A DNA stretch of 59,718 bases from Synergistaceae bacterium. GTDB taxonomy: Bacteria > Synergistota > Synergistia > Synergistales > Aminobacteriaceae. The DNA is taken from positions 1 to 59,718 of the forward strand of contig JAISUO010000097.1 in assembly GCA_031272035.1 (NCBI GenBank), written 5' to 3'. This document shows, in pieces, positions 1 to 59,718 of this stretch; the stretch's first letter is position 1; every line of letters begins with the position of its first letter. The notes under the pieces were generated by a model, which did no database searches, was not told the DNA's origin, and saw nothing but the letters and a program-made list of their open reading frames with translations. Both the position numbers and the translations under genes were made by a program.

Positions 1-19
1 AATATTGTCCTGTGATATT

Positions 20-1072
20 TTAATTAATTTCAGAGCCGGTGTTTCCCGCGCTGCGCCAGCGCCGCCCCTCCGTTTCCATATTTCCGCGAATGATCTCGAA
101 GGCGTCCACCACGTCGGAGTCGAAAAGAACGCCCTTTCCCTTCAGGATAATGCGGCAGGCCTCGGCGTGGGACATTCCACGGCGGTAAACGCGGTCTTCC
201 ACCAGAGCGTCATAGGTGTCCACCAGCGCCATGATTCGCCCGGCCAGGGGAATCCCGCCGCCTCGCAGCCCCAGCGGGTAGCCGCTGCCGTCCACGCGTT
301 CATGGTGGGACCTCGCTATGATTTCGGCGTACTGCAGATAGCTCTGAGTCGGCATTCGGGCGTACATATTGGCCAGAATATCCGCGCCGATGACCGCGTG
401 GGTTTTCATGACCTCGAACTCCTCGCGGGTCAGCCGCGCCGGTTTCAGGAGGATGCGGTCGCTGATGGCGATTTTGCCGATATCGTGAAGCGGCGCGGCC
501 CGGGCCATTATCTCCAGTCCGGCCTCCGAAAGTTCGTCGGAAAACAGCCCCATTTTCAACAGCTCCCGACCCAGCATCCAGACGTATTTACCCGTGCGGA
601 TGACGTGCCCTCCCGTGTTTTCGTCCCGATATTCGATCATTTCCGCGAAGGAAAGGGCGTAGCTGTCCGATATTTCCCGGACGGTATTTTCCAGGTTCGT
701 CTGATACTCCGCGAAACGCAGGTGCAGGTCCACGCGGTGGAACAGAATTTCCCTGTCCACCGACTTCACGATGAAATCTCTCGCGCCCAGGCGGAGGCCC
801 CGGTCTTCCGTTTCGCTGTCCTCGCTGGAGGTCAGGAAAATAACCGGAATGCTGCTGAGCCAGGGGTTGCTCCTGAGCCGGGAGAGAACCTCGAATCCAT
901 CCATGTCGGGCATCGCGATGTCCAGAAGGATCAGGTCCGGCCGGTAGCGGGTGCAGATCTGGAGGGCGATGGCTCCGGATCTCGCCGCCATCACGTCGTA
1001 CACCGGCGAGAGCTGCGCGTTCATCTGCTCCAGGCAGGCGATGCTGTCGTCGACCACCAGCACCCGTTTCAT
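20..1072 (-). CDS. HD-GYP domain response regulator (cyclic-di-GMP phosphodiesterase type), copy 1
   Basis: This 350-residue protein has an N-terminal CheY-like receiver (about residues 1-120; acidic VVDDS near the start, phospho-acceptor Asp in LILLDIAMPDMDGFE, and a conserved Lys in FIVKSVD). A C-terminal HD-GYP domain follows (about 140-340). The hallmark residues are intact: HDIGK, a further metal-binding His in KTHAVIG, and HHERVDGSGYP. The family hydrolyses cyclic di-GMP in the cytoplasm under control of phosphorylation of the receiver; that activity is family knowledge, not shown here. Its ATG overlaps the stop codon of the upstream homologue by four bases (ATGA), so the two are probably translationally coupled. 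Copy 1 and copy 2 share the same architecture and look like a tandem duplication. No histidine kinase is in the window, but an HPt protein is encoded just upstream in the same direction. The gene ends near the window edge, and nothing can be said about what lies beyond. Confidence 0.93.
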   Translation of the reverse strand: MKRVLVVDDSIACLEQMNAQLSPVYDVMAARSGAIALQICTRYRPDLILLDIAMPDMDGFEVLSRLRSNPWLSSIPVIFLTSSEDSETEDRGLRLGARDFIVKSVDREILFHRVDLHLRFAEYQTNLENTVREISDSYALSFAEMIEYRDENTGGHVIRTGKYVWMLGRELLKMGLFSDELSEAGLEIMARAAPLHDIGKIAISDRILLKPARLTREEFEVMKTHAVIGADILANMYARMPTQSYLQYAEIIARSHHERVDGSGYPLGLRGGGIPLAGRIMALVDTYDALVEDRVYRRGMSHAEACRIILKGKGVLFDSDVVDAFEIIRGNMETEGRRWRSAGNTGSEIN

Positions 1073-2136
1073 GAGAACGCCCCCTGAGGATTCAGGAGCG
1101 ACGGCACGCTGATTTTCAATGTGGCGAACGTTTCAAAATGTTGGTCAAACACGTCCGCCACCCGCGGGTCGAACTCCGTCCCCCGGCCTCTCCGGATGAT
1201 TTCACGCACCGCCTCCGGCTCCATGGCCGGGCGGTACACCCGATCCGTCACGCAGGCGTCGTACACGTTCACCACGGAGAGAATTCTGCAGCACAGGGGA
1301 ATTTCGTCCCCAACAAGCCCGCGGGGATAGCCCCGTCCGTCGTAACGCTCGTGGTGTCCCCCCGCCATAACTTCCGCGTATTTCAGGTCCACCCGCTCGG
1401 AAAGAGTGCGTTCGTACAGGTTTTGCAGAAATTTTTCGCCTATGATCGTGTGACGCTTCGCCCTTTCGTATTCTTCCTTCGTCAGGGCCCCGGGTTTCAG
1501 AAGAATCGTATCGCTTATTCCTATTTTCCCAATATCGTGAAAAGACGCGGCCCGGGTCATGGAGCGGATCGCTTCTTCTCCCAGCTCGCCGGCGTACACC
1601 CCGGATTCCCGCATTACACGAGCCAGAATTTCCAGATATTTGCAGGTACGCAGAATATGGCCTCCCGCGTCTCCGTCCCGACACGCCACCAGCTCCGCGA
1701 AGGCCACGGTGACGTTGTCCTTCAGGTTTTGGATCGAGTCCGTCAGGTGCGACTGGTATTCGGCAAACCGCAGATGGAGCTCGATTCTGTGGTAAAGGAT
1801 GTTTTTCCTCACGGGTTTTGTGATGAAATCCACCACCCCCGACTGAAGAGCCCGAATTTCGGTCTCCGAATCGCCGCTGCCCGTCAGAAAGATGACGGGA
1901 ATCCGGGAGGTTTCCGGGTTCGCCTTCAGCCTGGCCAGAACCTCGAATCCGTCCATTCCGGGCATATCCACGTCCAGAAGAACGAGGTCCGGCTTTTCCT
2001 TTTCGCAGATCGCGATCCCCACCTCGCCCGATTTCGCCAGCAGCACGTCGAAACGGTCGCCCAGATGAACGCCGATCTGCTGAAGACTCGCCAGACTGTC
2101 GTCCACAGCCAATATTCTCTCCATTATACGTGCCAT
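1069..2136 (-). CDS. HD-GYP domain response regulator, copy 2
   Basis: The product is 355 residues, with a receiver domain (AVDDS, then LVLLDVDMPGMDGFE with the phospho-acceptor Asp, Lys in DFITKPVRK) and a C-terminal HD-GYP domain. HDIGK, the His in KRHTIIGE, and HHERYDGRGYP are all present, so catalysis should be possible. I chose the ATG at 2136 because an AAAGGAG sequence lies about 14 bases upstream; an in-frame ATG at 2124 starts even closer to the receiver and is a possible alternative. The gene sits 47 bases downstream of the HPt gene and overlaps the next HD-GYP gene by four bases, giving a compact HPt-regulator-regulator unit. The likely role is turnover of cyclic di-GMP in response to a phosphorelay; the cue is unknown. 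Both outputs being HD-GYP suggests tandem duplication with divergence of the sensing partner. Confidence 0.93.
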   Translation of the reverse strand: MARIMERILAVDDSLASLQQIGVHLGDRFDVLLAKSGEVGIAICEKEKPDLVLLDVDMPGMDGFEVLARLKANPETSRIPVIFLTGSGDSETEIRALQSGVVDFITKPVRKNILYHRIELHLRFAEYQSHLTDSIQNLKDNVTVAFAELVACRDGDAGGHILRTCKYLEILARVMRESGVYAGELGEEAIRSMTRAASFHDIGKIGISDTILLKPGALTKEEYERAKRHTIIGEKFLQNLYERTLSERVDLKYAEVMAGGHHERYDGRGYPRGLVGDEIPLCCRILSVVNVYDACVTDRVYRPAMEPEAVREIIRRGRGTEFDPRVADVFDQHFETFATLKISVPSLLNPQGAFS

Positions 2137-2183
2137 TTTATCCGTGCAGGCTCCTTTATATTTTTGGCATCAGCCGTCCTGCT

Positions 2184-2828
2184 TCACCTGTCCTGCTCCA
2201 GTTCACGCCTCAGCCTTTCGACAATCGCGTCGTACTCCAGGTTGTCCAGCCGTTCCCGCAGCCAGGGGATGAGGTCCGAACCGGACTCGTACTCATAGCG
2301 CCGGAGCTCCTCCATCAGGTCCTCCAGCGCTCCCCCCCGGTAGTGTTCGGCGGCGCTTCGAATTTTCTCCAGAAGGGCTCTGTCGGGCTTTTGCGCCCGC
2401 TCCTTCGGCCCGTTCTCCCGAAAGGCCCGGGAAAGCAGGGCGTTCAGCCCCGCAAGCAGCGACTCCGCGGCCTCAATGGTTTTCCCGTTTTCCGCGAGAA
2501 CCGCTGCAAGATCCCCTTTTTTCGCCGCCCGCTCCAGTCTCGCCGCCATCTGCCCCACCGCCTTCGCCTCAGCGCCGAAACTGCTTCCCTTCAGGCCATG
2601 AGCCGCCACGCCGTATTCCGCCAGCTTTCCGCCCTCCACCCGACGCATCTGCTCGATAAAAGCAGGAGTATGTATCGCGTAAGAGCGCAGAACCCGCAAA
2701 TAAGCGGCCTCGCTCCCGTAGCGCGAGAGCCCCGCGGCAAAGTCCATCCCCTCCAGCTCCGCCGCGGCCAGCAATCCCGGTCCCCGAGGCGTCTCTTTTT
2801 CCGCGATCTCCCACTCAGCTCTTTTCAT
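2184..2828 (-). CDS. HPt (histidine phosphotransfer) domain protein
   Basis: This is a predicted 214-residue cytoplasmic protein. Residues about 18-110 look like an HPt four-helix bundle: the opening pattern LEGMDFAAGLSRYGSEAAY is typical, and the phospho-acceptor His lies in AAHGLKGSS (about His77), followed by the usual small-residue helix GAEAKAVGQMAARLE. The remaining ~100 residues form a charged helical tail without a domain I recognise. The start was set at the ATG at 2828 (MKRAEW) because a longer frame from 2849 adds only seven unremarkable residues. The coding start overlaps the 3' end of the FGGY kinase gene by 14 bases, which argues for translational coupling to the sugar operon. 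A free HPt protein normally shuttles phosphate between a hybrid kinase and response regulators; the two HD-GYP regulators directly downstream are the obvious receivers (inference). Confidence 0.8.
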   Translation of the reverse strand: MKRAEWEIAEKETPRGPGLLAAAELEGMDFAAGLSRYGSEAAYLRVLRSYAIHTPAFIEQMRRVEGGKLAEYGVAAHGLKGSSFGAEAKAVGQMAARLERAAKKGDLAAVLAENGKTIEAAESLLAGLNALLSRAFRENGPKERAQKPDRALLEKIRSAAEHYRGGALEDLMEELRRYEYESGSDLIPWLRERLDNLEYDAIVERLRRELEQDR

Positions 2829-4248
2829 CGCTGAATCCGAGGCGGGCAACGATCTCGCTCAGCTGCCGATAGTTCTCCGCGTGGCCCCTGTAGAGGGTCG
2901 AGCGTTCTCCCGGGCGCACCAGCGGGAAAGTCCGGGCCTCCGGTCGGGCGGCATAAGGCGCATCCGCCGTCATGGCCAGCAGGGCGTCGCCGTAAGAGGC
3001 GTCCACGCCGATGTGGAGCCGGAGCGCGCGCCCCGTGACGTCCGCCAGAAGCTGCATGAGCTCCGGGACGTTGGACAGGCCCCCCGACACCTCCAGAACG
3101 GAGGGAAAGGGCTCCACCTCCTCGATTTTCGCGATGAGGGCCGCCAGTTCGTACCCCAGAGACTCCCACACCGCGGCGGCCATGTCCTTCCCCGTGTGGG
3201 AGGCCCGCAGACCCAGAAAGGCCCCCCGGGCGTCCGGCGCGTTGAAGGGCGTGCGGGCCCCGTTCAGATAAGGGATGAAATAAATGCCGGTGGGGCCGGG
3301 AGGGACGGATCCTTCCGCGCTCAGACTCCGGCTCCAGTCCACCGTGAGCCCTCCGGAGGCCGTGGCGGCCCCGATTCGCCAGACTCCGGGAAACAGCGAC
3401 CGGCCCGCCATAAAACCGTCGAGGCGGCGGGGTTCCTTCGTGTTGAAGAGCAGGGAGACGGTGGAGCCGAACACCGCCAGGGCGGACCCCGGCAGGACGG
3501 CCCCGGCGGCCATGGCCTCGGCGTTGACGTCGCAGGCGCCGCGCATCACGACGGTCCCCGGGGCAATGCCCGTCTCGGCCGCCGCCCGCTCCGTGACGAT
3601 GCCCAGAGGCTCCGTGGCCGGCCCCAGAGAGGGGATTTTTTCCGCGTCCAGCCCCTGATCCTCGAAAAACCACAGGGGCGCCGACTCCGTCGTTTCGTCC
3701 AGCATCAGCGCGCCGTAAGCCGTCGGCACATCCCAGGAGGCCGCACCGGTGAGCCGGGCGGAGACGAAGTTGCCGCTGGACACGAAATAAGCCGTCCGGG
3801 CGTAGACGTCCGGACGGTTCCTTTTGAACCAGAGAATTTTGGGGAGCACGGAATGCGTCGAAAAAGCGCCTCCCAGGCGCTCCCTCAGAAAAGCCTCCCC
3901 GTAGCGGGCGTTCAGCTCCGCGACGATGGCCTCGCTGCGCCGGTCGATTCCGTACAGAACGGCGTTGTGAAGGGGTCGGAAATCCCTGTCCACCGGCACG
4001 AAGGAGCCGCAGACCGAGCTGACGCACACCGCCCGGGGAGACGGCGCGGCCCGTCCGGAAAAAAGTTCTTCGCATATCGACAGAAAATTCCCCCACCAGA
4101 CTTTTTCGGCGTCCACCTCGAAGAAGCCCTCCCGGGGGCTCAGCAGGGAAGCGCCGCGTTTGAGGGAAAATCGAACCTGCCCCTCTCCGTCCGCCAGAGT
4201 GGCCTTGGCGGAGGAGGTTCCCAGGTCGACGCCGAGATAGAGGCTCAT
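2815..4248 (-). CDS. FGGY-family carbohydrate kinase (xylulokinase-like)
   Basis: The product is 477 residues, the usual length for FGGY kinases. The N-terminal nucleotide and sugar fold opens with YLGVDLGTSSAKATL, the phosphate-1 motif. A substrate-domain segment FFEVDAEKVWW aligns with the EQDP-W region of XylB-type enzymes, and GACDVNAEAMAAG and the C-terminal EVSGGLSNVPELMQ match the second FGGY signature region. Family members phosphorylate sugars or polyols with ATP; the exact sugar cannot be read from the sequence. The ATG at 4248 starts directly before the phosphate-1 motif, so the much longer upstream open frame is not used. It follows the periplasmic binding protein gene by 32 bases and overlaps the HPt gene. 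It is most likely the cytoplasmic kinase for the sugar imported by the neighbouring ABC transporter. Confidence 0.9.
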   Translation of the reverse strand: MSLYLGVDLGTSSAKATLADGEGQVRFSLKRGASLLSPREGFFEVDAEKVWWGNFLSICEELFSGRAAPSPRAVCVSSVCGSFVPVDRDFRPLHNAVLYGIDRRSEAIVAELNARYGEAFLRERLGGAFSTHSVLPKILWFKRNRPDVYARTAYFVSSGNFVSARLTGAASWDVPTAYGALMLDETTESAPLWFFEDQGLDAEKIPSLGPATEPLGIVTERAAAETGIAPGTVVMRGACDVNAEAMAAGAVLPGSALAVFGSTVSLLFNTKEPRRLDGFMAGRSLFPGVWRIGAATASGGLTVDWSRSLSAEGSVPPGPTGIYFIPYLNGARTPFNAPDARGAFLGLRASHTGKDMAAAVWESLGYELAALIAKIEEVEPFPSVLEVSGGLSNVPELMQLLADVTGRALRLHIGVDASYGDALLAMTADAPYAARPEARTFPLVRPGERSTLYRGHAENYRQLSEIVARLGFSDEKS

Positions 4249-4280
4249 TTTTTCCGAACGATGTTCCGTATCACTTCGGG

Positions 4281-5213
4281 TTACTTCGGAAGGTTGGTGG
4301 CGTCCCGAAGGACCGTCGGCACGTAGTAAGTTCTCCTGCCGCTGGCGGCTTCCTTCGGGTCCTTGCCCTCCACCACGATTTTCTGGACGAGGTCCGCGGC
4401 CACCGCGGAGATTTCCTCGAAGGGCTGGGCCACCGTGGCGGTCATCAGGCCCTCGCCGATGCGGCGGAACGTCTCCTGATTGCCGTCGGCTCCGACGATG
4501 ACGATCTTCTTCCCCTTCACGCGCTCCGTCAGCACGTCGCCGGCGGCGTAGGCCAGCTGGTCGAAGGCGCACCACACGCCGTCGATCTGGTCGCCGAAGC
4601 GCGTGGCATAGGTCTCCATGGCGGAACGGGTGTCGTCCATAAAGCGCCCCGTGGCCACGACGCTGTACTCCGCCAGAACCTTTATTCCGGGAAATTCGCT
4701 CAGCACCGCGTCCATGACCTTGCCCCGCATACGGCTCCCCTGATGCTTCTCGAACTTGATGACGATGATGTTGCCGTTGCCGCCCAGCGAATCCACCAGA
4801 TACGTGGACATTTTCGAGCCGATCTCGAAGTTGTCGGACCTGATGTCGGTGACGACGCCTTCCACATAGCCCGTATCGATGGTGATGACGGGGATCTTCG
4901 CCGCGAAGAGCTTTTCCAGAGCGGGGCGGATTTCCTGGGGGTGCCCCATGGCCAGAACCACCGCGTCCACCTTCATCTGAAGCAGGTTTTCCAGCTGAGT
5001 GGCCTGTGTGTCGATGGATCCCGCCGAGTTCAGCATCACGGACGTCCATCCCTTTTCTTTGGCCAGCTTTTCAAAGGCGTTGGCCACCCGGGCATGAGAC
5101 TCCGAGGAGAAGTTGGTGGCCACAAACCCCACCTTGACCTCCTTCGCTCCGGCCAGAGACGCCATTCCCAACACCAGAAACAAAACGCACGCCATCACAG
5201 AAAATTTTTTCAC
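4281..5213 (-). CDS. Periplasmic sugar-binding protein of a ribose-type ABC transporter
   Basis: A 310-residue type I periplasmic binding protein (RbsB/LacI-like fold). I prefer the GTG start at 5213, because AAGGGATG lies just upstream and translation then begins at a clean signal peptide (KKFSVM, a hydrophobic stretch, then ASLAGA before the mature KEVKVGFV). The longer ATG frame from 5243 would put ten extra polar residues before it. The mature part shows the family pattern: VGFVATNFSSESHARVANAF, then DAVVLAMGHPQEIRPALEKL, ITIDTGY, and the C-terminal hinge VGADGNQETFRRI. It should deliver a sugar or related polyol to the permease and ATPase encoded upstream. Unusually, it sits after the ATPase and permease genes rather than ahead of them. 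The 73 bases between it and the permease gene are very AT-rich with no convincing hairpin. Confidence 0.92.
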   Translation of the reverse strand: MKKFSVMACVLFLVLGMASLAGAKEVKVGFVATNFSSESHARVANAFEKLAKEKGWTSVMLNSAGSIDTQATQLENLLQMKVDAVVLAMGHPQEIRPALEKLFAAKIPVITIDTGYVEGVVTDIRSDNFEIGSKMSTYLVDSLGGNGNIIVIKFEKHQGSRMRGKVMDAVLSEFPGIKVLAEYSVVATGRFMDDTRSAMETYATRFGDQIDGVWCAFDQLAYAAGDVLTERVKGKKIVIVGADGNQETFRRIGEGLMTATVAQPFEEISAVAADLVQKIVVEGKDPKEAASGRRTYYVPTVLRDATNLPK

Positions 5214-5286
5214 CTTACATCCCTTCTTCCGATAAAATTTCACTTAGTCAATTAAATAAATTAAATAAATAAATTAAAAAATGCAA

Positions 5287-6246
5287 TTATCCTCCCGCCA
5301 GACGCCTGCTCTGCATGGACGTGAGCGCCACGGAAAAGAGGATGATCACGCCTTTCGTGATGTCCTGCTGATAATAGGGGGCTCCGGCCAGGGTCATGCC
5401 GTTGTTGATAACCCCGATGATGAGCGCCCCCACGAAGGTTCCGAAGGGGTTTGCCCGGCCCATGGAAAGAACGGTCATCCCCAACAGCGCCGACGCGAAG
5501 GCGTCCATCATGAACCCCGCCGCGCCCTCGGGGTTCGCGGACCCCAGCTTGGAGGTGAGCAGAACGCCGGTGAAGGCCGCCCCCACCCCCGTCATGGTCA
5601 TGGCCAGAACCTTGTAAAAATCGGTGTTCACCCCCGCCATTCTGGCCGCCGTGGGGTTGGCTCCGGTGGCCTGCATGTACTTTCCGGCCTTCGTGCAGGA
5701 GACGAAAATCTGGGCCAGAACCACAACCGTCAGCATAATGGCGATGAGAGAGGGCACGGGTCCCACATATCCCCGTCCCAGTCGCAGAAAGCTTTCCGGC
5801 ATCTGCCCGTAGAACGAAACGCCCTTCGTGTACATATAGACCATGCCCCCGGCGATGATCCCCGAGGCCAGGGTCGTAATCAGCGAGGAAATGCCCACCC
5901 GGGTCACAAGCAGCCCCGCCGCGATCCCAAAGGCGGCTCCGACGGCCAGGCAGATCAGCACCGCCGGCAGGGGGGACATGCCACCGAAGATCAGCCCGGC
6001 CGCCAGCGCCCCCGACAGGCTCGCCACGTTGGGAAAGGAAAGGTCCAGCTCCCCGACGATCAGGCACATGGTGAACCCCTCGCTGATCACGGTGAGAAGG
6101 GCAATCTGATAAAAAATGTTGAGGATATTCTGTAAGTTGGCAAACCCCGGAATAAAGACCAAAAAGACGACTCCGAGGATCATCAGCGCCAGAATGGTCC
6201 CGTAGCGCGAAAGTCCTCCCCGGATTTTTTCTCTGTCGGCACTCAT
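5287..6246 (-). CDS. Ribose-type ABC transporter permease (RbsC/BPD_transp_2 family)
   Basis: A 319-residue inner-membrane permease rich in hydrophobic helices. The N-terminus MSADREKIRGG is followed by a first membrane segment TILALMILGVVFLVFIPGF. The family-typical ATVGALIAGL-like region appears here as NVASLSGALAAGLIFGG, and the conserved C-terminal block ASALLGMTVLSMGRANPFGTF is clear. The start at 6246 carries a GGAGGG ribosome-binding site eight bases upstream; a much longer open frame extends upstream antisense to nothing and within the ATPase gene region, and is rejected. The gene lies 32 bases after the ATPase gene and upstream of the binding protein gene. It should form the membrane pore of the sugar importer, working as a homodimer with the double-ATPase subunit. 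Confidence 0.92.
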   Translation of the reverse strand: MSADREKIRGGLSRYGTILALMILGVVFLVFIPGFANLQNILNIFYQIALLTVISEGFTMCLIVGELDLSFPNVASLSGALAAGLIFGGMSPLPAVLICLAVGAAFGIAAGLLVTRVGISSLITTLASGIIAGGMVYMYTKGVSFYGQMPESFLRLGRGYVGPVPSLIAIMLTVVVLAQIFVSCTKAGKYMQATGANPTAARMAGVNTDFYKVLAMTMTGVGAAFTGVLLTSKLGSANPEGAAGFMMDAFASALLGMTVLSMGRANPFGTFVGALIIGVINNGMTLAGAPYYQQDITKGVIILFSVALTSMQSRRLAGG

Positions 6247-6278
6247 GCGACATCCCTCCAAAATTGCGTCCGCGCTTT

Positions 6279-7751
6279 TCAGCGGATCATGCTGTCCAGG
6301 ATGCGTTCCCTGTCGTAAGGGGGCGGGTATTCCCCGGAGATCCGCCCCTCTTTCATGACGTAAATACGGTCCGCGATGGCGGTCAGCTCGCGAAGTTCCG
6401 AGCTGATGAACCACACTCCGGCCCCGGACGCCGCCATACGGCCCATGATGGAGTAGATTTCGGTCTTGGCGTCCACGTCGATTCCCCGCGTCGGCTCGTC
6501 GAAGATCCAGAGCCGGGCCTGAGCCCGGTCCCATTTGCCCACGGATACCTTCTGCTGATTGCCGCCGGAAAGCGTTCGCACCGGCTGAGAAAGGCCAAAG
6601 GCTCTGATACCATATTTTTCCAGAATTTCCGAGGCCGTCCTCCCCGCCTGTTTCGCCCTCACGAACCCCCAGGCCGCGTACTGGTCCAGAGTGGGAAAGG
6701 TGAGGTTGCAGCCCACGTCCATGTCGGTAATCAGGCCCTCTTCCCGGCGATTTTCGGGGATCATGACGACGCCCCGACGGATGGAGTCTCCGGCGCTTTT
6801 CGCGCGAAAGGGTTTTCCGTCCAGGCGGAGAGTTCCCTCGGCGTCCCGGGATCCCAGAAAAACGCTTTTGGCCAGCTCCGTCCGTCCGGCCCCCACCAGT
6901 CCGGCGAAGCCCACGATCTCCCCGGCCCGAATGGAGAAGGTCACGTCCCGCACGCCGGCCCGGGGGGCGCTGTATCCCTCCGCGGCAAAGACCTCTTTCC
7001 CCGGCGTGGCCGCGAATCGGGGGTACTGATTGCCCAGGTCCCGGGCGATCATGAAGCGGATCAGCCCTTCCTCGTCCGTTTCTCCGGCCCCCAGCGTCGT
7101 CACCCTGCGGCCGTTGCGCATGACCGTGACGGTGTCGGCGATGCGCAGCACCTCCGACAGGTGGTGAGAAATGTAGAGAATGGCCCGCCCGTCGTTCCGG
7201 AGGTCCTGAATGAGCGAGAAGAGAATTTCGCACTCCGCCACGCTCAGGGGCGCGGTGGGCTCGTCGAAGATGACCACCCGGGGATCCCGAAAAAGAACCT
7301 TGAGGATGACCAGCATCTCCTGCTGTCCGCTGCTCAGCTCCGCGGCCGGGCGGGTGAGGTCCACGTTCATCCGGTATTTTTCCAGAAATTTCTGAGATTC
7401 TTGGATCATGCGCTTTTTTTGTAAAAATCCGAAAGAAGTGTATTCGAGGCCGAGAAACAAATTTTCATAGCCGGAAAAGTGCGGAATCAGCTCTCTTTCC
7501 TGATGGACGACTCCGATGAACTTTCCCGCGGCCCGGGGAGAGGCGAAACGGATGGGGCGGCCCTCCCAGAGCATCGTCCCCGACGAGGGAGGATAAATGC
7601 CGGAAAGAACCTTCACCAGCGTGGATTTGCCCGCGCCGTTTTCCCCCACCAGCGCGTGGACCTGTCCCGCTTCGAAGGCAATGTCGAAGCGATCCAGCGC
7701 CAGCACGCCGGGAAAGCGTTTCGAAAGTTCCAGAGTTTCGAGGACCGCCAT
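6279..7751 (-). CDS. Ribose/galactoside-type ABC transporter ATP-binding protein (duplicated ATPase)
   Basis: A 490-residue RbsA/MglA-type protein with two ABC domains. The first (about 1-240) has Walker A GENGAGKST near residue 36, the signature LSSGQQEM, and Walker B VVIFDEPTAPLS. The second (about 250-490) has the usual degenerate P-loop GLVGAGRTE, the signature LSGGNQQKVSVGKW and Walker B LWIFDEPTRGIDV. This arrangement is typical of monosaccharide importers. It energises uptake through the adjacent permease. The order ATPase-permease-binding protein-kinase suggests one dedicated sugar uptake and phosphorylation unit. The gene begins 56 bases downstream of the BtpA-like gene. Confidence 0.94.
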   Translation of the reverse strand: MAVLETLELSKRFPGVLALDRFDIAFEAGQVHALVGENGAGKSTLVKVLSGIYPPSSGTMLWEGRPIRFASPRAAGKFIGVVHQERELIPHFSGYENLFLGLEYTSFGFLQKKRMIQESQKFLEKYRMNVDLTRPAAELSSGQQEMLVILKVLFRDPRVVIFDEPTAPLSVAECEILFSLIQDLRNDGRAILYISHHLSEVLRIADTVTVMRNGRRVTTLGAGETDEEGLIRFMIARDLGNQYPRFAATPGKEVFAAEGYSAPRAGVRDVTFSIRAGEIVGFAGLVGAGRTELAKSVFLGSRDAEGTLRLDGKPFRAKSAGDSIRRGVVMIPENRREEGLITDMDVGCNLTFPTLDQYAAWGFVRAKQAGRTASEILEKYGIRAFGLSQPVRTLSGGNQQKVSVGKWDRAQARLWIFDEPTRGIDVDAKTEIYSIMGRMAASGAGVWFISSELRELTAIADRIYVMKEGRISGEYPPPYDRERILDSMIR

Positions 7752-7807
7752 GATTCACGCGGGAATTGACCCGCAAAGGGTTCGGTTCATTTCCAATCCC
7801 CTTCCGA

Positions 7808-8629
7808 TCAGACTCCGGATTTTATCGATGCACGAACGCTGCGGGCCTTTTCCATGAAAGCCGCAGCCCTTTCGGGATCCACGGGGTTGAAGGTATCGCC
7901 CCCGACCTTGATGCTGGTTCCCATTATAACAGCGTCGCTTTTGTTCAGCATGAGTTCCGCGTTATCGATGCCGACCCCCGTCCCCGCAATGACCGGCACG
8001 CCAAAGGAGCCCGCCCGGGCCTGATCCAGATCCTCCGCCGATACAGGGCTTCCCGCCGTCGTGCCGGCCAGACAGACGGCGTCGGCCAGTCCGAACTTCA
8101 CCGCCCCGGCGGCGATGGCCCTGAGGCTCCGGCCTCCCAGGGGCTCCGTGTGACCGGAGATGTTGGCGAAGACCTTCATTTTCGCGCCTCCCACGCTGCG
8201 GCGCAGTCTTTGCAGGCGGCCGGCGTCCGGGTCCACGATCCCCCAGTCCCCCACAAAAACCCAGGAGAGAAAGATTCTTACGTAGTCGGCTCCGGTGGCC
8301 AGGCCCACGGCGATGGCGGCCTCGGGATCCGCCAGCACGGAGAGGCCGAAGGGCTTTTTGATTTTGGAGGAAATATCGGAGATCAGCGACGCCATTACCG
8401 CCACCGTGGTTTTATCCACGCTGGAGAGATAGGGCCGGTCTCCCTCGTTGCTGAAAGAAATTCCGTCGAATCCCGCCCGGGCCAGAGTTTCCGCGTCTCG
8501 CATGGCCGCGGACCGTATTTTTTCGATTCCCCCCTTTTCGTCGTAAAGAGGCGATCCCGGCAGGGGAAGAAAATGAACCATCCCCAGCACCGGTTTTTCC
8601 ACTCCAAATACCTGCTTCAACACATCCAT
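7808..8629 (-). CDS. BtpA/SgcQ family protein
   Basis: A 273-residue TIM-barrel-like protein of the BtpA/SgcQ family. Recognisable blocks are VLGMVHFLPLPGSPLYD near the start, DAETLARAGFDGISFSNEGD, GLATGADYVRIFLSW, ADAVCLAGTTAGSP and PVIAGTGVGIDNAELM near the end. Members occur beside sugar and nucleoside transport genes; a nucleosidase or sugar-phosphate role has been proposed for SgcQ, and BtpA is linked to photosystem I stability in cyanobacteria. No biochemical function can be assigned here with certainty. The start at 8629 has a strong GAGGAGGT site seven bases upstream; a frame from 8647 would add six residues upstream of that site. It lies between the alkaline phosphatase and the ABC ATPase, all minus strand, supporting a role on the imported sugar or nucleoside. 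Confidence 0.85.
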   Translation of the reverse strand: MDVLKQVFGVEKPVLGMVHFLPLPGSPLYDEKGGIEKIRSAAMRDAETLARAGFDGISFSNEGDRPYLSSVDKTTVAVMASLISDISSKIKKPFGLSVLADPEAAIAVGLATGADYVRIFLSWVFVGDWGIVDPDAGRLQRLRRSVGGAKMKVFANISGHTEPLGGRSLRAIAAGAVKFGLADAVCLAGTTAGSPVSAEDLDQARAGSFGVPVIAGTGVGIDNAELMLNKSDAVIMGTSIKVGGDTFNPVDPERAAAFMEKARSVRASIKSGV

Positions 8630-8659
8630 AAATCGATACCTCCTCAAATTGTGCGGCGC

Positions 8660-9859
8660 TTATTCGGCGGCCTCGATGGCTTCCAACAGTTTATTGCAGA
8701 TTTCGGTGTTTTCGTATTCCCCGGGGAAGAGGTCCGAGTGAACGCCCGCCGCGGAAACCGGAATGTCCCGGGCCGTGTGCTGGTTGGTGGTCCAAGTGAT
8801 TCCCGCCGCGGCATCCGGGGGATTTCCGCCGCCGCCGGCCTCGAAGGACGCCCTCCGCCCCGCCAGTCTGTACAGGGTTCGGGCGTCAGCGGCGGGGTCG
8901 AGGGTCATTCCGCCCGTTTCATGATCGCTGGTGACGACGATCAGGGTCTCCGCCGGTCTCGTGTTCATGAAGTCGACGGCCGCCTTTATCGCCTCGTCGA
9001 AGGCCAGAGTCTCCAGAATCGCCGCCGCTCCGTCGTTGGAGTGACAGGCGTGGTCGATACGTCCCCCTTCGGTCATGAGGAAAAAGCCCGCCGGGCTGTC
9101 CAGCAGACGGATGCCGTACCGCACGAAGTCGGCCAGAGAGGGGCCCTCCGCTCCGTCGATGACGTAAGGCATACAGCCGGGGTTGAAAGTCGAAAGGTTC
9201 GGATGAACGAAGAATATTTTGCCGGCGCCGGACCCGCTCTCCGTTGCGCTGCCGGTCAGGGCGTATCCCTTCGACCGGGCGATGTCCCGAAGGTCTCCGT
9301 CCGGACCGGAGAGGTCCCGGAAGCTCCCTCCGCCAAAGTATTCGAAATCGCTGTCCGAAAGCTGTTTCCCCAAAAGGTAATACTCGCTCCGGTGGCTGGC
9401 GTGACCGTAGAAAACGGCGGGAGTGGCGTCGACGATATACGAGGACGTGACGATGCCGACCTTCATCCCTCTGCGCCGGGCTTTGACGGCAATCGAGTCG
9501 AACAGCTCCCCCGTTTCCGTGTTTTTCGAGATGGCGCCGTTCTGCGTTTTATGCCCTGTGGCCAGCGCCGTTCCCGCGGCGGCCGAGTCGGTGAGTTTAC
9601 CCTCGATGTTGTTTGTGTGGATGAGCCCCTGCGCGGGCAGGGTGTTCATCACCAGAGTCGCCTGGGACGCGTCCGGGTTTCCCTCGGCCTCCAGCCGTCC
9701 CCGCAGGTACAACTGAGCGCTTTCCCGCTGAACAGGTCCCATTCCGTCGCCGATGAACAGAAAAACATATCTCGCTCCGGCTTCCGCGCGGGGAGCCGCC
9801 AGCAACACCAGCAGGATCGCCGCCGCGAGGAATTTACGCAACACTCGGTTCTTCACCAT
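8660..9859 (-). CDS. Secreted alkaline phosphatase
   Basis: A 399-residue precursor with a signal peptide (positive VKNRVLRK, hydrophobic AAAILLVLLAA, likely cleavage after AEA). The mature enzyme shows the PhoA superfamily motifs: IGDGMG (metal-binding Asp), TDSAAAGTALATG with the catalytic Ser at about residue 92, TEGGRIDHACHSND, the metal site TSDHETGG, and a C-terminal His in TNQHTARDIPV. These residues support a periplasmic phosphomonoesterase using two zinc ions and usually magnesium. The ATG is preceded by AGGAGGCGG. It is the first gene of the minus-strand run that continues into the BtpA-like protein and the sugar ABC transporter, so it may strip phosphate from phosphorylated sugars or nucleotides before uptake (inference). 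No pho-box-like repeat was recognised upstream. Confidence 0.93.
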   Translation of the reverse strand: MVKNRVLRKFLAAAILLVLLAAPRAEAGARYVFLFIGDGMGPVQRESAQLYLRGRLEAEGNPDASQATLVMNTLPAQGLIHTNNIEGKLTDSAAAGTALATGHKTQNGAISKNTETGELFDSIAVKARRRGMKVGIVTSSYIVDATPAVFYGHASHRSEYYLLGKQLSDSDFEYFGGGSFRDLSGPDGDLRDIARSKGYALTGSATESGSGAGKIFFVHPNLSTFNPGCMPYVIDGAEGPSLADFVRYGIRLLDSPAGFFLMTEGGRIDHACHSNDGAAAILETLAFDEAIKAAVDFMNTRPAETLIVVTSDHETGGMTLDPAADARTLYRLAGRRASFEAGGGGNPPDAAAGITWTTNQHTARDIPVSAAGVHSDLFPGEYENTEICNKLLEAIEAAE

Positions 9860-9919
9860 TGCTTCCGCCTCCTGAGCCTCTGTACGCTACACCTGTTTAA
9901 AATATAAAAATGCGCCGAA

Positions 9920-9928
9920 AGTATAACA
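9920..9928 (-). promoter_or_regulatory. Extended -10 promoter element upstream of the alkaline phosphatase operon
   Basis: On the minus strand the sequence reads TGTTATACT, an extended -10 (TGn followed by TATACT). It lies about 60 bases upstream of the alkaline phosphatase ATG. No good -35 hexamer is seen at 16-18 bases, which is usual for extended -10 promoters. The intervening leader contains the strong AGGAGG site. Confidence 0.45.
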
Positions 9929-9950
9929 TTTTTTCGTAAAATAAGGAGTA

Positions 9951-9968
9951 ATACCAATCTGTTTTCAA
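9951..9968 (-). repeat. Possible decayed end of the 101-bp MITE-like repeat
   Basis: ATACCAATCTGTTTTCAA matches the inverted terminus of the 101-bp elements at 47119 and 49998 at 16 of 18 positions, counted by eye, in reverse orientation. The rest of the element is not recognisable downstream. It lies in the 252-base divergent region between the alkaline phosphatase and the DUF1016 nuclease gene. That region otherwise holds only the phosphatase promoter and the nuclease ribosome-binding site. Confidence 0.35.
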
Positions 9969-10111
9969 TTTGTTATAAAACCAGGCGGTTGAGCTTACAT
10001 AAATTATGTCTAAAAAGAATTGCATGGCGTGGGCAGGCATGAGAAAATGAACGGGGGTTCCGGCAGAAAATCGTTGGATGCCGCCCAAATGCGATACAGG
10101 GAGTTGTGGAT

Positions 10112-11305
10112 ATGAGCAAGGCACTTCCACTCGACAAAAACTACACAGCGTGGCTTCTGGATTTGAAATCCCGCATCCGGCAAAGTCAAATCAAGGCTTC
10201 TGTTCGAGTAAACAGCGCTCTGCTCGAACTTTACTGGAGTATCGGGGCAGACATTGTAGCAAAGAAAGCAGAAAGTGTTTGGGGCAGCGGAGTTTTGCGC
10301 CGGATCAGTCAGGACCTGAGGGAGGAATTTTCAGATTCTCAAGGTTTTTCTGTGACGAATCTCAAGTATATGAAGATGTTTTTCGTATTTTACTCTAAAC
10401 GAATGGATCTTCTACACCAGAGTGGCGTAAAATTGGCAGATAGATCGAAGCTGCGGACGCTGCAAATTGGTCACCAAACTGATGACCAAACTGCCAACCC
10501 ATCAGAAATGAATGACCAATCGTCAGACTTTAGTCACCAGGTTGGTGACCACATCGCGTTTCCTGTATTATTGGGCCTTGTACCCTGGCGTCATCATGTT
10601 GAAATTTTCTCTCGCTGCAAATCCATTGAAGAAGCCCTGTTCTACGTCCATGCAACCATTCAAAACGGCTGGAGTCGCGCAATGCTTCAGAACTTTATGG
10701 ACACCGGTCTGTACGCAAGACAGGGTAAAGCAATAGACAATTTTTCCAAACTGCTGCCTCACCCACAAGGCGACCTGGCCCACGAAATTTTGAAAGACCC
10801 TTACAATTTCGATTTCATCACGTTAACGCAGGATTACCGAGAGAAAGAACTGGAGGACGCTCTTACTTCAAACATCACAAAATTTCTTCTGGAATTGGGA
10901 CAGGGCTTCGCGTACGTGGGAAGGCAAATACCGCTAATCGTGGGAGAGAAAGAATTTTTCATCGATTTGCTTTTTTACCATTTAGAATTGCGCTGCTACA
11001 TCGTCATTGAGTTGAAAGCCGGGGAATTTCAACCTGAAGATGCTGGACAACTGGCTTTCTACGTGACGGCAGTGAATCATCTGAAAAAGAAAGACAGCGA
11101 TAACCAAACTGTTGGCATGATAATTTGTCGCACAAAGGACAACATCGTCGCGCAGTACTCTCTGGAAAGCAGCACTCAGCCGATCGGCATCTCCGAATAT
11201 GAGTTGTCGAGGCTTCTGCCGGAAAACTACAAATCTGCTCTGCCGTCCATAGAGGAAATTGAAAGCAGCCTGAAAACCAGGATTTTGGAAGAGTTAACGT
11301 CGTGA
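10112..11305 (+). CDS. DUF1016/YhcG-type PD-(D/E)XK nuclease family protein
   Basis: A 397-residue protein. The N-terminal DUF1016 domain (about 1-115) is recognised by SALLELYWSIGADIV, WGSGVLRRISQDLREEF and FSVTNLKYMKMFF. A variable linker at about 118-147 is rich in repeated HQTDDQ/HQVGDH-like motifs. The conserved central block follows (VPWRHHVEIFSRCKSIEEALFY, here cited in part, then NGWSRAMLQNF). The C-terminal nuclease core holds FIDLLFYH (catalytic Asp) and IVIELKAGEF (Glu-X-Lys). ATG at 10112 is favoured over the GTG at 10106 because AGGGAG then sits eight bases upstream. The gene is visibly more AT-rich than its neighbours, suggesting recent transfer. Homologues are often found near restriction or mobile-element genes, and some are linked to DNA recombination or defence; the role here is unknown. 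Confidence 0.9.
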   Translation: MSKALPLDKNYTAWLLDLKSRIRQSQIKASVRVNSALLELYWSIGADIVAKKAESVWGSGVLRRISQDLREEFSDSQGFSVTNLKYMKMFFVFYSKRMDLLHQSGVKLADRSKLRTLQIGHQTDDQTANPSEMNDQSSDFSHQVGDHIAFPVLLGLVPWRHHVEIFSRCKSIEEALFYVHATIQNGWSRAMLQNFMDTGLYARQGKAIDNFSKLLPHPQGDLAHEILKDPYNFDFITLTQDYREKELEDALTSNITKFLLELGQGFAYVGRQIPLIVGEKEFFIDLLFYHLELRCYIVIELKAGEFQPEDAGQLAFYVTAVNHLKKKDSDNQTVGMIICRTKDNIVAQYSLESSTQPIGISEYELSRLLPENYKSALPSIEEIESSLKTRILEELTS

Positions 11306-11453
11306 AAACCACTGAAATTGCACACAAGGAGAATATAAGAAATGCATCGATGTCGAGGAGCGCAACCTTGACAATTATCTATCCGCAAGGCCGGACACAT
11401 AGAAACGGATATTCGGGTATAAATTTGAAAAAAGCAGATCAGGAAGGAACGGT

Positions 11454-13145
11454 ATGATGGACCGGAAAAAAACACACGCCGACGCGGCCGCCCGGACGTC
11501 CCGGCCGGCGGAGGAGAAAGCGCCGGACTACGCGGCGTATTTCAGGGAATGTCAGGCGCGGATCTCGGAGACGGACTATCCCCAGCGACGGGGACTTTCG
11601 GCGGAGGTCGTGAAACGTTTCGGACTTGGGTACGATCCCCGATGGAAAAACCCCAAAGCCCCCTCCGCCCCCACGACGCCGAGGCTCATCATCCCCACCG
11701 GCGAGGAAAGCTACACCGCCCGGGACACAAGGGACGACCTGACCGAGCGGCAGAAGGAATTCAGCAAAATGAGGGCCGGAAAAATCCGGGTATTCAACGT
11801 CCGGGCGCTGAAAGAGGCGCGAAAGCCCGTTTTTGTGGTGGAAAGCGAAATAGACGCCCTTTCGATCCTTGAGGTCGGAGGGGAAGCCGTCAGCCTGGGC
11901 AGCATAGAGTTCGTAACGCGGTTTCTGGGCCTTCTGGAGCGGGAGAAGCCCAAACAGCGGCTCATCATCGCGCTGGACAACGATCCCCGTGGGAACGAAA
12001 CGGCGCGGGACCTGGCCCGGGGACTTGCGGCTCTGGAGATTCCCTTTTACAGGCACGTCTGGGAGGGTTATAAAGACGCGAACGAGGCGCTTCTGGGGGA
12101 CAGAGACGCTTTTCGTGAAAAAATTCAGGCCGCGGAGGAGGCCGGACGCAGAGACGAGGAAGCGGAGCGGGAAAACTACCTCCAGACCAGCGCGGCCAGG
12201 CACCTTCAGAACTTCATGAGCGATGCGGTCGACGGCCTCGACGCCCTGTTCGCCTCCTTCATTCCCACGGGATTCAAAAAGCTCGACCGCATTCTGGACG
12301 GAGGGCTGTTCGAGGGGCTTTACATCCTCGGGGCCACCGGCAGCAACGGCAAGACCTCCTTTGCCCTGCAGATCGCCGACCAGATCGCCCGGGCCGGAAA
12401 CGACGTTTTGTTTTTCTCTCTGGAGATGAGCCGGTTCGAGCTCATGGCAAAGTCCATCAGTCGGGAGACGTTTCTGGCGGCGTTAAGGACGGACGGCGAC
12501 ATGAAAAAAGCCCGAACCGCCAGAGGCGTGACCACGGGGACGGGGGACGGCGGCAGCCGCGGGCCGGAGGAAAAAAAGATCGTCGAGGCCGCCATGAAAA
12601 CCTACGGGGAGTACGCGGGACATATTTACATCAGCGAAGGCATGGGCGACACGGGAACAGAGCAGATACGGGAGGAGACGGAGAAGCATTTTTCCTTCAC
12701 CGGCAACAGGCCGGTGGTGCTGATCGACTGTCTTCAAATTCTCGCGCCCGGCGACTCCGGCACGACGGATAAGCAAAATATGGACAAGGCCGCGATAGAT
12801 CTGAAACGCATCAGCCGGGATTTCAGAATCCCCGTTCTGGGGATAGCCAGCTTCAATCGCGTCAAATACGGGGAGGCCGCGACCATGGAGGCTTTTGGAG
12901 AGTCCGAGGCCCTGGAGTACAGCTCGGACGTGGTGACGGGCCTGCAGCTCAGGGGCGCGGGAGAGAAAAATTTCGACCCGGACAGGGCAAAGGACAGGGA
13001 TCTCCGCGAGATGGAACTCGTCATCCTGAAGAACCGCAACGGACCGGCGGGAAAGCGAATCGATTTCGAGTACTACCCGCTCTTCAATTATTTCAGGGAG
13101 ACGGGAGACCAGACCGCGGCGCCTCTTCTGGATCAAAAAATATGA
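11454..13145 (+). CDS. TOPRIM-DnaB-like helicase (primase-helicase-like replication protein)
   Basis: A 563-residue protein with an N-terminal charged region, a TOPRIM domain (VFVVESEIDAL with the conserved Glu, then LIIALDNDPRG with the DxD pair, about residues 120-210), and a RecA/DnaB-type ATPase core. The core has Walker A GATGSNGKTS, LFFSLEMSRFEL (typical of DnaB), and Walker B PVVLIDCLQIL. There is no CHC2 zinc finger, so de novo primer synthesis is doubtful. The layout resembles phage- and plasmid-borne helicases related to T7 gp4 rather than the chromosomal DnaB. GGAAGGAA lies upstream of two adjacent ATGs (11454, 11457). It follows the DUF1016 gene by 148 bases on the same strand, and no integrase or other phage gene is adjacent, so this may be a relic of a mobile element or a stand-alone repair-type helicase. 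Confidence 0.85.
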   Translation: MMDRKKTHADAAARTSRPAEEKAPDYAAYFRECQARISETDYPQRRGLSAEVVKRFGLGYDPRWKNPKAPSAPTTPRLIIPTGEESYTARDTRDDLTERQKEFSKMRAGKIRVFNVRALKEARKPVFVVESEIDALSILEVGGEAVSLGSIEFVTRFLGLLEREKPKQRLIIALDNDPRGNETARDLARGLAALEIPFYRHVWEGYKDANEALLGDRDAFREKIQAAEEAGRRDEEAERENYLQTSAARHLQNFMSDAVDGLDALFASFIPTGFKKLDRILDGGLFEGLYILGATGSNGKTSFALQIADQIARAGNDVLFFSLEMSRFELMAKSISRETFLAALRTDGDMKKARTARGVTTGTGDGGSRGPEEKKIVEAAMKTYGEYAGHIYISEGMGDTGTEQIREETEKHFSFTGNRPVVLIDCLQILAPGDSGTTDKQNMDKAAIDLKRISRDFRIPVLGIASFNRVKYGEAATMEAFGESEALEYSSDVVTGLQLRGAGEKNFDPDRAKDRDLREMELVILKNRNGPAGKRIDFEYYPLFNYFRETGDQTAAPLLDQKI

Positions 13146-13268
13146 ACTACCTGAAAGGGAGCCTGAACAGTGTGTTTGCGTTCATTCATCAGTAAAGATT
13201 TACATAAACTAACGCTTTTAGGGGCGTAAATTTTGTCAGACGAAGCAGGATCGGGAGGAAGATCGATA

Positions 13269-13757
13269 ATGGGAAATATCTGCGTCAGACCCGCCGTTGA
13301 GGCCGATGTTCCGGTCATTCTGAAGTTTATTCGGGAGCTGGCCGAGTACGAAAAACTGCTTGATCAGATGGTTGCCACAGAGGACAGCCTGCGGAACTGG
13401 CTGTTCCAACAGAAAAAAGCCGAGGCCCTCATGGCCGAATGGGATGGACAGGCCGTGGGTTACGCCCTGTTTTTTCACAATTTTTCCACCTTTTTGGGAC
13501 GAGGTGGAATCTACCTCGAAGACCTGTACGTGCGCCCCTCCGCGCGGAGAAAAGGCATCGGGCGCCGTCTGCTGAGGGCCGTCGCCGCCATCGCCAGAGA
13601 GCGTCGCTGCGGGCGGCTGGAATGGAGCTGTCTGAACTGGAACAAACCGAGTATAGAGTTCTACCTGTCCCTCGGCGCGAAGCCCCTGGACGAATGGACC
13701 ATCTACCGGCTCACCGGCGAAGGGATAGACCGGCTGGCCGGCAGCACGTCCGAATAA
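13269..13757 (+). CDS. GNAT-family N-acetyltransferase (diamine/SSAT-like)
   Basis: A 162-residue GNAT protein. It opens NICVRPAVEADVPVILKFI and continues RELAEYEKL, a pattern seen in spermidine/thialysine acetyltransferase-like members. The acetyl-CoA binding loop is RRKGIGRRLLRAVA, and the C-terminal segment NWNKPSIEFYLSLGAKP is the usual strand-bulge region. It should transfer an acetyl group from acetyl-CoA to a primary amine; polyamines or lysine analogues are plausible substrates by family resemblance, but this is not certain. ATG at 13269 has GGGAGGAAG ideally spaced upstream; an alternative TTG at 13233 is unlikely. It converges with the LigB-like gene four bases downstream, leaving no room for a terminator outside coding sequence. 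Confidence 0.88.
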   Translation: MGNICVRPAVEADVPVILKFIRELAEYEKLLDQMVATEDSLRNWLFQQKKAEALMAEWDGQAVGYALFFHNFSTFLGRGGIYLEDLYVRPSARRKGIGRRLLRAVAAIARERRCGRLEWSCLNWNKPSIEFYLSLGAKPLDEWTIYRLTGEGIDRLAGSTSE

Positions 13758-13761
13758 AAAT

Positions 13762-14568
13762 TTACGCCGTCCAGAGGGCGTTGCAGTATCCTACTCCAAA
13801 GGGGCCTTCATAGGAAAAAACCGTGATGGTTCCTGATTTTTCGAGTTTTCCGCAGAGGCCCAGCATGGCCAGCACGGAGCGCATACCGCATTCCCCGGCG
13901 TCCTCCAGTTCATCCGGGCTCAGATCGAACAGCGGGCGCGGGCTGAAGGAGGACAGCGAATCCACCACCGCCCGGTCGAACTTTTTTCCGGCGGGGCTGT
14001 AGCCGGAGGGAGCGTCAGGGGTCAGACGGTGCGACAGGTCCCCGCTGGCCAGAAGCGCCCATTTCGCTCCGTCCTCGAAGGACGCCAGAGCCTCTCCCAG
14101 CTTCAGGGCCCCCTCTATGTCCAGCCCGATGGGAGAGGCCAGAACGACGGGGGGCAGCTCCTCACCCCAGGCGCGGCTCAGAAAGTACAGCGGCACCAAA
14201 GCCCCCTGATCCCGGGTCAGGTCGGGTCTGTCCGCCCCTTCGCGGACTTTCGTTCCCATCCCGGTCAGGTGTTTCACGAACCCCGGCAGTCTCTCCAGAG
14301 GCGTCGAAAGCTCCAACAGCGGTCTCGGGACGCCGAAAAGCGCCAGAGAACCCTTCGGATGGGGCGCGGCGTTGAGAAAAAGCGCCCCCGGCGCATAGGG
14401 CTGGTGAGGGGACAAAAGCAGCAGAACATCCGGTTTTTGGTCCACAACACGTTTCATCAGGCGATCCACCCCTTCGAGGGTGCCCGCCGCTTCTCTTTCC
14501 CGCCCCCCGCCTACGCCCGGCACGATAATGGGCGGATGGGGCATCAGAGCTGACCAGATCCACGACAT
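13762..14568 (-). CDS. Class III extradiol dioxygenase-like (LigB/AmmeMemoRadiSam) protein, without AMMECR1 domain
   Basis: A 268-residue LigB-superfamily protein. Conserved metal-site regions are visible: ALMPHPPIIVPGVG near the start, LLLSPHQPYAPGAL, DQGALVPLYFL, LASGDLSHRLTPD and AGECGMRSVLAMLG. In many anaerobes this domain is the N-terminal half of a longer protein whose C-terminus is AMMECR1, part of the AmmeMemoRadiSam set. Here it stands alone and no AMMECR1, Memo or radical-SAM partner lies beside it. Family knowledge would allow ring-cleaving dioxygenase activity, but in an anaerobe a non-oxygenase role is more likely (inference). The gene is transcribed away from citC, and its start region shares the 107-base divergent spacer with citC. 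Confidence 0.82.
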   Translation of the reverse strand: MSWIWSALMPHPPIIVPGVGGGREREAAGTLEGVDRLMKRVVDQKPDVLLLLSPHQPYAPGALFLNAAPHPKGSLALFGVPRPLLELSTPLERLPGFVKHLTGMGTKVREGADRPDLTRDQGALVPLYFLSRAWGEELPPVVLASPIGLDIEGALKLGEALASFEDGAKWALLASGDLSHRLTPDAPSGYSPAGKKFDRAVVDSLSSFSPRPLFDLSPDELEDAGECGMRSVLAMLGLCGKLEKSGTITVFSYEGPFGVGYCNALWTA

Positions 14569-14675
14569 ACGGCTTCACCTCCGGCATTTTTGCGATGTTC
14601 CTATTTTAACGCCTCGGGTAACCTGTATGCTATCCTTGAACGAACAGGGACAGGGAAAGGAGCGCGGGAACGTCT

Positions 14676-15719
14676 ATGAACGAGTATTCGCTGGCGGAAA
14701 TTCGGCTTTCGGACAAACGGGGCCTGGCGGAAGCGGACCAGCTTCTGCGGGAGGAAGGGATACGACGCGACGCCACTTTGGACTACCTGGCGGGTCTTTA
14801 CGACGAACACTGCAATCTGATCGCGGTGGGAGGCTGTTTTCTCAACACGCTGCGATGCCTGGCTGTAAACGGCGCGCATCGGGGAGAGGGTCTGATGAGC
14901 AAAATCGTCTCTCACCTCGTCGAGTTTCAGGTTCAGCGCGGCAACAGTTCCCTGTTCCTCTACACGAAACCCGATAACGAGCGTCTTTTCTCGGACCTCG
15001 GATTTTATGAAATTGCCCGGGTTCCGGGTCAGGTGCTCTTTATGGAAAATCGTCAGAGAGGCTTCGCCTGCTTCCTTGAGCATCTGGCTCTGGACAAAAA
15101 ACCCGGCCGCAGCTGCGCTTTGGTGATGAACTGCAACCCCTTCACGCTGGGACACAGGTACCTGGTGGAACAGGCGGCGGAAAACAACGACACGACCCAT
15201 CTGTTCGCGGTATCGGAAAACGCCTCCCTTTTTCCCTTCCCGGACCGATATGCCATGATTAAGGCGGGCTGTGCCGATCTCAGGAACGTCATTCTGCACA
15301 GAACCGGCAGTTACATGATCTCGAATGCGGTTTTCCCTTCCTACTTTCTGAAAAACGAGGACGCGGTGGTGGAGGTCCAGGCGCGTCTGGATCTGGCGAT
15401 CTTCGCAAAAATCGCCGCGGCCCTGGGCGTCACCCGCCGGTACGTGGGGGAAGAGCCCTTCAGCCAGGTCACCCGGCTCTACAACGAAATAATGCTGAAG
15501 GCGCTTCCCGAGGTGGGGATCGAGTGCATCGTCGTGCCCCGCAAACGTCTGGAGGGCGAGCCCATCAGCGCCTCCCGGGTGCGTCAGCTCATCCACGACG
15601 ACCGCATGGAGGAGGTGCGAGCTCTTGTGCCTCCAGGCACCTTCGACTACTTCAGCACGCCGGCGGGGCGGGAAACCGCAGCGCGCATCCGGGCCTCGTC
15701 CCAGGTGGTTCATCACTGA
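14676..15719 (+). CDS. citC: [Citrate (pro-3S)-lyase] ligase
   Basis: A 347-residue CitC. The N-terminal GNAT-like region (about 1-135) is followed by a nucleotidyltransferase domain with the HxGH-type motif MNCNPFTLGHRYLVEQA. The conserved C-terminal block ISASRVRQLIHDDRMEEV follows. CitC acetylates the thiol of the CitD prosthetic group using acetate and ATP, switching citrate lyase on. It is encoded on the plus strand and converges with the minus-strand citS-citDEF block, so activation is not transcribed with the lyase it serves. GGAAAGGAG lies upstream of the ATG. The start was chosen from that site and from the family N-terminus. Confidence 0.92.
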   Translation: MNEYSLAEIRLSDKRGLAEADQLLREEGIRRDATLDYLAGLYDEHCNLIAVGGCFLNTLRCLAVNGAHRGEGLMSKIVSHLVEFQVQRGNSSLFLYTKPDNERLFSDLGFYEIARVPGQVLFMENRQRGFACFLEHLALDKKPGRSCALVMNCNPFTLGHRYLVEQAAENNDTTHLFAVSENASLFPFPDRYAMIKAGCADLRNVILHRTGSYMISNAVFPSYFLKNEDAVVEVQARLDLAIFAKIAAALGVTRRYVGEEPFSQVTRLYNEIMLKALPEVGIECIVVPRKRLEGEPISASRVRQLIHDDRMEEVRALVPPGTFDYFSTPAGRETAARIRASSQVVHH

Positions 15720-15750
15720 TTTTTAGATAAACAATTACACTTGAAATCGG

Positions 15751-15775
15751 CGGAGGTCCCTGATAAAAACCTCCG
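15751..15775. terminator. Candidate hairpin between convergent citC and citS
   Basis: CGGAGGT (15751-15757) pairs with ACCTCCG (15769-15775) around an 11-base loop. It sits in the 70-base gap between the 3' ends of citC and the citrate carrier gene, where a shared terminator would be expected. Neither side has a clear run of U, so the call is weak. Confidence 0.35.
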
Positions 15776-15789
15776 TCGAATTACATGAA

Positions 15790-17115
15790 TCAACCCCGCA
15801 GGGAGGAAAAGACGAAGCTGGCGATGATGAGGACGATGCCGCCCCCCAGACGGGAGGAAAGCTGAGCGTAGGCCATCAGTTCCATGCGGTCCGCCGCTCC
15901 CAGCACCGCGAGGTCGCCGTTTCCGCCCCGGTTGGCCATGCAGAGCCCCGCCGTAATCGCCGAGTCGATGGGATAGAAGCCCACCATCCAGCCCACAACA
16001 GCCGACCCCAGAATCGCGCCAATGACCACGGACAGGGCGATGATCAGGTTCTGAAGGGAACCGGCTCTGACGAGATCCATCAGGTCGAAATCGACGCCCA
16101 TCCCCACCATGATAATGACGGCGCAGGTCCCCGTCATGAAGCTCTGCAGACGTTTCGCCGCGGCGCAGATGTTCTTCGGAACGACTCCCAGCATCGCAAG
16201 GACGACCACGAACAGAATCATGCAGGCCAGCTGGTGAATAGACGTTCCAAAGATCGACGGCAGAATGATTTTCGCGCACATTCTCCCGAAAACGTAGCTT
16301 CCCAGCGTGACCAGCATCGCTCCGCCCAGATCTTTAATGCTGTAGGACACCTTCGTTTCCTCTTTGACTTCGCCGCTGCTTCCCCGAAGAAGGTTTTTCT
16401 TGTCTCCCGTCAAAGCGGGAAAAACCTCGCCGAGCTTGTTGAGCAGCGCGGCGGCAAAAATGCACATGACGTTGGCGAGGGTCAGGACGATGACGGCAAA
16501 CCCGTAATAGGAGGCCGCCGGCTCCCCCGTCGCCTGCTCGTAAATCTGTGATAAAGGAACGGCCCCCGCGCCGTTGCCGCCGCCCATAATCGGCAGAACG
16601 TATTTGATCGCGATGTCCTTCATGCCGATGCCGAAGAAGGATCCCGCTGCGATGGCCAGCAGGAAGGCCGCCACCAGTCCGCCAAGAATGGCCGGAAGAT
16701 AGCCCAGAAAGGACCGGAGCAAAATATGACGATCGAGAGACAAAATCGACCCCGTCACCAGGAAAATGATGAAGAACGTCAGAAATCCCGTGTTTCCACT
16801 GATAAAATTGCTGACAGACTCCAGGTATTTGGGAGGTATGACGCCGAAATACCGGAGAACGGCCGTCCCAAAAAAAACCATCAGAAGTCCGCCTCCGATA
16901 TAACTGTTCCAAATCGGCAGACGCTCGCCAATCTCGTCGAAAACCCCGGCAATGGCGATACAAAGAGCAAGCGTGCCCGCCATGTCCGTGCTCAGCGTCC
17001 CGTGCCAGGCCGCCGTGAAGACGATCACCACAAAAAACAGAAAGAAGAGGTGCCAGGGTAATCCATAGAGGTTCAGCGTACTCAGAAAACTTTTTCTTTC
17101 TCCCAAAACAACCAT
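15790..17115 (-). CDS. citS: Citrate/2-hydroxycarboxylate:cation symporter (2HCT family)
   Basis: A 441-residue, strongly hydrophobic carrier of the 2-hydroxycarboxylate transporter family. The two GGxG reentrant-loop signatures are present: the first as PIMGGGNGAGAVPLSQIY and the second as CMANRGGNGDLAVLGAA. These are the family hallmark and lie in the two inverted structural halves. Members exchange or symport citrate, malate or lactate with sodium or protons. The position next to citDEF points to citrate, with sodium or proton coupling unresolved. It is 114 bases downstream of citF on the same strand. GGAG lies upstream of the ATG at 17115. It probably belongs to the citDEF transcript. Confidence 0.92.
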   Translation of the reverse strand: MVVLGERKSFLSTLNLYGLPWHLFFLFFVVIVFTAAWHGTLSTDMAGTLALCIAIAGVFDEIGERLPIWNSYIGGGLLMVFFGTAVLRYFGVIPPKYLESVSNFISGNTGFLTFFIIFLVTGSILSLDRHILLRSFLGYLPAILGGLVAAFLLAIAAGSFFGIGMKDIAIKYVLPIMGGGNGAGAVPLSQIYEQATGEPAASYYGFAVIVLTLANVMCIFAAALLNKLGEVFPALTGDKKNLLRGSSGEVKEETKVSYSIKDLGGAMLVTLGSYVFGRMCAKIILPSIFGTSIHQLACMILFVVVLAMLGVVPKNICAAAKRLQSFMTGTCAVIIMVGMGVDFDLMDLVRAGSLQNLIIALSVVIGAILGSAVVGWMVGFYPIDSAITAGLCMANRGGNGDLAVLGAADRMELMAYAQLSSRLGGGIVLIIASFVFSSLRG

Positions 17116-17229
17116 AATTTTTATTCACTCCATTTGTGTGTACAAAACCTGTCCCGTTCCTTAAGAACAGCACATTTCTCAATACGGGGTCTTTGGCAGC
17201 GCAGACCGCGATGGTCCCCGAAATCGAAA

Positions 17230-18783
17230 TTACAGCTCGTAAGGCTTTACCTGACGCACCACATCCAGCAGCGTCCCGTCCCTGGCCTCCACCACCGCCA
17301 CGACTCGGTCGTAAAACTCGATGTCATCCGGCGCTCCCACGATGGAATACGCCCTGTCTTTCAGCTCTTCGACCGTGGACAGCCGGATCTTCGCCTCCTT
17401 CATGGCATCGATCAGGTCCGGACGACGGGGGTTGACGGCGATTCCGTAGTCGGTCACGAGCACGTCCACGGACTCCCCCGGCGTCGTAACGGTGACCACC
17501 CGGTCGCAGACCGTGGGGATGCGCCCCCGCACCAGAGGCGTCACGATGATGGAGCACTTCGCTCCGGCCGCGGCGTCCGGGTGCCCGCCGGGGGCTCCCC
17601 GCAGAATCCCGTCGGATCCCGTCACCACATTGACGTTAAATCCCGTGTCGATCTCCAGCGCCCCCAGGACCACGAAGTCCAGCTTGTTGACAAAAGCTCC
17701 CTTGTTCATGGGATTCGCGTACTGAGACGTGGAAATTTCGTAGTGAGCGGGATGGGTGTGCACCGACTGCACCGCCCCGATGTCGAAGTCCTGAGCGTCC
17801 ACGATACAGCGAAGGAGTCCCCGGTTCAGCAGGTCCACCGTGGGCTGGGTGATGCCGCCGATGGCCCACTGCATGGTGATTCCCCGCTCCCGCATGAGAG
17901 GCTCCAGAAAACGGTAAACGGCCAGCGACGGCCCTCCGGCTCCGGCCTGGAAGGAATATCCGTCCCTGAACCAGGGCGTGGCGGCCATGATCCGGGCGCA
18001 GGATTCGGCCATCATCAGGTCACGGGGGTCCTGAGAGAAACGGGCGGCCTGAGAGGCTATTTTTTTGGGATTTCCGATTTCGTCGATGACCACCACATAA
18101 TCCACGTCCACCGCCTCGATCGACGGAGGGAAGTTCGGAAAGGGAGCCAGAGTGTCGGTGATGACCACCACTTTGTCGGCGTATTTCGCGTCGACCATGG
18201 CGTAGGAGAGAACGCCGCAGTCCGACTTGCCGCCTCTGCCCCGGGCGTTGCCGTACTCGTCGCTGGTGGGGGCTCCGATGAAGGCCACGTCGATATGAAC
18301 CTCTCCGCTCTCAATGGCGCGCACCCGTCCGCCGTGAGACCGCAGAATCGCCGGGGTACTCAGTTTGCCCCAGGAGACGGCCTCCCCCATGCCGCCGCGA
18401 ATTCCGCTGGTTTGCAGGCCAGTAACGACGCCGTCCTCGATCATCTTCGCCACGGGATCGTGGGCCGTGCCCACGGAGGACGCCGCGATGGTGATGTTCC
18501 GCATCCCCAGAGCGGCCACCTCCGCCATGACTTTGTTGATGATGTAGTCCCCATCCCGGAAATGATGGTGAAAGGAGACGGTCATCCCATCTCTGAGCCC
18601 GCAGCGGACGATGGCCTCCCGGATATTCTCCAGAACTTTGCTCTCCTGGGGTTTGACGAAGGACCGGACTTTGGGCCCGGCTTTTACGTATTCCTTCCCG
18701 TCGAGGGCGTTGTTGCCGCGATAGACCTCCCGGCCATCGACCAGAAGCTCATCGGGAATTTCTCTGCCGACAGCGTTTTTCAT
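17230..18783 (-). CDS. citF: Citrate lyase alpha subunit (citrate CoA-transferase component)
   Basis: A 517-residue CitF. Typical blocks include LQTSGIRGGMGEAVSWGKL, HIDVAFIGAPTSDEYGN and NKLDFVVLGALEIDTGFN. CitF exchanges acetate for citrate on the prosthetic-group thioester of CitD, forming citryl-ACP. The ATG at 18783 begins one base after the citE stop codon, with GGGGGAATTG just upstream inside citE. A longer frame from 18822 would overlap citE by 38 bases and adds residues without family similarity, so it is not used. It is the third gene of a citD-citE-citF run, the usual order, with a citrate carrier following. Confidence 0.95.
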   Translation of the reverse strand: MKNAVGREIPDELLVDGREVYRGNNALDGKEYVKAGPKVRSFVKPQESKVLENIREAIVRCGLRDGMTVSFHHHFRDGDYIINKVMAEVAALGMRNITIAASSVGTAHDPVAKMIEDGVVTGLQTSGIRGGMGEAVSWGKLSTPAILRSHGGRVRAIESGEVHIDVAFIGAPTSDEYGNARGRGGKSDCGVLSYAMVDAKYADKVVVITDTLAPFPNFPPSIEAVDVDYVVVIDEIGNPKKIASQAARFSQDPRDLMMAESCARIMAATPWFRDGYSFQAGAGGPSLAVYRFLEPLMRERGITMQWAIGGITQPTVDLLNRGLLRCIVDAQDFDIGAVQSVHTHPAHYEISTSQYANPMNKGAFVNKLDFVVLGALEIDTGFNVNVVTGSDGILRGAPGGHPDAAAGAKCSIIVTPLVRGRIPTVCDRVVTVTTPGESVDVLVTDYGIAVNPRRPDLIDAMKEAKIRLSTVEELKDRAYSIVGAPDDIEFYDRVVAVVEARDGTLLDVVRQVKPYEL

Positions 18784-18784
18784 C

Positions 18785-19699
18785 CTACAATTCCCCCTCA
18801 TACAGCCCGGAGGCTCTGGCAAGCGCCAAAGTGCGCACCGCGCCCGGCAAAAAGGCGATGTCCAGCATCTTTCCGTCCACCGTGAAAACTCCTATACCCT
18901 TGTCCGCGTTTTCACGGATGGCCCGCACGATTTTCTCGGCCTGACGGATTTCCTCCGGGGCGGGCGTGAAAATTTCGTGTACAGGCTGAATTTGACGGGG
19001 ATTGATGATGGATTTTCCGTCGAAGCCCATTTTTTTGTTCATGAGCACCTCCGCTCTGAATCCCTCCATATCGCCGAGGTCCGTGAACACCGTGTCAAAA
19101 CACTGCACTCCCGCGGCTCTGGCCGCCAGCAGAAGGTTCCCCCGCGCGGCCGCCATCTCCACGCCGTCGGGATAGTAGCGGGTCTGCATACATTTGCGGA
19201 AGTCTCCCCCCGAAATCGCCGCTCCGAAAAGGCGCTCCGACGCCTCGCATATGGCGGAAGCGTTCAGGACGCCCCGGGGGCTTTCGATGGCGGCCATCAG
19301 CAGGGTGCGCCCCGGCTCCGTGGAAAATTCCTTCTCGGCGGCCTCCACGGCGGCTTCCACCTCCTGAACATCCGAGGCCTTCTCGCATTTGGCTATACGT
19401 ATGCCGTCGGCCCCGCCCGCAACGCTGACCCGCACGTCCTCCCGCCAGTGGGGCGTATCCAGACCGTTGATGCGGACGATTCGCTCCACTCCGCCGCAGT
19501 CCACGGCCTGAAGGATGTGGTAGAGAGAAAAACGGGCCGAGTCCTTCTGATTCTCCGCCACGGCGTCCTCCAGGTCGAATATGATGGAATCGGGACGATA
19601 GATCCAGGCGTCCTTCATCAGCCCGGGCTGCTGGGCGCTGACAAACATCATCGTACGGCGCAGACGATTTTTCGCCTCCGCTCTTCTGTCGTTTTTCAT
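18785..19699 (-). CDS. citE: Citrate lyase beta subunit (citryl-ACP lyase)
   Basis: A 304-residue HpcH/HpaI-type TIM-barrel enzyme of the CitE group. Recognisable segments are LRRTMMFVSAQQPGLMKDA at the N-terminus, SIIFDLEDAVAENQKDSAR with the metal-binding acidic residues, AAIESPRGVLNASAI and FGAAISGGDF. It cleaves citryl-CitD to oxaloacetate and acetyl-CitD in the cytoplasm. Its ATG overlaps the citD stop by four bases (ATGA), and its stop lies one base before the citF start, so the three subunits are tightly coupled. Stand-alone CitE-like proteins of other function exist, but the gene order makes the citrate lyase call firm. Confidence 0.95.
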   Translation of the reverse strand: MKNDRRAEAKNRLRRTMMFVSAQQPGLMKDAWIYRPDSIIFDLEDAVAENQKDSARFSLYHILQAVDCGGVERIVRINGLDTPHWREDVRVSVAGGADGIRIAKCEKASDVQEVEAAVEAAEKEFSTEPGRTLLMAAIESPRGVLNASAICEASERLFGAAISGGDFRKCMQTRYYPDGVEMAAARGNLLLAARAAGVQCFDTVFTDLGDMEGFRAEVLMNKKMGFDGKSIINPRQIQPVHEIFTPAPEEIRQAEKIVRAIRENADKGIGVFTVDGKMLDIAFLPGAVRTLALARASGLYEGEL

Positions 19700-19998
19700 T
19701 CTTTGACCGCGCCTCCCCAGGGAACGGCTCCGGTGTGCCCCGCGGAACGAAAGACGGCGCTCTCCACCCGGGCCCGAATCGTGCAGTCCAGGGCGCCTCT
19801 GTCGACGACGGTGACCTTTGCGGCCCGCACGTCCAGCCGCTCCAGGGTCTCAAGCACCACCTTTTTTATCTGCCGCCCGTATTGTCTTAAAACGCCGCTG
19901 CTGATTTCCACGTGAACGTCTTTATCCGCCGGTTCGATCGTGACCTGCAGGTCTCCCGATTCCAGAGAACCCGCCGCGGCCACAGACGCTATGTTCAT
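19696..19998 (-). CDS. citD: Citrate lyase acyl carrier protein (gamma subunit)
   Basis: A 100-residue CitD, the usual family length. The prosthetic-group site is recognisable as AGSLESGD; Ser14 aligns with the serine that carries 2'-(5''-phosphoribosyl)-3'-dephospho-CoA in characterised citrate lyases. Further conserved features are RQYGRQIKKVVLETLERL and DRGALDCTIRARVESA. The ATG at 19998 is preceded by GGAGGAG; a frame from 20022 would add eight residues upstream of that site. The enzymes that make and attach the prosthetic group (CitG, CitX) are not encoded nearby, so they must lie elsewhere for the lyase to be active. Confidence 0.95.
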   Translation of the reverse strand: MNIASVAAAGSLESGDLQVTIEPADKDVHVEISSGVLRQYGRQIKKVVLETLERLDVRAAKVTVVDRGALDCTIRARVESAVFRSAGHTGAVPWGGAVKE

Positions 19999-20043
19999 GC
20001 TCTCACTCCTCCGATCATGCATGTGACATACCTGCTGAAATAT

Positions 20044-20071
20044 AGAATAAGGCGCTTTATGCCATCGTCAA
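20044..20071 (-). promoter_or_regulatory. Probable promoter of the citDEF-citS operon
   Basis: On the minus strand TTGACG (20071-20066) and TATTCT (20049-20044) are separated by 16 bases. Transcription would start about 40 bases upstream of the citD ATG, leaving room for the GGAGGAG site. The next gene upstream, tenA, ends at 20132, so this 133-base gap is the natural place for the promoter. Confidence 0.55.
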
Positions 20072-20131
20072 AGCGCAATTCTCGCAAAGCAGAGGTTTTT
20101 GGAGGCGGACCCGAACGGTTTCCCTGAGTTC

Positions 20132-20821
20132 TCATGCGTCCAGGCTCTCCAGAGTGCAGTCGAAGGGCTTCATGAGATAGGCCTCGTCCCAGAAATAGTA
20201 CTCGTAGTGGGCGGCGACCATGAAACAGTCCTTCATGCTCAGGCGTTCCTCCTCCGTCGTCTCGCCGGCCACGTCGTCCACAAGGGAGACGAATCGGTCC
20301 ACCGCCAGAGAAAATTCCCTGTCGGAGTACATGTCGATCCATCGAGCGTAGGGGTTGGGGGACGCTGCGATACGGGTCACGTGACAGCCCACTTCCCGAT
20401 AGATCCAGAAGCAGGGCAGAAGGGCGGCCAGAGCCTCTCCCAGAGTCCCCAGCGAGGCCGTGCTCAGAAGAAAGGACGTATAGCCCACGCAGGCTCTGTT
20501 TTCTTTTCCCGTTTCCGTCACCCCATACTCCCGAAAATAGTGCTCGTGGAGGGACCGTTCGGCCAGAAGCGCATTTTGCGCCGCGCTCAGGAGGGATTCT
20601 ATTCGCTTTTCCATGATGGACCGGCTGCCCGTGAGGGCCAGAGCCCGCGCGAAATGGAGGAGGTAAACGCTGTCCTGCTGCATGTAGAAACAGAATCGCT
20701 CCCTGGAAAGAGTTCCGGCGGCCAGTTCTTTATTGAACGGATGATTGAAGATCCGCTGCAACACCGGCTGTACCGCGCTGAACAGCGCGCTGGTAAAAGA
20801 AAGATTGTTCATCATCATCAT
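20132..20821 (-). CDS. tenA: TenA-family thiaminase II / aminopyrimidine aminohydrolase
   Basis: A 229-residue all-helical protein of the TenA family. Supporting features are HPFNKELAAGTLSRERFCFY with YMQQDSVYL, the catalytic-Cys region ALLPCFWIYREVG, PYARWIDMYSDREF, and the C-terminal EYYFWDEAY. TenA hydrolyses degraded thiamine pyrimidines to hydroxymethylpyrimidine (salvage) or cleaves thiamine. Four consecutive ATG codons open the frame (20821 to 20812). Because GGAG ends one base before the first, the third or fourth ATG is better spaced, so the true start may be up to nine bases in. The promoter lies only about 20 bases upstream of the frame, leaving no room for a TPP riboswitch. No other thiamine gene is nearby. 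Confidence 0.88.
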   Translation of the reverse strand: MMMMNNLSFTSALFSAVQPVLQRIFNHPFNKELAAGTLSRERFCFYMQQDSVYLLHFARALALTGSRSIMEKRIESLLSAAQNALLAERSLHEHYFREYGVTETGKENRACVGYTSFLLSTASLGTLGEALAALLPCFWIYREVGCHVTRIAASPNPYARWIDMYSDREFSLAVDRFVSLVDDVAGETTEEERLSMKDCFMVAAHYEYYFWDEAYLMKPFDCTLESLDA

Positions 20822-20847
20822 TCTCCTTCTGTATTAAAGACCAATGT

Positions 20848-20876
20848 AATATATACACAGACACAGGAATGTGCAA
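20848..20876 (-). promoter_or_regulatory. Promoter of tenA
   Basis: On the minus strand TTGCAC (20876-20871) and TATATT (20853-20848) are separated by exactly 17 bases, a near-consensus sigma-70-type promoter. The start site would fall near 20841, about 20 bases before the tenA frame. Confidence 0.65.
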
Positions 20877-20911
20877 TCTTTTTCTGACTTTGAGCAAAGG
20901 GCATCAACCTG

Positions 20912-20955
20912 AAAAAGCCCCTGAAAGCTTTTGTCCAGCTGTTCAGGAGCTTTTT
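20912..20955 (-). terminator. Strong rho-independent terminator of the tct/dha/dct operon
   Basis: A 14-base stem, with one G-U pair in the RNA, is formed by 20912-20925 and 20942-20955 around a 16-base loop. Because the stem ends in A-run and T-run, the transcript finishes in a U-tract (CTTTTT on the minus strand), and it could also work in the opposite direction. It lies about 105 bases after the dapA-like gene and just ahead of the tenA promoter, marking the end of the long upstream operon. Confidence 0.85.
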
Positions 20956-21059
20956 GAGTATCTTTTCCGGATTGACAGAAAAATAAAATCGGAATAATAA
21001 AACCCGAACAAAACAATCGATTAAATGTTATCCTGTTGTTTTTGACCTTTTCCTGAATT

Positions 21060-21956
21060 TTACGGCATTCCTGCCGCGCGGGCGGCGTTCTTCAGGGCCT
21101 CCTTCACGTCCGAATCGGAGCTGAGGCTGGGCCGATAGGGCTCTCCCACGTCCAGTCCCCGGAGGTTGGCCAGGTCCTTCGTGGCCACGGGGAAGCTGGC
21201 TTTGTCCATGGCAAGCCGCAGGGGATTGAGCCTGTACTGGGCCTCCAGAGAGCCCTCCCTGTCCCCGGATACGTACTTCTCGTAAATCGAGCAGACCAGT
21301 TCGGGCCAGAAGTTGGCCGTCGTAGCGATGGCTCCGTGCCCGCCGTGGGCCATGGTTCCATAGATCAGCGTATCCTTTCCCCCCAGCACCTTGAAGTTCG
21401 TCCCTCTGAAATTGCGGATCAGCTCCGCCGTCACCGTCATATCTCCGCTGGAATCCTTGATCCCCACGATATTTTCGCAGTCCCGAACCAGCTTTGTGAC
21501 GAGGTCCACGGGAATGCCGTAGCCCACTCGGCCGGGGTTGCTGTAAAGCAGCATGGGGGATTTGCCGACAGAATTCGCAATCGTGCGGAAATGTTCATAC
21601 AGCTCCCTGGGGGTGGGGCGAAGAAACATCGGCGTCAGCACGGAAACGGCGGTCGCTCCGTTCGCCAGCGCCATTTGGGCGAGCTTCACGCATTTGCGGG
21701 TTCGAATGGCCCCGACTCCGAAATAGATGGGAACCCGTCCGCCGGCTGCCTTCAGCGCGATTTTCAGCCCCCGCTCCAGCTCGTCGTCCTCCGGCATGTA
21801 GAACTCGCTGTTGCTCCCGAACACGAGGATGCCGTGGCATCCGCCTTCGATAATGAAATTCACCTGGCGCGTCAGTTTCGCCTCATCGATCTTCTCGTTT
21901 TCGTCCACGGGCGTGACGATGGGCGGAATAATCCCCCTGATAAAATCCGTATTCAT
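21060..21956 (-). CDS. DapA-family (dihydrodipicolinate synthase/N-acetylneuraminate lyase) aldolase
   Basis: A 298-residue class I aldolase-type TIM barrel. The catalytic Tyr lies in LLYSNPGRVGYGIP and the Schiff-base Lys in IVGIKDSSGD. The family GTTGE loop reads FGSNSEFYMP here, so the residues that bind the pyruvate carboxylate and the stacked Tyr region differ from true DapA. That, and its location after a TRAP transporter and with an HpcH aldolase, argue for a catabolic lyase or dehydratase of a sugar acid or hydroxy-acid rather than lysine synthesis. AAGGGAAC lies upstream of the ATG. It is the last gene of the 12-gene run and is followed by a strong terminator. Confidence 0.88.
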   Translation of the reverse strand: MNTDFIRGIIPPIVTPVDENEKIDEAKLTRQVNFIIEGGCHGILVFGSNSEFYMPEDDELERGLKIALKAAGGRVPIYFGVGAIRTRKCVKLAQMALANGATAVSVLTPMFLRPTPRELYEHFRTIANSVGKSPMLLYSNPGRVGYGIPVDLVTKLVRDCENIVGIKDSSGDMTVTAELIRNFRGTNFKVLGGKDTLIYGTMAHGGHGAIATTANFWPELVCSIYEKYVSGDREGSLEAQYRLNPLRLAMDKASFPVATKDLANLRGLDVGEPYRPSLSSDSDVKEALKNAARAAGMP

Positions 21957-22015
21957 TGTTTTCCGTTCCCTTCTGTTTTTTTATCCGGCATCTTTGAAAT
22001 ATCAGAAAATCAATA

Positions 22016-23284
22016 TCAGAAAAATAACTGCAAAACCTGCGGAAAAAGGACGAAGATCAGCGGAACGAGAGTGAATCCCAGGAAAAACGGAAGTTCTCCT
22101 TTTGCGATTTCTCCCATCTTCAGCTTCGAAACGCTGGCCGCCGCAAAAATATTCACCGCCACGGGAGGCGTCATCGCGCCGATTACTCCGGCCACGCAGA
22201 CGATCACGCCGAAGTGCAGGCTGGTGACTCCCAGGCTGGCCGCCACGGGATACAGTACCGGCACCAGCAGTACGCACATCGATATGCCCTCCAGGAATGT
22301 CCCGAAAAATAAAAATATGAGGTAAATAACCAGATTAAACAGCGTTGCCGGCAGGTGCAGGGCGGAAATCGCGTTTACGATGCCCTTCGACATTCCACTG
22401 TAGGCGAAGAACCATGAGAACGAAGACGCCGTCGCGATGACGAACAAAATCATCGCGCTGCTTTTTGCGGAGTTAAAGATGGTTTGCATCAGGTCTTTGA
22501 GCCTCAGTTCCCGATAGACGAACAACCCCGTGAACAGCGCGTAGACCGTGGCCACCGCCGCCGCTTCGGTGGGAGTCAGCAGTCCTGAATAGATTCCGCC
22601 CAGGACGATGACCGGCAGAAGAATCGCGGGAATCGCACGCAGAAAAGAGATTATAAAATCTCCAGGGCTTGTTTTCACTTCGTTTTTGGGCCAATTTTCC
22701 TTTTTTCCCAAAAAAGCGCAAAATCCGAAGAGCGCCGCGACGATAACGATACCGACGATCAGCCCCGCCTTGAACATATCGACGATAGAGGTGTTGGTGA
22801 TCGTACAATAAACCACCATAATGATACTGGGCGGAATGACGGGCCCCAGCCCGCCGGCCACGGCCAGCAGTCCCGCGCAGCGTTCTTTCGGGTACCCCAG
22901 TCGAACCATGTCGGGATACATCATGGATCCTACGGCAAGCACCGTAGCGGGTCCCGATCCGGACAGCGCCGCGAAAAAGGCGCAGGCGAGAACAGCGGCA
23001 TAACAGAGCCCTCCGCGGATATTTCCGACGATTTGGTTGGCAAAATCCACCAGCCGCCTGGAAATACCCCCCAGAGTCATTAAATTCCCGGCCAGAACGA
23101 AAAAGGGAATAGCCATGATGGAAACGGAATCCAGCGCCGTGAAAATTCTTTGAGCCACAACCGCTACAGGAATTGGATAGAACATCAGCAGAGTGAACAT
23201 GGTGGCGCCGCCCACCGAAATAGAGACAGGGACCCCTACGATCAATAAAAACGCCAGTGAGCCAAACAAAGCCAGACCCGTCAT
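22016..23284 (-). CDS. dctM: TRAP transporter large permease subunit
   Basis: A 422-residue DctM-type membrane protein with about 12 hydrophobic segments. Family features are visible: an N-terminal LFGSLAFLLIVGVPVSISVG, LAGNLMTLGGISRRLVDFAN, the ALSGSGPATVLAVGSMMYPDM loop (cited in part), and GPVIPPSIIMVVY. It forms the cation-coupled translocation pathway of a tripartite carrier for organic acids. Its ATG overlaps the dctQ stop by four bases (ATGA), and it has its own GAGGAG site. Substrate is unknown; it must match the DctP-type binding protein encoded two genes upstream. Confidence 0.94.
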   Translation of the reverse strand: MTGLALFGSLAFLLIVGVPVSISVGGATMFTLLMFYPIPVAVVAQRIFTALDSVSIMAIPFFVLAGNLMTLGGISRRLVDFANQIVGNIRGGLCYAAVLACAFFAALSGSGPATVLAVGSMMYPDMVRLGYPKERCAGLLAVAGGLGPVIPPSIIMVVYCTITNTSIVDMFKAGLIVGIVIVAALFGFCAFLGKKENWPKNEVKTSPGDFIISFLRAIPAILLPVIVLGGIYSGLLTPTEAAAVATVYALFTGLFVYRELRLKDLMQTIFNSAKSSAMILFVIATASSFSWFFAYSGMSKGIVNAISALHLPATLFNLVIYLIFLFFGTFLEGISMCVLLVPVLYPVAASLGVTSLHFGVIVCVAGVIGAMTPPVAVNIFAAASVSKLKMGEIAKGELPFFLGFTLVPLIFVLFPQVLQLFF

Positions 23285-23799
23285 GTTTTTCTCTCCTCTG
23301 TGCTGTTCTCTGGCCTGTTTTCATTCACCGACAGGTTTTTTACATTCCCCACAAGCATAACCGTCTGAACGACCGTCATGACTCCAAAGCCAATCGGCAA
23401 AGCAAAATAGGGAAGATACATGGGAATACCCAGTCCCGGCGACGTCTGCCCGAAGGACAACTGAGCCTGCAGCAGGGTAAACGACGTCCAAAAAGCGATG
23501 ACGGCAAAAACAATGATAACAGCCCGGGCAAAAATATCCATCGCTTTTTTCAACGCGCCCTTCAGCCTGTCCGTTACAACGGTGATCGAAATCTGCGTTC
23601 CGTCCCGCAATCCCAGCTCCGTGGCCAGCAGCGCCATGTAAATCATGCAGTAACGAGCCAGCTCTTCGAACCATCCGACACTTGCCTGAACCAGGTTTCT
23701 ATTGACGACCTGCGTAAAAGACGCCGCCACCATGACAAAAAACGTCAATATCACAGTGAAGTTTTCTATTTTTTGTAATGTTTTTAATAGGTTTTTCAT
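23281..23799 (-). CDS. dctQ: TRAP transporter small permease subunit
   Basis: A 172-residue four-helix membrane protein of the DctQ type. The first segment FTVILTFFVMVAASFTQVVN, then WFEELARYCMIYMALLATEL with the characteristic acidic-aromatic motif, and LRDGTQISITVV are conserved. It stabilises DctM in TRAP transporters. The start at 23799 (KNLLKTL) has GGGAG nearby; a frame from 23820 adds seven residues. The stop overlaps the dctM start, so stoichiometric translation is likely. A strong hairpin separates it from the binding protein gene upstream. Confidence 0.9.
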   Translation of the reverse strand: MKNLLKTLQKIENFTVILTFFVMVAASFTQVVNRNLVQASVGWFEELARYCMIYMALLATELGLRDGTQISITVVTDRLKGALKKAMDIFARAVIIVFAVIAFWTSFTLLQAQLSFGQTSPGLGIPMYLPYFALPIGFGVMTVVQTVMLVGNVKNLSVNENRPENSTEERKT

Positions 23800-23840
23800 G
23801 ATTTTCTCCCGGGAGAACACAGCTTTAATTCGTAAATTTA

Positions 23841-23869
23841 ACAGGGCCGGTCGATGTAACCGGCCCTGT
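23841..23869 (-). terminator. Hairpin between dctP and dctQ (attenuator or 3' stabiliser)
   Basis: A perfect 11-base stem (ACAGGGCCGGT with ACCGGCCCTGT) around a 7-base loop lies nine bases after the dctP stop codon. On the minus strand it is followed by TTAAATTT rather than a clean U-tract, so partial termination or protection of the upstream dctP message is more likely than a full stop. Such intercistronic hairpins commonly raise binding protein levels over the permeases. Confidence 0.7.
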
Positions 23870-23877
23870 CGCTGGAT

Positions 23878-24867
23878 TTATCTGATGGCGGCAAGTTCCG
23901 AGTTGAGAACGTCCAGCCACTCCTGATTCAGTTTGAACTGGCTCATGGCCGGCATGGCCAGAGCTTTCAGCGCGTCGCGGTCCACATCGGAAAAGACCAT
24001 TCCGAACTTTTCCACCAGTTCCTTCTCATATTTTTCGTTGGCTTCGTGGAGCAGCTGACGCTCCAGATCGCAGCCTTCCTGAATTCCCTTGAGCAGGGCT
24101 GGCTTCAAATCGTTGGGAATCCGGTCCCACACCTTGTTGGAAATGCAGACGCCCTGGAAGGCGAAATGTACTCTGGAACGAATAGCGTATTTGCAGACCT
24201 CATAGAAATGGTTGGCGTAAAGGTTGGCAACCGAGTTTTCATATCCGTCCACGGTTTTCTGCTGAAGCGCCGTAAACACGTCGCCGAAGGGCATGGGAGT
24301 CGCTATGGCGCCGATGGCGTTATAAGCAGCCATGTGCATCGCGTTCTCCATGGTGCGAATTTTCTTGCCTTTAATGTCCGCGTTGGTTTTGATGGGAACG
24401 GCGCTGAAGACGTCGCGGAAGCCGGAATCGCACCAGCCGACGATCTGTACGCCTTTTTTCGCGGAGGCCGCCTTAAGCATGTCGCCCAGCTTCCCGTCGA
24501 TCACCTTATGGGCCTCCTCTTCCGTGGCAAAAAGGAAGGGCTGGTCCAGAACGGCCGCTTCGGGGACGAAGTTGGTGAGAACCGCGTTGGTGATGATCAG
24601 GGCGTCGATGATGCCGATCTGAGCGCCTTCATAAAGGTCGCGCTCGCTGCCGAGGGTGTTGCTGGGGAACAACGTCACCTTCAGAAGCCCGTTGGACAGG
24701 GTCTCCATCTTTTCCGCAATTTTCTTGTAACCCTGATAATGAGGGCTGATGTCCGATTCCGCAAAACCCATTTTAATCTCAATTACGTCCGCCGCAAAAG
24801 CATCCGCCGCACCAAACGCAGTCAGCAAAAGCACCGATACCGCAATGAGCCTCAAAATTTTCTTCAT
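23878..24867 (-). CDS. dctP: TRAP transporter periplasmic substrate-binding protein
   Basis: A 329-residue DctP-family receptor. The signal peptide is clear: KKILRLIAVSVLLLTAFGA then ADAFA before the mature part. Mature features include KMGFAESDISPHYQG, the family-typical LYEGAQIGIIDALIIT, and the Arg-containing ligand region KKIRTMENAMHMAAYNAIGA with the arginine that usually clamps a carboxylate. PMPFGDVFTALQQKTVDGYE is the standard C-lobe signature. It captures an organic acid in the periplasm for DctQM. AAGGAGAA precedes the ATG. The substrate cannot be read off; the neighbouring aldolases suggest a hydroxy- or keto-acid. Confidence 0.93.
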   Translation of the reverse strand: MKKILRLIAVSVLLLTAFGAADAFAADVIEIKMGFAESDISPHYQGYKKIAEKMETLSNGLLKVTLFPSNTLGSERDLYEGAQIGIIDALIITNAVLTNFVPEAAVLDQPFLFATEEEAHKVIDGKLGDMLKAASAKKGVQIVGWCDSGFRDVFSAVPIKTNADIKGKKIRTMENAMHMAAYNAIGAIATPMPFGDVFTALQQKTVDGYENSVANLYANHFYEVCKYAIRSRVHFAFQGVCISNKVWDRIPNDLKPALLKGIQEGCDLERQLLHEANEKYEKELVEKFGMVFSDVDRDALKALAMPAMSQFKLNQEWLDVLNSELAAIR

Positions 24868-24950
24868 GACATATTCTCCTTTTCTCTTTCTGTCTCTTTT
24901 TGTGAGAATTTACGGAAAACAAAACCTTTGCGTTTTCTGTGGCCCTCTTC

Positions 24951-25949
24951 CTAATCCTTTTTTTCCTGCAACAGTTTGTCAATGGCTCGATTCATGGCCG
25001 CCACGTCGTCCGGATCCAGCTTCAGATCAGCTCCTGCCGCGTTTTCTTCGATGACGGCCACCCGTCGGGCCCCACTGTCCACGTTGACGTTCGGAGCCTG
25101 AGCGAGGGTCCAGGCCACGGTAAGGGCGGCCTGAGTGCAGCCATACTTCGCGCGCAGCGGTTTCCAGGAGTCGAGAAGTTCGATCACCCTGCGGCGGCTT
25201 TCGGGCTGATACCAGGCGCACCACTCGTTGCGGGCGTCTCCGGGTTTGACCAGAGACGTCATGGTGTAGGCTCCGCTCAGCAGCCCTCTTTCCAGAGGGG
25301 AATAAGCGTGAAATGTAACGCCGTTTTCGAGACAAAATGAGTTCAGCGCACGAAAACTCTCCTGACTGAGCATGCTGAAACGCTCCTGCACAAGGTCCAG
25401 CGGCCCAAATTTGAGATATTCCCTTACCTGATCCAGCGTCACGTTGGAAGCTCCGATCGCTCGCAGTTTTCCCTCCTTCTTCATGGCCAGCAGCTCACCC
25501 ACAGTTTCCTCTATGGGGGTGAACGCCGGTTCCACCGCCTGCCAGTGGGTGATGCACAGATCGACATGATCCATTTTCAGGCGGCGCAGGGAATTTTCGA
25601 GGCTTCTGCGTACGCCCTCAGGGGAGAGATTTCGCGTCACCTGATGGCCATCCCGCACAAAAAAAGGCGCTCCCTCGCCGGTGTCCCAGTCCAGCCCGCA
25701 TTTCGTGGAAACGATGTATTTGTCCCGGTCTCCGGCCAGCGCCTTCCCCAGCACCGTTTCGCTTCTTCCGTAGCCGTAAAAAGCGGCGGTGTCGAAAAAA
25801 TTGATGCCAAGATCACAGGCCCGGCGAATGGTGCGGATGGATTCCGCTTCGTCGCTCTCCCCCCAGACGCCATCGCCTCCTATGGACAATGTCCCCATGG
25901 AGACAACCGAAACCTCAAAACCCGTTTTTCCGATTTTCATTCTGCGCAT
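24951..25949 (-). CDS. Aldo/keto reductase
   Basis: A 332-residue NAD(P)-dependent AKR. The catalytic tetrad is visible: Asp and Tyr in NFFDTAAFYGYGRSE, Lys in VSTKCGL, and His in LCITHWQ. The N-terminal GKTGFEVSVVSMGTLSIGG matches the YghZ/tas-like branch. It reduces a carbonyl or oxidises a hydroxyl on a small substrate in the cytoplasm. The ATG at 25949 lies 12 bases after GGAGGAG, slightly long; the ATG nine bases later is another option, and a frame from 25976 lies upstream of that site and is unlikely. It is placed between dhaL and dctP in the catabolic operon, so it probably interconverts a hydroxy-ketone or sugar-acid intermediate. Confidence 0.9.
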   Translation of the reverse strand: MRRMKIGKTGFEVSVVSMGTLSIGGDGVWGESDEAESIRTIRRACDLGINFFDTAAFYGYGRSETVLGKALAGDRDKYIVSTKCGLDWDTGEGAPFFVRDGHQVTRNLSPEGVRRSLENSLRRLKMDHVDLCITHWQAVEPAFTPIEETVGELLAMKKEGKLRAIGASNVTLDQVREYLKFGPLDLVQERFSMLSQESFRALNSFCLENGVTFHAYSPLERGLLSGAYTMTSLVKPGDARNEWCAWYQPESRRRVIELLDSWKPLRAKYGCTQAALTVAWTLAQAPNVNVDSGARRVAVIEENAAGADLKLDPDDVAAMNRAIDKLLQEKKD

Positions 25950-26052
25950 AATAAAACCTATCTCCTCCCTCTTCATCCGCTCACATTACAATCCGGCACC
26001 TCTCCCGATAAAACACAAAACAGGCAAAATCCTCGTATCGCGGCTCCGTCTC

Positions 26053-26685
26053 TCACCTCCCGGCCCGGTCCGCGAGGCCCTGCGCCACGATCCAGCAGAG
26101 GACGGCGCCTCCGTCCGGAACGCCCTTCGCGTTTTCCGGGGCCCATTTCGACCTTCCTATTTTCGGGACCATATCCCGGGTTTTCTCCATGCCGTTTTTG
26201 GCCGCCTCCGCCCCTGCCGCGAACGCTTCACTCAGAGCCCGCCCTGAGCCGAATGCGGTTTTGACGGCTTCGGCCATGGGCAGCAGCGCGTCCAGAACGG
26301 TGCGGTCTCCTTCCTTCGCCTTGCCTCTGGCCATGATCGCCTGCGCGAACAGGGAGGGAATCTCCGCGGCCTCCGCCTCCGTAACGGTTTCCTTTTTGGA
26401 GAAGGTTTTGCCCATCTGCATCAGGCCCGCGCAAATCAGAGTTCCCATCGTCGAGGGAGCCGCCTTGTTCAGGGCCATGGCGCATTTCATGAACAGCGCC
26501 CCCGGATCGTTCCCCTCGAAGCTGTCCGCCTCTCCGGCGATGGCTGCGGCCCCTTTTTGCATCGAGATGCCCAGGTCCCCGTCGCCGACCTGGCTGTCGA
26601 TTTTTTCGAGCTGTTCCTTCTGTTCTGAAACAAGCTCCGCACAATATTTCAGAATTTCCTTAACCTGATCAATTTTGTATTCCAC
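26053..26685 (-). CDS. dhaL: DhaL-type dihydroxyacetone kinase subunit (nucleotide-binding)
   Basis: A 210-residue helical DhaL-family protein. The nucleotide and magnesium site is recognisable in DSQVGDGDLGISMQKG, followed by STMGTLICAGLMQMGK, GDRTVLDALLPMAEAV and PDGGAVLCW. It binds ADP or ATP and passes phosphate to the substrate carried on DhaK. Translation starts at GTG (26685) with a weak AGAAG upstream. It follows dhaK by 18 bases. No PTS partner DhaM is in the window, so the pair may use ATP directly, as in two-domain kinases (inference). Confidence 0.88.
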   Translation of the reverse strand: MEYKIDQVKEILKYCAELVSEQKEQLEKIDSQVGDGDLGISMQKGAAAIAGEADSFEGNDPGALFMKCAMALNKAAPSTMGTLICAGLMQMGKTFSKKETVTEAEAAEIPSLFAQAIMARGKAKEGDRTVLDALLPMAEAVKTAFGSGRALSEAFAAGAEAAKNGMEKTRDMVPKIGRSKWAPENAKGVPDGGAVLCWIVAQGLADRAGR

Positions 26686-26703
26686 TGTCTTCTTCTGCCT
26701 CGT

Positions 26704-27702
26704 TTACAGTTTGACGAAGGGGGTGTACATGGGATCCTTCAAAAGATCCTCCAGCTCGTCGTCCAGATGGAACAGAGTGATGGATACGCCCGCCATTTCC
26801 ATGGAAGTGACGTATTCGCCGACGAAGGCTTTAGCGACGTCAATTCCCTTGGTCTTCAGGATATCGGCGACCTCGCCGTAAAGGATGTACTGTTCTTCCT
26901 GAGAGGTGCTGCCCAAACCGTTCACCAGTACGGCCACTTTGTTCCCTTTCGTCAGAGAGAGGTCCTGAATCACCGTGCCCACCATATAATCGGCGAGTTC
27001 ATGGGCGTTCATCATTTTGCAGCGCTTAACGCCCTTTTCGCCGTGAATACCCATGCCCAGCTCCATTTCGTCGCCGCTGATCTCGAAAATCGGCGCGGCG
27101 GCCTCCGGAAGCTGGCAGGACGTGAAGGCGACGCCAAAGGTGGCGATTCTCTCGCAGGCCTTCCTCGTGGTCTTTTCCACCTCCTGGAGGGAATGACCCC
27201 GCTCCGCCATGGCTCCCGCGATTTTATAGGCGAACAGAATCCCCGCTATGCCGCGGCGATCTTCCCATTTCTCCCTGGGAGCGGAGGCCACGTCGTCTGC
27301 CGCGCGAATGAGGACGGTCTCGATGTTTTCCATCCCCACCACGTCCGCCGCCATTTCGAAGTTCATCTGGTCTCCCATGTAGTTGCCGATAAGATAGAGG
27401 ACCCCTTTCCCGCCGGACACGACTTTCGTCGCGTTGACGACGGTTTCGCAGCTTGGGGAGGTAAAAACGTTCCCCACGGCGCACCCGGAGCACAGTCCCT
27501 TCCCCACGTATCCCAAAAACAGCGGAAGGTGCCCGTAACCCCCGCCCGTCACGATCGCCACTTTTCCTCTGACCGGCGCGTCCGCCCGCACAATGGCCCT
27601 GCCATCCTCAGGAGCGGCCTTCAGCAGGCCGGGATGTGCCTTCAAAATACCCGCAAGACTCTGATCCACAAATTGATCGGGAACATTCATAATCTTCTTC
27701 AT
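26704..27702 (-). CDS. dhaK: DhaK-type dihydroxyacetone kinase subunit (substrate-binding), variant
   Basis: A 332-residue DhaK-family protein. The substrate-attachment His is conserved in LGMGIHGEKG. However, the N-terminal substrate loop reads TGGGYGHLPLFLGYVG instead of the usual GGGSGHEP of dihydroxyacetone kinase, and CAVGNVFTSPS follows. The substituted loop suggests a different small ketose such as a tetrulose, or another hydroxyketone (inference). AGGAGG precedes the ATG. It lies directly upstream of dhaL and downstream of an NHL-propeller gene and an HpcH aldolase, an unusual set for glycerol metabolism. No glycerol dehydrogenase is nearby. Confidence 0.87.
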   Translation of the reverse strand: MKKIMNVPDQFVDQSLAGILKAHPGLLKAAPEDGRAIVRADAPVRGKVAIVTGGGYGHLPLFLGYVGKGLCSGCAVGNVFTSPSCETVVNATKVVSGGKGVLYLIGNYMGDQMNFEMAADVVGMENIETVLIRAADDVASAPREKWEDRRGIAGILFAYKIAGAMAERGHSLQEVEKTTRKACERIATFGVAFTSCQLPEAAAPIFEISGDEMELGMGIHGEKGVKRCKMMNAHELADYMVGTVIQDLSLTKGNKVAVLVNGLGSTSQEEQYILYGEVADILKTKGIDVAKAFVGEYVTSMEMAGVSITLFHLDDELEDLLKDPMYTPFVKL

Positions 27703-27778
27703 AAGAGAACCTCCTGAAAATCAAAATATGATTCTCAATTTTATATCTTCTCGTGGCTTAAAGATGCAAAAAAATTAC

Positions 27779-28798
27779 TTACAATCGGCGCAGACGGTAG
27801 AGGTTTCCGATGGGGCGGCTGCCGATAATGGAGGTGATGACCAGGTTGCCCTTCGAGTCTCCACAGATGCTGTGGCAGTTGAAAATGTTGCAGCAGAAGT
27901 ATCCGAACTGCGCCACCATCTCCAGAGAGTCGATGTCGAGAATGGACAGCCCGCCTCTCAGCTCCCCCAGATAGATGTATTTATCGTCGGACCAGACGCA
28001 GGCCGTCCGCCAGAATCCGCCCTCCACCACGCAGAGAATTTCGAAATCCGTCGAAAAGGCGTAGGCTCGCGAATTTTCCCGGTCCGCCACCCAGATGCGG
28101 TCGTATTTATCCACCCGGAGCCAGTGGGGCAGACGAAATTCGCCTATTCCCTTCCCCGGCTTTCCGAAGGTCGATACGTAATTTCCGCTGGCGTCGAATT
28201 TGTGTACCGCCGCGTTTCCGTAGCCGTCCGCAACGAACATCTCGCCCTTTGAAGTGAGTCCGATTCCGCAGGGGATATTGAAGGGCGGAGCGGTTCGCAC
28301 GATGGTGTCCGTCCTCATAAAGAACTCCAGCTCGCTGTTGTAGGGAGTTTCGGCGGGGAGGGTCCCCCGGATTTTCGCGTTGATGAAGGCGTCGGGGTCG
28401 TAGCCCGTGTCGCTGGGCTTGAATGGATTTCCAAAATTTCTGACAACCCTGCCCTCCAGGTCGATTTCGCGCACCAGATGCATGTCGGGGCTTGAGTCGG
28501 GCAGCAAAAGGGTATTGCCGGGAGTGAAGGCGATGCTGTGAGGGCGGATGAGAACTCCCTTTCCAATGGAGCGAACGAAGTCCCCCTTCGCGTTGAAAAT
28601 ACAGACGGGATGATCCAGGCAGGAAGTGGTCGCGTACAGGTTGTCTTCCGCGTCGAAGGCCGCCCCCAGCACGTCGCTGCCCTTCACCTCCGCAGGCCAT
28701 TTGGCCCAGCAGTGCTCCAGCTCGTAGTGAAAATCACCGGATCTGAAGTAAATATTGTTGCGAAAAGCTCTCTCATCAAGAGACCTGACGATTTTCAT
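27779..28798 (-). CDS. NHL-repeat beta-propeller protein
   Basis: A 339-residue cytoplasmic protein with no signal peptide. It contains repeated propeller-blade patterns of the form PHSIAFTPGNTLLLPDSS, PCGIGLTSKGEMFVADGYGN, LPHWLRVDKYDRIWVADREN and similar, with phrases such as KFDASGNYVSTFGKPGKG linking blades. Five to six blades are likely. Related proteins act as lactonases, amidating lyases or sensors; the absence of a leader and its presence among sugar-acid genes make a lactonase-like or scaffold function possible, but I cannot assign one. It is followed 76 bases on by dhaK. GAGAGGACG lies upstream of the ATG. Confidence 0.8.
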   Translation of the reverse strand: MKIVRSLDERAFRNNIYFRSGDFHYELEHCWAKWPAEVKGSDVLGAAFDAEDNLYATTSCLDHPVCIFNAKGDFVRSIGKGVLIRPHSIAFTPGNTLLLPDSSPDMHLVREIDLEGRVVRNFGNPFKPSDTGYDPDAFINAKIRGTLPAETPYNSELEFFMRTDTIVRTAPPFNIPCGIGLTSKGEMFVADGYGNAAVHKFDASGNYVSTFGKPGKGIGEFRLPHWLRVDKYDRIWVADRENSRAYAFSTDFEILCVVEGGFWRTACVWSDDKYIYLGELRGGLSILDIDSLEMVAQFGYFCCNIFNCHSICGDSKGNLVITSIIGSRPIGNLYRLRRL

Positions 28799-28844
28799 GT
28801 CACAAACGTCCTCTCTGAATTCAATTTAAAATAAACGCCGTGCT

Positions 28845-29594
28845 CTACATAAACATAGCGAGGCGGTTTTTCATGGCGTCTCGCAGCATTGCCTCGTCGT
28901 TGGCCACGGTGAACACCTTAACGCCCTTTTTCAGCATGCTCTGCAGCTCTTCTTTGGAGGACACCATAATGACGGGCGTCTTTCCATGCTGCAGAGCCTT
29001 GCGGATAATTAAATCTTCCATTTCCAGAACCTTCGGATGGGTCGTTTCCCCGGGAACTCCCAAAGACAGAGACGTGTCGTTCCTGCCGGAGGAAACCATG
29101 TCGATCCCGTCGAGAGAGAGGATTTCGTCGATATGGCCGGTGGCATTCACGTCCTCAATCTGAATCGTCAGTGAAACGTAATCATTCCCTCTTTGCAGGT
29201 ATTTTTTTCCGGGAATTCCCGCCAGGTAAGCGCCACGGCAGCCGGGATTCGCGCCTCTGTCTCCCAGGGGCGCGAATTTTATGCGCGCAATGGCTTCCCG
29301 GGCCCGTTCCACCGTGTTGCAGTCTGGAACGATGATGCCGTTGGCCCCGAAACTGACGAGGGAGGTAATATCCTCCATTCGGGAAATTCTGACAAAAACT
29401 GTGAGATCCAGAAGATTGGCCGTGCGAATGAGTTCGGCCAGCCTGCCGGGGTCGAAGGGAACATATTCATTGTCGATGCGAATGTAGTCAAACCCCGCAG
29501 CTTTCGCCATTTCAACGACGCCGGGGTCCGCAATGGAGATCCAGGAACCCAGAAGAAGCGTTTTGGAGTTCAAAAATTCTTTTGTGGTCTTCAA
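28845..29594 (-). CDS. HpcH/HpaI-type class II aldolase
   Basis: A 249-residue metal-dependent aldolase of the HpcH/HpaI family. Conserved blocks are LLGSWISIADPGVVEMAKAA, IRIDNEYVPFD (the usual ID-EH region, with Asn in place of Glu-His), GANGIIVPDCNTVERAREA, and a metal site around LTIQIEDVNA and GIDMVSSGRNDTSLSLGVPG. It cleaves or forms 2-keto-3-deoxy acid type products, releasing pyruvate and an aldehyde. Translation appears to start at TTG (29594), after AAGGGATG. Its place after the tricarboxylate transporter suggests it acts on the imported acid or a downstream intermediate; the aldehyde would be a good substrate for the aldo/keto reductase. Confidence 0.87.
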   Translation of the reverse strand: MKTTKEFLNSKTLLLGSWISIADPGVVEMAKAAGFDYIRIDNEYVPFDPGRLAELIRTANLLDLTVFVRISRMEDITSLVSFGANGIIVPDCNTVERAREAIARIKFAPLGDRGANPGCRGAYLAGIPGKKYLQRGNDYVSLTIQIEDVNATGHIDEILSLDGIDMVSSGRNDTSLSLGVPGETTHPKVLEMEDLIIRKALQHGKTPVIMVSSKEELQSMLKKGVKVFTVANDEAMLRDAMKNRLAMFM

Positions 29595-29685
29595 TTTATA
29601 ATCATCCCTTAAATTAAGTTCTCAGTCAGGTTTATTTATTATTAAATTATTACTTCTCCGCGCTGATTTTCAATCCTTCAACTCT

Positions 29686-31182
29686 TTAATCCTGCAGTTT
29701 CCTTTTCGTGTTGGGATTCATAAAGACGAACAGCACGATTAACCCCACCAGTACCGCGATAAGAAACAGGCTCAGAGGGCGCTGAACAATGTAAAACAGG
29801 AAATTTGTGTTTCGGGTTCCCGCCAGCTGAATTGTGCGCCGCAGATTTTGCTCAATCAGGTTGCTGAGCACGAATCCAATAATAAGGGGTGAGGGCGGAA
29901 ACTCCAGCTTCATCAGAATAACGGCGACGGTTCCTGAAATCGCGGCCACCAGAACGTCGGTCGCCCGGTTGTTGATGCTGTAAGAACCAAAAATCGCAAA
30001 CGCGATCACGATGGGGATCAGGTAGTACATATCGACTTTCAGAATGTAAGAAAACCACCGGATGCCGAAAATGCCCATCAGCGCCATGCCCAGGATGGTC
30101 AGGAACATGGCGTACATGAAAATATAAGCCACGTCCGGTCGTTTCGTGAACAGATCGGGACCGCAGATGATGCCGTGAGTGGTGAGCGCGGCACCGATAA
30201 TGGCCACTCCGGGAGAGCCCGGAATACCTATGGCCAGCATGGGAATGAGCGCCCCGCCGACGACGGCGTTGTTGGCCGACTCCGCGGCGATGATGCCCTC
30301 CGTGTTGCCCGTTCCGAAGGTTTCCGGGCGCTTCGAGCTCCGCTTGGCCTCTCCGTAGGAGGTAAACACCGCCGTCCCTCCGCCGATTCCGGGAAGAATC
30401 CCTATAAACAGGCCGATCAGCGAGGATTTAAGGAAGAGGAAGGTTTTTTTGACGATAATGTCATAAATAACCGACGACATTTTGATGGGCGTATCCCGGT
30501 ATTCAAACGTCGCCGCCTTCTTCATTCCAATGTCCCGAAACATTTCCGCGAAGCAAAAAATACCCAGCGCCACCACCAGCGGGCTGAGCCCCGCCGTAAG
30601 CGCTCTGTTGCCGAAGGTGAACCGTCTGACGCCGGAGCTCATGTCCGTCCCCACCGTGGCCAGGAACAACCCCAGAGACGCCATGAAGAGGGCCTTCCAG
30701 ACGTTGTCTCCCGAAAGACAGCCGATGATGGTGAGCCCGCACAGCCCCAGCAGCATCATCTCTGGCGGGCCGAACTTCAGCGCCACGGAAGCGAGAGGAG
30801 GCGTAAACAGAACGAGAGCAAGAATACCGAAGATTCCCCCAAAAGTGGAAGAGAAAATAGAATAGTACAGCGCCTCCCGGGAACGTCCCTGCAAAGTCAG
30901 GGGATATCCGTCATAAGCGGTGCAGGTGGCCTCCACGCAGCCCGGCACGTTGATCAGTATGGCGGTGATGGATCCTCCATACATTCCTCCCATGTACATA
31001 CCGCCCAGAAAGGCCAGAGCCAGTTCCGGCGTCATGCCGTAGGTGACCGGCAGAAAAAGAGTGATGGCAATGGCAGCGTTAAGGCCGGGAATCGCCGCAA
31101 AAATTATCCCTATCACGGTTCCAAGGACGGCCAGCAAAATGACCGAAGGGGCGAGTACCCTGAGAAGCAGTTCCAGAGTCAT
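29686..31182 (-). CDS. tctA: Tripartite tricarboxylate transporter large permease
   Basis: A 498-residue TctA-type membrane protein with about 12 hydrophobic segments. Signatures include GTVIGIIFAAIPGLNAAIAI, LGGMYMGGMYGGSITAILIN, and GGGTAVFTSYGEAK; the glycine-rich AIGIPGSPGVAIIGAAL is also typical. It translocates the substrate handed over by TctC using a cation gradient. GGAGG precedes the ATG. It is separated from tctC by a GC-rich hairpin. The substrate is a carboxylate of unknown identity. Confidence 0.93.
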   Translation of the reverse strand: MTLELLLRVLAPSVILLAVLGTVIGIIFAAIPGLNAAIAITLFLPVTYGMTPELALAFLGGMYMGGMYGGSITAILINVPGCVEATCTAYDGYPLTLQGRSREALYYSIFSSTFGGIFGILALVLFTPPLASVALKFGPPEMMLLGLCGLTIIGCLSGDNVWKALFMASLGLFLATVGTDMSSGVRRFTFGNRALTAGLSPLVVALGIFCFAEMFRDIGMKKAATFEYRDTPIKMSSVIYDIIVKKTFLFLKSSLIGLFIGILPGIGGGTAVFTSYGEAKRSSKRPETFGTGNTEGIIAAESANNAVVGGALIPMLAIGIPGSPGVAIIGAALTTHGIICGPDLFTKRPDVAYIFMYAMFLTILGMALMGIFGIRWFSYILKVDMYYLIPIVIAFAIFGSYSINNRATDVLVAAISGTVAVILMKLEFPPSPLIIGFVLSNLIEQNLRRTIQLAGTRNTNFLFYIVQRPLSLFLIAVLVGLIVLFVFMNPNTKRKLQD

Positions 31183-31212
31183 ACAGACGTCCTCCTGAAA
31201 AATATCATAAAA

Positions 31213-31242
31213 CCGGTGGGGGAAAGGTTCATCCCCCTCCGG
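31213..31242 (-). terminator. Hairpin with U-tract between tctC and tctA (attenuator)
   Basis: CCGGTGGGGG (31213-31222) pairs with CCCCCTCCGG (31233-31242), nine pairs and one internal mismatch, with a 10-base loop. On the minus strand it is followed by TTTTATGATATTTTT. It lies after the tctC stop and 30 bases before the tctA start. It probably terminates part of the transcripts so that the binding protein exceeds the permease. Confidence 0.6.
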
Positions 31243-31299
31243 GTCGCCGAACGGTTAATCAGTGCTTCTTTGAATTATTCGCGTTCAATATTTTTCAGG

Positions 31300-32289
31300 T
31301 TAATTATTGAGGACGATAATATTCCTGTATTTGTTGCAGATGGCCTCGGTTTGGGCGTAGTAGTCCTTCATTTTCTTATCCATGTCGTCGCCCGAAGTGA
31401 AGAAGTAGACGCAGTTAATGGCCTCGAGCTGCTGACGGACTTCCGGAATCTGAGAGATTTTATTGGCAATTTCGACCAGCCTCTCGTTGACGTAGGGAGG
31501 AACATTTTTGGGCGTGAGCAGAACGGTCATGACGTTCAGGAAATCGGTGAACAGCCCCATATCAGCAAAAAGAGGCGTATCGGGGAACTGCTTGCACTTT
31601 TCCAGGCCGCCCCAGGCGATGGGTCTCCAGCCTCCGGAGGTGAACTGGGAAATAACCTGATTTCCCGCGCCGGCGGCGTCGATATGCCCGCCCAGAGCGG
31701 CCGCCACTACGTCGGCGACGCTGTTGAAGTTGACGGACGAAATTTTGATGTCGAAATAATCCATAACGGCGGCCATCAGGACGCGGTGTCCGACCCCGCC
31801 CTCGCCGAAGGCCAGCCCGCCGGGATGCTCCTTATGATATTTGACGAACTTGTCCAGCGTGTTCCATTCGCTCTTCTCCGGCGCGTAGAAGGAAATGGGC
31901 GTGGCGGTGAAGGTGGCCAGATAGTTGAGATCCTTGAAGAAATCCAGTTCATAGCTTTTGTTGAGAATGCAGGAAATCTGAATGTCGGGAGCGTTGATGA
32001 CGCCGATGGTGTACCCGTCCGGCTCGGCTTCCGCTATTTCCATGGTTCCGATTTCTCCCGCGGAACCCGGCTTATTGACGATGTTGATGGGAACGCCCAG
32101 CTCCTTCGAGAAATAGGGCGCGATAATCCTCGTGATGTTGTCCGAGTTTCCGCCGGCGGAAAAAGGCACGATCCACGTGATGGTTTTGGTCGGCCATTTC
32201 GGCTGCTCGGCCGCGTCGGTCGGCAGGACGGAGAACAACGCCAGAACTATTGCAATAAACAGAACACACATACCTGCTTTACACTTCAT
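31300..32289 (-). CDS. tctC: Tripartite tricarboxylate transporter substrate-binding protein
   Basis: A 329-residue TctC/Bug-family receptor with a signal peptide (MKCKAGMCVLF, hydrophobic core, cleavage near PTDAA). Mature hallmarks: WPTKTITWIVPFSAGGNSD, NIVNKPGSAGEIGTMEIA, and PDGYTIGVIN. It captures a carboxylate in the periplasm for TctAB. GAAGGAGG precedes the ATG. The large number of such receptors in anaerobes makes ligand prediction unsafe. It follows tctB and precedes a hairpin and tctA, an order (B-C-A) that differs from the common C-B-A. Confidence 0.93.
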   Translation of the reverse strand: MKCKAGMCVLFIAIVLALFSVLPTDAAEQPKWPTKTITWIVPFSAGGNSDNITRIIAPYFSKELGVPINIVNKPGSAGEIGTMEIAEAEPDGYTIGVINAPDIQISCILNKSYELDFFKDLNYLATFTATPISFYAPEKSEWNTLDKFVKYHKEHPGGLAFGEGGVGHRVLMAAVMDYFDIKISSVNFNSVADVVAAALGGHIDAAGAGNQVISQFTSGGWRPIAWGGLEKCKQFPDTPLFADMGLFTDFLNVMTVLLTPKNVPPYVNERLVEIANKISQIPEVRQQLEAINCVYFFTSGDDMDKKMKDYYAQTEAICNKYRNIIVLNN

Positions 32290-32333
32290 TTTACAGCCTC
32301 CTTCAAAATAGAGAACTTAAATCATTGTCGTTT

Positions 32334-32810
32334 TCAGAATCCCAAAAAACCCGCCGGTGTGGCAAGATGGAGCAGCACGTTGAAACAGAGATACAGCCCC
32401 GCGGAACAACCGGCGGAAAAGAGCAGAATTTTCGTGACAGTTTTCAGAGCCAGGTCGATTTTGCCCTGAATGACGAAATCCTGTAATACACAAATTCCCG
32501 CCATTGCGATAAAAGAACCCGCATAAAATCCCAGTGTGGTTATAAGTACGGACAAAATAATCACAAAAGCCCCCGGTATTGCCGCCTGCAAAAGAAAATC
32601 CACAAAGGGAAGCCTGTGATAGACTTTTCCTGTACGCCTGAAGGTTTTAAAGGCGCGAAAAATGATGCCGACGCCCGATACCATCATGAGGACGAGCAAA
32701 ACTCTCGGGTAGATCGACTGCATGAAGGACAGCGATCCCATGCTGTTCAGAAGAAACAGCGCAAAAAGGATAATCGCGCTTCCCGCCCACAAATCCTGAT
32801 CCTTTATCAT
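32334..32810 (-). CDS. tctB: Tripartite tricarboxylate transporter small permease
   Basis: A 158-residue hydrophobic protein with four predicted membrane segments: DLWAGSAIILFALFLLNSMG, then YPRVLLVLMMVSGVGIIFRA, AIPGAFVIILSVLITTLGF and a C-terminal LLFSAGCSAGLYLCFNVLLH. The pattern fits TctB, which pairs with TctA. The start at 32810 (MIKDQDL) follows AAAGGAG at a longish 13-14 bases; a GTG at 32873 would add 21 residues that overlap the regulatory spacer and has no ribosome-binding site. It is the first gene of the operon divergent from lysR. Confidence 0.82.
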   Translation of the reverse strand: MIKDQDLWAGSAIILFALFLLNSMGSLSFMQSIYPRVLLVLMMVSGVGIIFRAFKTFRRTGKVYHRLPFVDFLLQAAIPGAFVIILSVLITTLGFYAGSFIAMAGICVLQDFVIQGKIDLALKTVTKILLFSAGCSAGLYLCFNVLLHLATPAGFLGF

Positions 32811-32817
32811 GCCGACA

Positions 32818-32846
32818 TCGTCACTCCTTTGTTCCTCCGCTATAAT
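32818..32846 (+). promoter_or_regulatory. Candidate promoter of the lysR-type gene
   Basis: TCGTCA (32818-32823) and a perfect TATAAT (32841-32846) are separated by 17 bases on the plus strand. The same box read on the minus strand gives TATTAT, a possible -10 for the divergent tct operon, so the two promoters may overlap. Confidence 0.5.
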
Positions 32847-32855
32847 ATTCCCTGT

Positions 32856-32880
32856 CTTTCTGAATTTACTCACAAGAAAG
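32856..32880. promoter_or_regulatory. Candidate LysR operator in the divergent spacer
   Basis: CTTTCT (32856-32861) and AGAAAG (32875-32880) form a perfect 6-base inverted repeat with a 13-base spacer, containing the T-N11-A layout of LysR sites. It sits just after the lysR -10 box and upstream of its GTG, as expected for autoregulation, and upstream of the divergent tct operon. Confidence 0.4.
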
Positions 32881-32890
32881 GAAGATCGCC

Positions 32891-33760
32891 GTGCTGGATC
32901 CGGGAATCGAAGCTTTTCTGGCCATTGTCAGAACGGGAAGTTTCAGCAAAGCCGCCGACATTTTGGCTCTGACTCAGTCCTCTGCCAGCCAGCGGCTGAA
33001 AAAACTGGAAAAAGAACTGGGATATCCGCTGATTGACCGCCAAAAAGGCAAAAAACTCATCGTCCTTACCCCGGCGGGCCGGTCGTTTCTCGTCGTGGCG
33101 GAAAGAATGTTTTCCGCCCTGCAGGACATCAAAAAAACGTCCCTGCCCGATCTGCAGCTCCGAATCTGCGGCGTCGACAGCGCCAATACCTTTGTTCTTC
33201 CCGAACTCTACAAGGCCCTGCTGGACAACGACCCCATGGTCCGGCTGACGATCGAGAGCAGTCAAACCCCCGTCATCTATCGGCTTCTTGAGGAGCAAAA
33301 AATAGACGCCGGCTTCGTTCATCACGAATACCGCCTGCCCAACGTCCGGGTCGAGCTTTTTTTTCGCGAAGAAATGCTGATCATCCGATCCTTCGCCCCC
33401 AATCTCCCCAAAGAGGTTTCCGTGGAAGAACTCGATCCCCACAACGAAATTCGCTTCGACTGGGGACCCCGGTTCCAGTTCTGGCACGATATGTACTGGA
33501 ACCCAGCCGACTCCTACAACGTGGGCGTCGATACCGTCGCCCTCATCGAACACATGCTCCGCTTCCCGGAACAGTGGGCCTTTGTCCCTTTTTCCGTGCT
33601 GAAACGCTGGACCAACGCCCGATTTTCATTTCAGAGGCTGCGCGAAACACCTCCCGAACGCGTCTGTTACCTCATTACTCACCGTTATCCCCGGCACGGG
33701 ATCGAGGATTCTCTGGACATCCTCAGAAAAACGGCCCGTTCCATGGGGTTTTTGCCTTGA
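32891..33760 (+). CDS. LysR-family transcriptional regulator of the divergent tct-dha-dct operon
   Basis: A 289-residue LysR regulator. The winged helix-turn-helix is at about 5-62: FLAIVRTGSFSKAADILAL, then TQSSASQRLKKLEKELGYPL and LTPAGRSFL. The effector domain (about 90-289) has the usual LRICGVDSANTFVLPELY start. It starts at GTG 32891, preceded by AAGGAAG. Divergence from a transport and catabolism operon is the classic LysR arrangement, with activation by the imported acid or an intermediate and negative autoregulation (inference). Its 3' end is 14 bases from the convergent LarA-like gene. Confidence 0.92.
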   Translation: MLDPGIEAFLAIVRTGSFSKAADILALTQSSASQRLKKLEKELGYPLIDRQKGKKLIVLTPAGRSFLVVAERMFSALQDIKKTSLPDLQLRICGVDSANTFVLPELYKALLDNDPMVRLTIESSQTPVIYRLLEEQKIDAGFVHHEYRLPNVRVELFFREEMLIIRSFAPNLPKEVSVEELDPHNEIRFDWGPRFQFWHDMYWNPADSYNVGVDTVALIEHMLRFPEQWAFVPFSVLKRWTNARFSFQRLRETPPERVCYLITHRYPRHGIEDSLDILRKTARSMGFLP

Positions 33761-33774
33761 CCCTTTATAATTTT

Positions 33775-35088
33775 TTACAATTTTAGGCTGCCTTCCTCGT
33801 CAAAGCGCATCTCCCGGCCCTCTCCCGTCACGGAAAGCCGCGGATGCTTCTCCACGTGGGGCAGCAGTCCCTCCGAAACGTAAATTTCCTCGATCTCCAG
33901 CGTATTTTTGATGTACACCAGCCTGGGAGGCGCCTCCTTGTTGCCCGTGCAGGTCTGAAGGGCAACGGCGACGGCGTCCCGCTCCGTCCGGGCGATCAGC
34001 GGAATTTTCACGCGATCCAGCCGCGTCGCCGTCATGGCGTTGGTGCAGGTGGCGTCAAAGTCAATGCTTTTCACCAGGCGATGCGTGCAGATATCGGCGC
34101 ATCCGATCCCCAGCGCATTGCCGTGGGTCTCCTTCGTCAGCTCCAGCACGACAATTCTCTGAATTTTCAAAGGCCCGTCCGGCATGTGAGCGGCCTGGTA
34201 GCGGCAGGTGATGTTGGGATCCATTCCCACGCCGCTGATGTTTTTCCCCATCTCGCGGACCACCAGAACGTCGATGTCGTCGAAGCAGAGGCGCGCCATC
34301 ATCTCCCGGGAGAGCCGGAGCAGTTCCGGCTCCCGTGCGGCAAAGTTGGACCCCGGAACGGCCTCGATCAGGGCGGGAAGCTCTTTGGCGTTCTCCACGA
34401 CGGCAAGGCCGAAGGGGACCGAGACTTTGCCGAGGACGTACTGCCCCGCCTTCGGAATGACTTCGCTGAAACGTTCGATGCCGTAGCTGTGCATGGTCTG
34501 AGCGCCCTCGTGGTTGCCGAGCCCCACGCAGAGCATTTTGTGCAGACCGCTTTCGATGTCGCCGCGAAACGTGGTGTGATTTTTCACTCGATTGACCGGA
34601 ATGACGCAGTCGGCGCTCTCGTAAGCAACGCGGTCGAACCAGACCGGCAGACCGGGCAGGACATCCCCCAGAGAAACGACCTCCATGGAGGAGTGGATTT
34701 TCGCCCCCATGCTCTCCTCCGTGATCCCGAACTCCTTCAGAAGCGCCGCCTGTCCCTCTTTTGTCGCGCCGCCGTGGCTGCCCATGGCGGGGACGATGAA
34801 GGGGTCGATTCCGTGCCGGCGCAGGGATTCGATCAGGGCCCGGACGATCCGGTCCAGCCCCGCGATGCCCCGGCTGCCCACGGCCAACGCCGCCCTGGTC
34901 CCTTTTTTCAGGGCAGACCCGGCCAGGACGGAATCGACCTGAGACGCAACCCGGGCCTCCACGTCCGTCACACTTTCCGCTTCAAAGTTCTGACGCGCCG
35001 GAAAAATCCGAGGAAACACAAAATCATCCTTCCCGCGAACGCCGGGATAAAATGAACTGCCAGCCTCATTAACCTGAGATTCACTCAT
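33775..35088 (-). CDS. LarA-like (DUF2088, lactate racemase N-domain) protein
   Basis: A 437-residue protein of the LarA superfamily. The N-terminal domain shows ALAVGSRGIAGLDRIVRAL, PFIVPAMGSHGGATKEGQ and the conserved NRVKNHTTFRGDIESGLHK, followed by a distinct C-terminal domain. LarA enzymes use a nickel-pincer nucleotide to racemise or epimerise 2-hydroxy acids; no larBCE cofactor genes are visible, so activity depends on genes elsewhere. Its start overlaps the korC stop by eight bases, so it is part of the kor-suc operon. A role converting a 2-hydroxy acid isomer to the substrate of that pathway is plausible but unproven. Confidence 0.8.
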   Translation of the reverse strand: MSESQVNEAGSSFYPGVRGKDDFVFPRIFPARQNFEAESVTDVEARVASQVDSVLAGSALKKGTRAALAVGSRGIAGLDRIVRALIESLRRHGIDPFIVPAMGSHGGATKEGQAALLKEFGITEESMGAKIHSSMEVVSLGDVLPGLPVWFDRVAYESADCVIPVNRVKNHTTFRGDIESGLHKMLCVGLGNHEGAQTMHSYGIERFSEVIPKAGQYVLGKVSVPFGLAVVENAKELPALIEAVPGSNFAAREPELLRLSREMMARLCFDDIDVLVVREMGKNISGVGMDPNITCRYQAAHMPDGPLKIQRIVVLELTKETHGNALGIGCADICTHRLVKSIDFDATCTNAMTATRLDRVKIPLIARTERDAVAVALQTCTGNKEAPPRLVYIKNTLEIEEIYVSEGLLPHVEKHPRLSVTGEGREMRFDEEGSLKL

Positions 35089-35695
35089 GAGAAAACGCCT
35101 CTCCCTCTTTCAAACCCAGCTCGAAGGCCTGAAGGTTGACGTCCGGCCCTTTTTCCTTTCTGGGCGGAAGCAGGTCGGCAAGGGCCTTTCGAACGGCGTC
35201 GGCGGTCAGAAGACGGACCACGCCGGTAAAAAAGCCCAGGAAAACCATATTCGCCACGTCCGTCCGGTGAAACGTCCCGTCCGCCAGCGCGGTGAAGGGC
35301 ACTCCCAGCGCTTTGCAGCCTTTGGGCAGATCCCCCTTTTCAAAATGCACCAGACCCGCGTCGTACACCAGGCGAACTCCGTCCCGAAGCCATTTTTTGT
35401 TGTTTTCAAAGGCCCGGGGGGCCAGAGTCACCATCACGTCAGGGGCGAGAACCGTGGGGTAGACGATCTTTTCTCCGGAAAGGACGAGGTCCGTGCTCAC
35501 GTCGCCTCCCCGCATGTCAGAGCCGTATTCCTTGGTCAGCACGGCGTTCAGCTCATCGTAAATCGCCGCGGCCCGGCCCAGGATGGTCCCAGCCAGAACG
35601 ACGCCCTGCCCTCCGACGCCGGTGAGGCGAATTTCCGTCCGGCCCGGCCCTGCCTTTTGCGCGTCCCGCTTCAGCTTTCTGCCCGCGTCCGTCAT
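35081..35695 (-). CDS. korC: 2-oxoacid:ferredoxin oxidoreductase gamma subunit
   Basis: A 204-residue gamma subunit. The core reads IRLTGVGGQGVVLAGTILG, and the motif TKEYGSDMRGGDVSTDLVLS is typical of KorC/PorG-type proteins. It forms part of the CoA-acylating oxidative decarboxylase complex with KorA, KorB and ferredoxin. Start at 35695 because it overlaps the korB stop by four bases (ATGA); a longer frame to 36019 lies inside korB and is discarded. The next gene, LarA-like, overlaps its end. Confidence 0.9.
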   Translation of the reverse strand: MTDAGRKLKRDAQKAGPGRTEIRLTGVGGQGVVLAGTILGRAAAIYDELNAVLTKEYGSDMRGGDVSTDLVLSGEKIVYPTVLAPDVMVTLAPRAFENNKKWLRDGVRLVYDAGLVHFEKGDLPKGCKALGVPFTALADGTFHRTDVANMVFLGFFTGVVRLLTADAVRKALADLLPPRKEKGPDVNLQAFELGLKEGEAFSHE

Positions 35696-36558
35696 TTCCG
35701 CGCACCCTCTTTCCCTGAACGGGCTTCCCGCTTCACACGGGCCAGCTCCCGGGTGAACTCCGGAACCTCGGGTCTGCAAAGCAGCTCTCCGACGACAATT
35801 TTTCCCGCTTTTTCCGACTCCGGCAGCTTCACAGCGGCGGCGATGGGAATGGAATTTTCCCGGTAGCCGGCGAGCATGGCCACGGGGTCGTTTCTCATGC
35901 CCACCACCTTGCCGTACTGGACGGGGCACTGAGAGATCACCTCGATGAAGGCAAAACCCGGATGACTGACCGCTTTCCGGAACGACGCCGTGATCTGCGC
36001 GGCGTGCCATGTGGTCCATCGCGCCACGAAAGTGGCCCCTGCCGTTATCGCCAGGGCGCTGACGTCAAAAGGACGTTCCACGTTGCCCAGCGGAGTCGTG
36101 GCGGTTTTCAGCCCGCCGGGAGTGGTGGGGGCCGCCTGTCCCCCTGTCATGCCGTAAATTCCGTTGTTGACGCAGATTACGGTCAGATCGATATTGCGCC
36201 TGCAGGCGTGGATGAAGTGATTTCCTCCGATGGCGCCCAGGTCGCCGTCGCCCTGAAACACCACCACCTTCTGACGGGGAAGCGCGATTTTCAGCCCCGT
36301 CGCCGCAGGCAGCGAGCGTCCGTGGGTGACGTGGAGCAGGTCCCCCGCAAAAGCCGGACTGGGGATCCATCCCGAACAGCCGATTCCCGAGACGAAGGCG
36401 TACTCGTCGATGTTGCCGCCCATGGCCTCGATTCCCTGAAGGACGCTCTGGGCCACGATGCCATTGCCGCACCCGGGGCAGGTGGTGTATTTGATGCCGT
36501 CCCGGAAGTATTTTTCCAGCGGATGCCTGAATGCGTTGGATTTTGACTCTTTCTTCAT
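35692..36558 (-). CDS. korB: 2-oxoacid:ferredoxin oxidoreductase beta subunit (thiamine diphosphate binding)
   Basis: A 288-residue beta subunit. CPGCGNGIVAQSV near the N-terminus supplies iron-sulfur or thiamine-site ligands, and the thiamine diphosphate motif is GDGDLGAIGGNHFIHACRR with NNGIYGMTGGQ after it. The complex oxidatively decarboxylates a 2-oxoacid to the acyl-CoA with ferredoxin reduction. The 390/288/204/71-residue four-gene set matches KGOR-type (2-oxoglutarate) enzymes; branched-chain or aryl 2-oxoacids remain possible. It overlaps korA and korC by four bases each, so the three subunits are translationally coupled. Confidence 0.92.
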   Translation of the reverse strand: MKKESKSNAFRHPLEKYFRDGIKYTTCPGCGNGIVAQSVLQGIEAMGGNIDEYAFVSGIGCSGWIPSPAFAGDLLHVTHGRSLPAATGLKIALPRQKVVVFQGDGDLGAIGGNHFIHACRRNIDLTVICVNNGIYGMTGGQAAPTTPGGLKTATTPLGNVERPFDVSALAITAGATFVARWTTWHAAQITASFRKAVSHPGFAFIEVISQCPVQYGKVVGMRNDPVAMLAGYRENSIPIAAAVKLPESEKAGKIVVGELLCRPEVPEFTRELARVKREARSGKEGARK

Positions 36559-37727
36559 TTCAGAGCCTCCTTTACCCACCGGACCACGTCCTCGGGACGG
36601 GGCAGGCCGCCCAGAATTTCGGGCGTTCCCTTTAAAACCCGGATGTTCTCCGCCACGGCGGCCGCCACGGGGTAATACATCTGTCCCAGGTTGTTTTCGC
36701 AGACGATGACGGCTTTGCAGTGGGCCGTCAGGTCCCGAACGCGTTTTTCGGGGAAGGGCCAAACCGTCGTCGCCCGGTAACAGCCCACCCGGAGCCCCTC
36801 CGAACGGGCGAGTTCCATGCCCGCCAGGGCCGCCCGGAACATGGAGCCGTAAGAATAGAGTACCACGTCCGCGTCCTCAATCCGGCAGGTCTCGTCCAGA
36901 GTGATCTCGTCGATGGCCCTGTGGAGCTTGCCTCGCAGTTTGCGTATTTCGTCGTCCATGGCCGCGATGCTGGCCACGCTGCGGGTTCCGTCCGCGAAGT
37001 GCGTGGAGCCCGTCACGTTGGATTTGAGCCCCCGTCCGAACACGGACATGGGAGCCACGTCTTCATCCAGGAACATGGGAACCTTTTTATCGTAACGCTC
37101 AGGAATTTTTCTGTTGATGACGGGCAGCTCGCCGGGCTCCGGGAAATGGACCTGCTCGTACATATGCCCCACCAGCGCGTCAGACAGCACAAAAACGGGA
37201 GTGCGGTATTTTTCGGCGGCGTTGAAGGCCCAAACGGTCAGGTCGAACATCTCCTGAGGAGAAGAAGGCGCGCAGGCGATGAGCTCGTAGTCGCCCTGAG
37301 AGCCGTACCGGGCCTGGAGCATGTCCGCCTGAAGGGGCAGACTGGGACTGCCGGTGGAGGGGCCGCCCCGCTGGACGTTGACGATGACGCAGGGGGTCTC
37401 CGTGGCCGTCGCGAGGCCGATGTTTTCCAACATGAGGCTGATTCCGGGCCCCGATGTGGCCGTCATGGCCTTCAGTCCCCCCCAGGAGGCGCCGATGACG
37501 GCTCCGATGGCCGCGATTTCGTCCTCCGTTTGAATGAAAAATCCCTCCCGGTCCATCACGCGCTTCACGAAATGCTCGCCGATGTCGGAGGCCGGCGTGA
37601 TGGGATAGGCGGCGAAAAAGCCGCACCCCGCGTAAAGCGCCCCCTCGGCGCAGGCGACGTTCCCCAGGAGAAAGTCCGTTTTGCCGCTCTTTTTGCTTTT
37701 TTTATCGTTCACGTCTTTTTTATTCAT
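36555..37727 (-). CDS. korA: 2-oxoacid:ferredoxin oxidoreductase alpha subunit
   Basis: A 390-residue alpha subunit. Landmarks are LLGNVACAEGALYAGCGFFA, YPITPASDIGEHF, the glycine-rich MTATSGPGISLMLENIGLA, and NVQRGGPSTGSPSLPLQAD, all typical of KorA/VorB-like proteins. The N-terminal lysine-rich stretch (KKDVNDKKSKKSGK) is unusual but lies before the domain. AGGAATATAAAAATG gives the start at 37727. It stands downstream of a ferredoxin gene, separated by an odd AT-rich 14-bp tandem repeat. Confidence 0.92.
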   Translation of the reverse strand: MNKKDVNDKKSKKSGKTDFLLGNVACAEGALYAGCGFFAAYPITPASDIGEHFVKRVMDREGFFIQTEDEIAAIGAVIGASWGGLKAMTATSGPGISLMLENIGLATATETPCVIVNVQRGGPSTGSPSLPLQADMLQARYGSQGDYELIACAPSSPQEMFDLTVWAFNAAEKYRTPVFVLSDALVGHMYEQVHFPEPGELPVINRKIPERYDKKVPMFLDEDVAPMSVFGRGLKSNVTGSTHFADGTRSVASIAAMDDEIRKLRGKLHRAIDEITLDETCRIEDADVVLYSYGSMFRAALAGMELARSEGLRVGCYRATTVWPFPEKRVRDLTAHCKAVIVCENNLGQMYYPVAAAVAENIRVLKGTPEILGGLPRPEDVVRWVKEALK

Positions 37728-37733
37728 TTTTAT

Positions 37734-37797
37734 ATTCCTGAATTTTCATTTCTGAATTTTTCATTTCTAAATTTACATTCCTAAATTTTTATTCCTG
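37734..37797. repeat. Five-copy ~14-bp AT-rich tandem repeat (ATTYCTRAATTT-like)
   Basis: The heptamer ATTYCTR recurs at 37734, 37748, 37763, 37777 and 37791, a period of 14, 15, 14 and 14 bases. Read on the minus strand, the units are YAGRAAT-containing, close to a Shine-Dalgarno core, and the copy nearest korA is its ribosome-binding site. The last copy covers the 3' end of the ferredoxin gene. Copy number slippage could tune korA translation. Confidence 0.75.
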
Positions 37798-38004
37798 AGT
37801 CACGACGATGGCAAAATCGGGACAGTGGATCATGCAGGTTTTGCATTTCGTACACCTGTCCGCCCGACTTTCCACCGTCACGGGAAAATGGACGCCTCTG
37901 GCGTTCAGCTCGCCGGACATCTCCAGCACCTTAACGGGACAAAAAGCCACGCATATGCCGCAGCCCTTGCACCCTTCCGCATTGATCCGAATCAAACGCA
38001 CCAC
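37789..38004 (-). CDS. korD: 2[4Fe-4S] ferredoxin-type delta subunit of the 2-oxoacid oxidoreductase
   Basis: A 71-residue protein with two clusters of cysteines: CKGCGICVAFCP and CTKCKTCMIHCP, each a CxxCxxCxxxCP binding one [4Fe-4S] cluster. It carries electrons from the KorABC complex. Translation starts at GTG 38004 with a GGGGGTG sequence upstream. It lies between sucD and korA on the same strand. Its last codons overlap the tandem repeat. Confidence 0.92.
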   Translation of the reverse strand: MVRLIRINAEGCKGCGICVAFCPVKVLEMSGELNARGVHFPVTVESRADRCTKCKTCMIHCPDFAIVVTQE

Positions 38005-38019
38005 ACCCCCGCACTGAAG

Positions 38020-38883
38020 TCACAGCAAAAAATCGCAGATCGTGTCGATGGAGGAAGCCACTCCGGCCCCCGCTTCTTCGAGACACCGGGTTTTGTATTC
38101 GATGGTTCCCGTCTGGCCCCGGATGATGGCGCCGGCGTGGCCCAGAGTCCGCCCTGCCGGCGCGCTTCGTCCGGCCATGAAGAAAACCACCCGTTTTTTC
38201 ATTCGGGCGACCTGTTTCGCCGCGCCAACCTCCGCTGTTCCTCCGATTTCACCGACCACCACCACGGCGTCGGTCTCGGGATCTTCCTCAAACATCTCCA
38301 GCAGCTCGCTCAGGGAGGTTCCCGTCACGGGATCGCCCCCCAGGCCCACAACGGTGCTCTGTCCGCAGCCCTTCTCCCCGAGGTACCCCGCCACTTCGTA
38401 GGCCAGAGTGCCGCTCCGGGAGATCAGGCCGACCCTGCCGGCCGTGAACATGTTCCCCGGCAGAATGCCCAGCTTGCCGATCCCCGGTGAGATAAGCCCC
38501 GCGCTGTTGGGGCCGATCAGGGTTGTTCCCCTTTCCCGGGCGAAGCATCTCATCTGAAGCGTATCGTGAACGGGAACGTGCTCAGGGACCGCCACGATCA
38601 GGTTCATACCGGCCGCCGCGCTCTCCAGAACGGCGTTTCGCAGCAGCGGCGCCGGAACGAAGAGCACCGTGGCGTTGGCCTGTCGCTCCGTCACCGCGTC
38701 GGCGACGCAGTCGTACACCGGCAGATCCCCAAATTCCTTCAGAACCTCTCCCCCGTGGCCGGGAGTCACCCCCGCCACGATTTTCGTCCCATATTCCAGC
38801 ATCCACTCCGTCTGTTTTCGTCCGATGCGCCCCGTCGCGCCCTGAACGACAGCCCGGGTTTCCTTCGTCAGCAGTATGCTCAT
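38020..38883 (-). CDS. sucD: Succinyl-CoA synthetase (ADP-forming) alpha subunit-like
   Basis: A 287-residue SucD-family protein. The N-terminal CoA-binding Rossmann region is VVQGATGRIGRKQTEWMLEY, and the phosphohistidine loop is conserved in RTLGHAGAIIRGQTGT. It forms acyl-CoA plus ADP and phosphate to acid plus ATP with SucC. The ATG overlaps the sucC stop by four bases (ATGA). With the Kor genes following, it should convert the acyl-CoA formed by oxidative decarboxylation into ATP; whether succinate or another acid is released is unknown. Confidence 0.92.
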   Translation of the reverse strand: MSILLTKETRAVVQGATGRIGRKQTEWMLEYGTKIVAGVTPGHGGEVLKEFGDLPVYDCVADAVTERQANATVLFVPAPLLRNAVLESAAAGMNLIVAVPEHVPVHDTLQMRCFARERGTTLIGPNSAGLISPGIGKLGILPGNMFTAGRVGLISRSGTLAYEVAGYLGEKGCGQSTVVGLGGDPVTGTSLSELLEMFEEDPETDAVVVVGEIGGTAEVGAAKQVARMKKRVVFFMAGRSAPAGRTLGHAGAIIRGQTGTIEYKTRCLEEAGAGVASSIDTICDFLL

Positions 38884-40052
38884 TTTCTGAAAGTCCCTTT
38901 CGGCTTAAACGTCCCTTCCGACGCCATTTTTTCCAGCAGCAGGTCCACGGCCTTTTCCGTATGGACGTTTTTGACCACGGGCAGCCCCGCGTCTTCCACG
39001 ATTTTCCAGGCCGCCTCCTGCTGATTTCCCAAAATTTTGACGACCACGGGAATTTTTCCGGAGCATTCCTTCCATCCGGCCACGATGCCCTCCGCAGCGG
39101 CGACCATGGGATTGACCCCCCCGTAAAGGTTGATGATGAGGCCCTGCACGCGAGAATCGTTCATCAGAAGTTTCACGGAGTCCCGCATCAGGACGGCGTT
39201 GATGCCTCCGCCCGTTTCGAGGAAATTCGCGGCCGCGGCCCCTCTCGAAGCGAGGATGTCCATGGTGTTCATGGCCAGTCCCGCGCCGCTGGCGATGACC
39301 CCCACCGTTCCCTCCGTCAGGACGCAGGTCACGCCGATCTCGAAGGCCTGCCGCTCCATGGGGTTCGTCAGGGCGTCCTTCGCGCTTCCCATTTCGGGAT
39401 GCCGGAACAGCGCGTTGTCATCGGCCTCCATTTTCGCGTCCGCGGCGACCACCGCGCCGTTTTTCAGAACCGCCAGGGGGTTGATTTCCGCCAGCATCAG
39501 GTCCTGAGAGAAGAAAAGCCGCCCCAGCCTCCAGGAGACGTCGGCCAGTTTCAGCAGAAGGGGCCCCTGAAAGCCCAGCTTCCGCCACACGCTTCGCACC
39601 TCGTATTCCTCGGGGGGCTTCAGCGGAGAAAAGGTCGTCCGGGAAATGGCCGCCGCGTCCTTTTCCGCAGCCGACTCAATGTCGACGCCTCCGGACCGGC
39701 TGACCAGCATATCCACCGCGCCCTCGTCGGCGTTCAGGCCAAAGCTGAGATACAATTCACTTTCAATGTCGAGTTTTTCTTCGACCAGAACTTTTTCCAC
39801 AAGGCATCCCCGATGGGTTTTGCCGAAAATTTCCTTCGAAACTCGTTCCGCTTCTTCCGGAGATGAGGCGCTTCGAACCAGCCCCGCCCTGCCCCGGCCT
39901 CCGGCCGGGATCTGCGCCTTCAGGACGCAGTCCCCCGTCGCTTCTTCCGCGAGAAGGCGAACCTCCCCGGGGGAAGAAGCCACCTTTCCCTTCGGAAGAG
40001 GAATTCCCGTTTTCTCTAAAAGTCCCTTACCCTGAAATTCGTTCAGTTTCAT
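38880..40052 (-). CDS. sucC: Succinyl-CoA synthetase (ADP-forming) beta subunit-like
   Basis: A 390-residue SucC-family protein with an N-terminal ATP-grasp region: MKLNEFQGKGLLEKTGIPLP, KAQIPAGGRGRAGLV, and the C-terminal INLYGGVNPMVAAAEGIV. It binds ATP and acid and works with SucD. The ATG at 40052 follows GGAG at about 14 bases; a GTG at 40079 has no site. It is the first gene of the sucCD-kor-LarA transcript. The spacer upstream contains one copy of the 87-bp repeat and no convincing promoter. Confidence 0.9.
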   Translation of the reverse strand: MKLNEFQGKGLLEKTGIPLPKGKVASSPGEVRLLAEEATGDCVLKAQIPAGGRGRAGLVRSASSPEEAERVSKEIFGKTHRGCLVEKVLVEEKLDIESELYLSFGLNADEGAVDMLVSRSGGVDIESAAEKDAAAISRTTFSPLKPPEEYEVRSVWRKLGFQGPLLLKLADVSWRLGRLFFSQDLMLAEINPLAVLKNGAVVAADAKMEADDNALFRHPEMGSAKDALTNPMERQAFEIGVTCVLTEGTVGVIASGAGLAMNTMDILASRGAAAANFLETGGGINAVLMRDSVKLLMNDSRVQGLIINLYGGVNPMVAAAEGIVAGWKECSGKIPVVVKILGNQQEAAWKIVEDAGLPVVKNVHTEKAVDLLLEKMASEGTFKPKGTFRK

Positions 40053-40095
40053 CCTGCCGTCTCTCCGATCCGGGTTCACTTCACAAAACGTCAGA

Positions 40096-40182
40096 TATTT
40101 AATTATGCAAAATTATGGTGTGATGATGATAAATTTACTCCTTCATCAGGGAGATGTCCAATAAATAAATTCCATAACAATT
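40096..40182. repeat. 87-bp direct repeat, left copy
   Basis: These 87 bases are identical to 49830-49916 (checked base by base). The right boundary abuts the stop codon of the M29-like gene, and the left boundary lies about 45 bases before sucC. The two copies flank the entire aminotransferase-liv-frd-peptidase transcription unit. Read on the minus strand, the repeat ends a short open frame with LDISLMKE and a stop, perhaps the tail of an old transposase. Confidence 0.9.
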
Positions 40183-41184
40183 TTACCTGGAGCCTGGCAG
40201 GGCCTTGCAGGCTATACCCGTTACGGGTTTGCCGTCTTCCACGATGAGTTTTCCATCTACCCTGAAAGTGGGGCTCCAGTAGACCATATCCAGGTGCAGA
40301 GGCGCTTTGTTCACGCCGCCCTGACGGGTATTGTCTCCCACGGCAAAATGCCCCGTACCGTAACGCCCTTCGTCATAAATGATCTTGCCGCAAACCGGTG
40401 AGAAGGGATTCAGGCCTACGGCGATTTCCGCTATGGCGTAAACGTTGGGATCCTGCGCGTCCTCCAAAATGGTTCGAAGCTGGGTTGCTGACGTACCTCC
40501 CTCGATTTTGACGACCTTTCCCTTTTCAACGAAGAGCTTCACAGGGCTGTCGACCAGCCCGATTCCCATGGAGGCGCTGGCGTCGATGACGATGACGCCT
40601 TCACCCTCAGTCTCAATGGAGGGGACGTTGGCCTCAATATCCGGAAAGCCGCTTCTCATGCCAGGCTCGTGGCATATGCAGGTGTTGACGATGCCCCCCC
40701 GGCCTACAATGGAGGCTTTGAAATCCGTTCCTCCGGGGGAGGTGACGTGAATCTCCCGGCCCTCGTCGAAAAATTTGCCCAGTGCCTTCACCACAGGGCT
40801 GATAGCGACGAAGTCCGCCTCCACTCCATTTCGGATGAGAATCCACTCATCGCATTCGGTCAGACTGAAAAGGCGCGCGCCCTTGTTGCAGGCGTCCAAA
40901 GTGGCCTTCGTATGGAAAAGGGTACGAGTGGTGGGAGAAAGGATAACGTCAGCGGCCTGCATGGCGGCGGCTACAACCGCTGAGGGTTCTCCCCCTGTTT
41001 GAGGGACGGGCATCGTGATGATGTGAGCCGCAATATCCATTTCTCTGGCCGCCATGTACAGCGCCCTTGAAACGACCTCCGGAGACATCGTGTCCGTCAC
41101 GATCAGCAGTTTCTCACCCTTCTTCATCCCCGCGCAAACCTCAAGCAGAACGCGCGCGCCTTTCATCATTTCCAGCATCAACAT
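40183..41184 (-). CDS. M29-type aminopeptidase-like metalloprotein
   Basis: A 333-residue protein of the aminopeptidase T / NicX-like family. Putative metal ligands match the M29 pattern: Glu in DIEANVPSIE, Glu in IAEIAVGLNP, His in TGHFAVGDN, and His-X-Asp in PLHLDMVYW. Family members are peptidases or, in NicX, ring-opening dioxygenases; the latter is unlikely in an anaerobe. Start at 41184 because GGAGGTGCAGAG lies seven bases upstream; the frame from 41199 begins upstream of it. It is the last gene of the liv-frd operon and its stop touches the 87-bp repeat. A peptidase supplying amino acids to the pathway would fit. Confidence 0.8.
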   Translation of the reverse strand: MLMLEMMKGARVLLEVCAGMKKGEKLLIVTDTMSPEVVSRALYMAAREMDIAAHIITMPVPQTGGEPSAVVAAAMQAADVILSPTTRTLFHTKATLDACNKGARLFSLTECDEWILIRNGVEADFVAISPVVKALGKFFDEGREIHVTSPGGTDFKASIVGRGGIVNTCICHEPGMRSGFPDIEANVPSIETEGEGVIVIDASASMGIGLVDSPVKLFVEKGKVVKIEGGTSATQLRTILEDAQDPNVYAIAEIAVGLNPFSPVCGKIIYDEGRYGTGHFAVGDNTRQGGVNKAPLHLDMVYWSPTFRVDGKLIVEDGKPVTGIACKALPGSR

Positions 41185-41212
41185 TCTCTGCACCTCCAAA
41201 GATTATTTCCCG

Positions 41213-41875
41213 TTATTTCATTGCAGCGATCAATCGACAGGGGTCCGCTTTATGCGGACAAACTGCGGAACATCGCCCGCATTCGACGCATTTCACGATT
41301 CCACTCCCTTCCAGAGCGGCTTCATGGCTGCCTCCGTTCCGGGGGTCGAACAGGATCTTCGCTATACGCGCAAAAAGAGCGGGGCCCCAAAAATTGTGAG
41401 GATGCCGTCTTTTCACAGGGCAAACAGCCTGGCAGCATCGGCAGTTTACACAACGGCCCGCCAGATACCGCAGTTCCAGCCGCCCGTCCAAAATCCGTGC
41501 TTCAGGGAGAGTGGTGCTCCCGGGGTGGAAATGGGGTAAAAAAGAAAATTCCCTCTCCGCAGAGTCTCTGCGCACGATTAAATCCTTTTCCGGCAGGAGA
41601 TGAGCCAGCGGCGTCAGAGTCATGTTACGGGAGGCCTCCTGCTTACAGACGAGAGCGGGCTGACCGTCGACCATAACGCCACATAACCCGCAGCTGCCGT
41701 CCCGACAGCCCCAACGATAACTCAGGTCCCGGTCATATTTTTCACGCACCTGATGCAGCACATCCAGGACCTTTATGCCGGGAATATAATCAAAACTGTA
41801 GTCCTCGTAATGCGGCGCTCTGTCGATGGAGGGGACAAACCGCAGTATCGTCACGATACCCTTCATTTTCAGCAC
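41213..41875 (-). CDS. frdB: Fumarate reductase/succinate dehydrogenase-type iron-sulfur subunit
   Basis: A 220-residue FrdB-like protein. The [2Fe-2S] site is RWGCRDGSCGLCGVMVDGQ with a later Cys in PALVC; two further clusters use CVNCRCCQAVCP and CVECGRCSAVCP. The arrangement matches SdhB/FrdB, giving three iron-sulfur centres that pass electrons to the flavoprotein. GTG start at 41875 with GGAG five bases upstream, overlapping the frdA stop by seven bases. No membrane anchor subunits follow, so the enzyme is probably soluble or uses another partner. Confidence 0.9.
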   Translation of the reverse strand: MLKMKGIVTILRFVPSIDRAPHYEDYSFDYIPGIKVLDVLHQVREKYDRDLSYRWGCRDGSCGLCGVMVDGQPALVCKQEASRNMTLTPLAHLLPEKDLIVRRDSAEREFSFLPHFHPGSTTLPEARILDGRLELRYLAGRCVNCRCCQAVCPVKRRHPHNFWGPALFARIAKILFDPRNGGSHEAALEGSGIVKCVECGRCSAVCPHKADPCRLIAAMK

Positions 41876-43548
41876 CCCGGCTCCATATACTTCAGTTCCA
41901 CATCCCGGCAGTCCGTCATGATTTCCTGGTTCCGCAGTGAAACATAAAAATTCTTCAGGTAATTTTTGTTGTCCATTTCAGGCCAGTCGGTTCGGTTGTG
42001 GGCCCCCCGGGATTCTCGCCGACACAGAGCAGAAGCGGTCATGGCGAGCCCCACCAGAACCATATTGCGGTTTTCGAAGCTCTGAATCACGTGAAGAGGA
42101 GAGTCCTTCACCTCCAGCCGCATGGGCAGATCCTGAAGCTTTTTCAGCGCAGTCAGTGCTTCGGTCAAACTTTCCTCCCTGCGCAAAATTCCGGTCTTTT
42201 CCCACATGATTTTCCGCACCTGGCGTCGGTATTCTTCAACATCCACCCCCTCTTTTCTTTTTTGGAGAACTGAAATGTGGTTTTCAATACCCTGGCAACA
42301 GGAAGGAGGCAGAGAAAACGCCATTTTTTGTTGTTTCAGCGCGTGTTGCGCCGCGTTGCGTCCGGCTGTAAAACCGGAGACAAGAGCCTCGGTAAGAGCG
42401 TTTTGGCTCAGGCGGTTTGCGCCGTGAACTCCGCCGCAAACCTCACCCGCTCCATATAATCCCGGAAGCGGTGTTCCCCAGTTTTCGTCCACGGCGACGC
42501 CACCCATCGTAAAATGCACGGTAGGAGCCACTTCAAGCATCTCCCTGTGAGGGTCGAAGCCGATGGATTTGTAGGTTTCGAGAAGATCCGGCATTTCCCG
42601 TTCCATGACCTCAGGGGTCAGATGCTGAAAACCCGCAAATACGCCTCCCGATGGGGAGCCCCGTCCTTCCTGAATCTCCTGCATGATGGCGGCAATCAGA
42701 GTATCGCGGGTAGCCATCTCGATTTTTTCGGGATTCCAGCGCTCCATAAAGCGTTCACCCTTCGCGTTGAACAGGCGGACACAATTGATATAAGCGGCTT
42801 CCGCGCCCTTAATGGAGGGCGGGGACAAAAAGCCCAGAGGATACACCTGAACAAATTCCATATCCATCAGGCTCAGCCCCAGCCGTAAGGCCAAAGCCAG
42901 ACCGTCGCCGGTGAGATCCGGCGGATTGTCCGAGTTTTCGTAAAGATACCCAGCGCCCCCGGTGGCCAGAACCAGAGACGCGCATTCAAACAGCAGAGGC
43001 TCCAGAGTATCCATGTCGAGCCCCAGGACGCCCCGTACACCGTTTTGATCCTTAAGAATTTCGAGAATGAAGACATTTTCGTAAATGGGAACCTGCCGTT
43101 TTATCAGCTCCCCTGTCAGCGTCCCGCAAAGTTCCCGTCCGATGTGATTCCCCAGATAGAGGGAACGGGGATAACTGTGACCTCCATCCGTCCGGAGCGC
43201 ATAGGAGGTTCCGTTTTCCGTGCGCTGAAACAGAGCTCCCATTCGTTCCATTTTCTCTGCAGCTTCTGCTGCCCCTTCCACCATCGCTTTGACCAAATCC
43301 TGTTTGTTCAGATACTGTCCGCCTGCAAGAGTATCTCGAAAATGGCACTCTTTACTGTCGTTCGGAGATTTCCAGGCCTCCCCCACCGCCGCGAAGGACC
43401 CTGGAGCCATGATGGTCGCACCGGTATGAGGGGTGTAACCCTTGTTGACGACCGCCACCCTTGCGCCCTCTTCCGCTGCGGCCGAGGCGGAGGCCAATCC
43501 TGCTCCGCCACTGCCGATCACCGCCACGTCATACAAAAATCGTTTCAT
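41869..43548 (-). CDS. frdA: FAD-binding fumarate reductase-type flavoprotein subunit
   Basis: A 559-residue FrdA/SdhA-family flavoprotein. The FAD dinucleotide fold opens with YDVAVIGSGGAGLASASAA, and the motif around YTPHTGATIM contains a His at the position where FAD is often covalently attached. FTMGGVAVDENWGTPLPGLY and the ANRLSQNALTEALVSGFTAG block are conserved catalytic-domain elements. It reduces a double bond in a dicarboxylate or other unsaturated acid, or oxidises the reverse. Substrate specificity is uncertain, since the loop differs from that of classical fumarate reductases. Encoded right after livF and before frdB. Confidence 0.88.
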   Translation of the reverse strand: MKRFLYDVAVIGSGGAGLASASAAAEEGARVAVVNKGYTPHTGATIMAPGSFAAVGEAWKSPNDSKECHFRDTLAGGQYLNKQDLVKAMVEGAAEAAEKMERMGALFQRTENGTSYALRTDGGHSYPRSLYLGNHIGRELCGTLTGELIKRQVPIYENVFILEILKDQNGVRGVLGLDMDTLEPLLFECASLVLATGGAGYLYENSDNPPDLTGDGLALALRLGLSLMDMEFVQVYPLGFLSPPSIKGAEAAYINCVRLFNAKGERFMERWNPEKIEMATRDTLIAAIMQEIQEGRGSPSGGVFAGFQHLTPEVMEREMPDLLETYKSIGFDPHREMLEVAPTVHFTMGGVAVDENWGTPLPGLYGAGEVCGGVHGANRLSQNALTEALVSGFTAGRNAAQHALKQQKMAFSLPPSCCQGIENHISVLQKRKEGVDVEEYRRQVRKIMWEKTGILRREESLTEALTALKKLQDLPMRLEVKDSPLHVIQSFENRNMVLVGLAMTASALCRRESRGAHNRTDWPEMDNKNYLKNFYVSLRNQEIMTDCRDVELKYMEPGC

Positions 43549-43554
43549 GAGGGT

Positions 43555-44268
43555 TCAGATTCCCAGATAAGCCTGCACAATGTCCTCATGCCGAAGGTCC
43601 TCGACTTTACCGGATGTGGTAATGTCTCCCACGTCCAGAAAATAGGCCCGTTCGGCGACTTCAAAGGCCATCAGCGCGTTTTGTTCCACCAGAAAAATGG
43701 TGGTTCCCAGTTTCGCGATTTCTGAAATTTTTAAGTACAGATCATGAATAATAATAGGCGCCAGCCCCATGGATGGCTCGTCCATGATCAACAGCCGGGG
43801 TTCAGCCATTAAGGCTCTTCCCACCGCCAGCATCTGCTGTTCTCCTCCGCTGAGGGTCCCCGCAATCTGCCTGCGGCGTTCATAAAGCTTGGGGAAAAGG
43901 CTGTAAACTTTGTCGTACAAATCTTTTTGCTTATGCTTTCCAATGTTGCTGTAAGCCCCCAGCTCCAGATTTTCCGCCACGCTCATTTCTCCAAATACGT
44001 GTCTTCCCTGGGGAACGTGGATTATTTTTTTCCGGAGGACGATGTTTTCCGGAGCCCAGTGGGTGATCTCTTCGCCGTCGAAGAAAATTTTTCCCTGAGC
44101 CGCTCTCACAAGGCCACTGATGGTACGCATGAAAGTCGTTTTCCCAGCGCCGTTGGGCCCCAGAAGCGCTACGATTTCATTTTCGTTGACGCAGACAGAA
44201 ACTCCGTTCAACGCTCGACTTTTCCCATAAAAAACGCTTAATCCGAATACATCAAGCAACACGCTCAT
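43555..44268 (-). CDS. livF: Branched-chain amino acid ABC transporter ATP-binding protein LivF
   Basis: A 237-residue LivF-type ATPase. Walker A is LLGPNGAGKTTFM, the signature GTLSGGEQQMLAVGRALM, Walker B PRLLIMDEPSMGLAP, and the H-loop region VEQNALMAFEVAERAYF. It energises import with the LivG domain encoded in the upstream fused gene. The start overlaps the livMG stop by four bases (ATGA). Downstream lies frdA, seven bases on, so the transporter and reductase are co-transcribed. Confidence 0.94.
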   Translation of the reverse strand: MSVLLDVFGLSVFYGKSRALNGVSVCVNENEIVALLGPNGAGKTTFMRTISGLVRAAQGKIFFDGEEITHWAPENIVLRKKIIHVPQGRHVFGEMSVAENLELGAYSNIGKHKQKDLYDKVYSLFPKLYERRRQIAGTLSGGEQQMLAVGRALMAEPRLLIMDEPSMGLAPIIIHDLYLKISEIAKLGTTIFLVEQNALMAFEVAERAYFLDVGDITTSGKVEDLRHEDIVQAYLGI

Positions 44269-46100
44269 GCGATCCCCTCCTGCAATCCCCCTGCACCGGC
44301 GGGCGAACGGGAAGCAGCCCCGATATAAGCGGCAATAACTTTGGGATCCTTCATGACTTCGGCCGGCGCTCCATTCGCGATCAGTTTTCCATAGTCAAGA
44401 ACAATAATGCGGTCTGAAATATTAGAAACGAGCTTGATGTCATGTTCTATGAGCATCACAGAAACGCCGCTGTCCACGACCTTGCGGATCATTTTGCTCA
44501 TTTCCTCTTTTTCGATCTGGTTGAGGCCGGCTGCCGGTTCGTCGAGCAAAAGAATTTCCGGATCCAAAGCGAGGCTTCGCGCGATTTCAAGGTGTTTTTG
44601 GAAACCGTAGGGAAGGTTGATGCAAAGTTCGTCTTCCAGCCCGTCGAAGCCCCCTACAAAAGCGAGAAGGCGTCTCGCGTCCTCACAATTTTTTGTCCAG
44701 GGGCGCAGCAGTTCCCTCACTCTGCCAGAAAATTCGAACTGCAGATGTCTGCGATGGGTGGCCACACAAACGCTTTCCATCACGGTCAGGCTGTCGTAAA
44801 TGCCCAGATTCTGGAAGGTACGAACCATCCCCAGGCGTGCGATGCTGTGAGGATACAAACCGGTGATATCTTTTTCCTTCAGCCAGACCTTCCCGCTGTC
44901 AGGCCTGTAGATGCCGGAAATGACGTTGAAGAGCGTCGTTTTGCCGGCGCCGTTGGGCCCTACCACAGACAGAAGTTCTCCCTTTTTCAGCTCGATGCCC
45001 ACTTCGCTGAGCGCGGAAATTCCGCCGAAATCTATCCCCAGATTCTCGGTTCGAAGAACGGACTGCTCTTTGTCCGCGGTTCGTCGGGGATCGCCGGAGG
45101 ATACCACGAAGGTACCCTGAACTCCGGAAACGCCTTTTTCCCGGTCCTTTTTCCCGGAAAGCCCTCGAATGCAGTTTTCCAGAAAACCGCCCACTCCCTT
45201 GGGGCAGAAAATCACAAACAGGAGGACCATAAGCGCGTAGACAATGACCTGGTATTCACCAAAGGCCCGCAGATATTCAAAAGCCACCGACAAAACCGGA
45301 GTCATCAGCAAAATACCCGTGAAACTGTGAATTCCTCCGACCACCAGCATCTGCACAAAGGAAAAGGAAACCCCCGAAGTGAAGGCGTCAGGATGGATCA
45401 TGCCGTAATAGCCGGCATAAAAAATTCCCCCAATACCAGCCAGAAGAGAATTGAGGAATACCGCAAGAACCTTGATGCGAAAGGTATTAATGCCTATGGC
45501 TTCGGAAACGATTCCGTTCGACCCCGAAGCTTTCAGCGCCAGCCCCAGGTTGGATCGAAGCAAAAGATAGACAAGTACGATGCAGGTCAGACCGACGCCC
45601 AGGATAAAAAGATAAATCTGGGGCAGAGTTGTCAGAGGAAAGGCAAAGGGCCGCATTTTCGGAATTTCTCTTATGCCCATCCCGCCTCCGGTAATACTTT
45701 GCCAGTTTTGGATGATAATTCTCGTGATTTCGCCGAACCCGAGAGTCACCATCGAAAAATAAATCCCTGAAACCTTCATGGTGGGGAAGCCCAGAATCAC
45801 GGTGGTCAGAAACGCGATAAGCACAACCGCCGCCACAGACAGCCAGAAGGGCATTCCCGCCCGAGCCGTGATGCTGTAACCATAGGCTCCAAGGGCCCAA
45901 AAACTGGCCTGAGCCAAATTCATCTGTCCTGAAAGCCCCGTCATCAGAAAGAGCCCCAGAACCAGCAACAAATTCATCACGGAAATAATTCCAACATGAT
46001 AAATATAGTGTTGGTCGAAGATAAAGGGCAGGGCCATCAGGCAGAGCAGAACGACGATGAAAACAGAGGATGAGATTTTTTTATCTTTTATGTTTGTCAT
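44265..46100 (-). CDS. Fused branched-chain amino acid permease LivM and ATPase LivG
   Basis: A 611-residue fusion. Residues 1-310 are a LivM-type permease with multiple hydrophobic segments, including LFLMTGLSGQMNLAQASFWA and ASGSNGIVSEAIGINTFRIK. A linker at about 311-348 rich in Lys, Gly and Ser follows. Residues 349-611 are a LivG ATPase: Walker A VVGPNGAGKTTL near 381, Walker B DPEILLLDEPAAGLNQIEKE and LIEHDIKLVSNISDRIIVLD. LivM and LivG are usually separate; fusions occur in some lineages. It overlaps livF by four bases and follows livH by 13 bases. The uninterrupted frame argues against an artefact. Confidence 0.92.
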   Translation of the reverse strand: MTNIKDKKISSSVFIVVLLCLMALPFIFDQHYIYHVGIISVMNLLLVLGLFLMTGLSGQMNLAQASFWALGAYGYSITARAGMPFWLSVAAVVLIAFLTTVILGFPTMKVSGIYFSMVTLGFGEITRIIIQNWQSITGGGMGIREIPKMRPFAFPLTTLPQIYLFILGVGLTCIVLVYLLLRSNLGLALKASGSNGIVSEAIGINTFRIKVLAVFLNSLLAGIGGIFYAGYYGMIHPDAFTSGVSFSFVQMLVVGGIHSFTGILLMTPVLSVAFEYLRAFGEYQVIVYALMVLLFVIFCPKGVGGFLENCIRGLSGKKDREKGVSGVQGTFVVSSGDPRRTADKEQSVLRTENLGIDFGGISALSEVGIELKKGELLSVVGPNGAGKTTLFNVISGIYRPDSGKVWLKEKDITGLYPHSIARLGMVRTFQNLGIYDSLTVMESVCVATHRRHLQFEFSGRVRELLRPWTKNCEDARRLLAFVGGFDGLEDELCINLPYGFQKHLEIARSLALDPEILLLDEPAAGLNQIEKEEMSKMIRKVVDSGVSVMLIEHDIKLVSNISDRIIVLDYGKLIANGAPAEVMKDPKVIAAYIGAASRSPAGAGGLQEGIA

Positions 46101-46113
46101 GATGTTCGTCCTG

Positions 46114-47040
46114 TTAAAGTTTTTCGCTCGCTTTTTTGGCGAACAGCCCCGTGGGGCGAATCAGAAGCACGGCGATCAGAACGATGAAAGCGACCGTATT
46201 TCTATACCCTGCTCCCACGAAAGCGGCTCCAAAACTTTCCAGAACGCCCAGAAGCAACCCCCCGCAAATCGCTCCCGGCACGCTGTAAATTCCCCCCAGA
46301 ATGGCGGAAGAGAACCCTTTCAGTCCCAGGATCTGCCCATGAGCAAAATACGCAAAAATAATGGGAGATACCAGAATCCCCGCAACTGCCCCAAGGACAT
46401 AGGCAAGAGTGAAGGTGGCCTGAATGCTGCGGCGAACGTTGATCCCCATCAGAGCCGCGGCTTCCTTGTCCAGAGCCACCGCACGCATCGCCTTGCCGGC
46501 CCTGGTTTTGTAGAGAAACAGCTGAAGCAAAAAAACGATAAGCGCTGCGATACAGAGAATCCACAGGTTAATGGAGGGAAAGATAATACTTCCTGCCTGT
46601 ATAACGGACCTGCCGATAGGCAGAGAAAAGAAACGCGGTTCTCCGGTCCATATGATTTTCGCGGTATTTTCAAGAAGAACGCCCACAGCCAGAGTGGCCA
46701 CAAGAACGTTCATTTTTTCATAGTTTACGTTTCGAAGTTTCAGGGAGCTTTTGAAGGTCGGTTCGTGCACCATTTTATGGATAACAACGGAAATAAGAGC
46801 TGAAACGCAGCAGGCAAAGGTCAGTACAGCCATAAGTGTAAGAAGAGGCGGAAAATTTTTAGGAAGCAGGGTTAAAGCGGTTATTCCCAGAAAACCGCTG
46901 AACATTACGGCAGGTCCCTGAGCGAAATTGAGAAGTCCCATGGTTTTCCATATCATGGAATATCCCACGGCAATCAGAGAATAGACAGCCCCTATTGCAA
47001 GGCCTCCTATCAGATATTGCATAAAAATCGGCAATGGCAT
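46114..47040 (-). CDS. livH: Branched-chain amino acid ABC transporter permease LivH
   Basis: A 308-residue permease with about eight hydrophobic segments. Family blocks are GLAIGAVYSLIAVGYSMIWK, LNFAQGPAVMFSGFLG, AVALDKEAAALMGINVRRS and GFSSAILGGIYSVPGAICGG. It pairs with the LivM half of the fused gene in the inner membrane. It lies 226 bases downstream of livK; that spacer contains a 101-bp MITE-like element. No strong promoter was recognised there. Confidence 0.94.
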   Translation of the reverse strand: MPLPIFMQYLIGGLAIGAVYSLIAVGYSMIWKTMGLLNFAQGPAVMFSGFLGITALTLLPKNFPPLLTLMAVLTFACCVSALISVVIHKMVHEPTFKSSLKLRNVNYEKMNVLVATLAVGVLLENTAKIIWTGEPRFFSLPIGRSVIQAGSIIFPSINLWILCIAALIVFLLQLFLYKTRAGKAMRAVALDKEAAALMGINVRRSIQATFTLAYVLGAVAGILVSPIIFAYFAHGQILGLKGFSSAILGGIYSVPGAICGGLLLGVLESFGAAFVGAGYRNTVAFIVLIAVLLIRPTGLFAKKASEKL

Positions 47041-47118
47041 TTATTCCACCTCGCTTTAAGGTCTTTTATTCAATCTGCCACAAACAGAAATAAGGGGCAA
47101 AAGCAAACCTGTTATTTA

Positions 47119-47219
47119 ATACCAATTTGAAGTCAAAGGCCTAAAGTTAGAATAGCTAAAAGCAATGACATTCAAACATTAGCTTCTTTATTGATACTTA
47201 ATTGAAAGCAAATTGGTAT
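47119..47219. mobile_element. 101-bp MITE-like element, copy A (livK-livH spacer)
   Basis: The element begins ATACCAATTTG and ends CAAATTGGTAT, giving an 11-base perfect terminal inverted repeat. An internal inverted repeat AGCTAA/TTAGCT is present. It matches the copy at 49998-50098 at about 90 of 101 positions by eye. It sits between livK and livH, so its transcript would fold into a structured intercistronic RNA. No transposase is encoded inside, typical of a non-autonomous element. Confidence 0.75.
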
Positions 47220-47265
47220 AAATCACCGGCTCGTTTTGCCCCTTTGCCGCAGATTATTTACACTG

Positions 47266-48402
47266 TTACTGAACCTGTACAGCACTGGTGCGCCAGACGC
47301 CGTCCTGAACCTGGAAAATGTAAATGGTAAGAACGCCCTGTCCGTTGGACAGGAAGTGGTTCCCCTTCTGACCAAAGGCATCCCACTGTACGGTCTTCAG
47401 GGCATCTGCTACGGCCGCGTTGTCTTTGGTTCCCACTTTTTCCCAGGCTTTTGCCAGCGCGACAATGGCCTGATAGGTGTTTGTGGAGTGGTGAGAGGGG
47501 TCCATATTGTATTCCTTGCGATAGCGTTCCACGTATTCCACGGCTTCCGGTTCCTTCATGGTGGCGACAAAGGGTCCCACACCGTAAACGTTGTCCGTAT
47601 CGCCGGGGGCCAGCTCAATATAACGAGGAACGGCGATGCCGGTCATGATAATCTGGAACTTATCGGAACTCAAACCCAGCTGTCGGCTCTGGCGGGTGAT
47701 GAAAGAGGCCTCAGGAAGATTCGCGAAAAGTCCCAACCCCTCGGCGCCGGCCTGCTTTATCTCCAGAAGCTGGGGGGTGAAATCCAGATCGCCCACGTTA
47801 AAACTCTGGATGGTAACGGGTTTAACGCCCAAATCTTCGAGAGCCTTTACAAAATAGTCCCTGCAGCCCATGCCGAAATCGGAGGTGTCGCTCAGAACTC
47901 CAATTTTCTTCAATCCCAGTTTTTCCACAAAGAAGCGGGCGGCCCGAGTGGCTGCAATTTCGTCGCTCTGATGGAGGCGGAAGAAATATTTATTGTCCGG
48001 GCCCGTCAGCTTGGGATTGGAGCCGGAAGTCGTTATGGTGGGGACGTGCTGAGCCTCGGCAATTTCCTTGCATACAAAAGCCAGGGTGCTATTCGCTCCG
48101 CCGATAATGGCGTTGACCTTGTGCTGAGAGATCATACGGATCAGAACGGAAGAAGCCTGAGCCGGATTTCCGGCATCGTCTTCCACCACCAGTTCCAGCT
48201 TGCGACCCTGAATGCCTCCCGCCTTGTTGATATCATCCGCTGCATCCTGAGCTCCGTTGCGCATGTGAATCCCGTACGCCGCAGCTCCTCCCGAAAGCGA
48301 AACACACAGGCCCACTCGAATCGGTTCCTGCTCTGCCGCATAAGCTCCGCTCGCACATGACAACGCCAAAATACACAATCCCAAAATAATTTTTTTCATC
48401 AT
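47266..48402 (-). CDS. livK: Branched-chain amino acid ABC transporter substrate-binding protein
   Basis: A 378-residue type I periplasmic receptor with a signal peptide (MMKKIILGLCILALSC, then ASGAYA before AEQEP). The mature start IRVGLCVSLSGGAAAYGIH is the family pattern, followed by KLELVVEDDAGNPAQASSVL and AIIGGANSTLAF. Such receptors bind leucine, isoleucine, valine, aromatic or related amino acids, or their derivatives. ATG at 48402 is preceded by GAGGTAAGAGCA; a frame from 48423 starts upstream. It lies between the aminotransferase gene and livH. Confidence 0.93.
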   Translation of the reverse strand: MMKKIILGLCILALSCASGAYAAEQEPIRVGLCVSLSGGAAAYGIHMRNGAQDAADDINKAGGIQGRKLELVVEDDAGNPAQASSVLIRMISQHKVNAIIGGANSTLAFVCKEIAEAQHVPTITTSGSNPKLTGPDNKYFFRLHQSDEIAATRAARFFVEKLGLKKIGVLSDTSDFGMGCRDYFVKALEDLGVKPVTIQSFNVGDLDFTPQLLEIKQAGAEGLGLFANLPEASFITRQSRQLGLSSDKFQIIMTGIAVPRYIELAPGDTDNVYGVGPFVATMKEPEAVEYVERYRKEYNMDPSHHSTNTYQAIVALAKAWEKVGTKDNAAVADALKTVQWDAFGQKGNHFLSNGQGVLTIYIFQVQDGVWRTSAVQVQ

Positions 48403-48514
48403 TGCTCTTACCTCATTTCTCATTAAGAATGTGGTTTTAATTCAGAATTCGCTTCAACATTTTTTGCGCTTTTTTTACTCCTTGCGGCACCTCCTTCAAA
48501 ATCGTCCTGTTGAG

Positions 48515-49690
48515 TTATTTTTCCAGAGACAGGAGACAGGTTTTCATGCGTTCCAGCCCCGGCTGCATCAAGTCGCAGGAAATTGTGTAGGCGAGGCGTA
48601 CGTGATATTCTCCCCCTTCACCGAAAGCAGAACCGGGGACGGTGGCCACATGTGCTTTTTCAATCAGAAAATGTGCGAAGTCGAGAGAAGTCATACCATA
48701 TTTTTCAATGGAAGGGAAAACAAAAAACGAACCTTCCGGTCTGGGGCAGCTCAGCCCCATTTCGTCCATATACTTCATGACCATCTTTCTGCGGCGATCG
48801 AACTCCTGTCGGATGTCCTCTACGCAATCCTGAGAGGCTTCAAGGGCATGAGCCGCCGCAATCTGTACAAAGGTATTGGCGCAGGACACGAGATGCTGAT
48901 GCATTTTTGTAATACCTTCAATCAGGCTCCGGGGCGCCGCGATATAGCCGATCCTCCAGCCGTCCATGGCATACGTCTTGGAAAAACTGGCGACGATAAC
49001 CGTCCTTTCCTTCATTCCGTCCAGACTGGCAATATTGAAGGCCTTGTTTCCCTCATACACAAAGCTGCTGTAAATGTTGTCGTATAAAACCGTGATGTCG
49101 TGTTTGGCACAAATTTGCGCAATATTCTCCAAAACAGGGCGTTTCCATATTTTCCCCGTAGGGTTATGAGGGCTGGTCAGAATCAGCACCCTGCTTTTGG
49201 GCGTGATAATTTTTTTCAGTCGTTCAATGTCCACCTCAAATTCCTTTCCCGTGAGGGGGAGAGAAACGAGAGTTCCTCCGCACAGGGAAGTCCACCCTTT
49301 GTAGTACGGGTACATCGGGGATGCAACAATGACTTCGTCCCCCGGATTCACGAGGCTGGCCAGTACGGCGTAACCCCCCTCACCGCCGCCCATTGTGGCT
49401 ATAATTTCGTCCGGAGAATAGTACACACCATCGTCTGCTTTGAGGCGGTGAGACACAGCCTCGCGAAAAACCTTCTCTCCGCTGGTAGGGGAATAATGGA
49501 CTTTCCCCTGTTCCATCGCGTCAATCGCCGCTTTTTTGATGTGAGCAGGAGTGTCGAAATCGGGCCTTCCTATTGTCAGGTTGCAGATGTCGATCCCCTG
49601 CGAGATCAAATCCTGTGCAATCGTCGCTATTCTCCGTATAGGAGAACTTTCCAGAAGACATACTCTGGAAGCAATTCTATTTTCTGACAT
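48515..49690 (-). CDS. Class I/II pyridoxal-phosphate aminotransferase
   Basis: A 391-residue aminotransferase of the aspartate/aromatic type. Substrate and cofactor residues: NLTIGRPDFDTP near the N-terminus, the PLP-stacking LILTSPHNPTGKIW, the Schiff-base Lys in ASFSKTYAMDGWRIG, and a C-terminal Arg in EYHVRLAYTIS that normally binds the substrate carboxylate. It converts an amino acid to its 2-oxoacid with 2-oxoglutarate or similar as acceptor. ATG at 49690 follows AGAAAGAAG; the GTG at 49699 is an alternative. It is the first gene of the operon, so the imported amino acid is probably its substrate. Confidence 0.92.
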   Translation of the reverse strand: MSENRIASRVCLLESSPIRRIATIAQDLISQGIDICNLTIGRPDFDTPAHIKKAAIDAMEQGKVHYSPTSGEKVFREAVSHRLKADDGVYYSPDEIIATMGGGEGGYAVLASLVNPGDEVIVASPMYPYYKGWTSLCGGTLVSLPLTGKEFEVDIERLKKIITPKSRVLILTSPHNPTGKIWKRPVLENIAQICAKHDITVLYDNIYSSFVYEGNKAFNIASLDGMKERTVIVASFSKTYAMDGWRIGYIAAPRSLIEGITKMHQHLVSCANTFVQIAAAHALEASQDCVEDIRQEFDRRRKMVMKYMDEMGLSCPRPEGSFFVFPSIEKYGMTSLDFAHFLIEKAHVATVPGSAFGEGGEYHVRLAYTISCDLMQPGLERMKTCLLSLEK

Positions 49691-49717
49691 ATTATTCACT
49701 TCTTTCTGACTTTAAAA

Positions 49718-49746
49718 ATTATAAACATATATAAACGGTTTTTCAA
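49718..49746 (-). promoter_or_regulatory. Promoter of the aminotransferase-liv-frd operon
   Basis: On the minus strand TTGAAA (49746-49741) and a perfect TATAAT (49723-49718) are separated by exactly 17 bases. Transcription would begin near 49711, about 20 bases before the ATG. It lies inside the segment bracketed by the 87-bp repeats, so the whole unit carries its own promoter. Confidence 0.8.
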
Positions 49747-49829
49747 GTGCTTAACTATATTTTTATCATGTATAAATAACTTTTTAATATAGATTAAGCG
49801 AGACTGATGAAATTTTTATAACATCAATT

Positions 49830-49916
49830 TATTTAATTATGCAAAATTATGGTGTGATGATGATAAATTTACTCCTTCATCAGGGAGATGTCCAATAAAT
49901 AAATTCCATAACAATT
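49830..49916. repeat. 87-bp direct repeat, right copy
   Basis: Identical over 87 bases to 40096-40182 and in the same orientation, about 9.7 kb away. It lies about 85 bases upstream of the aminotransferase promoter. Perfect identity of two non-coding copies suggests a recent duplication or an integration event. Confidence 0.9.
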
Positions 49917-49997
49917 ATTAGAAAAACTAATATATCGTTTAGATTGGTGGTGCAACCTTCCGATGGGAAAATTTCGAGGGGAAAAAGATAAGACTTC

Positions 49998-50098
49998 ATA
50001 CCAATTTGAAATAAAAGGCCTAAAGTTAGAATAGCTAAAAGCAGTGATATTCAAACATTAGCTTCTTCATTAACGCTCGGTTGAAAGCAAATTGGTAT
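49998..50098. mobile_element. 101-bp MITE-like element, copy B
   Basis: Same length and orientation as copy A, with the same 11-base terminal inverted repeat ATACCAATTTG and the internal AGCTAA/TTAGCT pair conserved. The roughly 11 differences cluster in one part of the right half. It lies between the right 87-bp repeat and the ATC-hydrolase terminator. Confidence 0.75.
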
Positions 50099-50135
50099 CA
50101 GGTCTTCACTTCGACTTCAAACTGGCATGAAAACA

Positions 50136-50169
50136 GGCCCGCGGACGCTGCTGCTGCCGTCCGCGGGCC
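50136..50169 (-). terminator. Strong rho-independent terminator of the D-aminoacylase-dpp-ATC hydrolase operon
   Basis: A perfect 12-base GC-rich stem (GGCCCGCGGACG with CGTCCGCGGGCC) with a 10-base loop is followed on the minus strand by TGTTTT. It lies about 33 bases after the stop of the last gene. Confidence 0.85.
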
Positions 50170-50201
50170 CTCGCGTTTTCGGTTTTATGTCCGTTACGGC
50201 G

Positions 50202-51095
50202 CTACGCCTCAGGGTTCAGCTTTCGCAGCAGGTTTTTGCAGAAATGTATCTCCATGCGCTCTTTGGCCTGACGTTCACCGTAGCGCTCCCACAGCGGTTC
50301 GGTCAGTTCCATCTCGATGGGAACGTTGTCGGAAACGAAGGCGGCGTCCACAGAGCGCGAGTCCTTGGAGGCCGAGGTTTTCAGGATTTCCGCGGCGACA
50401 CCGGAGAAATTCTGCAGTCCCCGCTCCACCGAGCAGGCCCCTTCCTCCCCCAGATGGTCCAGAGCGGCCTGCAGCAGGTGGAAGTAAAGCTTGATGCTCA
50501 AAATTCCGAATCCGCGCTTGCCGTTGGCGTTTTCGGGCTCGATTTCAGGGGGAATCCAGGCGGGGTCGTATTCCTCGAAGCACTGAGGCCGCAGCTCCTC
50601 CGGCAGGTTTTCCGGACGAAGCACCACGTTGAACGCGCAGTACTCGTCGCCCTCCTGCGTCAGCGTTTTCGCCAGGTTGACGTAAGTGTAGTCGTAGGCG
50701 TAGGCGCTGTAACAGGCGGGATGGAACTCCTCGCAGTAAATTCGTCCAACTTCCCTCTGACCCTGAGCTTTCCAGGCGTCGGCCATGGGACAGACCAGGG
50801 TGTGGGACACCCGCTCCTGAGGGTTGAGCTCCTGAAGCTCCCGACGGAAGCGAGGGTCGCCGGGAAGGTCGTGGGACAGGGTAAAGAGGTTCTGCATGTT
50901 GATCTTTGCTCCCCATGCCAGATGTTTTTCCCTTGTGGCCAGGGCCCGATCGATGCCGAAGCGGCGGGTGGCGTCCCGAAGGGCCTTTTCGCCCGTCTCT
51001 CCGTGGTCGTCCAGAAGCTGCCGCCCAATGCAGCCGTAAAGCAGAGTGTAACAGTCCCCCAGGTTCATCACGCATCGTTCTTCGTAAGTGTACAT
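50202..51095 (-). CDS. L-2-amino-thiazoline-4-carboxylate (ATC) hydrolase-like protein, paralogue 1
   Basis: A 297-residue protein of the ATC hydrolase-like family (PF14196 type). Family signs are VCPMADAWKAQGQREVGRIY, the metal- or active-site-like YCEEFHPACYSAYAYD, NLAKTL, and DEYCAFNVVL with the closing Cys-X-Phe. Characterised ATC hydrolase opens the thiazoline ring of ATC to N-carbamoyl-cysteine; most members are uncharacterised. It shares length and motif order with the gene directly upstream, so the pair is a tandem duplication. It lies last in an operon with a peptide transporter and a D-aminoacylase. The His in EEFHP is kept here, whereas paralogue 2 has Gln. Confidence 0.78.
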   Translation of the reverse strand: MYTYEERCVMNLGDCYTLLYGCIGRQLLDDHGETGEKALRDATRRFGIDRALATREKHLAWGAKINMQNLFTLSHDLPGDPRFRRELQELNPQERVSHTLVCPMADAWKAQGQREVGRIYCEEFHPACYSAYAYDYTYVNLAKTLTQEGDEYCAFNVVLRPENLPEELRPQCFEEYDPAWIPPEIEPENANGKRGFGILSIKLYFHLLQAALDHLGEEGACSVERGLQNFSGVAAEILKTSASKDSRSVDAAFVSDNVPIEMELTEPLWERYGERQAKERMEIHFCKNLLRKLNPEA

Positions 51096-51113
51096 CTTTC
51101 GTCCTCCCCTGCG

Positions 51114-52007
51114 TCAGCGCCGCAGCAGTTCCGTCTTCAGCGCGTTCAGCAGGTTGATCTGCATGAGCCGCGGAGCGTCCGGGTCGACGCAGTCCAGCCA
51201 GCGCGGATCCTGCGAGACGTCCGGAGCGATGGGAAAATTCAGCCTCAGGAAGGCCTCGTCGCAGACCTCCCGGGTATGGGCGGCGTGAAGCTTCATGAGC
51301 GGCGTCACTTCTCCCGCCAGACGGCGAAGCCCCAGCGCCACGGCACAGACCCCCTCGTCGCCGTGCCGCTCTCTGGCCGCCTCCAAAAGACAGCCGTACA
51401 TTTTGATGAACTGCAGCCCGATCCCCTCCGCAAAGGTCGCGTCCTTCAGCGGGGGAGCCGAAGGGCCGGTCTCCTCGCCGGGGAAGGGGAAACTCTCGCG
51501 GCGCTGTTCTCCGTCGAGGTTGGCCGCCCGCAGGTACGCGGAAAAACGGCAGTGGTTGTCCCGACGGCAGGTCAGGAAAGTGGATTGGTTCATCTGGCCC
51601 CTGCCGCCGGTGTAGCCGGTTACCAGTCCGCGCTGGAACTCTTCACAGTACCAAAGGCCGATTTCGCCGGCCCCCGCCCTGTTCCAGAGGTCGGCCATGG
51701 GGCAGGTGCGCACCTCCCAGAGACAGACCTCTTCGGAGTCCGCCAGAACCTCCTCGTACATACGGGGATCGGTCCGATACTCCAACCCCACGCCGTAAAG
51801 GCTGCGGAGGTTGGTCTTCACGCCGGCGGCGACGTGTTTCTTCCGGAGGGAGCTTCCCATATCCCGCCCCATGCGGCGTATCGCCTCCCGCACGGTTCCG
51901 GCCGCGGAACGTCCGCAGCATTCGGCGAGGCTCCCCGCCAGGTGCAGATAAAGCAAAGACAGGCAGTCCTGCTGGTTTTGATCCTTGATTTCCGTGATAT
52001 TGTACAT
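51114..52007 (-). CDS. L-2-amino-thiazoline-4-carboxylate (ATC) hydrolase-like protein, paralogue 2
   Basis: A 297-residue paralogue of the preceding entry. The corresponding motifs are TCPMADLWNRAGAGEIG, WYCEEFQRGLVTGYTGG, NQSTFLT, and DNHCRFSAYL. Cys-Pro, the CEE triad and Cys-X-Phe are retained, but the His of paralogue 1 is Gln, so its catalysis may differ or be lost. It ends 18 bases before paralogue 1 begins and starts 17 bases after dppF, all on one strand. The substrate is unknown; a thiazoline, cyclic amidine or N-acylated amino acid is possible. Confidence 0.76.
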   Translation of the reverse strand: MYNITEIKDQNQQDCLSLLYLHLAGSLAECCGRSAAGTVREAIRRMGRDMGSSLRKKHVAAGVKTNLRSLYGVGLEYRTDPRMYEEVLADSEEVCLWEVRTCPMADLWNRAGAGEIGLWYCEEFQRGLVTGYTGGRGQMNQSTFLTCRRDNHCRFSAYLRAANLDGEQRRESFPFPGEETGPSAPPLKDATFAEGIGLQFIKMYGCLLEAARERHGDEGVCAVALGLRRLAGEVTPLMKLHAAHTREVCDEAFLRLNFPIAPDVSQDPRWLDCVDPDAPRLMQINLLNALKTELLRR

Positions 52008-52024
52008 TGTGGCGGCCTCCGATT

Positions 52025-53017
52025 TCAGGCGTCCCGCAAAAAGCAGGACACAAGGTGTCCGGGCGTGATTTCCTTAAGCTCCGGCTCGGCGCTGCGGCAT
52101 TTTTCGACGACTGAGGGACATCGGCCGGCGAAGCGGCAGGCGGCGGGCGGGTCGATGGGAGAAGTGATCTCGCCCTTCATGATGATGCGTTTCCTGCGGT
52201 CGCGCAGGCTTGGAACCGGAATCGCCGAGAGGAGCGCCTCGGTGTAGGGATGGAGAGGATTCGTGAAAAGCTCCTCGGAGGACGCCTTTTCGATGATCCG
52301 GCCCAGGTACATGACCGCGATTTCGTCGGAAAAATGGTACACCACCGACAGATCGTGGGTGATGAACAAATAAGTCAGGTTCATTTGTTTTCGTATGGTT
52401 TTCATCAGGTTCAGAATTTGAGCCTGAATCGAAACGTCAAGGGCGGAGACGGGTTCGTCGCAGACGATAAACTTCGGCGTGAGGGCGAGGGCTCGGGCGA
52501 TTCCCACCCTCTGCCGCCGCCCGCCGTCCAGTTCGTGAGGATAGGCGCTGGTCAGCCGCCGGGAGAGCCCCACCACGTTCATGAGCTCCTGCACCTTCTC
52601 CGAGAGGGCCCGGCCCCGCAGCACTCCGTTGACCGTGAGAGGCTCGGCGATGATCTGCGCGACGCTCATCCGCGGGTCGAGGGAAGAAAAGGGATCCTGA
52701 AAAATGATCTGGAGGTCCCGGCGTTTTTTCCGCATTTCGTCCAGGGAAAGGGTGAGGATATTCTGTCCCTCGAAGAGCACTTCGCCGTCGGTGGGCTCCG
52801 TCAGGCGCAGCAGAGCCCGTCCAGTGGTGGACTTTCCGCAGCCCGACTCCCCAACGAGCCCCAGAGTTCCGCCGCGCCGAATCTCGAAGGAGACGTCGTC
52901 CACGGCGTGAAGTTTCCCTCTGGGGGTGTCGAAATATTTTTTTAAATGGCGGACCTGCAGCAGGCTTTCCGCATCGTTCTCCGGTTTCACGCCGGACATC
53001 GTCGCGTCATCGGCCAT
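52025..53017 (-). CDS. dppF: Peptide ABC transporter ATP-binding protein DppF-like
   Basis: A 330-residue oligopeptide/dipeptide ATPase. Walker [17 protein letters not shown], signature [19 protein letters not shown] (LDGGRR in place of the usual LSGGQ), Walker [16 protein letters not shown], and the C-terminal oligopeptide-type cysteine motif [11 protein letters not shown]. The signature variant is notable but the gene is otherwise intact. The start at 53017 overlaps the dppD end by 11 bases; a longer frame upstream lies inside dppD. It powers peptide import with DppD. Confidence 0.9.
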
Positions 53018-54029
53018 GGGATAACAGCAGCCTTTCTGAAATAGTGTTTTCGTCGTACAGGTGACAGGCCGCGAAGTGCTCCTCCGTCCTGTATACCGGC
53101 CCGGGCTTTTCCGTTTTGCAGATTTCGAGAGCATAGTCGCACCTCGGGCGGAAGACGCAGCCTTTGGGCAGCCGGCTGGGGTCGGGCATGTCGCCCCGAA
53201 TGGGCTTCAGCATCTCCGACCGGTTTTTCAGGTTGGGCAGGGAGTTGAAAAGCCCCTCGGTGTAGGGATGCCGGCAGTTTTCAAAAATGTCCTCCAGCGT
53301 TCCGTACTCCACGACGCGGCCTCCGTAGATCACCGCCACGGCGTCGCAGATGTCGGCCACGATCCCCAGGTCGTGGGTGATCATCAGCATGGAGGTGTCG
53401 TTGCGCGCCCGCAGATCCTTCATGAGCTCCAGCACCTGAGCCTGGATCGTCACGTCCAGCGCCGTTGTGGGCTCGTCCGCGATCAAAAGCTGCGGAGTGC
53501 AGGCCAGAGCGATGGCGATCACGACACGCTGCTTCATCCCGCCGGAGAACTGGTGGGGAAACTCCGAGCCGCGTTCCGGCGCGATTCCCACCCGTTCCAG
53601 CATGAAGCGGGCCTTTTCGACGGCCGCGTGCGTGTCAGTTTTTTCGTGGAACGAGATCACCTCGGCGATTTGACGCTCCACCGACATGACCGGATTCAGC
53701 GACGTCATGGGATCCTGAAAGATCATGGAAATTCTGGAGCCCCGAATGGACTGCATCTCTTTGTCCGAGAGCTTCGTAAGGTCCAGACCGTCGAAAACGA
53801 TCCGGCCTGAGACGAGGACCCCCGGCGGGCTGGGCACGAGCTGCAGAATCGAGAGCCCCGTGGTGGTTTTGCCCGCGCCGGTCTCCCCCACCAGCCCCAA
53901 GGTCTGCCCCTTCCGAATCGAAAAATTCACCCCGTTCAGGGCGCGCACCGTTTCTCCGGGAGTCCGGTACTCCACGGTCAGACCTTCCACGTCCAAAATG
54001 ACCGGGGCCGCGGTTTTGCGTTCAGGCAC
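53007..54029 (-). CDS. dppD: Peptide ABC transporter ATP-binding protein DppD-like
   Basis: A 340-residue oligopeptide/dipeptide ATPase. Walker A LVGETGAGKTTTGLSIL, signature FPHQFSGGMKQRVVIAIAL, Walker B PQLLIADEPTTALDVT, and the Cys-rich C-terminus KGCVFRPRCDYALEICK. It forms a heterodimer with DppF. It begins 15 bases after the dppC stop and overlaps dppF by 11 bases. Peptides or N-acyl amino acids are the probable substrates, given the D-aminoacylase in the same operon. Confidence 0.93.
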   Translation of the reverse strand: MPERKTAAPVILDVEGLTVEYRTPGETVRALNGVNFSIRKGQTLGLVGETGAGKTTTGLSILQLVPSPPGVLVSGRIVFDGLDLTKLSDKEMQSIRGSRISMIFQDPMTSLNPVMSVERQIAEVISFHEKTDTHAAVEKARFMLERVGIAPERGSEFPHQFSGGMKQRVVIAIALACTPQLLIADEPTTALDVTIQAQVLELMKDLRARNDTSMLMITHDLGIVADICDAVAVIYGGRVVEYGTLEDIFENCRHPYTEGLFNSLPNLKNRSEMLKPIRGDMPDPSRLPKGCVFRPRCDYALEICKTEKPGPVYRTEEHFAACHLYDENTISERLLLSHGR

Positions 54030-54044
54030 CGTTCTCGTCTCCCT

Positions 54045-54959
54045 TCATTTCAGCCGGGGATCCAGCGTGTCCCGCAGTCCGTCGCCCAGCAGGTTCAGGG
54101 CGAGGATCGTGATCATGATGGCCAGCCCGGGGAAAAACGTGAGATAGCTGGAATCGCGGATGTAGGTTCTGCCCGACGAGAGCAGGCTCCCCCACTCCGG
54201 GTAAGGCTGCTGAACGCCCAGCCCCAGAAAGCTCAGGGCCGCGATGGAGGTGATGGTTGCGGCTATGCGCAGCGTGGTCTGCACGATGATCGGCGCAAGA
54301 CAGTTGGGCAGAACGTGCCTCATGATGATGTGGAAGTCCTTCGCTCCCGTCGCCCGGGCCGCCTCGATGAACTCGATGTCCCTCACCGTCAGCACGGCGC
54401 CCCGAACCACACGGGCGAAGGACGGGATGAGCGAAATCGAGAGCGCGATCGTCAGGTTGATCGTTTTGGGCCCCAGCGCGGCGACGATGACCATCGCGAA
54501 GAGGATCATGGGCATCGCCAGAAGGATGTCCATGATGCGCATGATGATGTGGTCCATGCGCCCGCCGTAGTAGCCGGATGCCGCTCCGGTGGCGCCTCCG
54601 CAGATGAGCCCCAGCAGCACCGCCAGAAAACTGATGGACAGGGAAATCCGCGTTCCATAAACGACACGCGCCAACAGGTCCCGGCCAAACTCGTCGGTTC
54701 CCAGGGGATGCGCGGCCGACGGCCACTGAAGCCGGTTTTTGATGTTCTGCTGAACGACGTCCGTCTGGTAATCGTAAAAACAGGGGCCGAACAGGGCGAC
54801 CAGAACCAGAAGCGTCAAAATGACGAGCCCCAGAACCGACGCCCTGTTCCTGAAAAAACGTCCCCAAAATTCCGCCAGCGGACCGGGCCGCCGGATCGGT
54901 TCGTCCTCAGACTCCTCCAGTTCCGGAGAGAGGTTTTCGTTCAATTCCATCGTCTTCAT
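54045..54959 (-). CDS. dppC: Peptide ABC transporter permease DppC-like
   Basis: A 304-residue permease with an N-terminal cytoplasmic acidic stretch (SPELEESEDEPIRRPGPL) and about six membrane segments. The binding-protein-dependent transport motif is visible as EAARATGAKDFHIIMRHVLP. LGTDEFGRDLLARVVYGTRI is characteristic of the DppC group. ATG at 54959 lies after GAGG; an in-frame ATG at 54950 is close by. A longer frame from 55067 overlaps dppB and is discarded. It pairs with DppB in the inner membrane. Confidence 0.92.
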   Translation of the reverse strand: MKTMELNENLSPELEESEDEPIRRPGPLAEFWGRFFRNRASVLGLVILTLLVLVALFGPCFYDYQTDVVQQNIKNRLQWPSAAHPLGTDEFGRDLLARVVYGTRISLSISFLAVLLGLICGGATGAASGYYGGRMDHIIMRIMDILLAMPMILFAMVIVAALGPKTINLTIALSISLIPSFARVVRGAVLTVRDIEFIEAARATGAKDFHIIMRHVLPNCLAPIIVQTTLRIAATITSIAALSFLGLGVQQPYPEWGSLLSSGRTYIRDSSYLTFFPGLAIMITILALNLLGDGLRDTLDPRLK

Positions 54960-54967
54960 CCTTTTCC

Positions 54968-55894
54968 TCAATGGTACATCGAACGGATGCGGGGATCCAC
55001 AAAACCGTACAGCAGATCCACAGCCAGGTTGACGACCGAGATTGAGACGGTGAAGACGACGATGCAACCCAGCACCATCGGCGTGTCACGTCCCGCGATC
55101 GCCTGAACCATGAGCCGCCCCACGCCGGGCCAGGCGAAAACGGTCTCCGCCAGCACCGCGCCCCCCAGCAGGTTGCCCACCTGAAGTCCGATCACCGTTA
55201 TCGTTGGGATCAGAGCGTTTTTGAAGGCGTGATCCCGAATGACCCTCGACCAGGGCAATCCCTTGCTCCGGGCGGTGCGGATGTAGTCCTGCCGAATCGT
55301 CTCCAGCATGGAAGATCGGGTCGTGCGGGCCGTCAGAGCCATATTCATCACCCCGAGGGCGACGGCCGGCAGGACGATGCTGTTCCACTTCGACGCGCCG
55401 GCCACGGGGAACCAGCCCAGTTTAAGGGAAAAAACGAGGATCAGCAGCAGCGCCAGCCAGAACATCGGGATAGAAACCCCCACCAGCGCAGCGATCATAC
55501 TGATGTTGTCCACGAGGGTGTTCTGACGGACCGCCGCCACGATCCCCAGAGGAATCGCCAGTATAATTGAAAAAATCATGGAAACCAGGGCCAGCCGGAT
55601 CGTGTGGGGAAATCGGGAGAGAATTTCCTGAGCCACCGGTTCCTTTGTTCGGTAGGAGAGCCCGAAGTTTCCCCGCGCCAGGTTCCCCATATACTTTACG
55701 TACTGCACCAGCAGGGGTTTGTCGAGCCCCAGCTCCGCCCGCAGCGCGGCCACCTGCTCCGGCGTCGCCATGTCTCCCAGCAGCATGCGCGTCGGATCCC
55801 CCGGGGCGACGTTCAGAATCATAAACACGATGAACGTCACCCCAAGGAGCACCGGCAGCAGAGAGACGACGCGTTTTGTGACGTACCTGAACAC
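54968..55894 (-). CDS. dppB: Peptide ABC transporter permease DppB-like
   Basis: A 308-residue permease: MFRYVTKRVVSLLPVLLG, FIVFMILNVAPGDPTRMLLG, and the DppB-type loop YIRTARSKGLPWSRVIRDHA. The substrate-pathway segment GNLLGGAVLAETVFAWPGVG is conserved. It begins 32 bases after dppA and ends eight bases before dppC. Confidence 0.93.
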   Translation of the reverse strand: MFRYVTKRVVSLLPVLLGVTFIVFMILNVAPGDPTRMLLGDMATPEQVAALRAELGLDKPLLVQYVKYMGNLARGNFGLSYRTKEPVAQEILSRFPHTIRLALVSMIFSIILAIPLGIVAAVRQNTLVDNISMIAALVGVSIPMFWLALLLILVFSLKLGWFPVAGASKWNSIVLPAVALGVMNMALTARTTRSSMLETIRQDYIRTARSKGLPWSRVIRDHAFKNALIPTITVIGLQVGNLLGGAVLAETVFAWPGVGRLMVQAIAGRDTPMVLGCIVVFTVSISVVNLAVDLLYGFVDPRIRSMYH

Positions 55895-55926
55895 GTTGGT
55901 CCCCTGAAGCGTAAGACGAAGCTGAC

Positions 55927-57426
55927 TTACTTCGCCCAGCGGACTTCGTTGAAGTTGATGTACCCCGTCGCGCTGGGAACCACGCCCTCCAGATCCTTGT
56001 TATAAGCGCGGAAGATAATGTCCTGATAGAGCGAGGGCTGCGGGCTCAGACCGTTCAGCAGCTCCACCGTGGATTCCACCAGAGCGAGGCGCTCCGCCTC
56101 GTCCAGGGTGCTCTCGATTTTCTCCACCCGGGCGTCGATTTCCTTATCGTTCAGCGAGCCGGGATTGGAGGCTCTCCGGCGGGAGTGATACCGCTGGATG
56201 TAGGTGACGATGTTGGACGGCGACCAGGACACGATGGCGCTCTCGTAGTCGCCCTTGCCGGTTTTATCCAGGTAGCTCGCCAGGTCCATGGTGACGATGT
56301 CGACCTTTATCCCGAGTTTGGACAGGTTCTCCTGAATAACCGTCGCCACGCGCACTTTCGTCTCGTTGGAGCAGATAATGGGCACCGTCACTTTGGACGG
56401 GTCGCCGCCCCAGTCTTTGAGGTGAGCCTTCGCCTTTTCCGGGTCGTAGCCGACGGAATTTTTGTCGGTGAAGCCCTTGAACCCCTTCGGCACCGCCGCG
56501 CTGTTGGGCGTTCCAAAACCGTTGAGCGCCGCGGCCACGATGGCCTCCCGGTCGATGCCGGCGCTGAGGGCCTGCCGGAAGTTCACGTCGTCATAGGGCT
56601 TGACGTCCTTGTTGAGGCTCAGGAACCAGTTGACGACGCTGGTGACCTCGGTGACCTTCACATCCGGGTTGTCCTTCAGGCGAGGGATGTCCGTCGTCTC
56701 CACCTCGTAGATGAAGTCCACTTCTCCGGCCTCCAGCGCGATCGTCCGCGACGTCCCCTCGGGGATGAAGCGCCAGATCACCTTATCGATGGAGGGCATC
56801 AGTTTTTTATCGAAATATTTGTCGTTCTTCACAAATTCCAGAGAGTCTCCCCGGGACCACTTCACGAACTTGTAGGGACCGGTTCCGATCGGGTTCGTGT
56901 TGAAGTTGTTTTTGGAGTCGATCAGTTTTTTGGGGACGATGAAGTTGAAGTGATAGCCCAGGTCGTAGAGCAGCCCCGCGTAGAGGCCGTTCGTGGTGAT
57001 TTTGACGGTGAGGGGATCCAGCTCCTCCACCTTCGCGATTTTTCCGGTGTAGTTCACCGACGAGGGAAACGTCTTCGCCCACAGCAGCGAGGCCACCACG
57101 TCGGATGCCGTCAGCGCCTGGCCGTCGTGGAACAGAACGCCCTCCTTGAGTTTGAACGTCCACTCGGTTCCGCTGACGGTGTAGCTCGCGGCAAGGTCCG
57201 GCACGGGCTCCAGCGTATCCTGCGTGATGCGGATCAGTCCGTTGTAGGTCAGAAGGTTCATGAAAACGCTGGCCAGCGAGTCGTGCTCAACGGTGGTCAG
57301 AGACGGCGGCTCGTTTTCCGTGGCGATGACCAGAGAATCCCTCGCGGCCTCAGCCCCCTGCGGGGCGGACAAAAAGAACGCGGGAACGAGAATCGCTACC
57401 AGTACCCATCGAAACCATTTTTGCAT
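55927..57426 (-). CDS. dppA: Peptide ABC transporter substrate-binding protein DppA-like
   Basis: A 499-residue type II periplasmic receptor (SBP_bac_5). The signal peptide runs through VLVAILVPAFFLSAPQGAEA. Mature signatures: DSLVIATENEPPSLTTVEHD, VLFHDGQALTASDVVASLLW, GTGPYKFVKWSRGDSLEFV and DDVNFRQALSAGIDREAIV. It should bind peptides or acylated amino acids. It is preceded by the D-aminoacylase and a 114-base AT-rich spacer without a clear terminator. Confidence 0.94.
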   Translation of the reverse strand: MQKWFRWVLVAILVPAFFLSAPQGAEAARDSLVIATENEPPSLTTVEHDSLASVFMNLLTYNGLIRITQDTLEPVPDLAASYTVSGTEWTFKLKEGVLFHDGQALTASDVVASLLWAKTFPSSVNYTGKIAKVEELDPLTVKITTNGLYAGLLYDLGYHFNFIVPKKLIDSKNNFNTNPIGTGPYKFVKWSRGDSLEFVKNDKYFDKKLMPSIDKVIWRFIPEGTSRTIALEAGEVDFIYEVETTDIPRLKDNPDVKVTEVTSVVNWFLSLNKDVKPYDDVNFRQALSAGIDREAIVAAALNGFGTPNSAAVPKGFKGFTDKNSVGYDPEKAKAHLKDWGGDPSKVTVPIICSNETKVRVATVIQENLSKLGIKVDIVTMDLASYLDKTGKGDYESAIVSWSPSNIVTYIQRYHSRRRASNPGSLNDKEIDARVEKIESTLDEAERLALVESTVELLNGLSPQPSLYQDIIFRAYNKDLEGVVPSATGYINFNEVRWAK

Positions 57427-57540
57427 TGCACTCCATTCTCCTTTTCGTTTTTATATTTTTTTTAAAACTAAAACTTCAAAACTATTCAAAACTAAATTTT
57501 CAGTGCTGAGAGCTCTCCGATTTCCTCTCACAATCTCTTT

Positions 57541-59154
57541 TCACAATCTGTTGCCGAGCCTCAACCCCCTTCCGGCCCGCGCGCCGACAAACTCTCCGCG
57601 GTCCACGGAAACGCGCCCGTTGACCAGAACCCATTCCACGCCCCGCGGCTTTTGGGCCGGGCTTTCCCAGGTCGCCGAGTCCTCAATCGTCTTCGGGTCG
57701 AAGATCGTCACGTCGGCGGCGAAGCCTTCCTTCAGGACGCCGCGTCCCTCCAAGCCGAAGGTTTCCGCCGGCAGCCCCGTCATTCTGTAAATGCCCTCCT
57801 CCAGGCTCATCAGGCCCTCGTCCAGCACAAAGCGCCGAAGAAAGCGGGGAAACGCGCCGTAATTGCGGGGATGGGGCCTGCCGCAGGCCGTCGGCCCGGC
57901 GTAGTGGCGCGCGAAGGCGTCCGACCCCACCATGCAGCGCTTGTTCCTGAGAAAGGTTCGCACGTCGTCCTCGGACATGGAGTGGCAGATCATCCCGGCG
58001 CGTCCCTCTGTTTCCCGCAGAACCAGGGCCAGCGCGTCATAAGGTTCTTTTCCGCGGGTTTCTTCGGTGATTTGAGCGAGGCTCTTTCCCTCGTATCGGG
58101 CCAGCCCCGTGGAGCTGACGACGATTCTTTCCGCCCCGCAGGAGAGAAGAATGTTGTCCCAGGAGTCATCTCCGAGGTCGGCGAGAATCCTGTCCCTTTG
58201 ATCAAGGAGAATCGCGCAGCCGTCGCCCAGCCCGTGAGAGAGAACCCAAGGCGGCAGCAGGGTTTTCAGAGACATGGACGCGGCCGCGTAGGGATACACG
58301 TCGAAGGAAACCGGAACTCCCGAAGCGTTGGCGCGCTCAATCAGGTCGAGGCAACGGTCCGCCGTCCCGTGGTTCTTCGCACCCGTCACCTTCAGGTGGG
58401 AGACGTGGCCCCGACAGCCGCTCCCCTTCGCGATTTCCACCACCTCCGCGATGGAGTCCAAAACCCGATCTCCCTCGTTGCGCATGTGCGAGTTGTAGAC
58501 GCCGCCAAAGGGCCTCAGGACGCCGCACAGCTCCGTCAGCTCCTCCGTCGGAGCGAACATGCTGGGGACGTAGGTCAATCCGGAGGAAAGCCCCAGCGCG
58601 CCCTCTTCCATACTCCGGCGCAGCATTTCCTTCATGAGGTCCCTTTCGCCGGGGAGCGCCTTTTTATCCTCGTACCCGCAGGCGTGGATTCTCAGGTTCG
58701 CGTTTCCCGCGAAAAGAGCCGCATTGGTCGAGTTTCCCCGCGCGTCGAAGGCCGCCAGGTATTCTCCGAAGGACTGAGGTTCGATGGCTACCCGCGTCAT
58801 GCCCGGCACGGCGTTTTCGTTGCGCCGGCGGTATTCGTCGAGATGTCCGCTGCCCGTGGGCACGGCGCTGGACCCGCAGAGCCCGCAGACGTCGGTGGTC
58901 ACGCCCTGCATCACCTTCGCCTCGGCGTCGGGGTAATAAAGAGCATGGGCGTCCGTGTGACAATGCGCATCGATAAAGCCAGGGCAGACGATTTTCCCCC
59001 CGGCGTCGATTCTCCGCTCCGCCGAGGCGTCTTTCAGATCGTCCACAGCCCGAATCGCGTTTCCGGCGATACCCAGATCGCTTCGGCGCGGCCGTCCTCC
59101 GGTTCCGTCCACAATCGTGCCTTTTTCGACGATGATGTCGAAATTCTCGGCCAT
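57541..59154 (-). CDS. N-acyl-D-amino-acid deacylase (D-aminoacylase family amidohydrolase)
   Basis: A 537-residue amidohydrolase. Metal and catalytic residues: His-X-His in FIDAHCHTDAH, the Cys of VCGLCGSS, His in RGHVSHLKVTG, the catalytic Asp in CMVGSDAFARHY. This matches D-aminoacylase, which removes the acyl group from N-acyl-D-amino acids, in the cytoplasm. The C-terminal ADVTIFDPKTIED closes the small beta domain. The ATG at 59154 follows GGGGGAT; a frame to 59190 adds 12 residues. It is the first gene of the operon with the peptide transporter and ATC-hydrolase paralogues, suggesting D-amino acid or N-acyl-amino acid salvage, perhaps from peptidoglycan or fermentation products. Confidence 0.9.
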   Translation of the reverse strand: MAENFDIIVEKGTIVDGTGGRPRRSDLGIAGNAIRAVDDLKDASAERRIDAGGKIVCPGFIDAHCHTDAHALYYPDAEAKVMQGVTTDVCGLCGSSAVPTGSGHLDEYRRRNENAVPGMTRVAIEPQSFGEYLAAFDARGNSTNAALFAGNANLRIHACGYEDKKALPGERDLMKEMLRRSMEEGALGLSSGLTYVPSMFAPTEELTELCGVLRPFGGVYNSHMRNEGDRVLDSIAEVVEIAKGSGCRGHVSHLKVTGAKNHGTADRCLDLIERANASGVPVSFDVYPYAAASMSLKTLLPPWVLSHGLGDGCAILLDQRDRILADLGDDSWDNILLSCGAERIVVSSTGLARYEGKSLAQITEETRGKEPYDALALVLRETEGRAGMICHSMSEDDVRTFLRNKRCMVGSDAFARHYAGPTACGRPHPRNYGAFPRFLRRFVLDEGLMSLEEGIYRMTGLPAETFGLEGRGVLKEGFAADVTIFDPKTIEDSATWESPAQKPRGVEWVLVNGRVSVDRGEFVGARAGRGLRLGNRL

Positions 59155-59386
59155 GACCGTTAATCCCCCTGCCTTTCGACTGAATGTCATACCCGTTTTA
59201 ATTGATCAAAAATGAATACGAATCCGCAACGCTGCCGTTGGTTTGACGGCTGAGATTCGGGTTCAGTATATCATAGAGGTTTAATAAGATTATTTCCCGC
59301 TGTGAGGACAACTCTGCCCGGGCCGAACTTATGGAGAGAGTGTGATATATGTCCGTTTTCTTTTGAGTTTTTCCAAAATATTCGCG

Positions 59387-59395
59387 TGATATAAT
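59387..59395 (+). promoter_or_regulatory. Extended -10 element upstream of the PD-(D/E)XK transposase
   Basis: TGATATAAT is a consensus extended -10, with no clear -35 at 16-18 bases. It is 25 bases upstream of the ATG, with CGGAGG between. It lies in the 265-base divergent region after the D-aminoacylase, in which I found no other feature. Confidence 0.5.
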
Positions 59396-59419
59396 GGTTT
59401 CGCGGAGGTTTGCGTTTTA

Positions 59420-59718
59420 ATGAAGATGTTGAAACACACGTTAATGAATGACATACTGTTCAAGATGTTGTTTGTGCAGTATCCTGAGTTGCTTAGAGTG
59501 TTGGCCGCTGTGCTTCTCGACATAAAGCACGAAAGCATAACGGAGTTTACCGTAACCAACCCGGAAATACCGCCGGAATCGCTCGGAGAAAAGTTCTGTC
59601 GGCTCGACGTCAATATGATTGTGGACGGTCAGCGGGTTGATCTGGAAGTGCAGACAGGCGACGAGGGTGATTACCCGGAGCGTTCCTTATATTACTGGGC
59701 TCGGGATTTCTCGTCGGC
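59420..59718 (+). CDS. PD-(D/E)XK nuclease family transposase (Rpn-like), N-terminal fragment
   Basis: The first 99 codons of a gene that runs off the window. My translation begins MKMLKHTLMNDILFKMLF, continues with YPELLRVLAAVLLD, and contains GEKFCRLDVNMIVDGQRVDL followed by EVQTGD. The Asp in RLDVN and the Glu-X-Gln after it form the catalytic core typical of PF12784-type transposase-like nucleases (Rpn relatives). CGGAGG lies upstream of the ATG, and an extended -10 precedes it. Rpn proteins promote RecA-independent recombination; full length, C-terminus and integrity cannot be judged. Confidence 0.85.
   Translation, partial: MKMLKHTLMNDILFKMLFVQYPELLRVLAAVLLDIKHESITEFTVTNPEIPPESLGEKFCRLDVNMIVDGQRVDLEVQTGDEGDYPERSLYYWARDFSS

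Follow-up and report, generated by a model that had tools for sequence, protein, structure and literature searches.

The closest described relatives of the locus analysed here are the PTS-dependent DhaK–DhaL kinases, represented by the E. coli structures (PDB 4lrx and 3pnl) and by 3ct4, which is the best PDB match of our DhaK and which we take to be from L. lactis. These share with our locus both subunits, the DhaK residues His56, Asp109 and His218 (E. coli numbering) and the Asp triad of DhaL; His56 and Asp109, together with Lys104, presumably have roles in catalysis. ATP-dependent triokinases and dihydroxyacetone kinases, such as human TKFC and Citrobacter Dak (PDB 1un8/1un9, by our understanding the Citrobacter kinase), have homologous K and L parts, and tetrulose kinases are represented by LerK of M. 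smegmatis, which we take to be a DhaK-family protein. LerK is an L-erythrulose 1-kinase according to PMC10733421, and the substrate-binding histidine of DhaK, shared by the triokinases, is a covalent one according to PMC6429413.

The DhaKL pair and its neighbourhood

The window, that is, the whole stretch of 59,718 nucleotides analysed, belongs to a Synergistaceae genome of 3.18 Mb in 122 contigs (98.35% complete). A sequence-only reading had recognised a DhaKL pair in it, and the Pfam matches (Dak1, 382.7 bits; Dak2, 139.9 bits) bear this out. The two genes lie 18 bases apart on the minus strand, within a cluster transcribed in the order TctB, TctC, TctA, HpaI aldolase, NHL propeller, DhaK, DhaL, aldo/keto reductase, TRAP transporter and DapA-family aldolase:

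32891–33760, LysR-like regulator, named by eye; the only regulator recognised near DhaKL
32334–32873, minus strand, TctB, small subunit of a tripartite tricarboxylate transporter (TTT); PF07331, 34 bits (cut-off 29.1)
31300–32289, minus strand, TctC, TTT substrate-binding protein; PF03401, 92 bits
29686–31182, minus strand, TctA, TTT permease; PF01970, 441 bits
28845–29594, minus strand, putative HpcH/HpaI-family aldolase; PF03328; HpaI 117.5 bits, below the 368.8 cut-off; 52% relative in the G118 cluster
27779–28798, minus strand, NHL-type beta-propeller protein; Pfam NHL and DUF5128
26704–27702, minus strand, DhaK-like substrate subunit, 332 aa; Dak1 (PF02733) over cut-off; motifs GGGYGHLP, LIGNYMGD and GIHGEKG
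26053–26685, minus strand, DhaL-like nucleotide subunit, 210 aa; Dak2 (PF02734) over cut-off; motif DSQVGDGDLGISM, with the Asp triad kept and His replaced by Leu
24951–25976, minus strand, aldo/keto reductase adjoining DhaL; PF00248; best NCBIfam match YdjG, 328 bits, below the 550 cut-off
22016–24867, minus strand, TRAP transporter as a whole, three genes
23878–24867, minus strand, TRAP DctP; PF03480
23281–23820, minus strand, TRAP small permease, named by eye from the translation
22016–23284, minus strand, TRAP large permease; 36% to a protein of L042 annotated as a TRAP permease
21060–21956, minus strand, DapA-family (DHDPS/KDG-aldolase-like) aldolase; PF00701, 203.9 bits; GIKDSSGD lysine and LLYSNPG tyrosine present

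The lysine and tyrosine of the DapA-family protein are those that we take to have catalytic roles in this family. The HpaI-family protein falls far under every cut-off applied, which leaves its aldolase activity unsure. The model of the beta-propeller protein (mean pLDDT 78.6) has generic NHL domains as its best Foldseek matches and indicates no function. No sugar-acid dehydratase was found among the 20 window proteins scanned. Glycerol genes, whose absence nearby the earlier reading had remarked upon, were likewise not found among the scanned neighbours of DhaKL, and one glycerol kinase over cut-off lies on another contig (G000:C52). Weak pieces of a glycerol-kinase profile, FGGY-like, occur at 2962–4236 in a single 751-aa open frame; they belong to a minus-strand stretch (2962–9859) that also holds ribose-type ABC genes, recognised by eye, and a BtpA-family protein.

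Two further minus-strand regions of the window deserve mention. Genes for a 2-hydroxycarboxylate transporter and for citrate-lyase-like CitE and CitF occupy 15790–19699. Close to the TTT/aldolase cluster, at 33775–35088, lies a member of nickel-pincer-cofactor isomerase group 22 (502 bits, cut-off 400). The name of this group carries no substrate; a possible guess is that the protein is a 2-hydroxyacid epimerase of the same pathway.

A GH[LM]P clade with a changed DhaL partner

Alignment to E. coli K-12 DhaK (L083), which served as the reference for residue mapping, pairs Y56 of the window protein with S54, H58 with H56, L59 with E57, G106 with K104, D111 with D109 and H220 with H218. The equivalents of H56, S80, D109 and H218 are retained, and three positions are changed (S54 to Tyr, E57 to Leu and K104 to Gly). 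The unusual loop GGGYGHLP and the covalent-histidine motif GIHGEKG are both present, as the sequence-only reading had stated; it had overlooked the K104-to-Gly change, as well as the replacement of His by Leu in the GDGDxG motif of DhaL, for which E. coli DhaL has GDADHG. With the catalytic His and Asp, the covalent His and the DhaL Asp triad all kept, the pair can be assigned by sequence to the Dak1/Dak2 superfamily; the PDB relatives of its DhaL are 2btd and 3pnl. An AlphaFold model of DhaK built on a five-row alignment has a mean pLDDT of 61.4, with residues 43–126 below 50, so that the pocket is unreadable around the motif.

The window DhaK is 36% identical to E. coli DhaK and at most 50% identical to other GHEP kinases, and the four NCBIfam models that it matches are all below cut-off: PRK14479 (422 bits, cut-off 492), TIGR02363 for DhaK (358, cut-off 406; E. 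coli K-12 DhaK scores 521), TIGR02361 for dak_ATP (259.6 for DhaK and 98.2 for DhaL, two separate genes, against a cut-off of 575) and TIGR02362 for DhaQ (225.4, cut-off 413). Two further GHLP proteins score 364 and 375 bits with TIGR02363. The PRK14479 cut-off is passed by one GHYP protein and by two fused GHEP/GNY proteins (L035 and L079); by contrast, the window subunits are separate. They are also separate in comparison with the triokinases and dihydroxyacetone kinases, the match to 1un8/1un9 being 161.7 bits.

The loop is non-canonical, but its scope is wider than had been thought: of the 112 DhaKs compared, 47 have GH[LM]P, and these come from three phyla, Synergistota, Bacillota and Pseudomonadota. 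A GGGYGHLP loop confined to a single genome can be rejected, as the motif is also present in L033/L069 and L034 and GH[LM]P extends across the clade; the Tyr is present in three of the 47. In a tree of 48 DhaKs, from which 20 near-copies and short pieces such as the split DhaK of L043 were left out, the 21 GH[LM]P rows fall into a single group (support 97/97; 98% of 200 bootstrap trees), within which the window protein, that of a same-family relative (G070) and an Oscillospiraceae protein make up a GGGYGHLP tip (100/100). When the motif columns are removed from a 112-row tree, obtained by a quick search without bootstrap, all 47 GH[LM]P rows are still separated from the rest by one branch (SH-aLRT 98), and the KNY-type kinases fall outside the clade. 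The phylogenetic placement that the earlier reading had suggested as a check thus puts the window DhaK inside a clade of its own, apparently separate from both the dihydroxyacetone kinases and the GHEP/GNY kinases. The clade has two changes in common with the GHEP/GNY kinases, K104 to Gly and GHxPxF instead of GHEPxH, i.e., His to Phe. What these kinases lack is the Leu (once Met) of the GH[LM]P loop.

Among Synergistota, the clade profile detects some DhaK in 97 of 185 genomes, but only four of these score in the GHLP range (518–550 bits; next score 413). In the bacterial family of a Mesorhizobium record, 27 scores of 505–541 bits occur in 25 of 151 genomes, with the remainder at 475 and below; 26 of these 27 proteins were examined, and every one reads GHLP. 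Title and abstract-start searches of the open-licence literature returned no paper on the clade.

The change in DhaL follows the same division. The motif, located by pattern within 3 kb downstream of each DhaK or else 2.5 kb upstream, was visible in all but 11 of 139 rows; these 11, none of them GH[LM]P, were set aside. D-x3-GD-x-D is present beside all 47 GH[LM]P DhaKs, where GDxD is followed without exception by Leu, Thr or Met and never by His. Of the 80 remaining pairs, 76 have His at this position, a count reached after the split GHLP gene L043, one of five ‘other’ rows without His, had been moved to the GHLP side. A strict pairing of DhaK Glu57 with DhaL His38, both numbered as in E. coli, is rejected, because the DhaL His is kept with GHYP (7/7), GHKP (3/3) and GHFP (1/1) loops. 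Since the clade has a single origin, the DhaK and DhaL changes count as one linked event on the tree rather than many.

Phosphoryl donor and gene contexts of relatives

The sequence-only reading had seen no DhaM near the pair and had proposed ATP as the donor. No DhaM gene adjoins DhaKL, and a distant one was sought as well: the 98.35%-complete genome yields no match to PF03610 (EIIA-Man), PF05524 (EI) or PF00381 (HPr), whereas these profiles match in five, seven and seven, respectively, of 14 control genomes. In the family sample, i.e., the 151 genomes of the family of the Mesorhizobium record, DhaM-like matches lie near five of seven KNY-type DhaKs, none of 26 GHLP and none of 23 GHEP/GNY DhaKs. 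With no DhaM/EIIA-Man match and a TIGR02363 score below cut-off, the window pair stands apart from the PTS-dependent DhaKLM systems. Within the limits of a genome that is 98% complete, a PTS route is thus excluded, and ATP is the likely donor because no PTS component was found in the genome, in agreement with the earlier proposal. The genome has two DhaKs, neither of KNY type; the other one (L072, G000:C68:2488–3474) reads QGGSGHEP, LNHAGD and GQHGEGG, sits on a very long branch and has its DhaL upstream.

The window cluster recurs in relatives. The locus of an 88% DhaK orthologue (L033/L069) reads Kor-TctCBA-NHL-NHL-DhaK-DhaL-DapA, with a 91% relative of the beta-propeller protein adjoining DhaK and an 88% relative of the DapA-family aldolase downstream of DhaKL. 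In G118, from the same order but another family, the arrangement is TctA-DhaK-DhaL-glutamate-symporter-like (GltS)-HpaI-NHL, with the HpaI at 52%, and L071 shows the same arrangement. TctCBA-HpaI-DhaKL is found in Nitratireductor (L046); Tct, DapA and DhaKL on Azospirillum, Shinella and Devosia plasmids (L041, L042 and L044); and DhaKL-DapA on a Klebsiella plasmid (L048). A DapA or HpaI match is present at nine of the 22 GHLP loci inspected individually, the window included, although this is not an unbiased fraction, the loci having been chosen rather than drawn at random and one having been picked for its visible DapA gene. The matching plasmid records number 661, of which 21 were inspected.

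Other GHLP contexts include ribose-type ABC genes with an aldo/keto reductase or FGGY gene (L045, L076 and L078), a ThDP enzyme with CoA transferases (L039 and L077) and mtnK-mtnA-class II aldolase (L040); at L070 the gene stands alone among what appear by eye to be housekeeping genes. The IncN plasmid of E. coli AH04 (L080) carries GHLP DhaKL together with a second DhaKL, an HPr-family gene, PTS IIA/IIB/IIC and a class II aldolase. In the family sample, the 26 GHLP DhaKs have within 6 kb a ribose-type ABC ATPase in 22 cases, an FGGY kinase in 12, an aldo/keto reductase in six, a TRAP permease in four, DapA in two, and HpaI and TctA in none; the neighbour panel draws on a small number of genes from mostly GHLP loci, and unlike families may be under-counted in these figures. 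A pyruvate-type aldolase as the general partner of the clade is therefore rejected (2/26) and kept for part of it: an aldolase partner characterises the window cluster and certain relatives but not the GHLP clade as a whole. Nor is the TTT link peculiar to GHLP, because TctA lies within 6 kb of five of seven GHYP-type DhaKs in the same sample (L141, L144, L145, L146 and L148), which constitute a second organic-acid-linked DhaK branch.

Relatives of the HpaI-family protein were also considered. On the genome's own contig C77, a divergent ILVD/EDD dehydratase gene and a gene for a hydroxyisobutyrate-type dehydrogenase are found some 2 kb away from such a relative; in G160, the neighbours include an SMP-30/gluconolactonase-type and a TRAP-permease-like gene. 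Both settings fit sugar-acid breakdown. No such sugar-acid genes were recognised near a third relative (G011).

Candidate substrates and rival readings

The explanation that we favour, with a probability of about 0.5, is that the window DhaKL is an ATP-dependent two-subunit kinase of a small hydroxy-aldehyde or hydroxy-ketone released during the breakdown of an imported sugar acid. TctABC or the TRAP transporter would import the sugar acid, and the HpaI- or DapA-family aldolase would split a 2-keto-3-deoxy sugar acid to yield a C2–C4 product, most likely glyceraldehyde, dihydroxyacetone, glycolaldehyde or a relative, as the substrate of DhaKL. His220 of DhaK would bind the carbonyl carbon of this small molecule, His58 and Asp111 would activate the neighbouring hydroxyl, and DhaL would hold ATP at its Asp/Mg site and transfer the gamma-phosphate. 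A broader proposal, which we hold tentatively and rate a little short of an even chance, is that the GH[L/M]P-DhaK/GDxD[L/T/M]G-DhaL pairs are a separate kinase family, acting on a hydroxycarbonyl of their own that is neither dihydroxyacetone nor a tetrulose, with a remodelled phosphoryl-transfer interface from which Glu57 and DhaL His38 were lost together.

The most serious rival, although we consider it unlikely, is an ordinary ATP-dependent dihydroxyacetone/D-glyceraldehyde kinase, i.e., a triokinase, in which the loop changes are drift and the substrate is unchanged. All three catalytic residues are kept in the window DhaK and the identities to E. coli DhaK and other GHEP kinases given above are compatible with this; moreover, D-glyceraldehyde is also accepted by dihydroxyacetone kinases according to PMC6429413 and PMC3863723, and the nearby aldolases could yield it. 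Drift, however, sits poorly with changes that clade members from three phyla all keep and that the DhaL change accompanies in every one of the 47 pairs, and with scores below the cut-offs of DhaK, dak_ATP, PRK14479 and DhaQ, while the KNY-type kinases, mostly with DhaM-like neighbours, lie outside the clade. A substrate other than dihydroxyacetone, as the sequence-only reading had proposed, is plausible because of the separate clade, the sub-cut-off NCBIfam scores and the linked active-site changes.

The tetrulose that the same reading had named as an example of such a substrate fared worse, and an erythrulose kinase now appears improbable. LerK provides a precedent, and the changes common to the GHLP clade and the GHEP/GNY group, K104 to Gly and His to Phe, speak for it: the GHEP/GNY kinases (e.g., L035 and L079) resemble the window pair in having GNY rather than KNY and no DhaM-like neighbours, and are probably tetrulose-type, LerK-like kinases, the tree being one of sequences other than LerK. 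However, matches to TIM-barrel isomerases, RpiB or GlpD-type proteins lie within 6 kb of nine of 23 GHEP/GNY DhaKs and none of 26 GHLP DhaKs (Fisher p = 0.0004, for rows that are related and not independent); the corresponding counts are 2/7 for GHYP, 1/1 for GHFP and 0/7 for KNY. No gene of the erythrulose-phosphate-isomerase type was recognised among the scanned window genes, whose products are instead organic-acid transporters and pyruvate-type aldolases, and the single RpiB of the genome is on another contig than DhaKL. The DhaL residue also distinguishes the two groups, Leu, Thr or Met in the window clade against His in GHEP/GNY.

Most improbable of all is a non-kinase, ligand-sensing pair resembling the DhaQ coactivator. 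Such a role would account for both subunits deviating from consensus at the transfer site, and a DhaQ profile match of 225 bits exists; yet the DhaQ cut-off is 413 bits, the catalytic His and Asp and the DhaL Asp triad are retained, and the sole regulator recognised near DhaKL is LysR-like.

The window DhaKL is therefore presented as a kinase of uncertain substrate inside the known Dak1/Dak2 superfamily, from a clade on which we found no study. The annotated plasmid records that we inspected name GHLP proteins dihydroxyacetone kinase. If the substrate of the clade differs, the current names would be wrong for many loci in rhizobia and other bacteria, among them the 27 loci that 25 of the 151 genomes in the family sample carry, and the aldolase-linked loci would point to a sugar-acid route for which we found no paper in the open-licence literature. 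One DhaK residue and one DhaL residue together offer a ready marker for re-annotation, and the GH[LM]P DhaK with its DhaL provides a compact, testable case of two subunits changing in a linked way.

Follow-up and report, generated by a model that had tools for sequence, protein, structure and literature searches.

An operon of likely foreign origin between identical direct copies of a probable sucC promoter region in a Synergistaceae bacterium

Eight co-directional minus-strand genes lie between two copies of an 87-bp sequence, here called R, within the 59,718-nucleotide stretch of DNA that we analyzed (the window). The gene set begins with an aminotransferase gene and ends with a gene encoding an M29-like protein (Table 1). 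As the original prediction had stated, the R copies are perfect and have the same orientation. They match at 87 of 87 positions with a spacing of 9734 bp, and given this length a chance origin of the pair is no concern. When R was mapped in the whole genome, a MAG of 3,177,165 bases in 122 contigs, it was present at exactly these two places rather than being dispersed at unrelated sites.

The predicted gene content (aminotransferase, liv transport genes, frd-like genes, M29-like gene) was recovered in full, and a consensus scan found a predicted promoter for the operon that matches the consensus at 11 of 12 positions, in agreement with the claim that the unit has its own promoter. No integrase, as claimed, and no transposase was found among the eight genes identified inside the insert. 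The weak point of the annotation is the label "M29 peptidase". The protein scored barely above the Pfam cut-off (27.3 versus 27 bits), no solved M29 peptidase was matched in the PDB search and the sole significant match was to NicX, a 2,5-dihydroxypyridine 5,6-dioxygenase. As NicX is the nearest solved structure, the designation of this protein as a peptidase is uncertain. At the C-terminus of the protein there is also a tail of some 10 residues that is missing in most of its homologues and is perhaps a product of the junction. The left R copy and the stop codon of this gene (plus-strand TTA, 40183-40185) are directly adjacent, with zero bases between, as had been noted.

Table 1 Features of the locus in window coordinates.
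Feature	Position	Strand	Basis or remark
Host cluster: por/kor-like subunits, sucD, sucC	33775..40079	-	Collinear in G003 and G006
R, left copy	40096..40182	-	Native sucC upstream region, still adjoining sucC; sucC side collinear with G003
Promoter-like site in R, TGGACA-17-TAAATT	40132..40160	-	Consensus scans; second copy at 49866-49894
Inserted segment, 9647 bp	40183..49829	-	Missing between sucC-R and flank in G003; GC below neighbors
M29-like/NicX-like protein, last gene of operon	40183..41199	-	Pfam PF02073; PDB 7cn3, E 4.7e-15
FrdB-like iron-sulfur subunit	41213..41875	-	Pfam; TIGR00384 above cut-off
FrdA-like flavoprotein	41869..43548	-	Pfam; best NCBIfam relative TfrA-like, below cut-off
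LivF-like ATPase	43555..44268	-	
LivM-LivG fusion (permease and ATPase)	44265..46100	-	
LivH-like permease	46114..47040	-	
MITE copy between livH and livK	47120..47218	.	TAA on both sides
LivK-like binding protein	47266..48423	-	
Class I/II aminotransferase, first gene of operon	48515..49699	-	
Promoter-like site of operon, TTGAAA-17-TATAAT	49718..49746	-	Consensus scan
R, right copy	49830..49916	-	Upstream of inserted operon, still adjoining native flank
Native right flank common to G003	49917..49938	.	16/22 matches, shuffle p ~4e-4

R is AT-rich (26% GC) and its left copy precedes sucC, for which there are two start candidates: GTG 40079, which is 16 bp past R, and ATG 40052, which is 43 bp past R and is the sucC start common to two other genomes examined, G003 and G006. 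The promoter-like site within R fits a sucC promoter as a predicted consensus match, and in G003 both hexamers are kept at equal spacing with a changed spacer sequence. Hence, R is probably the sucC promoter region. The short frame ending in LDISLMKE that had been pointed out in R was confirmed, and its G003 equivalent ends in LDIRILKE; we gave this frame no weight because it overlaps the promoter-like hexamers. The suggestion that R might be a leftover IS end did not hold up: R is native sucC upstream DNA that can be aligned with that of G003 and it has no further copies. A role of R as a structured RNA was also discarded, its fold being no better than those of shuffled sequences (z 0.21). 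An Rfam search of positions 39900-50300 gave zero matches, and the R pattern was not found in the viral contigs searched.

Of 60 relatives searched for R, a single one carried it: G003, a Synergistaceae MAG of another genus, in which the sequence is 85% identical over 53 bp. The G003 contig has the order por subunits, sucD, sucC, a single R and then a different gene, and the cassette is absent. Its DNA is 81% identical to that of the window over 3.65 kb, from porA through sucC and up to the last base of R. When G003 was aligned to a junction model composed of the left flank, R and the right flank of the window, the match went past R into the right flank and scored 489, versus 468 for the real left junction, where the alignment ended at R. 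In an ungapped comparison the 22 bases of G003 past R gave 16 matches to the right flank versus five to the cassette, and this homology past R is short, about 22-25 bp. By these alignments each R copy is native on its outer side, and the extra DNA is the 9.65 kb that separates the copies.

The empty site that had been foreseen was thus found: G003 has one R next to sucC and no cassette, but the dpp operon expected on the other side is absent there. This empty site is known from one genome only, that of a different genus. It nevertheless answers the question of whether the operon is conserved at this locus in all relatives, since G003 lacks it. G006 has the por-sucCD genes without the cassette and without R, and carries other genes upstream; hence, among these relatives the por-suc cluster is conserved and the sucC upstream region is variable. 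The two congeneric MAGs taken as controls (G001 and G002, both incomplete) gave no sucC match.

Composition and distribution were then considered. The GC contents of all eight cassette genes (0.496-0.570) are below those of each of the 13 other window genes tested (0.591-0.644). The cassette is therefore low in GC relative to its neighbors, but only partly so relative to the genome (sample mean 0.569, s.d. 0.038), and both its GC and its codon usage fall within the overall range of the genome, such that composition by itself is weak evidence against the whole-genome background. At E<=1e-120, three of 188 Synergistota genomes have FrdA; one is the present genome, and the proteins of the remaining two are 47% and 44% identical. 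LivMG reached 37% identity at best among 83 genomes of the family, and in the order, families other than this one contain relatives of the M29-like protein with identities of up to 44%. The gene order of the cassette was seen in none of the regions inspected in relatives, and a search of plasmids for a donor gave only relatives of below 60% identity. Acquisition of the operon from outside by horizontal transfer is well supported by these sequence comparisons.

The insert contains a MITE copy having a 99-bp core with ends TACCAATTTG and CAAATTGGTA, and a second window copy is at 49999-50097. The family has some forty copies in the genome (49 matching pieces), and those examined have three-base TNA repeats at their ends, a target that suggests what we presume to be an IS5-type transposase. 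There is also a longer form (roughly 153-155 bp), and several further genera of the family contain divergent relatives, which in G020 are clusters of a ~35-bp core. The nearest relatives of the cassette MITE are copies in its own genome (94%); in other genera, identity did not exceed 86% in matches of <=49 bp or 83% across 65 bp. This affinity argues against a contaminating contig and places the encounter of the cassette with this MITE family in the present lineage or a close relative. An attempt to date the insertion by this MITE was abandoned. The 94% value first suggested an old event, in conflict with the identical R copies, but in a comparison of 31 copies the cassette MITE showed just a single private substitution. 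Hence, there is no conflict with the identity of R and no date can be taken from the MITE.

The block between the R copies has a perfect two-copy repeat, a single-R empty site in a relative, homology of its outer flanks to that site, a lower GC than its neighbors and a sporadic distribution. On these observations we consider it to be an insertion, with a probability of about 0.85. For the route, we lean somewhat toward a single crossover of a circularized fragment that carried R, the route and the circle both being inferred. In E. coli, when conjugated DNA had one segment homologous to the chromosome, most integrants carried duplications of 109-950 bp where sequenced, and these were ascribed to a single crossover of circularized molecules that were missing part of the segment (PMC3240628). 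The ancestral locus would have been sucC, R and the right flank, with R as the sucC promoter region. A fragment from a close relative, brought in by transformation or conjugation, would have carried the operon beside some 87 bp from the region upstream of sucC and would have been circularized through end joining. Campbell-fashion recombination of the circle with the chromosomal R would then leave R on both sides of the operon. Following integration the left R copy would still serve sucC, and the operon would be preceded both by its own promoter and by the right R copy. This route requires a donor in which R was already beside the operon, and hence it shifts the first joining elsewhere.

A reading that dispenses with such a donor is an unusually long target duplication, in which, as foreign DNA was being joined, the chromosome was cut or nicked at points 87 bp apart or template switching copied the segment a second time, R being doubled in repair synthesis. 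This accounts for the perfect identity of the copies and has exactly the right topology, one R in the empty site and two identical copies around the insert. However, in the IS1202 group 16-28 bp already counts as unusually long (PMC10132070), which is far short of 87 bp, and neither a transposase nor terminal inverted repeats accompany the insert. No inverted pairs of at least 25 bp were found in the window (shorter ones were judged by eye only), and the inner ends of the insert, read by eye, differ from each other. Moreover, Ku was not found in this genome or in 20 relatives, and we regard a target duplication as unlikely. The same direct repeats, empty site and foreign-looking cargo would be expected of a site-specific genomic island having the R copies as attL and attR, with an integrase that was lost or acts in trans. 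This is improbable, given that the integrase gene is missing from the insert, that R is a fast-changing intergenic promoter region and neither a tRNA nor a gene end, and that the genome has no second insertion site or further R copy. A bolder version, in which a trans-acting recombinase recognizes the sucC leader, swaps metabolic cassettes and duplicates the promoter to serve both guest and host operons, would, if true, represent a novel mode of promoter-targeted cassette integration, but we hold it to be extremely improbable. Least credible is a composite transposon or a pair of leftover IS ends: although cargo does lie between direct repeats, R occurs nowhere else in the genome, neither a transposase nor inverted ends are present, and R is native to the region upstream of sucC in another genus.

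The direction of the event could also be reversed, with the cassette ancestral and lost from G003. Recombination between the R copies would give exactly the G003 arrangement, and in Haloquadratum, indels with short direct repeats at their boundaries were interpreted as deletions (PMC3119063). However, R copies of such age should differ, just as R itself does from one genus to the other (85% identity over 53 bp). In addition, FrdA and LivMG hardly occur in the family and the G006 por-suc cluster has neither cassette nor R; loss from G003 is thus quite improbable. Finally, a contaminant or extrachromosomal segment could have been joined at R in assembly or binning, as the genome is a MAG of 122 contigs, an exact 87-bp repeat can tangle short-read assembly and a separate circle bearing R would yield an identical graph. 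The affinity of the cassette MITE to copies of its own genome (94%) speaks against this, and both R-cassette junctions would need to exist physically in any case. We consider an artifact very improbable.

The acquired unit is a whole catabolic operon that encodes no mobility gene, and both junctions and the empty site can still be read. The direct repeats would also permit scarless loss by R x R recombination. As R is the probable sucC promoter region, the host operon would be left with its promoter and the newcomer placed directly upstream of, and in line with, the 2-oxoacid oxidoreductase/CoA-ligase cluster. No terminator-like site was found between the stop codon of the M29-like gene and sucC, and thus transcription may run from the inserted operon on into sucCD-por. 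Co-transcription, we assume, would chain amino-acid uptake, transamination, 2-oxoacid oxidation, ATP formation by the CoA ligase and a fumarate-reductase-like electron sink. Expressed together, the operons would be a ready-made pathway of amino-acid oxidation.

To the right of R, two adjacent ATC-hydrolase-like genes (50202-52007) lie beside the dpp operon, and four more relatives form an array on another contig of the genome (C74, 5632-9025). An ATC-hydrolase gene sought as a right-hand anchor was not found in eight relatives searched, and the ATC-hydrolase-like genes are possibly a second acquired block, right of R. Farther on, the frame at 54022-54867 gave no hit in Pfam and its codon usage is highly unusual, with GC3 at the 1st percentile; the overlapping same-strand frame at 54045-55067 is probably the real dpp permease.

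The term mobile cassette, used in the original prediction, claims more than was observed for the present-day locus: the insert showed no recombinase, terminal inverted repeats, second location or sign of a circular form. We see no sign of a new mobile element. An integrase-mediated genomic island or IME shares the foreign-looking cargo, direct repeats and defined site, but here integrase, tRNA target and other R copies are lacking and the target is the intergenic region upstream of sucC. Transposon target-site duplications likewise have one copy in the empty site and two identical copies in the occupied site, but they span a few to 28 bp (PMC10132070) rather than 87 bp, and the present case is without transposase or terminal inverted repeats. 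In Haloquadratum walsbyi, strain-specific segments have a direct repeat at each end and one copy in the other strain, although those repeats are usually <20 bp and the authors read them as deletions (PMC3119063). Campbell-type integration in E. coli conjugation gives direct copies of a host segment that bracket the insert and are single when the site is unoccupied, and there too the insert needs no recombinase; the differences are that the event here is natural, that 87 bp is slightly under the 109-950 bp range and that the circle is inferred (PMC3240628). The event thus belongs to a familiar type, in which an operon gained by horizontal transfer is bracketed by two copies of a host promoter region.
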